Below are positions 1 through 32,635 of a stretch of 32,635 nt of DNA, one piece after another. A program made the position numbers and the translations under genes. The stretch's first letter is position 1, and each line of letters begins with the position of its first letter. The DNA lies in NCBI GenBank assembly GCA_945957375.1, contig CAMFKX010000024.1, positions 1 to 32,635 on the forward strand, in the 5' to 3' direction. Origin of the DNA: an uncultured Roseiarcus sp. (lineage in GTDB: Bacteria; Pseudomonadota; Alphaproteobacteria; Rhizobiales; Beijerinckiaceae). Under the pieces are notes generated by a model. The model was not told the origin of the DNA. It made no database searches and was given only the letters and a program-made list of their open reading frames with translations.

Positions 1-177
1 GATCTTGGCGGTGAGGGTGGCGATGTCAGCCGTCGCTGCGCCGACCGAGGTCTGCAGGTTGGCGAGGGAGCGGGCGAGGTCGTCGAGAGCGGACATGATG
101 CGATCCTGTTTTTGGTTCATCGCCTGAACCGCGGCGGGGATGTCGATGGCGTTCCGGCCGACCGCGAGAAAGATCAT
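1..177 (-). CDS. Coiled-coil protein, 3'-truncated by window end
   Basis: The first 59 residues are MIFLAVGRNAIDIPAAVQAM, then NQKQDRIMSALDDLARSLAN, then LQTSVGAATADIATLTAKI, after which the frame runs off the window. ATG 177 has AGGAGATAGGGG directly upstream, the strongest ribosome-binding site nearby. Heptad-like spacing of hydrophobics from residue 20 onward suggests a coiled coil. It could be a chaperone, a short tape-measure-like protein or a separate membrane-coupled protein; no family is recognised. Confidence 0.6.
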   Translation of the reverse strand, partial: MIFLAVGRNAIDIPAAVQAMNQKQDRIMSALDDLARSLANLQTSVGAATADIATLTAKI

Positions 178-180
178 CCC

Positions 181-276
181 CTATCTCCTGCGGCCGGAAA
201 TCAGGGCGGCGACCGCCGCCGCCCACAAGACGAGGATCGCCGCGAACACCGGCCAGGCGTCGGGCGGCGGGGTCAC
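181..276 (-). CDS. 31-aa single-membrane-span peptide after tail tube
   Basis: A short frame starts at GTG 276, 15 nt after the tube stop, and reads MTPPPDAWPVFAAILVLW followed by AAAVAALISGRRR. It has one hydrophobic helix with positive residues at the end. The next gene's SD sequence AGGAGA lies over its last codons, with only 3 nt between genes, so this slot is probably translated. The start codon lacks a good SD sequence. In P2-like tails this is where tail assembly chaperones gpE/E+E' lie, but this peptide does not resemble them. Confidence 0.45.
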   Translation of the reverse strand: MTPPPDAWPVFAAILVLWAAAVAALISGRRR

Positions 277-291
277 GGAGGCGCCGCGCCG

Positions 292-804
292 TCAGGCGCC
301 GATCGCTGCCGCGACCAGCGCGCCGACGTCGGTCCCCGCGAAGGAATTCACGCCGTTCAGGATGTCGATGTCGAACACCGTCTTGCCGTCGATCTTCATC
401 GACACGGCGTCGAGCGCCATCTTGATCGACAGCATCGACTTCTTGCCGGCCTCCCAGTCGCCGAAGTCGTTCTCGACCACCTCGCCGCGCATGTAGACGT
501 AGACGGTGTGCGAGGCGTTGGCGTCGCCGTCGAGGTAGCCCATCACCGACACGCCGAGGCCCTTGGCGATCAGGAGGCCGCTCTGGCCGATCACCTGCGG
601 ATCGACGGCGGACAGCTTGGCCGAGAACTCGAGCTCCTCGTAGCCGAGCGCGTGCTGGCGCGGCGCGACCATGCCGCCGCCGCGGTACTTCTCCAGGTGC
701 TTGCGGATCTTCGGCAGCTGGCAGCTCTCGCCGGTGCCCGCCTTGCCGTAGCCGTCGATCGACAGCACGAACTGCTGCAGGATGTAGTCGAGCTGGTTGG
801 CCAT
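292..804 (-). CDS. Major tail tube protein (P2 FII-like)
   Basis: The 170-aa protein (P2 FII is 172) forms the inner tube through which DNA passes. YGKAGTGESCQLPKIRKHLE leads to the middle part VAPRQHALGYEELEFSAKLS, followed by VYVYMRGEVVENDFGDWEAG and KSMLSIKMALDAVSMKIDGK. These are hallmarks of the phage major tail tube family. The start at 804 has GGAG 7 nt upstream and lies 14 nt after the sheath stop; a longer frame is a shadow. Confidence 0.95.
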   Translation of the reverse strand: MANQLDYILQQFVLSIDGYGKAGTGESCQLPKIRKHLEKYRGGGMVAPRQHALGYEELEFSAKLSAVDPQVIGQSGLLIAKGLGVSVMGYLDGDANASHTVYVYMRGEVVENDFGDWEAGKKSMLSIKMALDAVSMKIDGKTVFDIDILNGVNSFAGTDVGALVAAAIGA

Positions 805-818
805 TGAGGGTCTCCGCT

Positions 819-2102
819 TCAGCCGTTGCTGTTGACGGCGATCAGGGAGGCGAGCGCGGCCACCTCCTGAGTGTAGTAGCCGGCGTTCGGCGACGACTGG
901 TAGATGATGTGCTCCATCGGCGCCGGGGCCTCCGGGTCGATCGACCAGGTCCAGATCCCCTGCGACAGCTGCGACGCCGGGTTCTGCTCCGGATCGAGCC
1001 AGCATTTGCCCCCGACCAGGAAGCCGACCGTCTTGCCCCACTTGAAGAAGTCGTTGACCCGCTCGGTCGCGTCGCGCAGCAGCTGCGGCGACGGCGGCTT
1101 GTCGACCGCCCACAGCGTCACCTGGTCGATCGCGTCGTAGATCATGTCGAGCGCGGTGCGCACCGACTCGAACTGGTAGTTGGCGTCGTCCGAGCAGTTG
1201 CGGTTGCCCCAGCGCCGCCAGCCGGAATATTGCGGCTGGCCGTTCTGGCCGAGGTTGACGATCGTGGTGATGTCGTTGCTGTTGAGCGTGTTGGCCTCGC
1301 AGGCCGGATCGCTCATCGCCCAGTCGATCGGCGACGACACGCCGCCGACGCCGGCGAACACCTGGTTCGAAGGCGAGTACCAGAAGCCGAGGTCGCGATG
1401 CACCCGAGCGGTGAGGCCGGCGGCCGAGGCCGAGGCCGGCATCGCGACATAGGACGACGTCGCCGAATCCCACACCATCACGTTCGGATAGAACAGCACC
1501 AGGCGCGCGTCGGTGTAGAGCTCGCGATAGGCGAGCGCGTCGGCGTCCGAGGTCGCCGGCGTGTCGGCGTAGACCCGGCCGCGCAGCCGCGCCGCGATCG
1601 GCAGCGCCGCCGCGACGACCGGGTTGGCGAGCTTCGTCCCGCCGGTCCCGGTCGGCTGGTAGGCGGTGAAGCCGGGCGCGATGATCGTGCGCGGCTGGAC
1701 GCCGACATGGCTGCGGGCGCCAAGCAGCGCGTAAAGGCCGGTCTTGCCCGCGGCCGAGCCGATCACGTTGGTCATTTCCGCGGCGATGTCGGGCGCCCCG
1801 CCCGAGGTCACCGCGCCGGCGACGCGCACCACGACGACCTGACCCGCGCCTTCGGCGTAAACCTGCTGCACCGCCTGGAGGAGCGTGCCGGGGTCGCCGT
1901 GGGTCGGCACGGTGGCGTTAAGCTTGAGCGCCAGACTGGGCTGGGAGTTGAGCAGCACCGGCTCGTTGAGGGGAAACGCGGCCGGGTCGGCCCCGTCCGC
2001 GACGCCGAGCAGGCCGACGACGCCGGACGGGTTGAGCGCGACCGGCTGCGAGGCCGACGGGAGCTCGACCGTCTCGACGCCGTGCAGGAAGGACGTGGTC
2101 AT
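819..2102 (-). CDS. Contractile tail sheath protein (P2 FI-like)
   Basis: The 427-aa protein (P2 FI is 396, Mu L 495) is the contractile sheath subunit. It has an N-terminal FLHGVETVELPSASQPV, then VIGLLGVADGAD-like strands. IIAPGFTAYQ follows near residue 140, then RDLGFWYSPSNQVFAGVGGV around 240. A C-terminal domain (YDAIDQVTLWAVDKPPSPQL, then GKCWLDPEQNPAS) interlocks neighbouring subunits. It defines the particle as a myovirus. Confidence 0.95.
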   Translation of the reverse strand: MTTSFLHGVETVELPSASQPVALNPSGVVGLLGVADGADPAAFPLNEPVLLNSQPSLALKLNATVPTHGDPGTLLQAVQQVYAEGAGQVVVVRVAGAVTSGGAPDIAAEMTNVIGSAAGKTGLYALLGARSHVGVQPRTIIAPGFTAYQPTGTGGTKLANPVVAAALPIAARLRGRVYADTPATSDADALAYRELYTDARLVLFYPNVMVWDSATSSYVAMPASASAAGLTARVHRDLGFWYSPSNQVFAGVGGVSSPIDWAMSDPACEANTLNSNDITTIVNLGQNGQPQYSGWRRWGNRNCSDDANYQFESVRTALDMIYDAIDQVTLWAVDKPPSPQLLRDATERVNDFFKWGKTVGFLVGGKCWLDPEQNPASQLSQGIWTWSIDPEAPAPMEHIIYQSSPNAGYYTQEVAALASLIAVNSNG

Positions 2103-2213
2103 GAATTCCCCTTGAAACGCCGTTTCAGCGGCTGGCTTCGCCGGATGCGCGCGCAGAATGCGCGCGGGGAAATCCCGCTCGAAGGGGGATAAGTCGCACC
2201 GTCGCGCGGGCGG
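2103..2213 (-). promoter_or_regulatory. Leader region of tail sheath gene
   Basis: The 111-nt gap contains inverted repeats GCGCGC/GCGCGC (5-nt loop, about 2145-2163) and GAAAC/GTTTC (about 2111-2124). It also holds GGTGCGA at 2200-2194, which matches one arm of the dyad upstream of the endolysin. The sheath start is preceded by AAGGGG at about 6-9 nt. A second activator-dependent promoter is possible; no clear -10/-35 pair is visible. Confidence 0.3.
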
Positions 2214-4154
2214 TCAGAGCCCGCAGGTGTAATCGAGCCCGATCGTCGTCGGCGTCCCGCCGGGGTTCACGACACGGCAGATCGCATCGGGGAGCGGTCC
2301 AGGGGTCGCCAGAGCCGTATTGACGGTGGCGTACAGGCTCGCGTCGTAGGTGTCGCCGATCGCGTATCCGCCGGCCCACGTCTCGGTGGCGGTCCAGGGC
2401 TCGCCCCATGTGTTGTCGTGGAAGTTCCAAGACACGATTGGGTCAAACCGGCCGTCAGGTGAGTTCCCGCCGCTATGCGGAACGCCCTCGCCGAGGAAGA
2501 TGTTGTTTTTGACGATGCCGTTGAGCGTGCTGTTGGTCGTGTACTGGTAGCCGAAGAACCCAACGATATTGCCATATACGTTGGGCGTCCAAGTCGACGG
2601 ATCACCGGTCGCCGCCGCCGCGGACATGTAGAGCGAGTAGCCGTTGAAGGCCAAAGATCCGCGGAATACGTTGTTGAAGAAACGCATCCCTCCGGTCAGC
2701 GTTGCTGGCGTGCTCCAGAAGAATCCGCCCTTGACCATGACGGCGCCGCTCTCGACCTGGTTGTTCGAGAATTCGATGTCGCTCCAGCCCCCAGACGGGT
2801 CGGACGACAGGTCGTAGATCTCCATCGCGTCGGCGTGCGCGCCCGGCGCCTGCGTGATGTCGTCGATTCGGTTGCGCCGCACGCGCGAGTGCTGAAGCTG
2901 GTTTGTGACCAGCGCGGAGGACGTCGTGCTCAGGATGTGGTTGTCGGAAACGTCGGAGTTCGTCGCCCCTTGCACGCCCATGCCGTGACCGATCAGCGGC
3001 CCGACGACGTTGTGGCTCACGTTCAGGTGGTCAGGGCTGCCTACAATGGCGATGCCGGCCCACGTCCCGCTGATGTTGATCGTGTCGTGGACGTTGTTGT
3101 TGGTGACGGTGATGTACGCGCCGCCGGTGTCGCTCCAGATGCCGGCGGCGTGGTAGTCTCCGCCGCGATCGGCGATCCCGAGGATTTCGAACCCGTCGGC
3201 CGTCCAGTAGCTCTTGCCGGAGGCGACGATGCCCTGGTGGCGCGACGACAGCGCGACCGTGTGGACCCCGGGCGACACCTTGGCGACGAGCTTGGTCCCG
3301 CCGCTCTCGAACGCGAACTGGCCGAACGACGCGATGAACGCGCGGCTGTTGAAGAAGTGGACGTGGCAGCAGGTGGTGTCGCCGCTGGGAGGACGCAGGT
3401 AGGTCGGGTCGCTCCAGGTGAGGACGCTGCTCGTGTACGAAGTCACCGCGCCCTGATGGTTCGTGTTGCCCGACTCGTAGACGCGGACATAGAGGTCCGG
3501 GTAGCGACTCGGGTCGATCCCGGCCATCACGGTCGCGACGGCGCTGTCGCCGGTGATCGTCGGGGACGAGGCCCCCAGCTCCGACCACGCGAACGAGATG
3601 GTCACGTCGTCGATATGGTCGACCGGCGTTCCGCTCGACCCGAGCGCGGGGTAGGCTGATGGGTACTGCTTGACGCCGTCGATGTAGACGAGCGTCCCTT
3701 GATTGATCGCCGGCGCGCTCACAGTGGTCAGGTCGGCGATCGCGAGCCCGCCGCCGAGGTCGGTGAAGTTGAGGCTATAGTTTGCTAGCCCGCTGATGAT
3801 GGCCTTCCCGGTTCCCCATCCCGTGCCCTCGTAGATGATCGGGGCGCCGCCCGATCCGGACCAGTTCACGTCGATCTCGCCGAGGTACGGGACGCCGCCC
3901 TTGAAGGCGACCATGTCGCCGGCATGAAGCGTGATCGCCGCCGGGCCTCCGGTCGCGGTCGGATCGCCGGGCGCGTGCTTGAACGCGGTGGTCGGGGACA
4001 GGCCGTCGCTGGCGTCCGAGCCGCCGGCGTAGTCGATGTAAAACGTCCGGCCCGCGTGCGGGGGGAGCGACAGGCCGCCGCTGGAGACGCAGACGAAGGC
4101 GACGGCGGGGCCCGCGAGCGCCAGCGCCGCCGCGCCGAGGATCAGCCGGCGCAT
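2214..4154 (-). CDS. Signal-peptide-bearing right-handed beta-helix protein
   Basis: The 646-aa protein begins with a clear signal-like sequence (MRRLILGAAALALAGPAVA, cleavage predicted before FVCVSSGG). A FYIDYAGGSDASDG start of the DUF1565/pectate-lyase type follows. About residues 235-560 contain successive parallel beta-helix rungs with Asn ladders (YITVTNNNVHDT, LNVSHNVVG, SDVSDNHILS, IEFSNNQVES, MRFFNNVF, IVKNNIFLG). It is probably a polysaccharide lyase or glycan-binding spike. It overlaps the preceding gene by TGATG and has no terminator behind it. Multiple cysteines (CC in the middle, YTCGL at the end) fit export. Confidence 0.82.
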   Translation of the reverse strand: MRRLILGAAALALAGPAVAFVCVSSGGLSLPPHAGRTFYIDYAGGSDASDGLSPTTAFKHAPGDPTATGGPAAITLHAGDMVAFKGGVPYLGEIDVNWSGSGGAPIIYEGTGWGTGKAIISGLANYSLNFTDLGGGLAIADLTTVSAPAINQGTLVYIDGVKQYPSAYPALGSSGTPVDHIDDVTISFAWSELGASSPTITGDSAVATVMAGIDPSRYPDLYVRVYESGNTNHQGAVTSYTSSVLTWSDPTYLRPPSGDTTCCHVHFFNSRAFIASFGQFAFESGGTKLVAKVSPGVHTVALSSRHQGIVASGKSYWTADGFEILGIADRGGDYHAAGIWSDTGGAYITVTNNNVHDTINISGTWAGIAIVGSPDHLNVSHNVVGPLIGHGMGVQGATNSDVSDNHILSTTSSALVTNQLQHSRVRRNRIDDITQAPGAHADAMEIYDLSSDPSGGWSDIEFSNNQVESGAVMVKGGFFWSTPATLTGGMRFFNNVFRGSLAFNGYSLYMSAAAATGDPSTWTPNVYGNIVGFFGYQYTTNSTLNGIVKNNIFLGEGVPHSGGNSPDGRFDPIVSWNFHDNTWGEPWTATETWAGGYAIGDTYDASLYATVNTALATPGPLPDAICRVVNPGGTPTTIGLDYTCGL

Positions 4155-7100
4155 CAGTGATAGGTCCACGACCCGCCGCCGTCGCAGGCGACCATCTGCG
4201 TCGTCGTGCCGGCGCCGGGAGAATAGGTCGTGCCGCAGACGCCCGTCAGCGACGCGCCGTCGGACACCCAGGCCGTCGTGCGCGCGCGGTCGGCGTTGCA
4301 GACCGGCAACGCGTTCGCGCCCGTGCCGGAATAGGCGAGGGTCGCCTGTTGCATCCCGCCGGCGATGACGCCGTCGATCGTGACGCCCGGGTTCGCCGGG
4401 TCGAGGTTGCCCTTGATCAGCGGCGTCGACCCGCTCGTCTCGCAAATGCGCAACACGTCGCTCTCGCCGGCCGTCGCGGCGTCACAGTTCGACGACGTCC
4501 CGAGATAGATGTTGCGCGACCCGGTCGAGAGGGTCGATGAGGCGACGCCCTGGCCGAGCAGCAGGTTCGACGAGCCGCCATGGAGCGCCTGACCGGTGTC
4601 GGCGCCGAGGGCGGTGTTGTTCGTGCCCCAGGCGTTTTGCAACGCCTGGAAGCCGACCGCCGTCATGCCGGACCCGCCCCGCGTGCCATAGACGCCCGCG
4701 CCCGCGCCATTGCCGATGCAGGTCGCTTGCACCCCGGTTGTGAGCGCATTGCAGGCGCCGCTGCCGAACGCCGTCGTTCCGATGGCGCTGGTCGCGTTCT
4801 TGGCCGCCCCGTTGCCGAAGGCGGTGACGCCATAGCCGCCGCCGGCCCCGCCGATCGGCGTGACGCTCAGGCCCGCGTTGTGGCCGAACAGCGTGTTCCC
4901 GGCCGTGTTGGCGGCGGTCCACAGGCTGATCCCGGTCGAGTCGGTCGCGACCTGCATGCTCGTCGGATCGGTCGACGGAATGAAGACCGGGCCGAAAACG
5001 GAATTCTGGCTTTCGCTCTGCGTCGGCTGGGTGAGGCCCCATCCGGTCATCTGGTTGCGCGCGAAATAGTTCCAGCTGTTCACGCCGTCGTCCGCGGCGA
5101 AGGCCACGCCGACGCCCGCGCCCGCGGCCGTGTTGAAGCGATTGTCGTAGTAGCGGAGGCTCCCTCCCGTTTGACCGACGAAAGGAGCCGCCCATACCCC
5201 GGACCCGGCAGGGGCCATCTCGGAATCGTGGATCGTGAGCGTGCCGCCGCTCACGTTGGCGCACGAGTAGGCCGGGTTCGAACATTGCAGCGTGCCGTCG
5301 GCGAGGGTCACGGTTCCGCCGTTCACCGCCACGGCGAAGTCGCTGCCCTGATAAGACCCGATCCGGTAGCCGTTGACGGTCAGCCGGGCGCCGCCCGACA
5401 CCGACACGATGGTCGGCCAGCCGCCGGCCGCGCCGTTCGGCCCGGTCCCGGCGGTCGCGTTCTGCAGATTGGCGATCTGCGCCGTGCCGCCGGCCTGGAG
5501 CCAGCGCGCGCCGTCCATCGACAGGTTGGTGAACTGCCACTGATCGGCCGAGTTCGACGCGTCGGCGAGCACGTTGATGTTGCCGTAGGAGTTCTCGCTG
5601 TCGGTGACGCCGAGCCAGTCGACGCGCCCGGCTTCGATCGAGATATTCGTTCCATCCGTGGCGATGCCGTGCAGCCCGGCCATCGATCCCGGAACGCCGA
5701 AATTCCAGAAGTGCCAGCCGGAGATATGGACGCCGTCGAGCGCGCCGACCTGGCCGCCCCCAATGGTGTCGGGTCCGCCGAGCAGGAGTCCCTTGACCAG
5801 CGAGCCGCACTCGACGTTGTCGTAGAACGCGCCGCCGGTGTTCCCCCTCGCGTCGATGCAGAAGGAGCCGCCGCCGATCCGCACGTTCTGGATTTTCAGG
5901 CGGCCGACGTTCTGCATGAAGACGCCGGGCGGGAAGGCGACCAGGTTCGCGCGCACGGCCGTGTCGGGCTGCGAGAAGGCGATGCCGAAATCGCGCAGGA
6001 TCGGCCCGGTCGCGCCGCCGTTCGGCGGGGCGTAGACGACGCCCGGGGCCGAGAGGTTGAAGCTTGTCGACGCGACGTTGAACACTGTCCGTGTCGGGCC
6101 GTCGCCGTAGAGGCAGGAATTATCCTTCGGCAGCGTGAGCGCATCGGTGACCTTGTAGTTTCCGGCGGCGACGTGGACGCAGGTCAGCGGATGCGCGCCG
6201 TCCGTCGGGTTGCCTGAATTCGTGCCCGTGCGGGCCGCCAGATTGATCGCGTCCGTGCTGTCGGCGACGCCGGTCGGGTCGACGCCGTAGTCCGAAGCCT
6301 CGGTGACCAGGACCTCTGGACTCGCGTCGCGGGTCGTCTCCCCCGCGTTCGCGTGCGCGACAACGGTCGGCGACGCGGCGTTGTTCACCAGCGTCTGGTT
6401 GACGTTCCCGGTCCAGGCGTTCCCGGTCACGCTGACATTGGTCGCGCCGTTCGCGATCGTGACGGGATAGGCCTGCCAGGTCGGGTGAATCGCGTCGCCG
6501 ATCGTATTCCCGGTGACCGTGAGGCCGCTGACCGTCGCGGCGACGTCGACGCCGTTGCACGCCCCCGCGGTCCCGCCGTCGCCGTTGGCCGAATTCCAGT
6601 GGACGTGCGCGTTGGCGAACTGGCCCTGGTCGCCCTCGATCGAGACGCCGGACCCGGTCGCGTTGGCGACGCCGCCGCCGATCCATTGCCACTTCGTCAC
6701 GCCCGGTCCGACGTGGAGGCCGCCGCTGGCGGCGCACGAGGCGAAATTGCCCTTATGGCCGGCGTGGGTGAGGCCGTTGACGAATTCGAGGTTGAGGCCG
6801 GCGAGCAGGTTGACGTTCCACCCGGTCGCGAATTCCGCCCCGAGGTCGCTGAACTGGATGAACTGCGGCTGTCCGGACGAGCCGACGGCGTTCGACGTGC
6901 GCACCTCGTCGCCCGAGATATCGGAGACGTCGCAGTTGCGGCAGACGATCGTCTCGACCTTGCCGTCCATGAGGTACGCGACCTGCGCGGTCGAGCTGTC
7001 GCCGAGCGTCCCGTACGAATAGCCGTAGACGTCGGTGATGTCGGCGCAGCACGTCGTCCCGGTCGCGCTGGACTGAAACGCCAGGATCGAGCCCTGTTGC

Positions 7101-8338
7101 GAGAAGAAGCTGAACACGCGGGCGTGCGCGAGGGTCAGGTCGTTCGAATTGTAGAATCGCATCCCGGAATACGGGTGGTCGAAATCGACTTCCGAGAGGG
7201 CGAAGGCGTGCGCCCCGGAGGCGTTGAGGCCCCAGCCTGCGGCCTTCCCGGTGTCGCGGAAGTCGATTTCCCTGAGGAAGTTCTTTTGCGTGCCGGTGAT
7301 CGTCACGTCGTCCGACGCGCCGGCGCTCGCGATGAAGGTGCAGACCTTCCGCGCCCCTTGCAGACCGGAGTTCGAGTAGCGATACGCGATCGGCGAGGAG
7401 ATCCGGTAATAGCCGCAGGGCAGCGAGCAGGATGCGCCGACGCCGTCGTTGTTCGAGCCGCCGGCGTTGACGCAGGCGGTGATCGCCGCGGTGTCGTCGT
7501 GCAGGACGGTCGCGCCGGAAACCCCATTTGCGGGCCGATCCGCAACGGTCAGGTTTGTCGTCCCCCCGCCGTCCGCGATCGTCGTCACCAGCCAGTCGTT
7601 CTGGGACGACGACGGCGGCGTCGACGGGACCCACCACGGGCGGTGCGGCGCGCGGTCATTGCCCGACTGGTCGTAGCTTTGGAGGCCGGTGTCGACGTAG
7701 GTCGTCCCCTGCCCGGAGTAGAGGTAGAACCAGCTTCCCCCGTTCGTCTGCTTCCAGATGACGTAGGCGGCCGCGCCGCTCCCCGGCGTGATCGCGATTG
7801 CAACCCGGTTGGCGGCCGACAGCGTGGCGGCGCCGTTCGAAACCGACGTCGTGACCGGCGCGCCGACGCCGCCGGCCGCGTCCACGCTCGCGATCTTGTA
7901 GGTATAGGTCGTCGATCCGGCCGCCCCGACGACGCTGGCCGTCGCGGTCGGCGCGGACGCGGAGAAGGTCGCGCCGGCGCCGACGACGAGCACGCCCTGC
8001 CCATTGGCGAAATCGAGAGCCGAGTCGAGGGTCAGCGCGGCCGATCCCGCCGACATCGAGCCGACGGTCTGCCGACTGGATCCGGAGGCGTTCCGGACCA
8101 CGAGAGGGCTCAGCAATTTCGGCGTCACCCAGATCGCGCTGTCGCCCGTCCCGACGAACACGCCCTGCCGAAATTTCCAGAGGCCGCTCTCGTCATTGTC
8201 GCCGTTGTTGAGCGGGATGGTGGCGCCCTCGGTCCCGATCGGCAGGTTTTCATTCGGCCGATAGCCGGCGAGCGCCGGCGCGGCGCCGGCGGCGAGGGCG
8301 AGGTCGAGCGCGACGAGCCGGGTCAGAATTGCAGCCAT
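4154..8338 (-). CDS. Giant double beta-helix tailspike-like protein with signal-peptide-like N-terminus
   Basis: This 1394-aa protein starts with a hydrophobic segment (residues 1-24, ending PALA, then GYRPNENLPIGTEG) that resembles a Sec signal peptide. A short unique region and an Ig/FN3-like segment (TTYTYKIASVDAAGGVGAPV) follow. A first pectate-lyase-like beta-helix begins near 278 (DDTAAITACVNAGG). A second begins near 679 (DYGVDPTGVADSTDAINLA, a Pectate_lyase_3 hallmark). Residues about 1150-1290 carry YadA-head-like repeats (FGNGAAKNATSAIGTTAFGS), then a Cys-containing C-terminal knob. The shape is that of a trimeric depolymerase spike. The start has GGAG 7 nt upstream. Several cysteine pairs and a signal sequence are odd for a cytoplasmically assembled virion protein. 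Confidence 0.85.
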   Translation of the reverse strand: MAAILTRLVALDLALAAGAAPALAGYRPNENLPIGTEGATIPLNNGDNDESGLWKFRQGVFVGTGDSAIWVTPKLLSPLVVRNASGSSRQTVGSMSAGSAALTLDSALDFANGQGVLVVGAGATFSASAPTATASVVGAAGSTTYTYKIASVDAAGGVGAPVTTSVSNGAATLSAANRVAIAITPGSGAAAYVIWKQTNGGSWFYLYSGQGTTYVDTGLQSYDQSGNDRAPHRPWWVPSTPPSSSQNDWLVTTIADGGGTTNLTVADRPANGVSGATVLHDDTAAITACVNAGGSNNDGVGASCSLPCGYYRISSPIAYRYSNSGLQGARKVCTFIASAGASDDVTITGTQKNFLREIDFRDTGKAAGWGLNASGAHAFALSEVDFDHPYSGMRFYNSNDLTLAHARVFSFFSQQGSILAFQSSATGTTCCADITDVYGYSYGTLGDSSTAQVAYLMDGKVETIVCRNCDVSDISGDEVRTSNAVGSSGQPQFIQFSDLGAEFATGWNVNLLAGLNLEFVNGLTHAGHKGNFASCAASGGLHVGPGVTKWQWIGGGVANATGSGVSIEGDQGQFANAHVHWNSANGDGGTAGACNGVDVAATVSGLTVTGNTIGDAIHPTWQAYPVTIANGATNVSVTGNAWTGNVNQTLVNNAASPTVVAHANAGETTRDASPEVLVTEASDYGVDPTGVADSTDAINLAARTGTNSGNPTDGAHPLTCVHVAAGNYKVTDALTLPKDNSCLYGDGPTRTVFNVASTSFNLSAPGVVYAPPNGGATGPILRDFGIAFSQPDTAVRANLVAFPPGVFMQNVGRLKIQNVRIGGGSFCIDARGNTGGAFYDNVECGSLVKGLLLGGPDTIGGGQVGALDGVHISGWHFWNFGVPGSMAGLHGIATDGTNISIEAGRVDWLGVTDSENSYGNINVLADASNSADQWQFTNLSMDGARWLQAGGTAQIANLQNATAGTGPNGAAGGWPTIVSVSGGARLTVNGYRIGSYQGSDFAVAVNGGTVTLADGTLQCSNPAYSCANVSGGTLTIHDSEMAPAGSGVWAAPFVGQTGGSLRYYDNRFNTAAGAGVGVAFAADDGVNSWNYFARNQMTGWGLTQPTQSESQNSVFGPVFIPSTDPTSMQVATDSTGISLWTAANTAGNTLFGHNAGLSVTPIGGAGGGYGVTAFGNGAAKNATSAIGTTAFGSGACNALTTGVQATCIGNGAGAGVYGTRGGSGMTAVGFQALQNAWGTNNTALGADTGQALHGGSSNLLLGQGVASSTLSTGSRNIYLGTSSNCDAATAGESDVLRICETSGSTPLIKGNLDPANPGVTIDGVIAGGMQQATLAYSGTGANALPVCNADRARTTAWVSDGASLTGVCGTTYSPGAGTTTQMVACDGGGSWTYH

Positions 8339-8658
8339 GTCGACGCTCCTGCGGACCAGACGAGAGTGAAGGCGGTGTTGGCGCGGCCGAAGGCGACGCC
8401 GCCGGCGTCGCCGTCGACGCTCGCGGCGATGGTCGACGTCCCCGCCATATCCTTGATGAAGACGGGCGAGGCCGACGGATCGAGCGCGATCGTCAGCCCC
8501 GGCGCGGTGATCACGTAGAAGCCGGGCGCGGTCAGCGGGGCGGCCGGCTGCGCCGCGATCATGATGGGCGCGCGCAGGAGCAGCATCAGCGTCTGTCCGG
8601 CGCCGACGACGGCGGCGCCCTGGAGAACGACGGGCCGGGGCGAGACGGCGATCGTCAT
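8323..8658 (-). CDS. Hypothetical protein before tailspike gene
   Basis: The 111-aa beta-rich protein (MTIAVSPRPVVLQGAAVVGA, then TAPGFYVITAPGLTIALDPS, ending WSAGASTWLQF) is of unknown family. Its 3' end overlaps the start of the 1394-aa beta-helix gene by 16 nt. The ending in aromatic residues is common in small virion proteins that adopt a beta-sandwich. A tail-tip or fibre-adaptor role is an inference from position only. Confidence 0.55.
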   Translation of the reverse strand: MTIAVSPRPVVLQGAAVVGAGQTLMLLLRAPIMIAAQPAAPLTAPGFYVITAPGLTIALDPSASPVFIKDMAGTSTIAASVDGDAGGVAFGRANTAFTLVWSAGASTWLQF

Positions 8659-9029
8659 CGGGTCACTCCCGGCAGCACGCTCACCGTCATCGGGGCGGCG
8701 GCGAAAAGGTTGAGGCGCAGGCCGTCGCCTTCGGCGATGAGGTCGGCGACATAGGCGCCGGGCGTGAGCGCGACGTTGGCGGCCGCCGGGCTCCAGAACG
8801 TCAGCGTCCCGGCGCCGCCGCCGTTGACCAGGCCGCCGTTGAGAGTCGAGAGGTCGAGCGCGACGGAGCCGAGGTCGAGCGGCCGGACCTGCATGTGGAA
8901 GGCGATGCCGGTCAGGTCGATCGGGCCGCCGCCACCCGGCGCGTCGAATCGCCAGGCGACGAGAAAGTCGGCGTTGCCGTCGATCGTCATGGAGCCCGCG
9001 AGTTGCGGCAGGGCGAGGATCTGCGTCAC
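8655..9029 (-). CDS. Beta-rich tail-associated protein, unknown
   Basis: The 124-aa protein reads LPQLAGSMTIDGNADFLVAW, then IDLTGIAFHMQVRPLDLGSV and LTPGAYVADLIAEGDGLRLN, and is beta-rich. The pattern recalls the N-terminal domains of baseplate-attached fibre proteins (BppU-type), which is a weak comparison. The start is GTG in a GTGA overlap, and the stop overlaps the next ATG (ATGA). Confidence 0.6.
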   Translation of the reverse strand: MTQILALPQLAGSMTIDGNADFLVAWRFDAPGGGGPIDLTGIAFHMQVRPLDLGSVALDLSTLNGGLVNGGGAGTLTFWSPAAANVALTPGAYVADLIAEGDGLRLNLFAAAPMTVSVLPGVTR

Positions 9030-9703
9030 GCGTTGACGCCCGCGATAACGATCGCCGGCGGCGCGGCGACCTGCCGGGGAACGACGGCGTTGACCTCGGT
9101 CGCCACGGCGGCGATCGCCGTCTCGAACGTCGCGAGCGCCGCGGCCAGGTCGCCGGCCGTCGTCGCCGCCGCGACAGCCCCCTGGAGCGCGAGCAGCGCG
9201 TTGGACAGGTCGAGACTTGCGCCCTGGAGCGCGACGACGACAGCCGCGAGCGCCACGACGTCGCCGGAGCCGTCGGATTTTCTCAGTCCGTAGGCGAGCG
9301 CCAGGTTGGCGAAGCGCGCCGCCATCGGACCGGCGGTCGGCGCCGCGCCGCCGTTGCCGTTGACGATCGAGGCGGCGTTGGCGAAGGCGGTCGCGTGGGT
9401 CGCATCCGGCTCGATCGCGCCGACGATCGCGTCGCAGACCGCCGAGGCGGCGGCGACGACCTGGGCGGCGAGCTGCGCCTGCGTCGGCGGCGAGGGCGCG
9501 ACGTAGGCGCCGATCGTCCCGTAGGCGCCGGCGAGCGCGTCGGCGAGCACCTTCTGGCCGTGCGCCTCGACGTCGTTCGGATGGGCGACGAAGGCGACCG
9601 ATTGCCCGTTGAGCGTCGCGTCGAACGCGACGGCGGTGTGATCGACGTCCGCCCAGCGCGGATTGGTCAGGCCGGCGAGGAAGTTCGGAAGATTGAAAGC
9701 CAT
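9026..9703 (-). CDS. Tail-associated Ala-rich protein, unknown
   Basis: The 225-aa protein starts MAFNLPNFLAGLTNPRWADV. A short domain (DATLNGQSVAFVAHPNDVEA) is followed by a very Ala/Val-rich helical C-terminus (AALATFETAIAAVATEVNAV). I do not recognise the family. Its position right after the fibre suggests a fibre-assembly or fibre-associated role. It is separated by 1 nt from the fibre gene and overlaps the next start by GTGA. Confidence 0.6.
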   Translation of the reverse strand: MAFNLPNFLAGLTNPRWADVDHTAVAFDATLNGQSVAFVAHPNDVEAHGQKVLADALAGAYGTIGAYVAPSPPTQAQLAAQVVAAASAVCDAIVGAIEPDATHATAFANAASIVNGNGGAAPTAGPMAARFANLALAYGLRKSDGSGDVVALAAVVVALQGASLDLSNALLALQGAVAAATTAGDLAAALATFETAIAAVATEVNAVVPRQVAAPPAIVIAGVNA

Positions 9704-9704
9704 G

Positions 9705-10910
9705 TCACGCGACCCTTTGCCAGAGCGGCAGCCCGTAATCGCCGGTCAGGCTCGGCGCGTAGCCCCCCGAGGTCACAGCCAGCATGGAGCCGTTCGAGGT
9801 CGATCCCGCGTAGGTGATGACGTTGATCCAGCTGCCGCCGTAGGTTCCTGACGGATTGGTCAGGCAAGCCAGCACGCTCCCGACGCCGCCGATCCCGAAG
9901 CTGTAGTTCGCGCCCGGCGCCCCTGGCGCCCCTGGCGAACCCGGCGCCCCGGCCGCCCCGGTCGCCCCCGCCGGGATCGTGAGGTTCAGCACCTGGTGGG
10001 GCGCCGTCCCGGTGACGGTGGCGGCCGCGCTCGATCCCGCCGCCCCGGTCGTCACCGTCCCGATCGACAGCGTGTTCGCGATCGCGCTCGGGATGGTCGC
10101 CGCCAGGGCCGCCAGCGCCGCCTTGATCTGCTGCAATGTCGGGAACGGCCACAGGAAGCTCGATGCGGCGTCGGGCGCGCCGGCGGTGAACTCAGCCGCC
10201 GTCGCCGCGCGCGTCACCCCCAGCGCCGCGAGTTCGCCCGCGTCCGTCAGCGGCGTCGCCGGCTGCGACGCCTTGGCGACGGAAAAGACGCGGTCGGTCC
10301 AGCCGGCGGGCGAGACGGTGTCCGCCTTGGCGAGGGGCGCGACGCAGGTCGGCAGGTTGGCGTTGAACGCCGCCTGCACCTGCGCCATCGACACGAACGC
10401 CGCCGAGGGCGGCGTCAGCACGACCGTCCCGAGCGACAGCCCGACCGAGGCGACGAAGGCGAGATCGACCGCCGCCCCGTTGGCCGTCACCAGCTTCGGC
10501 ATCAGCGTCGTGCCGGCCAGCATCGCCGTCCCGGCCTCGTCGGTGATGATGAACTCGGTGACGTAGAACGGCCCGATCTCATTCCCGCCGGCGTCGACCG
10601 CCGGCACGACGCACAGGATGTCGACCTGGTTCGGATTGGCCGTGTCGACCGTGACCGCCTGGACGATCGCCCCGCGCCACACCTCGTGGGTGACGGCGCC
10701 GGTCGTCTGCAGCGTCGAGATCGCCGGCACCTGCGCGCCGGCGCCGCCCACGTTGCCGTCGCCGAGGATCACGGTGGCCGAGGTGAACTGGATCTCGGGC
10801 AGCGGACTCGAGCCGCCGGCCGCCGCCAGGATCGCGTTCGACCGGTTGATATAGGCCTGCAGCGGAACGGTCGCGACCTGGATCGCGGCGATCGACGGGA
10901 GGGTGGTCAT
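9705..10910 (-). CDS. Tail fibre protein with collagen-like repeat
   Basis: The 401-aa protein has an N-terminal phage tail-fibre-like region (PFYVTEFIITDEAGTAML around residue 115, as in P2 H-type fibres). A helical middle follows, then a short collagen-like Gly-X-Y run (seven triplets, about residues 314-334), and a C-terminal domain ending GGYAPSLTGDYGLPLWQRVA. It is probably the trimeric receptor-binding or adaptor fibre attached to protein I. It starts in an ATGA overlap with I and ends 1 nt before the next gene. Confidence 0.8.
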   Translation of the reverse strand: MTTLPSIAAIQVATVPLQAYINRSNAILAAAGGSSPLPEIQFTSATVILGDGNVGGAGAQVPAISTLQTTGAVTHEVWRGAIVQAVTVDTANPNQVDILCVVPAVDAGGNEIGPFYVTEFIITDEAGTAMLAGTTLMPKLVTANGAAVDLAFVASVGLSLGTVVLTPPSAAFVSMAQVQAAFNANLPTCVAPLAKADTVSPAGWTDRVFSVAKASQPATPLTDAGELAALGVTRAATAAEFTAGAPDAASSFLWPFPTLQQIKAALAALAATIPSAIANTLSIGTVTTGAAGSSAAATVTGTAPHQVLNLTIPAGATGAAGAPGSPGAPGAPGANYSFGIGGVGSVLACLTNPSGTYGGSWINVITYAGSTSNGSMLAVTSGGYAPSLTGDYGLPLWQRVA

Positions 10911-11506
10911 AGCGGATGCACCTTGATCTGCGGCAGGAAACGCGACGTCGCGCCGACGGCGGGCATCGGCCGCGCGGCGACCCGGTTGGCGACGGAAAGG
11001 CCGATGCGCTGCGCCGCGGCGACGAACAGCGCGGCCGGCGGCTGGGTCACCCGCACGCGCGGCCGCGGCATGTCGCGCACGTTCTTGCGCCGCATCGCCG
11101 AGGCGAGCGCCGCGCTGAGGTCGGGCGGCGTCGGACCGGGCGCCATGGCGACCTCGACGACGAAGTCCGGAAACACCAGGTCTCGCTCCTCGAACCATTC
11201 GCGGATCGCGACCGGGCTCCCGATGTCGAGCGCGATTTCGGCCTCGAGCGCGGTCGCCGAGCCGTAGGCGGCATGGTCGCTGAAGCTCGAGGCGGTCCGC
11301 GCCCGGTTCCCGGGCTCGTCGGCCGGATCATAGAAATGGACGCTCCGCTCCCAGGCGAGGAACGGCGTGACCGCCGACGGACAGGCCGCCGGATCGCGCG
11401 CGCGGCGGATCGCGTCGACGTCGGCCGACAGCACGCGCCGGTCGGCGGCGCTCTGGGCGCGTTCGAACGGGGTCGCGTTCGGAGGGAGGAGGTCGTCGGC
11501 GCTCAT
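10907..11506 (-). CDS. Tail protein I (P2 gpI-like)
   Basis: The 199-aa protein (P2 I is 176) has PPNATPFERAQSAADRRVLS at the start, DPAACPSAVTPFLAWERSVH near residue 45 and AIREWFEERDLVFPDFVVEV in the middle. These are typical of the tail protein I family. It is a wedge protein linking the baseplate to tail fibres. It overlaps J and the fibre gene by ATGA. Confidence 0.92.
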   Translation of the reverse strand: MSADDLLPPNATPFERAQSAADRRVLSADVDAIRRARDPAACPSAVTPFLAWERSVHFYDPADEPGNRARTASSFSDHAAYGSATALEAEIALDIGSPVAIREWFEERDLVFPDFVVEVAMAPGPTPPDLSAALASAMRRKNVRDMPRPRVRVTQPPAALFVAAAQRIGLSVANRVAARPMPAVGATSRFLPQIKVHPL

Positions 11507-12393
11507 GGCGTCGTCCGCCGTCGCCAGACGATCCGCGCGCCGGTGAAGATCGGCGCGTCGAACGGACCGCCGCCGATCGTCGCGGCCGGCGTCCGGAGCT
11601 CGACGTCCCACACGAGGCCGGCGGCGTTATAGGCCAGCACCGCGCTGACCGCGCTCGGGCTGACCGCGCCGCCGATCGCCCGGCGCGCCAGGGCGAACGC
11701 CGCCAGCGCCGCCCCCTGGCTCGCGACCACGGCGTCCGGGTCCGCCCCCTCGGCGAGGACCAGCGTCGCGTCGGCCGACCACGGGATCGGCTGCACCGTG
11801 CGCACGGTGATCCGGTCGTTGACCTTGCGGCTGGCGCGCGGGAAGGCGGCCGCGACCGCCTCGAGCGTCGCCGGCGCCGGCACGCCGGTCGCGGTCGCGC
11901 CGAGACAGACGAGGCAGACCTCGCCGGCCGCGACACCCGGGACTTCGCCGCCGTAGACCGCGACGTCGGCGAGGCCGACCGGATCGGCGCTAAGCGCCTG
12001 GTAGCGGTAGCCGCCGTAGGAGCCGCCGAGCGACAGCGCCTCCCAGGCGAGCTGCGCCCGCGCCCGCAGCGACGGGTCGAGCTCTCCGGGCGCGCGCACG
12101 GTCTGGAAGGCCGCCGCGACCTGGTCGAGATCCGGGCCCTGCGCATAGGCGAGCATGGTCGCCAGCGCCGCCTCGTTGATCCGCTGGGCGACGAGACCCT
12201 CGCGATAGGCTCCCGTCTCCTGCAGCTTCACCGCCGGCTCGGACTCCAGCGCTCCGGTGTCGTAGGCGATCCCCGCCGCGGCCATGCGCGCGGTGAAATC
12301 CGCCAGCCGCGCCGTCACGATCGCGTCGAAGCCCCAGGTCTGGACGACCGCCGGCGCCGGCAGGTTGGCGAGGTTGATCGGGGCGAAGGTCAT
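11503..12393 (-). CDS. Baseplate assembly protein J (P2 gpJ-like)
   Basis: The 296-aa protein (P2 J is 302) belongs to the baseplate J family. Visible features are TARMAAAGIAYDTGALESEP, QRINEAALATMLAYAQGPDL, and the ELDPSLRARAQLAWEALSLG segment with GGSYGGYRYQALSADP after it. RKVNDRITVRTVQPI follows. It is a wedge component at the periphery of the baseplate. The start overlaps the W stop (ATGA) and its stop overlaps the I start (ATGA). A longer N-terminal open frame is a shadow. Confidence 0.93.
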   Translation of the reverse strand: MTFAPINLANLPAPAVVQTWGFDAIVTARLADFTARMAAAGIAYDTGALESEPAVKLQETGAYREGLVAQRINEAALATMLAYAQGPDLDQVAAAFQTVRAPGELDPSLRARAQLAWEALSLGGSYGGYRYQALSADPVGLADVAVYGGEVPGVAAGEVCLVCLGATATGVPAPATLEAVAAAFPRASRKVNDRITVRTVQPIPWSADATLVLAEGADPDAVVASQGAALAAFALARRAIGGAVSPSAVSAVLAYNAAGLVWDVELRTPAATIGGGPFDAPIFTGARIVWRRRTTP

Positions 12394-12779
12394 GCCGCCC
12401 TCATCGCCGCGAGCGTCAGCGGCGCGAGCACCGTCTGCATCGGGATCACCACGGACCAGTCGCCGCGGTGGCCGTTGGGATACCAGTCGCCTTCCAGCGC
12501 GAAGCCGGCGACGCCGTCCGGCCCGAGCCGGGTCGCCGTCACTTTCGCCAGGCGGAAGCCCGGCTCCCACAGCCGCAGCGCCTCGGCGATCGCCGAGAAA
12601 TGGCCGACGATCGCGCGCGGGCTCATCGGCGCATCGAGCAGCGCCGGCGCGTCCGAGCCGTAGGCGCGGGCGAGCACCCGCGATCCGACCGCGGTCGTGA
12701 CGATGTCCATGATCGACTGCGACGCATGCGCCCAGCCGGTCAGGACTTCGCCCGTCGAACGGTCGATCCCGGTGCGCAT
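12390..12779 (-). CDS. Baseplate assembly protein W (GPW/gp25 family)
   Basis: This 129-aa baseplate wedge protein (P2 W is 115 aa) shows GWAHASQSIMDIVTTAVGSR and RAIVGHFSAIAEALRLWEPG, and then strands ending LTLAAMRAA. T4 gp25-like proteins of this family initiate sheath assembly on the baseplate wedge. It overlaps the J gene by ATGA and lies 9 nt after the small preceding gene. Confidence 0.92.
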   Translation of the reverse strand: MRTGIDRSTGEVLTGWAHASQSIMDIVTTAVGSRVLARAYGSDAPALLDAPMSPRAIVGHFSAIAEALRLWEPGFRLAKVTATRLGPDGVAGFALEGDWYPNGHRGDWSVVIPMQTVLAPLTLAAMRAA

Positions 12780-12788
12780 CGCGGCGGC

Positions 12789-13004
12789 TCAGCGCGCTTC
12801 CGCGTCGGGCGCCGGCGCAGGCGCGATCACGCCCTCGCGCAGCAGGAAGGCCATGTGGCGCGGGTCGGCGGAGAAGACGTCGCCCTGCGCACGCCGGCGG
12901 CCGGCGATCTTCATGCCGTTCTCGGGCGTCTTCAGCACGGTGTAGGCGACCAGCGCCGGGCTCGGCGTCGGGGCCCTGAGTACCGGCTTTGCTTTCAAGG
13001 CCAT
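12789..13004 (-). CDS. Hypothetical 71-aa protein between baseplate V and W
   Basis: The small basic protein starts MALKAKPVLRAPTPSPALVA and includes MAFLLREGVIAPAPAPDAEA at the end. The family is unknown. A clear ribosome-binding site (TAGGAGCG) overlaps the V stop and stands 5-9 nt before the ATG. Classical P2 has no gene at this place. Its Pro/Ala tails and short central segment suggest a small structural or adaptor protein. Confidence 0.65.
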   Translation of the reverse strand: MALKAKPVLRAPTPSPALVAYTVLKTPENGMKIAGRRRAQGDVFSADPRHMAFLLREGVIAPAPAPDAEAR

Positions 13005-13014
13005 TGAAACGCTC

Positions 13015-13662
13015 CTATCGGGTGAAGGTCGTGGTCGAGAGATTGCCGACGTCGATGAACCCGCCGGAGTCGACGGTGCCCTGCATGGCCAGCGGCTTGT
13101 CGGCGCCGTCGCCGCCGAGCTTGATCGCGGGCGAGTCGATCACGACCTGCGGCGCGTGCATGGTGACGCCGGTCGAGCCGGTCGCGGTCACGTCGCCGTT
13201 GAGTTCGATCATCGGCGCGGTGACGGTCACCTTGCCGGCCGACAGCGTCACCGAGAGGCCGCCCAGCTCCAGGCTGATCGCGTCGTCGGTCGCCCGCACC
13301 CGGCCCTGGCCGCGCGCGCAGACGATGTCTTCGGACGCGCTGGTCGAGGGCGACGGGTTCTGATCGTGGAACCCGCCCGGGATCACGACCGCGTTCGAGA
13401 GGTCGCCGTCGGCGCAGAGCAGCGTCACCTGCTGCCCGGTCTTGTAGGGCCGCCAGTCCTTCGCGGTGCCGGCGTGGGCGTTGGTCGGAACCTTGTGGGT
13501 GACGAACGAGGACTCGTCGTCGCCGAGATTGACGACGGCCGCGCCCGCCTCGGCGTCGAACGACTGGACGACGCCGGTGCGCACGACGTTGCCGAGCCGG
13601 GTCTTGAGGGTCGCGGCGAGATATTCCAGCGCGTCGAGCCGGTCGAGGATGGAGGCGATCAT
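13015..13662 (-). CDS. Baseplate assembly protein V (spike), P2 gpV/Mu gp45-like
   Basis: The 215-aa protein is a tail spike/baseplate hub. An OB-fold region (VRTGVVQSFDAEAGAAVVNL, then DWRPYKTGQQVTLLCADGDL) occupies about residues 22-100. A triple-stranded beta-helix with repeated short strands (VTLSAGKVTVTAPMIELNGD, VTMHAPQVVIDSPAIKLGGD) forms the shaft. Homologues pierce the outer membrane with an iron-bound tip; the C-terminal end here lacks an obvious HxH tip motif. It starts the P2-like tail series and overlaps gp37 by ATGA. Confidence 0.9.
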   Translation of the reverse strand: MIASILDRLDALEYLAATLKTRLGNVVRTGVVQSFDAEAGAAVVNLGDDESSFVTHKVPTNAHAGTAKDWRPYKTGQQVTLLCADGDLSNAVVIPGGFHDQNPSPSTSASEDIVCARGQGRVRATDDAISLELGGLSVTLSAGKVTVTAPMIELNGDVTATGSTGVTMHAPQVVIDSPAIKLGGDGADKPLAMQGTVDSGGFIDVGNLSTTTFTR

Positions 13663-14258
13663 CGCAGGCTCCCCGCGGGCGCCGCGACGAACGGCTCGGC
13701 CAGGGCGACGTCGACGCCGGCGAGGCCGTCGGACGCCGTCCATTCCGGCGTCCCGTTGACGATCCCTTCGGTGAGCGCGGCGATCACCGGATCGATCGAA
13801 TCGCCGAACGGCTCGCCGAGCAGCACGGTCGAGGTCCAGGTCACCTGCCACAGCGCGACGCCGAACTTGTCGATCGGGCCGGAATATTCGTTGTGCGCCT
13901 CGACGTCGTCCGGCTGCAGCACGCCCTCGAGGCCGAACCGGTTCGAGACGATCGCCAGCTCGACCGCCGCCGCCAGCGCCAGCGCCGCGGCGTCGCGGCC
14001 GACCCGCACGTCGCCGGGCGCCGCGTCGCGGGTGACGATGACGGCCGCGCAGCGGACCGGCACCGCCCAGCGCCCATCCTTCCAGCGCGCCGCCCGCCCG
14101 GCGCCGACGATGGCGATCAGGATCGCGGGGGCGGTCACGGCGTAGCGGCGGATCTCGTCGAGATCAAACACGCCGCCGTGCGGGGCGACCGGCACGGTCG
14201 GCAGCTTGCCCGAAAGGGTCGCGACGATCGCGGCGCGGAGATCGGCGAGGCTCGCCAT
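13659..14258 (-). CDS. gp37-like protein (DUF1834)
   Basis: The 199-aa protein begins MASLADLRAAIVATLSGKLP and continues with AVTAPAILIAIVGAGRAARW and LAAAVELAIVSNRFGLEGVL. This fits the Mu gp37/DUF1834 family, which occupies the slot between gpG and the tail genes and is thought to be a tail terminator or connector. It overlaps gpG by TGATG and the baseplate V gene by ATGA. Confidence is from order and pattern. Confidence 0.8.
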   Translation of the reverse strand: MASLADLRAAIVATLSGKLPTVPVAPHGGVFDLDEIRRYAVTAPAILIAIVGAGRAARWKDGRWAVPVRCAAVIVTRDAAPGDVRVGRDAAALALAAAVELAIVSNRFGLEGVLQPDDVEAHNEYSGPIDKFGVALWQVTWTSTVLLGEPFGDSIDPVIAALTEGIVNGTPEWTASDGLAGVDVALAEPFVAAPAGSLR

Positions 14259-14731
14259 CAGAAGTATCTCTCGATGAACTTCGCCGCCGCGGCTTCGAGG
14301 TCGTGCGCGTTCTGCGCCGAGACGCCGAGATAGGGCCGCGCCGGGATCACGCTCTTCTTCGCGAACACCGTCTTGCCGCCGAGCTCGAAGCGCAGCCGCC
14401 GGGCGGTCTTGGGCGTGATCGTCGCGCCGAACTGGTGCACCCGGGCGCCGATCCAGCCCGAGCCCCATTTCGCCTGGGTGGCGCTCGCGGAATGGTCGAT
14501 CGAGCGGGCGAGGTGTTCGCCGGTGACGAACAGCGGCGCGCGCCCGTCGACCGTCGGCTTCCAGCGCGCGCCCTCGGGCGAGGTCTTTTCCTCCTCGATC
14601 CGGCGCTGGGTCTGCTGCTGGCCCATGCGGGCGAGGCCGTCCATCAGCTCGTGGAACTCGAGCCGCGCCAGCGCGGCGAGCCGCGCGCGGGCGACGTCGA
14701 CGCCTTCGATGACGATGGCGACGCCGGTCAC
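14258..14731 (-). CDS. Virion morphogenesis/tail completion protein (Mu gpG-like)
   Basis: The 157-aa protein (Mu G is 156) carries FHELMDGLARMGQQQTQRRI, then SPEGARWKP, FVTGEHLARSIDH and HQFGATITPK. These match the phage virion morphogenesis (gpG, P2 gpS-like) family involved in tail completion or head-tail joining. The start is GTG in a GTGA overlap with gp36; the large upstream frame is a shadow. TGATG joins it to the next gene. Confidence 0.9.
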   Translation of the reverse strand: MTGVAIVIEGVDVARARLAALARLEFHELMDGLARMGQQQTQRRIEEEKTSPEGARWKPTVDGRAPLFVTGEHLARSIDHSASATQAKWGSGWIGARVHQFGATITPKTARRLRFELGGKTVFAKKSVIPARPYLGVSAQNAHDLEAAAAKFIERYF

Positions 14732-15168
14732 AGCATCCTCCAGCCCGATCGCCGCGCCGCCGCCGGCGTCGTCTCGACGATCGCTTCGTTGGGCGAGACC
14801 GCCGGCGCGGCCGATGGCGGCAGCACGACGTCGATCGCGGCGTCGCCCTTGGCGACGTCCTTCAGGAAGGCGAGCGCGCGCTTCTCGGCGTCGACGACGA
14901 TGTCGTTGCGCGCCCCGGGCGTATTGGCGAGCTGCCCCATCGCCAGGTCGCAGCAGAGCGAGACGAGCAGGGCGCGGCCCGAGTCGGTCGGGACGATCGG
15001 CAGCGGGTAGCGGCGGGCGAGATAGCCGTCGATGGTCGCGGCGGCGTTGGCGAGGCCGGCGGCGAGGCGGGCTTCGTCCCGCATCATCGTCTCCGGATTC
15101 CACGCCGCGAGCGTGACGGTCTCCGCCCCCCACTTGGCGTCGAGATCGGCTTCCAGGGCGTAGGCCAT
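14728..15168 (-). CDS. DUF1320 head-tail connector protein (Mu gp36-like)
   Basis: The 146-aa protein (Mu gp36 is 139) starts MAYALEADLDAKWGAETVTL. Its helical core contains AAATIDGYLARRYPLPIVPT and LLVSLCCDLAMGQLA, typical of DUF1320 connector proteins at the neck. The ATG lies after a 115-nt gap containing the attenuator-like hairpin. The stop overlaps the next GTG start (GTGA). Confidence 0.9.
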   Translation of the reverse strand: MAYALEADLDAKWGAETVTLAAWNPETMMRDEARLAAGLANAAATIDGYLARRYPLPIVPTDSGRALLVSLCCDLAMGQLANTPGARNDIVVDAEKRALAFLKDVAKGDAAIDVVLPPSAAPAVSPNEAIVETTPAAARRSGWRML

Positions 15169-15190
15169 CGTCGCGCTCGCGAAATTCGAG

Positions 15191-15217
15191 AAAAGAGCCG
15201 GGGGCCAGGCCCCCGGC
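15191..15217 (-). terminator. Attenuator-like hairpin between gp35 and gp36
   Basis: A 21-nt inverted repeat (GCCGGGGGCC, one-base centre, GGCCCCCGGC; 15197-15217) is followed on the coding strand by TCTTTTCTC. That is a weak T-rich tail, so this is a plausible partial rho-independent terminator. It would lower expression of connector and tail genes relative to capsid. It sits 28 nt or more upstream of the gp36-like start. Confidence 0.6.
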
Positions 15218-15283
15218 AGTCTGGGAGGAAACCCGTGAGGCGGGTCCTTCGACGCGGGCCCTCGTCCCGCGCGAAGCTCGAGG

Positions 15284-15514
15284 TCAGGCGGCGGGTTTCG
15301 CCGCCTCGATCCGGCGCACGTCGAGCAGCTCGTCGGACGAGATCGCGGCGAACGCGTCGGCGTCCAGGTCGGCGAGGCAGAGCACCGTGCCGAGCGGGCC
15401 GAACTTGATCCCGGCGCGCCAGCGCCCGTCTTCCGGGCCGATCACCTTGATGAATTCGTCCGGGCCGCCGGCGGGCTTCGGCGCCTCGGCGGCGACGTCG
15501 GGTTTCTTGGCCAT
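15284..15514 (-). CDS. FluMu gp35-like small protein
   Basis: The 76-aa protein has an N-terminal Lys/Ala/Pro tail and a compact domain (FIKVIGPEDGRWRAGIKFGP, then DLDADAFAAISSDELLDVRR). The strand-then-RAGI pattern followed by an acidic helix resembles the FluMu N-terminal/gp35 family of Mu-like phages, found at this place after the major head gene. The role is unknown, presumably virion assembly. The start ATG at 15514 has GGAG upstream. It lies isolated between two strong hairpins. Confidence 0.7.
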   Translation of the reverse strand: MAKKPDVAAEAPKPAGGPDEFIKVIGPEDGRWRAGIKFGPLGTVLCLADLDADAFAAISSDELLDVRRIEAAKPAA

Positions 15515-15533
15515 GTCGGTCTCCGATGGGTGG

Positions 15534-15562
15534 CCCGGGGCCGGATACTTGCCGGCCCCGGG
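15534..15562 (-). repeat. Strong GC hairpin after major capsid gene
   Basis: A perfect 11-bp inverted repeat (CCCGGGGCCGG/CCGGCCCCGGG, 7-nt loop) lies between the capsid stop and the next start. No T run follows on the coding strand, so it is not a classic terminator. It could stabilise the capsid mRNA 3' end or act as a processing site or attenuator. Confidence 0.7.
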
Positions 15563-15600
15563 GAGGCTTGCGGCCTCTGTCGCTCGCGCGGGGTATTCCG

Positions 15601-16554
15601 TCAGGGCAGCCAGGGCGTCATGAAGACCTCGACCAGATCCTTGTCGGTGTTCGAGATCACGCCCGCGCCGCTGGTCAGCGCCGCTTCGCCCGGCACGCCG
15701 TCGACGGCGAGGAAGTCGGACTTGAACAGATCGCGCGCGGTGGCGTGCAGGCTCGGCCCGACCACGATCACGTTCGGCACCAGGCCGAGCGGACGGCCGC
15801 GGTCCGCCGTCATCGCCACCATCTGCTGATAGGCGGCGCGGAGGTTGGTGCGGGTCAGGGGCAAGGTCGAGGCGAAGGCGAGCTGCCACAGGCCGTAGCC
15901 GGCGTTGGCGCGGCCGTCGACGCCATAGGTGAACTCGTTGCGCTCGAACACGCGGTCCGACGTCTGCTCGCTGGTCTTGGCGACGAACTCGAACGGCCGG
16001 CGCTTCTGGTAGATCAGCGGCTTGAACGCCCGGCTGGTGTCGAGGAGATACCAGGCGGAGGCGCCGGCCGAGGGGGCCGAGCCGGAATAGTTCTGGATGA
16101 ACGTCGTCTTGTCGTTCGCGTCCAGCACCGGATGGCTGTCGAAGAAGCGCTGGCCGTCGTAGCAGGCGCCGGTCCAGCCGTTCGACAGCAGCGGGAACAC
16201 GAGTTCGTCCGGGAACAGCGCCACCGAGCGGCCCATTTCGGCGAACATAGGGCGGAACAGGCCGTAGACGTCGTCCTCGATCTGCTCGCGCTTGACCGAG
16301 ATCGTCGACTCGAAGGTCTTGTTGACGATCTGGTAGCCGTAGGCGTTCAGCTGGCCGACGACGCGATCGCCGATCCATTCGCGGATGCGCGGCATCTGGC
16401 CGAGCCAGCCGTAGTTCTCGGCGCTCGTGGTCGACGGCACGTCCATCGCGACCCGGGAGTACATCGGCGAGACGCCCTTGAGGGCGTCGTTGAAGATGAA
16501 GCTGAACGACTGGAAGATCGCGTTCAGGACGGACGGCGTAATGACCTGCGGCAT
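15601..16554 (-). CDS. Major capsid protein (Mu gpT-like)
   Basis: The 317-aa protein (Mu T is 305 aa) shows the Mu gpT pattern. NAIFQSFSFIFNDALKGVSP is followed by the conserved AENYGWLGQMPRIREWIGDR. KTFESTISVKREQIEDDVYG and FDSHPV follow in the middle. It forms the HK97-fold shell. The gene stands alone with SD-like GAAAGG about 11 nt upstream, and a strong hairpin lies downstream of its stop. Both fit high expression and mRNA stabilisation. Confidence 0.95.
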   Translation of the reverse strand: MPQVITPSVLNAIFQSFSFIFNDALKGVSPMYSRVAMDVPSTTSAENYGWLGQMPRIREWIGDRVVGQLNAYGYQIVNKTFESTISVKREQIEDDVYGLFRPMFAEMGRSVALFPDELVFPLLSNGWTGACYDGQRFFDSHPVLDANDKTTFIQNYSGSAPSAGASAWYLLDTSRAFKPLIYQKRRPFEFVAKTSEQTSDRVFERNEFTYGVDGRANAGYGLWQLAFASTLPLTRTNLRAAYQQMVAMTADRGRPLGLVPNVIVVGPSLHATARDLFKSDFLAVDGVPGEAALTSGAGVISNTDKDLVEVFMTPWLP

Positions 16555-16588
16555 GGCTTCAAGGCCCTTTCAAAGGCGAGACGGGGGT

Positions 16589-17011
16589 TCAGGCCGTGAA
16601 CTTCACCCACGGGTTCCCGGTGACGGGGTCGAGTTCGACCAGGACGCCGGCCGCCGAGCGGCCGGTCGCCAGCGACGAGACGGTGTTGTCGTCGATCGCG
16701 TAGACCGACTGGCCGATCTGGGCCGCGGTGACCGGGTTCGTCGCGTCGTTGTTCATCATCGCGACGTCGTTCTCGACGTCGACGGTGATCGCGCCGGCGA
16801 CGCCGGTGCGGTTGTCGGCGGTGGCGCGCGCCAGGCCGACGATGGTGAGGCCGGTCGCGGCGGTCGCCGGCGACGCCAGCGTCACGCCGCCGGAGGTCGC
16901 GAGCGCGACCATCGCGCCCTGCCAGATCACGGTCGAGGCCGCGACGGCGAAGCGGCGGGTGCGGATGGTCGTTCGCGTCTTGGTCAGCCGGGGCGCCTGG
17001 AGGGCGGTCAT
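16589..17011 (-). CDS. Capsid decoration/cement-like protein
   Basis: This 140-aa, beta-rich protein begins MTALQAPRLTKTRTTIRTRR. It then contains Gly/Ala/Val/Thr-rich strands (VIWQGAMVALATSGGVTLAS, AVLVELD-type ending NPWVKFTA). Lying between scaffold and major capsid genes it fits the small cement or decoration proteins of Mu-like and other phages. SD sequence GAAAGG lies 8 nt before the ATG. The call is by position and composition; the exact family was not confirmed. Confidence 0.65.
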   Translation of the reverse strand: MTALQAPRLTKTRTTIRTRRFAVAASTVIWQGAMVALATSGGVTLASPATAATGLTIVGLARATADNRTGVAGAITVDVENDVAMMNNDATNPVTAAQIGQSVYAIDDNTVSSLATGRSAAGVLVELDPVTGNPWVKFTA

Positions 17012-17037
17012 GAAGCGTTCCTTTCAGGAATGAAGGG

Positions 17038-17529
17038 TCAGGCCGCCGCCTGGACGGCGACGAACTTGGCGAACTCGGCCTCGGGAATGCCGAGCGCGAC
17101 CGCCGCCGCCTTCTGCTCGGCGTTGAGCGCCGTCTTCGGCCCCGGCTCCTTGCGGCCGATGTCGGTCTCGCCGAACACGCTCGGCGCGGCCGCGACGAAC
17201 TTCTCGAATTCGGCGAGGCCCTCGGCGGTGCGGCAGGTGGCGAGATAGAAGTCGCGCGAGGCGGGAGTGATCTTGCCGGCCTTGACGGCGCCGCCGATCG
17301 CCGCCTCGACCTTCGCCTGGTGATCGGCCTTGTCGCGCTCGGAAAGCCGCGCCTCGGCCGCGACCGCGCGGTTCAACGCCGCGTCGTAGTCGGCGCGCGG
17401 CACGAACTTTTCCAGCGACGGCGTCTGCTGGGCGTTGGTCGCCGTGCGCAGCGCGGCGATCGCCGTCAGCGCCTCGGGCTCGCCCGCGGTCGCCGGCAGG
17501 CCGAGCGCGGTCAGGAGGGTCGGAGTCAT
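17038..17529 (-). CDS. Nested scaffold protein (Mu gpZ-like), internal start
   Basis: Inside the protease gene, in frame, an ATG at 17529 is preceded by GAGAGGA at 8 nt spacing, one of the best ribosome-binding sites in the window. Translation from there gives a 163-aa protein starting MTPTLLTALGLPATAG and ending AKFVAVQAAA. In Mu, scaffold Z is made from such an internal start in gene I and shares its C-terminus, so the same arrangement is likely here. The product would be the assembly scaffold, with the full-length form supplying protease. Confidence 0.75.
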   Translation of the reverse strand: MTPTLLTALGLPATAGEPEALTAIAALRTATNAQQTPSLEKFVPRADYDAALNRAVAAEARLSERDKADHQAKVEAAIGGAVKAGKITPASRDFYLATCRTAEGLAEFEKFVAAAPSVFGETDIGRKEPGPKTALNAEQKAAAVALGIPEAEFAKFVAVQAAA

Positions 17530-18012
17530 GCGGTGTTCCTCTCGGTTGAGGGCGGCCATGTCGAAGTTCGGCCGATTGACCAGGCCGGCGCCGACGAGCT
17601 CGACCACGGCGTTCGTGGCGGGCTCGAAGGTGAAGGCGGGGGACAGAAATCGGTATTCGCGGGCGGCGACGGCGGCGCGGCCGCGCTCGGTCCAGTCGAC
17701 CCGGCCCCAGATCTGGCCGTTCCGCACCTGGACCTCTTCGACCCAGGCGGCGGCCGGCGCGGCTTCGCCTGACGGGGCGCGCAGATCCTGCGCGTGCTCC
17801 CAGTCGATCGCGAACGGCGGACGGAACCGATTCGCCACCGCGACCGGATCGGCGAGGCCGAAACTCCGCCCGTCCCGGCCCCGGATGAACGGGCCGGCCG
17901 GCAGCAGCTGCACCCAGTCCGGGGCGCCGCCCTCGGCCGCAAGCGCGAGCGCCGGCCCTGAGGCGGTCGCGGCGGAGGCGGCGTTGAGAGCGGTTGCGTT
18001 CGGCGTCGGCAT
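17038..18012 (-). CDS. Phage protease/scaffold fusion (Mu gpI-like)
   Basis: The 324-aa protein has an N-terminal protease region (WVQLLPAGPFIRGRDGRSFG, then FRPPFAIDWEHAQDLRAPSG, then REYRFLSPAFTF). It corresponds to Mu gpI, which processes the capsid during maturation. DWEHA likely carries catalytic-region residues. The C-terminal half (from about residue 162) is the scaffold, rich in Ala, Lys and Glu and predicted helical. The ATG at 18012 was chosen; an in-frame GTG at 18063 would add 17 residues. A strong internal start produces a separate scaffold (see nested entry). It is followed by decoration and major capsid genes as in Mu. Confidence 0.88.
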   Translation of the reverse strand: MPTPNATALNAASAATASGPALALAAEGGAPDWVQLLPAGPFIRGRDGRSFGLADPVAVANRFRPPFAIDWEHAQDLRAPSGEAAPAAAWVEEVQVRNGQIWGRVDWTERGRAAVAAREYRFLSPAFTFEPATNAVVELVGAGLVNRPNFDMAALNREEHRMTPTLLTALGLPATAGEPEALTAIAALRTATNAQQTPSLEKFVPRADYDAALNRAVAAEARLSERDKADHQAKVEAAIGGAVKAGKITPASRDFYLATCRTAEGLAEFEKFVAAAPSVFGETDIGRKEPGPKTALNAEQKAAAVALGIPEAEFAKFVAVQAAA

Positions 18013-18226
18013 GGCGCATGAATTCCATGCCGGCGGACCCGGTTTGAGGGCGCCACGTCTCACCCCCGGGCCATGATCTTCGCGGCGGGTCCGAAGGCCG
18101 GACAGCTCCAGACCGCTCCCCCTCCCGCCAAACGCCGCCTAGACGCCCCCCAGGGCTTTCAATTCCGCTTTCAAATTATTTCGTGCGTCTTGGGGCCCCG
18201 CGAGCCAAACGGCCGCCAGCGGGCTT
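18013..18226 (-). other. Intergenic region before protease/scaffold gene
   Basis: This 214-nt gap is among the longest in the window. It contains an AT-rich island at 18155-18181 with two direct copies of GCTTTCAA (18155-18162 and 18167-18174), i.e. TTGAAAGC on the coding strand. Beside it lies an imperfect repeat of GCC-x(2)-ACGCC type (about 18127-18147). A small hairpin GTCCG/CGGAC lies near 18090-18106. No open reading frame with a good start is convincing apart from the possible GTG extension of the next gene. It may hold a promoter or processing site. Confidence 0.4.
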
Positions 18227-19417
18227 CTATGGCGATGACGGCTCGGGAGCGCTTTCGGCCTTCCACAGCCGCTCCAGGATCACCGCGTTGGCCTCTCCCT
18301 CGGGGACGGCGAGCCGCGCCTCCCAGCCGCCGCCGGTGAGCGTCACGCGGCCCTCGCCCGCGGCGCGGGCGCGGCCGAACTCGACCAGGTCCTGCACCGT
18401 CGCCGCGAAGCCGTCCGGCAGCTTCGCCTCCGACGCCTCGCGCAGCCGCAGCCGCACGACCCGCGTGGTCGCCCCGAGCCGCTTCGCCAGCCGCTCCGGC
18501 AGAACCGCGATCGGCGCCGCGATCCGGCCGCGCGCGACCATGTCCGGATCGGACGAGGTCGGGTCGAACGGGATCGTCCCCGAGGCGATCCGCTTCGCCA
18601 GCCACGAGTCGGCGAGATCGGCGGCGGCGGCGGCGCGCGCGTCCTCGCCCATGGCGTCGAGCCGGCCGGCGATGAGGTCGGCGACGGCCTGCGTCCGGCT
18701 TTGCCCCGGGTTCTGCGCCCAGCCCGGATCGATCCCGACCGGAACCTGCGAGACCTCGCCGGTGCGCTTCTTGACGAAGTCCTTCGCGCCGAAGTCGGCC
18801 GGCTCGTCGGTCGGGCCGCCCTTGCGCTCGACCTCGCCGTCGGCGAGCTGGCGCACCCGGCATTTGCACCGCCAGCCGTTCGGCGGGTAGTGCGTGCGCC
18901 ACCACGGATCGTCGACCGGCTTGATCGTGCCGACCCAGGCGAGATGCTGCGGCCGCGGGTGCTCCGAGATCGTGTGCAGATATTCGAGATAGGGCAGGAC
19001 GCGCTTCGTCCGCTGGATCCGCTCCCATTCCCCCGCCGCGTAGGCGGTGGTCACGTTGCCCCAGTAGATCGTCTGGAGCCGCCCGGGCGAGCCGAGCATC
19101 ACCGTGCGCATCTCGCCGGTCGCCGGGTCGAGCTGGCGCGTTCGCCCCCACCAGCCCTTGGCCTTCAGCGTCGGCTCGATCCCCGCGCGCCAGGCGGCGA
19201 AGTCCTGGCGCTCGTCGATCGCCGTCTGCAGCGACGCCTTGAGGTCGGCGAGGATGTCGTAGCCGGCGCTCTTGGCGACCGAGAACGCGACCGCGTGTTC
19301 GTCGAAGCTCAGATCCTGCCAGTGCCAGGACGGCTGCACGCCCTTGGCCTCGAGGAAGCGCCGGACCTCGGCCGGCGGCCGGTCGAACGTCGGGTCGTCG
19401 GGATGGAGTTCGGCCAT
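18227..19417 (-). CDS. Head morphogenesis protein (Mu gp30/F, SPP1 gp7-like) with extra C-terminal domain
   Basis: This 396-aa minor head protein carries the SPP1 gp7/Mu F core: RLQTIYWGNVTTAYAAGEWE around residue 115, YLEYLHTISEHPRPQHLAW around 145, and WWRTHYPPNGWRCKCRVRQL around 172. The core acts in capsid assembly and DNA stabilisation near the portal. The last ~75 residues (TTRVVRLRLREASEAKLPDG onward) look like a separate alpha/beta domain, similar in layout to RelE/colicin-D-type (BECR) nuclease domains often fused here. The usual His-containing motif is not visible. The gene lies 4 nt after the portal stop and is followed by a 214-nt gap. Confidence 0.88.
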   Translation of the reverse strand: MAELHPDDPTFDRPPAEVRRFLEAKGVQPSWHWQDLSFDEHAVAFSVAKSAGYDILADLKASLQTAIDERQDFAAWRAGIEPTLKAKGWWGRTRQLDPATGEMRTVMLGSPGRLQTIYWGNVTTAYAAGEWERIQRTKRVLPYLEYLHTISEHPRPQHLAWVGTIKPVDDPWWRTHYPPNGWRCKCRVRQLADGEVERKGGPTDEPADFGAKDFVKKRTGEVSQVPVGIDPGWAQNPGQSRTQAVADLIAGRLDAMGEDARAAAAADLADSWLAKRIASGTIPFDPTSSDPDMVARGRIAAPIAVLPERLAKRLGATTRVVRLRLREASEAKLPDGFAATVQDLVEFGRARAAGEGRVTLTGGGWEARLAVPEGEANAVILERLWKAESAPEPSSP

Positions 19418-19421
19418 CGCC

Positions 19422-21137
19422 TCACGGCCGCTGGTCGAGCATGCCGAGCGCGCGCGCCTTGAGCATGGCGACGGCGAGGCGCTTGGCCATGGCGTCGACC
19501 TCGATCTCGCCGGCCATCGCGGTCAGGCGCGCGTTCATGTCCTCGAACGAGGTCGCCCGCTCCGCCGCCGCGAGGATCCGCTCGACCAGCGGCGAGAGCT
19601 GCGCCTCCCAGTCGTCCGCTCCGGACTCTCCGATCGCCTCGACCTCGTCCATCGCGCCGCCGCCGTCGGCGTTGAGCGCGAGCCCGGTCCGCTCGACCCG
19701 GCGCCGCATCCAGCCCTTGTCGAGCGAGCCGATCGTCTCGGGCTTGGCGGGCTTGGCCGCGACCGGCGCCGTCAGCACCTCCTCGCCCTCGTCGGGTTCG
19801 CCGAAGCCGACCCGCTCGCGCACCTCGCGCATCGACACTTTGAGGCCGAGCGGCACCAGCACGCCGAGCATGTTGGTCAGCGCCGCCACGTCCTCGGGCT
19901 CGGCCACCGGGAAGGCGGCGATCGGCGCGAGCACGTCGGCGCCGAAGTTGAACGCGACGAACCAGCGCACCAGGTCGCGGTTGATGGTCGCCGAGAGCTG
20001 GTCGGCGTCGTCCTCGAGGATGTCGATCCGGACGGTGTTGTGCACCTTGGCCTGGGCGAGCGAGCCGCCGCTCTCGACCGTCATCGTCTGGCCGAGGATC
20101 GCCTTCGACACCTGGTCGTCGAGGTATTTGCCCATGCGCTCGAACGGCGCGTCGGCGTTGGCCTTGGCCTCGATAAACTCGATCGCCATCGACTCCGGGA
20201 TGATCGCCGCGGCGTCGGTGGCGATCGAGGCGACGGCGGTGAGGAGCTTGCGCCGCTCCTCGGCGGTCGCGGCCGGATGGTATTTTCCCACCCGGATCGG
20301 CATGCCGTAGACGTCGAGGAACGTCATCCAGTCCTTCAGCGCGAACGACTTGAACATCCACGCCCAGGCGACCAGCCGGGCGAAGCCGGCGCGGATCGGG
20401 ACGCCGGACTTGAGCTTGGGCATGTGGACGATGAACTTCGCCTTCGGCAGCGCGTCGCCGTCGATGGTGGCGAGCACCTGCTGGCGGACCTCGGAGCGCG
20501 ACAGGAAGTCGAAGGTGAAGTATTTCGGATCGCGGCGCAGATAGGCGATCGGCCAGAAGAGCCCGTCCTTCTCGCCCCAGACGATCTCGATCACGGAATA
20601 GCCCTTGCCGAAGGCGTCGGTCAGGTCGCGCAGCATGTCGCGGAACTTCGGCTCGCGCAGCAGGTCTCGCACGGCGTCGGCGACCTTGGCGTCGTCGGGC
20701 GCCTCGGACGCCGGGTCGACCTCGGGCTTCAGCCGCGACAGCGCCCGCTTGCGCGTGCCGAGCACGCCGAAATAGTGCGGGTCGCGCTCCTCCATCTCCT
20801 CGGCGAGTTCGAGATAGGAGCGATGGTCGCCGCGGATCGAGGTTTTCAGGATCGTCGCCATGCGCTCGGGCGTCAGGCCCGAGGCGACCGCCTGATCCCA
20901 GAACGCGCGCACGCCGATCAGCTCGGGCCGGGCGATCTCCTGCGCCAGCTCCGGCCGGGCGCGATCGAGGGCGGCGGTCTCGATCGCTTCGGTCTCGACC
21001 GGCGACGGCCCGTGCATGCCGGTGCGGGCCTCCTCGGCGACCAGGTCGGCCGGGTCGGCGGTCGTCGCCGGGGTTGGGGCGGCCGGGGCGGCCGGCGGGG
21101 CTGGGACGGCGCGGCGGGTCAGGAACGGGAGTTTCAT
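19422..21137 (-). CDS. Portal protein, DUF935 family (Mu gp29-like)
   Basis: The 571-aa protein has a Pro/Ala-rich N-terminal tail, then the DUF935 core: [20 protein letters not shown] followed by [20 protein letters not shown]. Further core segments are [20 protein letters not shown] and a later [20 protein letters not shown]. It forms the dodecameric portal ring at one capsid vertex through which DNA is packaged and to which the tail attaches. It starts in an ATGA overlap with the GapR-like gene, and 4 nt separate it from the head morphogenesis gene. At 571 aa it is somewhat longer than Mu gp29 because of the N-terminal tail and an acidic C-terminus. Confidence 0.93.
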
Positions 21138-21373
21138 GACATGCCGAGCGCGCTGAGATAAATGTCGAGGATCGTCGCTTCCTCGATCCGCTGGTCGCGG
21201 TCTTGCTTCCGGATCGCCACGATTTTCCGCATCACTTTGGTATCGAAGCCGTTGGCCTGAGCCTCTGCGTAGACATCCGCGATGCCATCGATCAGAGCCC
21301 TGCGTTCCTCTTCGAGCCGCTCAATGCGCTCGATGAACGCGCGCAGATGGCCGGCATTGACGTCGTCGCTCAC
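21134..21373 (-). CDS. GapR-family (DUF2312) nucleoid-associated protein
   Basis: The 79-aa protein closely follows the GapR/DUF2312 pattern. [20 protein letters not shown] is followed by [19 protein letters not shown], then [20 protein letters not shown] and LSALGM. Caulobacter GapR is an essential nucleoid protein that clamps overtwisted DNA and stimulates gyrase and topoisomerase IV. Start: GTG at 21373 gives a GTGA overlap with the terminase stop, and AGGAGG lies 5 nt before it; a GTG at 21376 is an alternative. The stop overlaps the portal ATG (ATGA). A chromosomal-type DNA-binding protein inside the packaging cluster is unusual. Confidence 0.9.
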
Positions 21374-22986
21374 CACAGCCTCCTCGGATCGAACCGCTCG
21401 TCGTCATCCTCGTCGCGCCGCGACTCGGCCGCGGTGCGCAGGCTCTCGTAGTCGTAGGCGAGCGGCGTCGCGCGGCTCGCGGCGTAGGCGAGCAGCAGCG
21501 CCACCGCCGAATCGCCGTGGCGATCCTTGTGCTCGCCGACGCGCAGGTTCGGCACGAACGGCACGCCGGCGCGCACCTGGATCATGCGCAGGTCGGCGAC
21601 GATCTCGGCGTCGGCCGGGATCTCGATCATGTCGTCCTCGAACGCGGATTTCAGCGCCTGCGCGTTCTCGCGATACCAGGGCACGTTCAGCATGGTCGCC
21701 TCGGCGCGCAGCGCGCCGAAGTCCTGAGCCGCGGCTTCCGCCAGAGCGAAGCCGAGGCCGGTCGCGTCGTGCTTCGAGGCGCCGTAACGCGGCAGGCGCT
21801 TCAGGACATAGCTCTGCACCTGGCGCTGCGCGTCGAACGGCACGGCGCGCATCTCGACCACGAACGGCGTCACCCGCTTCAGCGTCCGCCCGATCGCCAG
21901 CGGCCAGAGCACGGTCAGGTCGGAGACGCGGCCGTAGTCGGCGCCGAGAAAATGCCAGAGCGCCGGATCGAGCGCCTGGAGACGCGGCAGCAATTCCCGC
22001 TCGCACCAGTCGGCGATGTCGGCGGCGCGCAGATGCTCGGGCCAGAAGGTGAAGTCCTTCGGCCGGGTCAGCCGGAGCACCGGGATATGGCTGCGGGCGC
22101 GCGCTTCGATCAACGGCGCCGTCAGCCACGCGCCGTCGCCCTCGGAGGGAATGCAGAACAGCTCCTCGTCGGCCGCGTCGCCGTACTCGAGGATGATTTT
22201 CGACCGCCACGCGGCTTCCTTTTCCAGCGACCATTCTTCGCCGGTTCGCAGACAGACGCGGCGATAGAGGCCGTCGCGCAGCGCGTCGTCGAAGTCGAAC
22301 CGGACGTAGCCGAAGCCGCGCGCGCCGGCGCGGGCCTCCTTGACCAGGGTGTTGTAGTAATTCCCCTCGCCGTTGTGGGTCGAGATCACCAGCACCCGGC
22401 CGCCCCAGATCAGCAGCGCGAGCGCCGCCTTCATCAGCGCTTTCAGGTCGTCGTGAAACGCCGCCTCGTCGATGATCACGAAGCCCTGCCGGCCGCGCAG
22501 GCTGCGCGGCCGCGAGGCGAGGGCGACGATCTCGAAGCCGGAGGCGAAGCGGATCCGGAACGCCGAGATCGCCTTCTTGTCGTCGCCGTCCTCGAACAGG
22601 AACTCGTCGACGCCCTCGCCGACCAGCGCCTCGCCGAACGCCCGCGCCCACATGGCGGCGCAGTCGATGAACTCGCGCGCCATGTCGAGATTGTAGCCGA
22701 TATAGAGCGAGTCCATGCCGCCGGCGTCGCGCGCCGAGGCCGAGACCAGCGCCGCCTGCGCGGCGACGCCCCAGGTGGCGCCGGTGCGGCGCGACTTCTC
22801 GACGACGGTCACCGAATGGCTCGAGACGGTATCGAGCAGCCGCTGCTGGTAGGGCAGCAGGATGGCGTCGAGCGAGTCGCCGGCGTCGACGCCGGCGGCG
22901 AGCGACTCGGCCCGCAGCGCGCGCCATTCCGCCTCGGTGACCGCGCGCGCCGAGGCGACGTCGCGGGCGCTCGGGAGCGCGGACAT
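21370..22986 (-). CDS. Terminase large subunit (Mu gp28-like)
   Basis: The 538-aa packaging motor has an N-terminal ATPase with Walker A SRRTGATW (residues 65-72) and Walker B VIIDEA (170-175). An ISTHNGEGN coupling motif lies near residue 201. The C-terminal RNase H-like nuclease shows [12 protein letters not shown] (348-359) and [12 protein letters not shown] (about 490). In Mu-like phages this enzyme cuts and packages integrated phage DNA with host flanks by the headful mechanism. The start overlaps the preceding stop (TGATG); its end overlaps the GapR-like gene (GTGA). Length and motifs appear intact. Confidence 0.95.
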
Positions 22987-23180
22987 CAGTCTCCCTTCTG
23001 AACGGCTTGACCGACCATCGCCTCCAGGCTGACGCCGATGCGGGCCAAGATCAGGAGCGCGGACATCAGGAGGTTCAACGCCGCCTCTATCGTCGCGACT
23101 TCGTCGGCGGGAAGGCCGCGCTCTTTGCCGAGAGCCGCCCGCATGGCGGCGAAGTTACGTTTGACGTCCGCTTCGTTCAT
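22986..23180 (-). CDS. Hypothetical protein between small and large terminase genes
   Basis: The 64-aa protein begins MNEADVKRNFAAMRAALGKE and has a hydrophobic amphipathic helix in its second half (ALNLLMSALLILARIGVSLE), too charged around it to be a certain membrane segment. No family is recognised. Its TGA overlaps the terminase ATG as TGATG, and it begins 1 nt after the DUF3486 stop. Position suggests a packaging accessory role. Confidence 0.65.
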   Translation of the reverse strand: MNEADVKRNFAAMRAALGKERGLPADEVATIEAALNLLMSALLILARIGVSLEAMVGQAVQKGD

Positions 23181-23181
23181 C

Positions 23182-23757
23182 TCACGCCCCCTTCTGGATG
23201 ACGCCCAGCGTCTGCATGATCTTCGCCCGCGTCGCCGCGGTGATGCCCGCCGACTTCGCCACGCTGTCGACCGCCTGGCCGATCTGTTTCTGCGCCTGGG
23301 CGAGCGCGCGACGCTTGGCCTCGGCCGAGATCGTCTGACCCTCGACGGCGTTCTTGAACGCCTTGGCGAGATCCGCGGCGCCCTTGGCCCCGATCGCGCC
23401 CGCGCTGTCGTCGAGCGCCTCGGCGATCAGCGTCTTGATCAGTTCGCCGAGCACGATGTTGCCCTCGTCCACCCGTTCGGCGGTGAACTGCGGCGCCAGA
23501 CCCTCGAACAGCGCCCGGCGCTCGGCGAGCCGCGCGGCGGCGCTGGCGACGCGCATCGCCTTGCGGTTGAAGGCGCTCTTCGAGATCGGCCCGAGGCCCT
23601 TGACCGCCAGGCGGTCGTTCAGCTCGAACAGAATGTCGGCCTGGGTGCGGCTTCGCCGGTTCAGCTCCCCCATCGCCCAGAGAATATCGTCCTGCGCCTC
23701 GTCGGGGGCGAGGTCGAAGGACGAGAGCCGGCCGCGGCCGATCCGGTCCTCGCCCAT
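23182..23757 (-). CDS. DUF3486 protein, small terminase-like (Mu gp27)
   Basis: This 191-aa protein has the DUF3486 signature: RGRLSSFDLAPDEAQDDILW at the start and then RSRTQADILFELNDRLAVKG. In Mu-like phages it lies next to the large terminase and is taken to be the small, DNA-recognising terminase subunit. The C-terminal half is Ala/Lys-rich helix. It is separated by 1 nt from both the preceding and following genes. Confidence 0.85.
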   Translation of the reverse strand: MGEDRIGRGRLSSFDLAPDEAQDDILWAMGELNRRSRTQADILFELNDRLAVKGLGPISKSAFNRKAMRVASAAARLAERRALFEGLAPQFTAERVDEGNIVLGELIKTLIAEALDDSAGAIGAKGAADLAKAFKNAVEGQTISAEAKRRALAQAQKQIGQAVDSVAKSAGITAATRAKIMQTLGVIQKGA

Positions 23758-23758
23758 C

Positions 23759-24064
23759 TCAGAACCCCGCCGGCGCGGACGGCCGCTTGACGCCGTCGAG
23801 GATGATGCGGCGCTCGACGTGGTCGAGGCCGCGCTCGGTCAGGGTCGCGATCAGCACCGAGCCTGCCTCGGTCAGCGTGACCGCGCCGATCTCGGCCAGG
23901 AACCGCAGCTGGACATGCAGCCACTCGCGCGAGCGGTTGACCGCCCAGCTCTCGGCCAGCGCTTCGCGCATCAGCGAGGAGTTCAGCCGCCGGTCCGGCT
24001 GCTCGGCGAGCATCTTGAGCGCGACGAGCCGCGACTCCCGCTCGACGATCTCGGTGAAGCTCAT
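23759..24064 (-). CDS. VpaChn25_0724-type phage protein (Mu gp26-like)
   Basis: The 101-aa protein matches, from memory, a small conserved family of Mu-like phages. It has an N-terminal ESRLVALKMLAEQPDRRLNS helix pair, a winged-helix middle (LHVQLRFLAEIGAVTL) and the ending ATLTERGLDHVERR followed by GVKRPS. It always precedes the DUF3486 gene in related phages. It probably has a DNA-binding role in packaging or assembly, which has not been established. ATG overlaps the previous stop (ATGA), and the next gene starts 1 nt after its stop. Confidence 0.8.
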   Translation of the reverse strand: MSFTEIVERESRLVALKMLAEQPDRRLNSSLMREALAESWAVNRSREWLHVQLRFLAEIGAVTLTEAGSVLIATLTERGLDHVERRIILDGVKRPSAPAGF

Positions 24065-24378
24065 CGCTTGTTCTCCAGAAGCCAGTCCTGCAGCCGCTCC
24101 GTCACCTGGGCGACTGGCTTGAGCCGCTCGCCGATCACGGCGAGCGACCCCTCGATCCGCGCGACGTCGACGCGCAACTCGTGCACCGATTCGGCGCGCG
24201 GCATTTGCTCGATCGACGCCTCGATCCGCGCGAGCCGCGTCTCGTGACCGTCCTCGCGGCTGCGGATATCGTCGATATCCTTGCGCGATCGCGCCGTGAG
24301 CTTCGCCCAGATCGCGATCGCGAGCGCGAGCCCGGCGAAGACGCAGTTGGCGAGCGCGATGACTTCGCTGGTCGACAT
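24061..24378 (-). CDS. DUF2730 family membrane coiled-coil protein (Mu gp25-like)
   Basis: The protein is about 105 aa with one N-terminal transmembrane helix (ALANCVFAGLALAIAIWAKL). A long coiled coil follows (RLARIEASIEQM, then VHELRVDVARIEGSLAVIGE). It resembles the DUF2730 proteins found in Mu-like phages at this position between lysis and terminase genes. The fold would project the coiled coil from the inner membrane, compatible with an inner-spanin role. A GTG three bases upstream (24381) is an alternative start, with GGAGG 5 nt before it. The stop overlaps the next start as ATGA. Confidence 0.75.
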   Translation of the reverse strand: MSTSEVIALANCVFAGLALAIAIWAKLTARSRKDIDDIRSREDGHETRLARIEASIEQMPRAESVHELRVDVARIEGSLAVIGERLKPVAQVTERLQDWLLENKR

Positions 24379-24411
24379 CACGGGGGCCTCCGGTCGGTCA
24401 GGCGAAGGCGG

Positions 24412-24669
24412 TCAATTCGTCGCCTTGGCGAGGCCCCCGCAGACGTCGCGGACCGCCTTGTCGACAGCGAGCTGCGTCTCGACGGCTCCGCCCTTGGCGA
24501 AATCGGCCGCGACCGCCGCGCCGGTTTCGGCGCCGATGCAGGCGAGCATCGCTTTCTGCCCCGGAGTGAGCTGCGGCGCGGCGGCCTGCGGCGCGGAGCC
24601 CTGGGGCTGCTGGCAGGCGGCGAGCCCAAGGGCGAGGCCGAGGGCGGCGGGGACGAGGAGGATGCGCAT
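24412..24669 (-). CDS. Small phage lipoprotein, possible outer spanin
   Basis: The 85-aa product has a lipoprotein signal (MRILLVPAALGLALGLAAC) with lipobox LAAC at residues 16-19. A Gln/Pro/Ala linker (QQPQGSAPQAAAPQ) and a short helical region with two further cysteines follow. It sits in the lysis cassette after the holin-like gene and before a membrane coiled-coil protein. By context it could be the outer-membrane half of a spanin pair, but superinfection exclusion is also possible. The start follows the holin stop by 5 nt; the long upstream frame is a shadow. Confidence 0.7.
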   Translation of the reverse strand: MRILLVPAALGLALGLAACQQPQGSAPQAAAPQLTPGQKAMLACIGAETGAAVAADFAKGGAVETQLAVDKAVRDVCGGLAKATN

Positions 24670-24674
24670 GGCGA

Positions 24675-24908
24675 TCACGACTTCTTCGGCAGGATCGAGC
24701 CGATCTGGGCGGTGGCGACGACCCGCCCGAGGATCGCGACCATCGCGCCGATCGCCGTGACAAGGTTCAGGAGCGCGCTGAGGAAGGACGGGTCGAGGAG
24801 CGTCTTGGCGATGTCGGGCAGGCCGACGCCCTGGAGGATGGCGGCGATCAGCGCGACGAGCGCGCCCCAGAAGGTCTTCGACTGGATGAGCGCGATGGTG
24901 CCGAACAT
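24675..24908 (-). CDS. Holin-like small membrane protein
   Basis: The 77-aa protein has two hydrophobic segments, about residues 14-32 (FWGALVALIAAILQGVGL) and 45-65 (LLNLVTAIGAMVAILGRVVA), and ends in basic PKKS. Size, topology and position just after the endolysin suggest a class II-type holin releasing it through the inner membrane. The ATG is preceded by TTGAAAGG, 8 nt away, overlapping the endolysin stop. The family itself is not recognised. Confidence 0.7.
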   Translation of the reverse strand: MFGTIALIQSKTFWGALVALIAAILQGVGLPDIAKTLLDPSFLSALLNLVTAIGAMVAILGRVVATAQIGSILPKKS

Positions 24909-24920
24909 GGGAAACGCCTT

Positions 24921-25796
24921 TCAAGCGGGGTTGAAACGGACCGCCGCGCCGGTCGAGGCGGGCGGTTTCGCGCCGCCGGCGAGGCGGCCGATGGCGACGT
25001 CGGCGTGAGCGCCGGCGAGAACCATGCGGAAGGCGGCGTCGTCGCCGCCCGGCGAAAGGTTGTGATCGGCGCGGAACGCACGCACTGCGGCGAGCGTCAT
25101 CGGACCTTCGTCGCCGTCGGCGCCGGCCGGGCCGCAGGAATAGCCGAGCGCGATCAGCGCGCGCTGGACGTCGGTGGTCGACGCGATCGCGGGCGTCGCG
25201 GCCGCCGGCGTCGCCGCGGCGACCATCGCGCGGCGCGGCTCGCCCCAACCTTCGAGGACCGCGTCGACCCGCTGAACGATGTCGGCCTTCGACACCCGCG
25301 AGCCGGGACAGGCGTGGCGGTCGCGCGCGCATTCGCGGTGGAAGCGCAGCACCCGGGCGATATCCCAGCCGAATTTTTCGCAGAGCGTCGCGAGCACAGT
25401 GACGGCGTTGTCGCGCACCTTCGCGCCCGGCCCCCAGCCGAATTCGTCGCCGCCGGTCTCGAAATTGCCGACCATCTCGACGGCGAAGGTTTCGTGATTC
25501 CAGCACGACACCGACACGCCGTCCTGCTCCGGATCACAGAGCATCCAGATGTAGTCGGGGCAGCAGACGACATGCGGGCCGGCGTGCCAGCCGAGGCCGC
25601 GGTAATAGTTGTTGAGGGCGCCGCCCCAGCGCTCCTGCGCCGTCGCCCCCATCGCCATCCACTGGGCGAGCGAGGGCACGCCGGTGTTGTGCAGGGTGAT
25701 CGAGGCGGGCTTCCAGCCCTTGGCGTACTTCAGCCCCGAGACCGCGATGCGGAATTCAGCGGCGGTGAAGTGCGTCGGGTGGGTGCAGAACGGCAT
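24921..25796 (-). CDS. Endolysin: N-acetylmuramoyl-L-alanine amidase with peptidoglycan-binding domain
   Basis: This 291-aa modular lysin cleaves the amide bond between N-acetylmuramic acid and the peptide. The N-terminal amidase_2 (PGRP/T7-lysozyme-type) domain shows zinc-ligand candidates His36 in LHNT and His161/Cys163 in DRHACPG, plus the WHAGPH strand near residue 70. An Ala/Pro linker leads to a C-terminal PG_binding_1-like domain at about 207-252 (DVQRALIALGYSCGPAGADG). There is no signal peptide, so it would need the holin-like protein encoded next. The start at 25796 was chosen because the longer open frame runs through mor. It is the first gene after the putative Mor promoter. Confidence 0.9.
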   Translation of the reverse strand: MPFCTHPTHFTAAEFRIAVSGLKYAKGWKPASITLHNTGVPSLAQWMAMGATAQERWGGALNNYYRGLGWHAGPHVVCCPDYIWMLCDPEQDGVSVSCWNHETFAVEMVGNFETGGDEFGWGPGAKVRDNAVTVLATLCEKFGWDIARVLRFHRECARDRHACPGSRVSKADIVQRVDAVLEGWGEPRRAMVAAATPAAATPAIASTTDVQRALIALGYSCGPAGADGDEGPMTLAAVRAFRADHNLSPGGDDAAFRMVLAGAHADVAIGRLAGGAKPPASTGAAVRFNPA

Positions 25797-25800
25797 CGTC

Positions 25801-25818
25801 GGCTCCAGGAACGGAGCC
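25801..25818 (-). promoter_or_regulatory. Hairpin covering the endolysin ribosome-binding site
   Basis: A 6-bp inverted repeat (GGCTCC/GGAGCC, 6-nt loop) ends 4 nt before the endolysin ATG. The GGAG inside its 3' arm is the apparent Shine-Dalgarno sequence, so the stem could reduce endolysin translation. This is visible base pairing; a regulatory effect is inferred. Confidence 0.35.
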
Positions 25819-25864
25819 AACGGTAAATTCGGGACGATCCCGGATTGAGAGTGCGAACTCGCAC
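25813..25864 (-). promoter_or_regulatory. Candidate Mor-dependent promoter (Pm/late)
   Basis: In the 100-nt gap after mor, a perfect inverted repeat GTGCGA-AC-TCGCAC lies at 25851-25864. Reading leftward, a possible -10 hexamer TACCGT lies at 25825-25820, which would put the start near 25813. That places the dyad centre about 44 bp upstream of the start, close to the position Mu Mor uses. No good -35 hexamer is visible, as expected for an activator-dependent promoter. The start point is inferred. Confidence 0.4.
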
Positions 25865-25896
25865 CGCTGCGCCGGCGGGCGCGAGAAGCGGCGACC

Positions 25897-26295
25897 TTAC
25901 CGTCCCTTGAGCGGAGTGAAAAGATCGGGCCGCTCGTCGTCGGTCTCGCGCATGCGCGCCTTGTGCCAGAACATGTGGCGGCGCGAGCTGCGGAAGCGGG
26001 CGGCGACGGCGTTGGCCGACTCGCCGTCGGCGAGCGCCTTGCGGATGGCGCGGACCCGTTCCTTCTGGCCGCCGACCGGGTTGGTCGGCAGGTCGATCGC
26101 CTCGCCGCCGTACATGGCGACCAGCGCGGCCGCGCCCTTCTCGCCCATAGCTTCGACCAGCCACGGCGCGATCCGGGCGTCGAGCGGCACGTAGATGCGC
26201 TGGCCGCCCTTCGCCCGCGCAAGCCCGAGCACGGCGTCGAGGCCCGCCTCGGCGGCGATCTCGGCGTAGAGCCTGGGCAGCCAGGACAGGCTCAT
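25897..26295 (-). CDS. mor: Mor family transcription activator
   Basis: At 132 aa the product matches Mu Mor (129 aa), the middle-operon activator that binds a dyad upstream of its promoter and recruits RNA polymerase. The N-terminal dimerisation region includes RIYVPLDARIAPWLVEAMGE. A YGGEAIDLPTN strand leads into the C-terminal HTH (ESANAVAARFRSSRRHMFWH). It is the last gene of the early chain. The lysis and morphogenesis genes start about 100 nt downstream behind a candidate Mor site. No second activator (C) gene follows, so Mor may drive late genes directly. Confidence 0.9.
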   Translation of the reverse strand: MSLSWLPRLYAEIAAEAGLDAVLGLARAKGGQRIYVPLDARIAPWLVEAMGEKGAAALVAMYGGEAIDLPTNPVGGQKERVRAIRKALADGESANAVAARFRSSRRHMFWHKARMRETDDERPDLFTPLKGR

Positions 26296-26531
26296 CGCGG
26301 CGCTCGGCCGCGCGGACCGCCTTCGTCGACCATGATCGTCACCACGATTCCGTCGACGACGAGATAGGCGAGACCGTCGGCGAGGATGGTGTAGCGACCG
26401 GCGCGCATGGCCTGCGCGGCCTGCGCGGCGCGGCTGAGCGAGGCGGCGAGCAGCGCCCGCACCGGCTCCGGATTGAGGCCGCCGGCGCGCTCGAGGAAGC
26501 GCAGCAGCGCGTGATCGGAGACCTGGATCAT
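26292..26531 (-). CDS. Small alpha/beta protein next to mor, DUF4258-like pattern
   Basis: The 79-aa protein starts MIQVSDHALLRFLERAGGL, has a helix region, then two strands (RYTILADGLAYLVVDGIVVT). A His-x(3)-Arg-x(2)-Glu-Arg N-terminus followed by a beta hairpin with DG recalls the DUF4258/RelE-like small-protein pattern. That is a weak match and the function is unknown. It is translationally linked (ATGA) to the methyltransferase upstream and to mor downstream. Confidence 0.65.
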   Translation of the reverse strand: MIQVSDHALLRFLERAGGLNPEPVRALLAASLSRAAQAAQAMRAGRYTILADGLAYLVVDGIVVTIMVDEGGPRGRAPR

Positions 26532-27304
26532 GCGAACATCTCCGCCTGCCGGGCGCCGCTCTTCTTCAGCTTCGAGGGCGGGATCCAGCCCGGCACGCAA
26601 CGGCGCGCGAGGATGCGGTCCTCGGGCCGGGTCAGTTCGGCGCGGCAGGGCGGGATCAGGGTGACGTGTAGGGCGCGCGGGCTCCTGAATTGCCAGTCCG
26701 TTTCGCCGAGCTGCGAATAGCGCATCCAGAGAAACCAGGCGTACAGGGTGGCGGTCGAGCCTTCGAGATCGAAGCCGCCCTCGCACATCGGCACGCGCTC
26801 GACGAAGGGGGCGATCAGCGTCGGCCCTTTGTCCGTGAACACGGAACGGAAGCGCGTTTCGCCTTCGAGCCACTGGATCCGCAGCAGCATCGCCACGCCC
26901 TTGGTCGCGGCGATCAGCGCGTGCTCGAGCATCTTCGGCGCCTGGGAGAATGGCGGGTTGGTGATGACCCAGTCGACCTTCGGCGCGCGAAGGACCGCGC
27001 GCTCGTCCAGGAAGTCGAACGCATCGATCTCGTAGCGGCCGGCGTCGCCGCCCTCAACCGGATAGAGGAAGACGTCGCTCGCCCTCACGCTGTCGGCGGC
27101 GCCGCGCAACACGTCGGCCATGTGCCCGAGGCCAGCGCAGGGCTCCCAGACGCTGGCGCCGTCGAGGTTGATCAGGCGTTCTGTCAGCGCCCGCGTCGCC
27201 CAGGGCGGGGTCGGGAAGAATTCGAGCGCGCGCCAGGGCGGCGCGTCGGCGGGAACGGCGCGCTTGCGCGCCATGACGGCGGTCGATCCGGAGGCGACGG
27301 TCAT
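26528..27304 (-). CDS. Phage DNA (adenine-type) methyltransferase
   Basis: This 258-aa class I SAM-dependent methyltransferase shows FFPTPPWATRALTERL (about residues 29-44), the SAM-binding motif EPCAGLGHM (54-62) and catalytic motif NPPF (116-119). NPPF with this layout is typical of N6-adenine DNA methyltransferases. No partner restriction enzyme is present. As part of the phage early operon it most likely modifies phage DNA against host restriction, a role filled in Mu by the unrelated Mom system. A second in-frame Met at residue 11 is an alternative start, but the ATGA overlap favours 27304. The recognition site cannot be deduced. Confidence 0.85.
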   Translation of the reverse strand: MTVASGSTAVMARKRAVPADAPPWRALEFFPTPPWATRALTERLINLDGASVWEPCAGLGHMADVLRGAADSVRASDVFLYPVEGGDAGRYEIDAFDFLDERAVLRAPKVDWVITNPPFSQAPKMLEHALIAATKGVAMLLRIQWLEGETRFRSVFTDKGPTLIAPFVERVPMCEGGFDLEGSTATLYAWFLWMRYSQLGETDWQFRSPRALHVTLIPPCRAELTRPEDRILARRCVPGWIPPSKLKKSGARQAEMFA

Positions 27305-27543
27305 TCGGAGTCCCTTTCCACTTCAGCGAAAAAATCGGGGGGCAGCCGGTCGCGCCAGGCTTCGACGATGCGCAGCGCGCGCTCGGCCGCGCGGAGCGCG
27401 GGCAGCTTCGATCGGATCGCGACGACGTCGAACGGGTTGCGCTTGACGTGCTGCATCAGGATCGCGCGTTCGAGTGTGTCGGCGTGTTCGCTCACCTGGC
27501 GGCCCTGCATGCCGAGGTGGTCGATGATGTCGCGCAGCCTCAT
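27301..27543 (-). CDS. Hypothetical early protein, 80 aa
   Basis: The 80-aa protein begins MRLRDIIDHLGMQGRQVSEH and ends FFAEVERDSE. It looks helical and soluble. A central segment (NPFDVVAIRSKLPALRAAER) suggests a small helical bundle, but no family is recognised. It is joined to both neighbours by ATGA overlaps, so it belongs to the same early transcript as the methyltransferase that follows. Confidence 0.65.
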   Translation of the reverse strand: MRLRDIIDHLGMQGRQVSEHADTLERAILMQHVKRNPFDVVAIRSKLPALRAAERALRIVEAWRDRLPPDFFAEVERDSE

Positions 27544-27848
27544 CGGCCGCTCCTGCGCAGGCGCTCGGCCATCCGGTGCGCGCGGGCGAAGCTGCGGGCG
27601 GCGGAGACGCTCGCGCGCCGCAGCGCCTTCGCCCGTTCAAAGGCCTCTTGAAACTCGGGGGCGCCGAGCGCCGCCCGGGCCGCGATCGCCGCCTCGCGGC
27701 TCGCGGCCGCGAGAATGTCGGCGTGGCGCTTCTTCAGCGCCGCCCGTCCGGCCGCGATCTCGGCCTCGATCCGGGCGCGTTCGGCCGGCGGAAAGCCCGC
27801 CGCGATGCGCTCGAGCGCCTCGCGCGACAGTCCGCCGGCCGGGCTCAT
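27540..27848 (-). CDS. Hypothetical Arg/Ala-rich helical protein, 102 aa
   Basis: The product is almost entirely predicted alpha helix, rich in Arg, Ala and Glu (EALERIAAGFPPAERARIEA, then AGRAALKKRHADILAAA), with a basic C-terminus (AHRMAERLRRSGR). It could be a coiled-coil or nucleic-acid-associated protein; I recognise no family. It starts at an ATGA overlap and ends at an ATGA overlap. Composition bias means low-complexity similarity could mislead homology searches. Confidence 0.6.
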   Translation of the reverse strand: MSPAGGLSREALERIAAGFPPAERARIEAEIAAGRAALKKRHADILAAASREAAIAARAALGAPEFQEAFERAKALRRASVSAARSFARAHRMAERLRRSGR

Positions 27849-28066
27849 GCGGCGCTCCGTTCGCGGCGGGCGAGCGCCGCTCCGGCGACCTGCGCGGCGC
27901 GCACGAGCCTGTCGTAGCTCTGGTCGTACATCGTGAAGGGGCGGCCTTCGCGCGTGCGGACCGAGGCGCGGAACAGCCGCGCGCTGCGCAGCCACGCCGT
28001 CTCGATCGTGTAGCCCTCGGCCTCGATCACGCCGCGGCCGGTGCGGGCGGGAGCGGGCGCGGTCAC
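27845..28066 (-). CDS. Hypothetical protein, 73 aa
   Basis: This small basic protein reads VIEAEGYTIETAWLRSARLF in its central part and ends in an Arg/Ala-rich helix. The start is a GTG in a GTGA overlap with the upstream stop, supported by the unbroken chain of overlapping genes. No family is recognised. Its stop overlaps the next ATG (ATGA). Confidence 0.55.
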   Translation of the reverse strand: MTAPAPARTGRGVIEAEGYTIETAWLRSARLFRASVRTREGRPFTMYDQSYDRLVRAAQVAGAALARRERSAA

Positions 28067-28419
28067 AGGTGCCCCCCGCGCCTCAGGTTCGCGACCGCCA
28101 TCGCCGCGACCGCGTTGGTCATGTCGCATTCGTCGGCGATCGCGGTGATGTCGACCGTCCCGAGCCGCTTCGCCGCCTCGAGCACCCGCGCCGACGGCGA
28201 GCCCGGCTTCGGCGGCTTCGAGAAGTCCTTCGCCTTGCGCTCGGGACGCGCGATGACGACGTCGGGCTCCTGCTCGGTGAAGAGCACGAGGTTCGGCCAC
28301 ATCATCCGCGCGGCGCCCTCGACCAGTTCGAGGGCCGGACCGACGTCTTCGACCTTGTCGAGGATCAGCTCGATCGTCACCCGCTCCGGCGCGTTGCCGG
28401 CTTCCACGGTCGCTTTCAT
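28063..28419 (-). CDS. Hypothetical early protein with C-terminal HTH
   Basis: This 118-aa product has an N-terminal alpha/beta segment (ERVTIELILDKVEDVGPALE). A basic linker (ERKAKDFSKPPKPGSPS) follows, then a C-terminal winged-helix-like region (VLEAAKRLGTVDITAIADEC, then MTNAVAAMAVANLRRGGHL). I do not recognise the family. It begins at an ATGA overlap with gemA and ends in a GTGA overlap with the next gene. A DNA-binding role is an inference from the HTH pattern alone. Confidence 0.65.
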   Translation of the reverse strand: MKATVEAGNAPERVTIELILDKVEDVGPALELVEGAARMMWPNLVLFTEQEPDVVIARPERKAKDFSKPPKPGSPSARVLEAAKRLGTVDITAIADECDMTNAVAAMAVANLRRGGHL

Positions 28420-29072
28420 GCCGCCCTCCGCTTCTTCGCGCCGTCGCGCAGCCGGCCGCCGAGGAACTCGATCAGCCGGTCCCAGTGGTATTCGCCGTAG
28501 TCGGCGAAGGCGGCGGGCAGGCCGCGCTGCGCCCCGGCGATCATCGCGTCCACGCGCGTCATCGCGAGCTTCGCGAACAGCGCCTCGGCGACCGCCGCCT
28601 TGCGCAGCCAGCCGATCTCGCGCACCTGGCGCCGGGCGTCGGCTTCGCTCGGCCAGACGACGCCGCCGTCGCGCGCGATCCAGGCCTTCATGCCCTCGAT
28701 CGCCTTGGCCGCCAGATCCGCGTCGGCGAGGAAGCGCAGGTGGTCGACGCCGGTCTGGCGCTGGACGAAGGCGATCAGCGCCGCGTCGTCGCGCGACCGG
28801 GCGAGGCCGAGATGCCAGGCGCTGATCCACAGCGCCCGCAGCACCGGCGCATATTTGCCGGACGCCGTGCGCCCGACCTTGCGCCCCGCCGTGGCCGGCG
28901 CGCCGGTGACCCGGCGCAGCTCGTCGATCAGCTGGGCGGCTTCCCAATCGGTGAGGTCGGCGGAGCTGCGCTTGCCGAAGCGCGCCTCGAGCAGCGCGCG
29001 ATATTCCTGATTGTCCATCTGGCCCGCCTTGCGCATGGCGTGGATGGCGCGGGTCTGGCCGGCGGTCGTCAT
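28416..29072 (-). CDS. GemA/gp16 regulatory protein
   Basis: This 218-aa protein belongs to the Mu gp16 family (GemA). In Mu, GemA influences host gene expression and decatenation through effects on DNA gyrase. The N-terminus (AIHAMRKAGQMDNQEYRAL) and the following DLTDWEAAQLIDELRR are typical of the family. The C-terminal part (WLRKAAVAEALFAKL, YHWDRLIEFL) adds a helical region. The start is at the ATGA overlap with gam; the longer upstream frame is a shadow. Its stop overlaps the next start as ATGA. Confidence 0.85.
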   Translation of the reverse strand: MTTAGQTRAIHAMRKAGQMDNQEYRALLEARFGKRSSADLTDWEAAQLIDELRRVTGAPATAGRKVGRTASGKYAPVLRALWISAWHLGLARSRDDAALIAFVQRQTGVDHLRFLADADLAAKAIEGMKAWIARDGGVVWPSEADARRQVREIGWLRKAAVAEALFAKLAMTRVDAMIAGAQRGLPAAFADYGEYHWDRLIEFLGGRLRDGAKKRRAA

Positions 29073-29593
29073 GCCGCGCCTCCCTCGATCTGCGCCTCGA
29101 ACGGTTCGACCGAGAACGTCTCGCCGGCCGAGCCGATCGACACGCCGGGCACGAGGCGGGCCTTGTCCGGCTCGCGCAGCATCGCCTCCTTGTCGATCTC
29201 CTCGCGGGTGCGGAGGAACGGCAGGCCGAGCGTCTTGATCGCGGCGATGACGACCTCGAGGTTGCGGATCGTCACTTTCGACGGGTTCAAACGCCATTCG
29301 ATCCGCCCCGTGCCGAGGTCGGCGAACTTGCGCTTGCCCTCCTCGGTCAGCGCGGCGCGGTTCGCCTCGCACCAGGTCTTGAGGCCGGCCGTCATCGCCT
29401 CGATCGACCGCGTGACCGGGCCGGCCCGGAGTTCGAACTGCTCCTTGATCCGCGCCAGCTCGTCGTTCATGTCGGCTTCCAGCCGCGCGACCTCGCGGCT
29501 CCTCTCGCCGATGATCCGGACATAGGCCGCGGCCTCGTCGCGGCTCTGCGGCGCGTCGATCGCGGCCGCGGGTTTCGTCTTCACTTTCGCCAT
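29069..29593 (-). CDS. gam: Host-nuclease inhibitor Gam
   Basis: The protein is 174 aa, the same length as Mu Gam. Mu Gam is a Ku-like dimer that coats double-stranded DNA ends and blocks exonucleases such as RecBCD. The N-terminal half is a long coiled coil (SREVARLEADMNDELARIKE, GPVTRSIEAM), followed by the characteristic RIEWRLNPSKVTIRN strand region and the EIDKEAMLREP segment near residue 140. The ATG at 29593 follows the previous stop by 5 nt. The TGA overlaps the gemA start as ATGA. Gam directly followed by gp16/GemA is a typical early-region pairing of Mu-like phages. Confidence 0.95.
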   Translation of the reverse strand: MAKVKTKPAAAIDAPQSRDEAAAYVRIIGERSREVARLEADMNDELARIKEQFELRAGPVTRSIEAMTAGLKTWCEANRAALTEEGKRKFADLGTGRIEWRLNPSKVTIRNLEVVIAAIKTLGLPFLRTREEIDKEAMLREPDKARLVPGVSIGSAGETFSVEPFEAQIEGGAA

Positions 29594-29598
29594 GGGGT

Positions 29599-30189
29599 TC
29601 AGGCTCCGACCAGTTGCTGCAGGGTTTTCAGGGCGGCGTCGCGCGCCCGCGCCGCCGGGTGTTCGTTGACGGTGAATTTGGCGTCGGCGGCGAGCCGCTC
29701 GGCGGCGGCCAGGCGCTCGGCGGCGCTCTCGACCTCGGTGGCGCGCGCCCGGGCGCCGGCGAGCGCGATCAGCGCCGCGCCGACCGCCATGAGATCGGCG
29801 ACGCCGACGCTCATCGCCTCGCGCTTCGAGCGCACGAGCCGCCGCGCGATCGCGAACGGATCGGCCGACGCGGGCAGGCGCAGGCCGATCCGTTGCGACA
29901 GCGCGGCGAGCGTCCGGACCTCGACCTCGATCGCGAGCAGCCGCTCGTCGAGATCGCGGCCGTCGTTGAGCCGCGCGGCGACGCTTTCGATCGCCGCCTC
30001 GGCGTCGGCGCCCGGGAGCCCGACGGCGAGGCCGATCGCCTCCGGCTCGCAGGCGGTGAGGCCGCGCGCGAGCCAGCAGAACGCCGCGCGCGCCTCCCCC
30101 GCTATGGGGTTTTCCGGGTTGCGCAGCGCGTCCGGCGCGACGCCATAGGCGCGGGCGGTGACCTCGAGGATGGTCGCAAAGGCGATCAC
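29599..30189 (-). CDS. DnaA domain-IV-like protein
   Basis: This 196-aa protein has an N-terminal half (about residues 5-90) that follows the helix pattern of the DNA-binding domain IV of the replication initiator DnaA. An initial helix (ILEVTARAYGVAPDALRN) is followed by ARAAFCWLARGLT, then PEAIGLAVGLPGADAEAAI where DnaA has its IG-FGGRDHTTV signature. The signature residues that contact DnaA boxes are not conserved, so specificity must differ or be lost. The C-terminal half is Ala/Arg-rich helix. The start is GTG in a GTGA overlap with the upstream stop; no ATG gives a better N-terminus. It sits just upstream of gam in the early operon. The domain call is pattern-based, without a profile search. 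Confidence 0.6.
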   Translation of the reverse strand: MIAFATILEVTARAYGVAPDALRNPENPIAGEARAAFCWLARGLTACEPEAIGLAVGLPGADAEAAIESVAARLNDGRDLDERLLAIEVEVRTLAALSQRIGLRLPASADPFAIARRLVRSKREAMSVGVADLMAVGAALIALAGARARATEVESAAERLAAAERLAADAKFTVNEHPAARARDAALKTLQQLVGA

Positions 30190-30494
30190 CGGCGCGCCCC
30201 CGGAAAGGCGAGGACGTTCGATCCGCGCGCCGCGACCCGGTCGGCGTAGGCGCGCAGCATCGCCTCCTCCTCCGGGGTCGGATCGCGCGCGGGGCCGATC
30301 TCGACCACGACGTCCGCCGCCGGATAGGCCGCCTCCCGCGCGAGGCTCTCGAGCACCTTGGCCTGCGCCTCGAACGAGGCGAACAGCGCGCCCATCATTT
30401 CGACCGCCTCGACGCGCAGCGTCAGGCCGTCCACGCCGTATTTGGTCCACTCCGCGCGGAACGCCGCGATCTGGTCCGAGAGCGCGTCAGACAT
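30186..30494 (-). CDS. Hypothetical early protein, 102 aa
   Basis: This small acidic, mostly helical protein starts MSDALSDQIAAF and ends VLAFPGARR. I do not recognise a family. It contains a likely amphipathic helix around residues 30-60 (VEAVEMMGALFASFEAQAKV) and an acidic PTPEEEAMLRAY segment. The ATG lies 8 nt inside the end of the preceding HTH gene, and its own TGA overlaps the next GTG start (GTGA). It is therefore embedded in the coupled early operon. A longer open frame upstream is only a shadow of the HTH gene. Confidence 0.65.
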   Translation of the reverse strand: MSDALSDQIAAFRAEWTKYGVDGLTLRVEAVEMMGALFASFEAQAKVLESLAREAAYPAADVVVEIGPARDPTPEEEAMLRAYADRVAARGSNVLAFPGARR

Positions 30495-30864
30495 CGCCGC
30501 CTCCTTTGAGCCGGGAGTTCGGACAGCCGCCGCGGCAGGCGCGATAGAGCTTCGCCCGGTTGGCCGAGGTGCCGAAGAATTTCCGCCCCTGTTCGGTCTC
30601 GCAGCGGTCGCGCTCGATTTCGCCGAGCACCGGGCACTCGACCTGTTCGCCCATGAAGGCGCCCCGGATCTTCGCCTCGACCTTCGGCAGCGAGCCGCGG
30701 TACTGGCGGCGCAGCACCCCGGACACCACGGCGACCGAATAGCCGAGCCGCTTGGCCACATCGGTCGCGGAGCTGCGCCCGCATTCCTCGGCGAGCCTCA
30801 CCACCCAGTCCGGAGGATCGCCCCAGCCGGCGCGGGCGTTGGCGAGAAAATCGACGTCGCTCAT
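30487..30864 (-). CDS. HTH protein with four-cysteine C-terminal motif
   Basis: The product is 125 aa. Residues about 15-55 contain a helix-turn-helix (SSATDVAKRLGYSVAVVSGV). The second half carries ECPVLGEI, RDRCE and YRACRGGC, giving four cysteines that could bind zinc. The CPVLGEI...RDRC pattern recurs, as far as I recall, in small regulators of B3/D3112-like and other Mu-like phages. The start is an ATGA overlap with the upstream gene, and the end overlaps the next gene by 8 nt. It is probably a DNA-binding early regulator; the target is unknown. Confidence 0.75.
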   Translation of the reverse strand: MSDVDFLANARAGWGDPPDWVVRLAEECGRSSATDVAKRLGYSVAVVSGVLRRQYRGSLPKVEAKIRGAFMGEQVECPVLGEIERDRCETEQGRKFFGTSANRAKLYRACRGGCPNSRLKGGGDV

Positions 30865-31448
30865 CGCGTCTCCTCCTGAGCCTCGGGGAGGCCGAGCGCG
30901 ACGCCCGCGTTCGGATCCCACATGAAGGCGGCGCGATAGCGCCGGGGAGTGCGTGGTCCGGTGTTGGCCGACGGCTTCAGACGCCAGATTTTCGGCGCGC
31001 TCGAGCCGCCGCAGCGTCCGACCTGGACCAGGACGCCGGCCCGCGCGAGGCGGCCGACGTAGTCTTTGGCGGTGCGCCGGGACACGGTCAGCGCCTCGGT
31101 CGAGGCGGCCGCGGCGAGCTCGTCCACGGTGAACCGGTCGAGCGTGCGCATCGCGGTCCACATTTGCTGCGCGGCGGTCGCAGGCTCGTGGCGCACCGGC
31201 GGCCGGATCGACGGGGCGACGACGGCGTAGACCACGCCGTAGACGCCGCGCATCCGGCGCGACCCGATCGCGCGGAGATGGCCGTCGGCGACCATCGCCG
31301 TGATCCAGTTGCGCACCGCATCGCGCGAGACGCCGTTGGTGCAGCGGAGCAGGTCGCTGACCGTGAACCCGTCCGGGCCGAATTCGCAGGCGACCGTCCA
31401 GTAATGGTCGGGGCCGCGGGGCAATGCGAATTCGGGGAGCCGGACCAT
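30861..31448 (-). CDS. Winged-helix DNA-binding protein, function unknown
   Basis: This 195-aa protein appears to hold two winged-helix modules. The first, about residues 5-75, includes GFTVSDLLRCTNGVSRDAV followed by a wing (MRGVYGVVYAV). The second, about 90-150, includes RFTVDELAAAASTEALTVSR and GRLARAGVLVQVGR. This looks like a paired HTH regulator or replication accessory protein of transposable phages. The start was set at the ATG that overlaps the muB stop (TGATG); a longer open frame upstream only shadows muB. The downstream stop overlaps the next start as ATGA. An exact function cannot be read from sequence. Confidence 0.75.
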   Translation of the reverse strand: MVRLPEFALPRGPDHYWTVACEFGPDGFTVSDLLRCTNGVSRDAVRNWITAMVADGHLRAIGSRRMRGVYGVVYAVVAPSIRPPVRHEPATAAQQMWTAMRTLDRFTVDELAAAASTEALTVSRRTAKDYVGRLARAGVLVQVGRCGGSSAPKIWRLKPSANTGPRTPRRYRAAFMWDPNAGVALGLPEAQEETR

Positions 31449-32212
31449 CACGCCGCCCTCCCAACTCGGAGGGCGCGCGGCTTCGGGGCTTCGCCGGTGA
31501 AGATGCCGCCGGTGTAGCTCTTGAGGTCGATCGCCTTGGCGCCGGAGTTGCGGCACCAGTCGGCCATGCCGGAGAGGGTGACGACGATGCGCCGGGCGCG
31601 GCCGCCGCCCTTGATGCGGACGGACTCGAGCAGGTCGTCGGCGATCTCGACGCCGGGCAGGAAGATCTTCGCCAAGAGCTTGCAGTCGGCGAGGTCGGAC
31701 GGCTCGGCGCCGTACCATTCGAGCACGCGATTGTGGACGCGCTCGACCCGCTCGAGCTTCTGCGGCAGCTGCTCTTCGCCGATCAGCAGCACGGGGACCT
31801 GCGAGGCCTCGGCAATCTCGCGCACGATCTCGATCAGCCCCTTGTCGACCAGCTTGTCCGCCTCGTCGACGATCAGCGGCCGGTCCGGCTGGTCGCCGAG
31901 CAGCGCGATCGCGCGCTCGACCAGGTCGGCTGTCGCCCCACGCGGGTCGACGACGCCGCATTCGAGCAGGATCGAGCGGACGAAGGTCTTGCGGTTCCAG
32001 GATGCGCCGACCTCGACCCGGATCGCCCGCGTGCGGTTCTGCACGTAGATCGAGGCGTAGGTCTTGCCCTCGCCCGACCGTCCGTGCATCACGCCGAGGT
32101 TCGGCAGATGCGGTCCGCGCTCCTGGATTTTCTTGGTCAGGGCCATGAAGCCCGCGACGTTTTTCAGCGGCGCGAGCGACCCTGTTTTGACAGATGGCGT
32201 GTTCTCTGACAT
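31448..32212 (-). CDS. MuB-like AAA+ target-capture ATPase
   Basis: The protein is a 254-aa ATPase of the MuB/TniB type. In Mu, MuB binds DNA non-specifically, forms ATP-dependent filaments, delivers target DNA to the MuA transpososome and gives target immunity. Visible motifs are Walker A GRSGEGKT (residues 44-51) and Walker B PLIVDEADKL (about 130-139), with a C-terminal basic region after the AAA core. The ATG at 32212 is preceded by CGAGAG as a modest ribosome-binding site. The frame stays open upstream to 32377, but no good start codon lies between there and 32212. The stop overlaps the next start as TGATG, so translation of the next gene is probably coupled. Mu MuB is 312 aa; the shorter length suggests a reduced N-terminal HTH region. 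Confidence 0.9.
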   Translation of the reverse strand: MSENTPSVKTGSLAPLKNVAGFMALTKKIQERGPHLPNLGVMHGRSGEGKTYASIYVQNRTRAIRVEVGASWNRKTFVRSILLECGVVDPRGATADLVERAIALLGDQPDRPLIVDEADKLVDKGLIEIVREIAEASQVPVLLIGEEQLPQKLERVERVHNRVLEWYGAEPSDLADCKLLAKIFLPGVEIADDLLESVRIKGGGRARRIVVTLSGMADWCRNSGAKAIDLKSYTGGIFTGEAPKPRALRVGRAA

Positions 32213-32242
32213 ATTAACTCTCGTTATGTTTGTGAAATCCTC

Positions 32243-32269
32243 GGCCGCCTTCGGGCGGCCCTTTTTTTT
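32243..32269 (+). terminator. Hairpin with T8 tail, rightward terminator-like
   Basis: A perfect 7-bp stem GGCCGCC/GGCGGCC with a TTCG tetraloop is followed, after one C, by eight consecutive T on the plus strand. That is a textbook rho-independent terminator for rightward transcription, but every gene here is leftward. It sits in the 80-nt gap between muA and muB. On the minus strand the T run becomes A8 immediately before the hairpin, which would not terminate leftward transcripts. It may stop antisense transcripts entering the transposase gene. Confidence 0.6.
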
Positions 32270-32292
32270 GACCTCGATGGGAGGGCGTCCCG

Positions 32293-32601
32293 TCAGCCCA
32301 GCGTCTCCTCTCCGAAGTCGTCGTAGAGATCGCGCATCGCGCGATATTCCGGGCCGGCCTGGTAGCCGCCGAGCCACAGCGCATCGGCGGTGGCGATCGC
32401 GACCGAGGCCGCGACCTCGGCTTCGAGCGCGAGCGCCCGCCGGAACCGCTGCTGCCGCGTTTCGGGAAGGCGAGCGACCGCGGGCGCGCGCCCAGGCAAG
32501 GCGAGCGGCGCGACGGGCGGCGCGGGAAGCGCCGCGGCCTCGCCGGCGGCGTCCAGCGCGGGCGTCGCGTAGCCTTCGATCGTCGTCGGAAAGTCAATGA
32601 C
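32293..32601 (-). CDS. Mu transposase A (MuA), C-terminal fragment
   Basis: This is the last 102 codons of a reading frame cut by the adapter at the contig end. The fragment begins VIDFPTTIEG. It has a Pro/Ala linker, an Arg/Glu-rich helix (RQQRFRRALALEAE) and the end segment GPEYRAMRDLYDDFGEE. That ending resembles the tails of Mu-family transposases, whose C-terminal domain contacts the MuB target-capture ATPase. The catalytic DDE core and the DNA-binding domains lie off the window. The assignment comes mainly from position, directly upstream of a clear MuB homologue as in Mu, and from the style of the tail. The stop is TGA at 32295-32293, and 80 nt separate it from the MuB start. Confidence 0.75.
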   Translation of the reverse strand, partial: VIDFPTTIEGYATPALDAAGEAAALPAPPVAPLALPGRAPAVARLPETRQQRFRRALALEAEVAASVAIATADALWLGGYQAGPEYRAMRDLYDDFGEETLG

Positions 32602-32635
32602 CTGTCTCTTATACACATCTCCGAGCCCACGAGAC
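32602..32635. other. Nextera sequencing adapter at contig end
   Basis: The last 34 bases begin with the Tn5 mosaic-end sequence CTGTCTCTTATACACATCT and continue with the Nextera read-2 adapter tail. This is library adapter, not biological DNA. Reverse translation through it produces the well-known spurious N-termini MYKRQ and MGSEMCIRD in overlapping reading frames. Any protein that appears to start here is really 5'-truncated. Confidence 0.98.

Follow-up and report, generated by a model that had tools for sequence, protein, structure and literature searches.

Adjacent beta-helix genes with leader-like starts in the spike slot of a Mu-like phage from an uncultured Roseiarcus

Two adjacent genes in the tail operon of a Mu-like phage encode beta-helix proteins, P0001 (1394 aa) and P0002 (646 aa). 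P0002 begins with a Sec-type leader, chromosomal homologues of the two proteins have leader-like starts, and the feature recurs in other phages. From these observations, we consider that P0001 and P0002 are probably late phage Sec preproteins that are released by lysis and that include a domain captured from a locus of the host. The window, i.e., the whole stretch of 32,635 nucleotides that was analysed, was recognized as a contig of a Mu-like phage by its gene content; a polysaccharide locus of the host was thereby ruled out.

The first-pass annotation had located two adjacent genes in a phage tail operon, and both the location and the coordinates are correct (Table 1). The genes, whose stop and start overlap by one base, occupy the spike slot between the fibre genes and the sheath gene of a P2-like order of tail genes, with baseplate and fibre genes upstream and the sheath gene downstream. 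The 111-aa gene ahead of P0001 has no leader by our scorer and no PHROG or Pfam match. P0001 and P0002 gave no PHROG match either, and no virion-docking domain was recognized in them by PHROG or Pfam. A wrongly assigned start codon for P0001 was ruled out, as no in-frame ATG, GTG, or TTG lies upstream and AGGAG stands at the spacing given in Table 1.

Table 1. Positions of the features in the window.
Feature	Positions	Strand	Basis
P0001, 1394-aa beta-helix protein in the spike slot	4154–8338	−	ORF, Pfam, structure model, Foldseek
P0001 leader-like N-terminus, residues 1–24, ALA|GY, Asp12 in core, strict test failed	8267–8338	−	
AGGAG, 7 nt ahead of the P0001 start codon	8346–8350	−	
P0001 residues 98–283, common to the 858-aa leader-bearing fibre-like protein of L224 (34%, E 6e-11)	7490–8047	−	
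P0001 residues 680–1338, 73% identity with chromosomal P0003	4325–6301	−	
P0002, 646-aa beta-helix protein, 55% identity with chromosomal P0004	2214–4154	−	
P0002 Sec-type leader, residues 1–19 to AVA|F (scorer cut two residues further)	4098–4154	−	
111-aa gene upstream of P0001, 16-base overlap with P0001	8323–8658	−	
124-aa gene (phrog_1084), conserved in IMG/VR relatives, edge of the variable cassette	8655–9029	−	
Upstream tail-fibre genes: weak tail-fibre PHROG matches; PF12571 above cut-off	9026–11198	−	
Tail sheath gene, downstream; served to find relatives	819–2102	−	phrog_23, E 2.9e-89

That both products are right-handed beta-helix proteins was borne out, by different routes. P0002 matches PF13229 (E 2.5e-6; 27.6 bits against a cut-off of 25.9), and its structure prediction gave an unusable model with a mean pLDDT of 34. 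For P0001, no Pfam family matched the whole protein at E 0.1; residues 677–1394 match PF12708 at E 1.7e-5, just below the family cut-off, and the structure model of this part is mostly confident over its first ~430 residues. In Foldseek, residues 677 to ~1110 retrieved secreted enzymes of polysaccharides as well as phage tailspikes, the latter at E 1.6e-5 to 2.2e-4 (TM-scores 0.26–0.42), and it is over this stretch that model and Foldseek identify the beta-helix. A three-sequence profile of the P0002 family matches the alginate lyases 7o7a and 7o84 and the PL6 lyase 6qps (E 2.8e-4, 2.9e-4, and 0.017), a likeness that is limited to ~55 N-terminal columns. With a ten-sequence profile the lyases drop out, and other beta-helix proteins match weakly (best E 4.6e-5). 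Any activity of P0001 and P0002 on glycans is inferred from the fold only.

Signal-peptide prediction was carried out with a home-made scorer, whose strict test asks for n-region charge, an uncharged hydrophobic core, and an AxA-like site; applied to E. coli K-12, it scored all 19 exported proteins as positive and none of the 43 cytoplasmic ones. The two N-termini, both of which had been described as signal-peptide-like, fared differently. P0002 passes (charge +2, core hydropathy 2.5, AxA-like site), whereas P0001 is non-canonical and fails, with a net charge of 0, Asp12 in the core, and a score of 6.7. Likewise, the cleavage site proposed for P0001 is the best-scoring one (ALA|GY), whereas in P0002 the scorer prefers AFV|CV to the proposed AVA|F. 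As to the argument that two such genes in a row are not due to chance, 198/20000 and 116/20000 random N-termini with the compositions of the two proteins are strict positives, but in this GC-rich phage the strict test is also passed by one of the 20 other genes of the window and by 9 of 185 internal pseudo-starts, so that false calls amount to ~5% here. The scorer is not decisive on the window alone, and the relatives carry the weight.

The two proteins also differ in cysteine content. P0001 holds 23 Cys (1.65%), compared with 27 of 5187 residues (0.52%) in the 20 other phage genes of the window, and the ten Cys in the part shared with P0003 are all conserved. P0002 has 5 Cys (0.77–0.80%). The earlier description of both products as cysteine-rich therefore applies to P0001 only, and cysteine richness was dropped as a general claim.

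If only P0002 were exported, the N-terminus of P0001 would be a chance stretch rich in Ala and Leu. The strict failure of P0001 fits this explanation, as do the 262/20000 random N-termini that score as well as that of P0001 and the rate among internal pseudo-starts. Against it, proteins that share parts with P0001 pass the test, namely the 858-aa fibre-like protein of the phage contig L224 (leader score 10.2; common part in Table 1), chromosomal P0003, and the phage relative L207; the 23 Cys of P0001 also speak against it. We therefore regard this explanation as quite unlikely. L224, which has four scorer-positive cassette genes, was placed in the host genus by binning alone, and its GC content is 59.6% compared with 70.6% for the window; a family search with its 858-aa protein found none.

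The same draft genome encodes chromosomal homologues of both proteins. P0003, which has a leader-like start and matches the C-terminal half of P0001 (about residues 680–1338), is encoded next to an ABC-2-type transporter gene in a locus that a sister species has as well, and both it and its sister-species orthologue pass the strict test. The start of P0004, the homologue of P0002, is leader-like but fails the strict test because it has no basic residue; a further homologue, P0005, has no leader by the scorer. As the host assembly is a draft of 470 contigs with an estimated contamination of 4.35%, misbinning of contigs C290 and C384 is possible, although it is less likely for C290 because the locus is also present in a sister species.

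These homologues bear on the possibility that secreted host genes were captured together with their leaders and now encode ordinary spikes assembled in the cytoplasm, the leaders being in decay. The Asp in the leader core of P0001, the 73% identity of its C-terminal half to a chromosomal protein, the spike-slot location, and the many phage spikes of the group that have no leader are all compatible with such a vestige. On the other hand, the N-terminal part of P0001 differs from that of P0003, and since the match to P0003 is limited to residues 678–1328, the leader of P0001 was not carried over with the C-terminal half. Moreover, diverged viral relatives keep leaders that are poorly conserved in sequence but are followed by a conserved Q, and Cys tracks the leader in one family (see below). 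A vestigial origin is thus unlikely.

Among viral sequences, tblastn found no match to P0002 in phages and plasmids, one weak match to P0001 in plasmids, and none to residues 20–290 in phages; IMG/VR scans for close relatives of both proteins confirmed none. IMG/VR contigs, among which relatives were found, are predicted viruses. Of seven distinct viral homologues of P0002, six have a leader directly ahead of the domain, which the scorer called in five and which was judged by eye in L090; the seventh, L087, lacks it. In this family Cys does not track the leader, as leaderless L087 has 1.67% compared with ~0.8% in P0002 and 0.34% in P0004. Only 1 of 25 viral relatives of P0001 has a clear leader; this relative, L207, has two adjacent scorer-positive genes. 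The Cys contrast in the P0001 family is weak (1.68, 1.90, and 2.61% with a leader; the 18 leaderless members have a median of 1.12% and reach 2.86%). In L085, the closest named relative, the slot holds a large protein that has no leader. Among sheath relatives, the gene directly before the sheath gene is scorer-positive in 5 of 8 loci (L027–L030 and L033).

Further data came from a spike N-domain family, phrog_26190, for which the domain of L094 was used as the query. A leader precedes 10 of the 81 copies studied (the best 80 of at least 579 confirmed loci, plus L094), the N-domain otherwise having none; this is not a prevalence, because the loci were ranked by likeness to a leader-bearing protein. 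The scorer gave 9 copies with a leader, 69 without, and 3 that were neither, of which L155 was then counted as positive, leaving 2. Within this selection, leader-bearing members contain about four times as much Cys as the others (2.27% versus 0.61%, p 2.7e-6; 10 and 43 rows, those below 150 aa or more than 90% alike dropped, kinship of phages and hosts ignored). Leader-bearing neighbours are also commoner beside leader-bearing N-domain copies in the same selection (6/47 versus 1/335, p 1.6e-5), as determined from the 9 copies that the scorer had called positive, with the neighbours scored at a stricter setting, kinship again being ignored and one L108 neighbour being a near-repeat of the L108 gene. 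Two P22-like phages have a leader-bearing protein at a position where one would look for a tailspike: downstream of the head-closure gene, which it follows immediately in L160 and after one intervening gene in L111.

The first-pass annotation had also suggested that the hydrophobic N-termini serve for docking. Uncleaved N-termini that dock spikes to the baseplate, or that act as membrane anchors, would suit genes located between fibre and sheath genes, and proteins in which no known docking domain was recognized. Yet a comparison of eight related spike proteins (28 pairs) gave an average identity of 21% for the 20 residues that precede the predicted cut and of 50% for the 90 that follow, unlike a docking peptide, and all eight have Q directly behind the cut; in addition, annotated phages have the same N-domain without any leader. 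Docking or anchoring is therefore very improbable. The other suggestion, that of exported glycan-active enzymes, is supported by the leader-like starts of the chromosomal homologues, the recurrence in independent phages, and the behaviour of Cys in the phrog_26190 family.

It is conceivable, though somewhat doubtful, that the pre-sheath slot accepts any exported cargo, that the leader marks exported proteins of the lysis type, and that P0001 and P0002 are free polysaccharide enzymes with no role in the tail. In relatives the slot holds a leader combined with a CHAP domain, as seen in the two tested, L028 and L033 (E 1.3e-5 and 8.1e-9). However, the window has its endolysin elsewhere (24921–26222, Amidase_2), and the spike slot of other phages contains spike N-domains that follow a leader. 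By Pfam, P0001 and P0002 contain no peptidoglycan-cleaving domain and do not qualify as exported endolysins.

We thus return to the reading of P0001 and P0002 as Sec preproteins. The two genes, which occupy the spike slot, would be expressed late, and the leaders would be cleaved off at the inner membrane. The beta-helix would then fold outside the cytoplasm, probably with disulfides in P0001, and the proteins would leave the cell by lysis at the latest and, either as free enzymes or as proteins that become part of virions after lysis, would bind surface polysaccharide or cut it. P0001 probably obtained its C-terminal half by capture from, or exchange with, a protein that the host lineage secretes.

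Several known systems share parts of this scheme. Lys44 of fOg44 is an example of the Sec-exported endolysins of phages (reviewed in PMC6116005): a late protein that has a cleaved signal peptide and uses the host Sec system. These are peptidoglycan enzymes, unlike the beta-helix proteins of the spike slot. WceF of Pantoea stewartii (PMC7949094), an exopolysaccharide-cluster enzyme that has a signal peptide and whose beta-helix fold is like that of tailspikes, is by description the nearest analogue of chromosomal P0003, but it uses Tat rather than Sec and is a bacterial gene outside any phage tail operon. The beta-helix tailspike depolymerases LKA1 gp49, Sf6, CBA120 TSP3, and phi29 gp12 resemble P0001 in fold (~677–1110) and tail-operon place; the window proteins differ in that no virion-docking domain was recognized. 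These solved tailspikes are not known to have a signal peptide. Searches of open-access literature turned up no publication that deals with tail spikes carrying signal peptides.

Spikes set the host range of phages and are thought to be mounted on the particle within the cell. P22 spikes can be added in vitro to finished heads. That unrelated viruses carry the same feature suggests that some of them export spike-like proteins rather than building them in inside the cell. Tentatively, and with more doubt than confidence, we propose a class of tailed phages whose receptor-binding proteins or depolymerases are Sec preproteins that would acquire their disulfides and fold outside the cytoplasm and be added to the virion only at or after lysis, the particle being finished outside the cell interior; P0001 and P0002, with their domain from a host polysaccharide locus, would be one instance. 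If a subset of spikes is exported first, the rules of assembly, the folding with disulfides, and the sharing of spikes between particles would all change, and the occurrence of free depolymerases could be traced directly to a genetic cause. The case also points to an exchange between a polysaccharide-type locus of the host and a phage spike cassette inside a single draft genome. Annotators should not discard a leader-like start in a spike cassette as a start-codon error.

The beta-helix proteins in the place of the tail spike are most likely exported by the Sec pathway, a reading drawn from sequence comparison whose evidential weight lies in relatives and not in the window itself. Both open reading frames, P0001 (1394 aa) and P0002 (646 aa), were recovered at the coordinates of the first-pass annotation, with a stop/start overlap of one base. 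Their assignment to a tail operon also holds, as they lie among the tail genes of a Mu-like phage with genes for a transposition protein, Gam, a late activator, terminase, portal, head, baseplate, fibre and sheath. The order baseplate-fibre-sheath is one that we take to be P2-like. In a P2-like order, a tail tube is expected after the sheath; the gene in that position matches phrog_55, labelled head closure. A DNA methyltransferase gene (phrog_799) is located in the early/middle region. The contig stops close to the gene following the sheath at one end and in the transposition region at the other, so no host junction is seen.

Coordinates of the features discussed (loci other than the window are numbered within the locus)
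Locus	Positions	Strand	Feature
Window	4154-8338	minus	P0001
Window	2214-4154	minus	P0002
Window	292-804		gene after sheath
Window	26528-27304		DNA methyltransferase gene
L006 (G000:C35)	1208-3043		chromosomal 646-aa homologue
L028 (IMG/VR)	9197-9898		slot protein
L033 (IMG/VR)	257-877		slot protein
L085	4616-9172		slot protein
L088 (IMG/VR)	5876-7975		gene upstream of 646-aa-type homologue
L109 (IMG/VR)	3953-9110		three consecutive genes
L224 (G003:C607)	12838-19667		leader-bearing genes

N-termini were judged with a home-made scorer combining a weight matrix, the hydrophobic core and the charge of the n-region, which on E. coli K-12 was positive for 19/19 exported and 0/43 cytoplasmic proteins. 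Both proteins had been described as having signal-peptide-like N-termini; this stands for the 646-aa protein, which passes, and not for the 1394-aa protein, which fails because Asp12 breaks its hydrophobic core and its net charge is zero, despite a retained ALA|G site. Random N-termini with the compositions of both proteins were positive in 198/20000 and 116/20000 draws, and 262/20000 equalled or bettered the 1394-aa one. Since 1 of 20 correctly framed other window genes and 9 of 185 internal pseudo-starts pass as well, the window alone gives a hint and not proof of leaders.

Among relatives, a profile scan of the 646-aa family gave nine viral loci, or seven once the 99.98% identical pairs L088/L089 and L090/L091 are each counted once. 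A leader precedes the domain in five of the seven by the scorer and in L090 by eye, and none was found in L087. Adjacent genes often bear leaders too, and the flanking phage genes include tape-measure (L090), terminase (L092), and head-tail adaptor and major tail genes (L093). The product of the gene upstream in L088 has an arabinofuranosidase-type domain (PF09206, E 1e-9) and a start that is leader-like by eye and negative by the scorer. The 25 viral loci of the 1394-aa family yielded one clear leader case, L207, whose upstream 155-aa gene also passes and weakly matches a tail fibre (E 1.8e-4); in L211 a partly matching 320-aa protein is scorer-positive, and L210 is not clear-cut. On L224, a phage contig binned with the host genus, whose terminase was identified by tblastn (best E 7e-12), the 7.6 kb after the terminase gene contain four genes that pass the scorer and a fifth with a leader by eye. 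Among their products are fibre-like proteins of 714 aa and 858 aa; the larger runs off the contig edge and shares P0001 residues 98-283. In L109, three consecutive genes (392, about 780 and 545 aa) all have leader-like starts and are preceded by genes resembling, by eye, podophage ejection proteins.

The spike N-domain phrog_26190 occurs both with and without a leader. It follows a leader in a 399-aa protein of L094 and is N-terminal without one in six annotated phages, e.g., in the tail spike of Xanthomonas phage PBR31. Among 81 loci (the best 80 of at least 579, plus L094), a leader was present in 10 and absent in 69, with 2 uncalled. Neighbouring ORFs bear leaders in 6/47 cases beside copies with a leader vs 1/335 beside those without (Fisher p 1.6e-5). 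Cysteine makes up 119/5251 residues (2.27%, n=10) of the former copies and 124/20369 (0.61%, n=43) of the latter (p 2.7e-6), as against 0.74% and 0.54% in their respective ordinary neighbours; L186 (0.55%) is the exception among the ten. In pairwise comparison of 8 proteins (28 pairs), the leaders average 21% identity and the following 90 residues 50%, and the residue after the predicted cut is Q in 8/8. The leader divergence, the conserved Q and the cysteine excess are what would be expected of export signals that are cleaved off and of folding in an oxidising compartment. The alternative raised earlier, that the hydrophobic N-terminus is a docking peptide, does not predict this pattern of leaders and cysteines. 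The cysteine contrast is weak in the 1394-aa family and absent in the 646-aa family, so the argument for export is applied to the window with caution.

The slot, i.e., the gene place just before the sheath gene, was compared in eight IMG/VR loci with sheaths 67-70% identical to that of the window. A scorer-positive gene directly precedes the sheath in five (L027, L028, L029, L030 and L033, the L029 gene being the same as that of L028), and none was flagged there in L031, L032 and L034. Both slot proteins tested (L028 and L033) have a CHAP domain as well as the leader, which would make them a second exported lytic-type protein in a tail operon. In L085, from an uncultured Rhizobiales MAG (sheath 81%), the slot holds a 1518-aa protein with no leader flagged; it contains nine He_PIG Ig-like stretches (PF05345). 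A further 20 stretches, taken upstream of more distantly related sheaths, contained few flagged ORFs. Slot content is variable, with exported-looking proteins recurrent and not constant.

With respect to fold, the 646-aa protein has a Pfam Beta_helix match above cut-off. P0001 residues 677-1394 belong to a pectate-lyase-like group in which 13/17 aligned members match PF12708 at E 0.01; the match of P0001 itself is just below cut-off. The structure model of this part (mean pLDDT 64, the first ~430 residues mostly good) matches PDB entries for tailspikes and for secreted polysaccharide enzymes.

Homologues also occur in host chromosomes. Two of them, P0003 and P0004, belong to the draft genome of the window. 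P0003 matches P0001 residues 680-1338 at 73% identity, passes the scorer and is flanked by ABC-2-type transporter and methyltransferase-like genes (both Pfam matches slightly below cut-off). P0004, 55% identical to the 646-aa protein, adjoins genes for a SpoU-type methylase and a substrate-binding protein; its hydrophobic start contains no basic residue and does not pass the strict test. The 30% homologue P0005 has no leader by the scorer. In a sister species, the P0003 orthologue passes and stands next to a transporter gene of 65% identity. Across 427 columns common to the three proteins, P0001 shows 72% identity with P0003 and 42% with the sister-species orthologue, and the two host copies show 44% with each other; the C-terminal half of P0001 therefore derives from, or was exchanged with, this host lineage. 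That the locus occupies the same place in two species would favour the direction from host to phage, and the P0003 locus presumably makes exopolysaccharide. Close homologues are rare, P0001 being matched in 8/347 and P0002 in 3/347 genomes of the order, this genome counted; four P0001 matches (L018, L019, L022 and L023) are long proteins with no leader by the scorer (scored by eye). The chromosomal 646-aa homologue in L006 lacks both leader and cysteine and has a Gly/Phe/Asn-rich C-terminal tail; it may exit the cell by another route or stay inside.

Judged from sequence, the case for export is firmer for the 646-aa protein. The 1394-aa protein is probably exported as well, as its kinship and cysteines suggest, its own leader being weak. 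A search of the open-access literature found no paper that deals with tail spikes carrying signal peptides. The nearest known ideas are Sec-exported endolysins (PMC6116005) and WceF, an exopolysaccharide-cluster enzyme with a tailspike fold (PMC7949094). If exported, the spike-slot proteins may be free depolymerases, or they may dock on virions after lysis.
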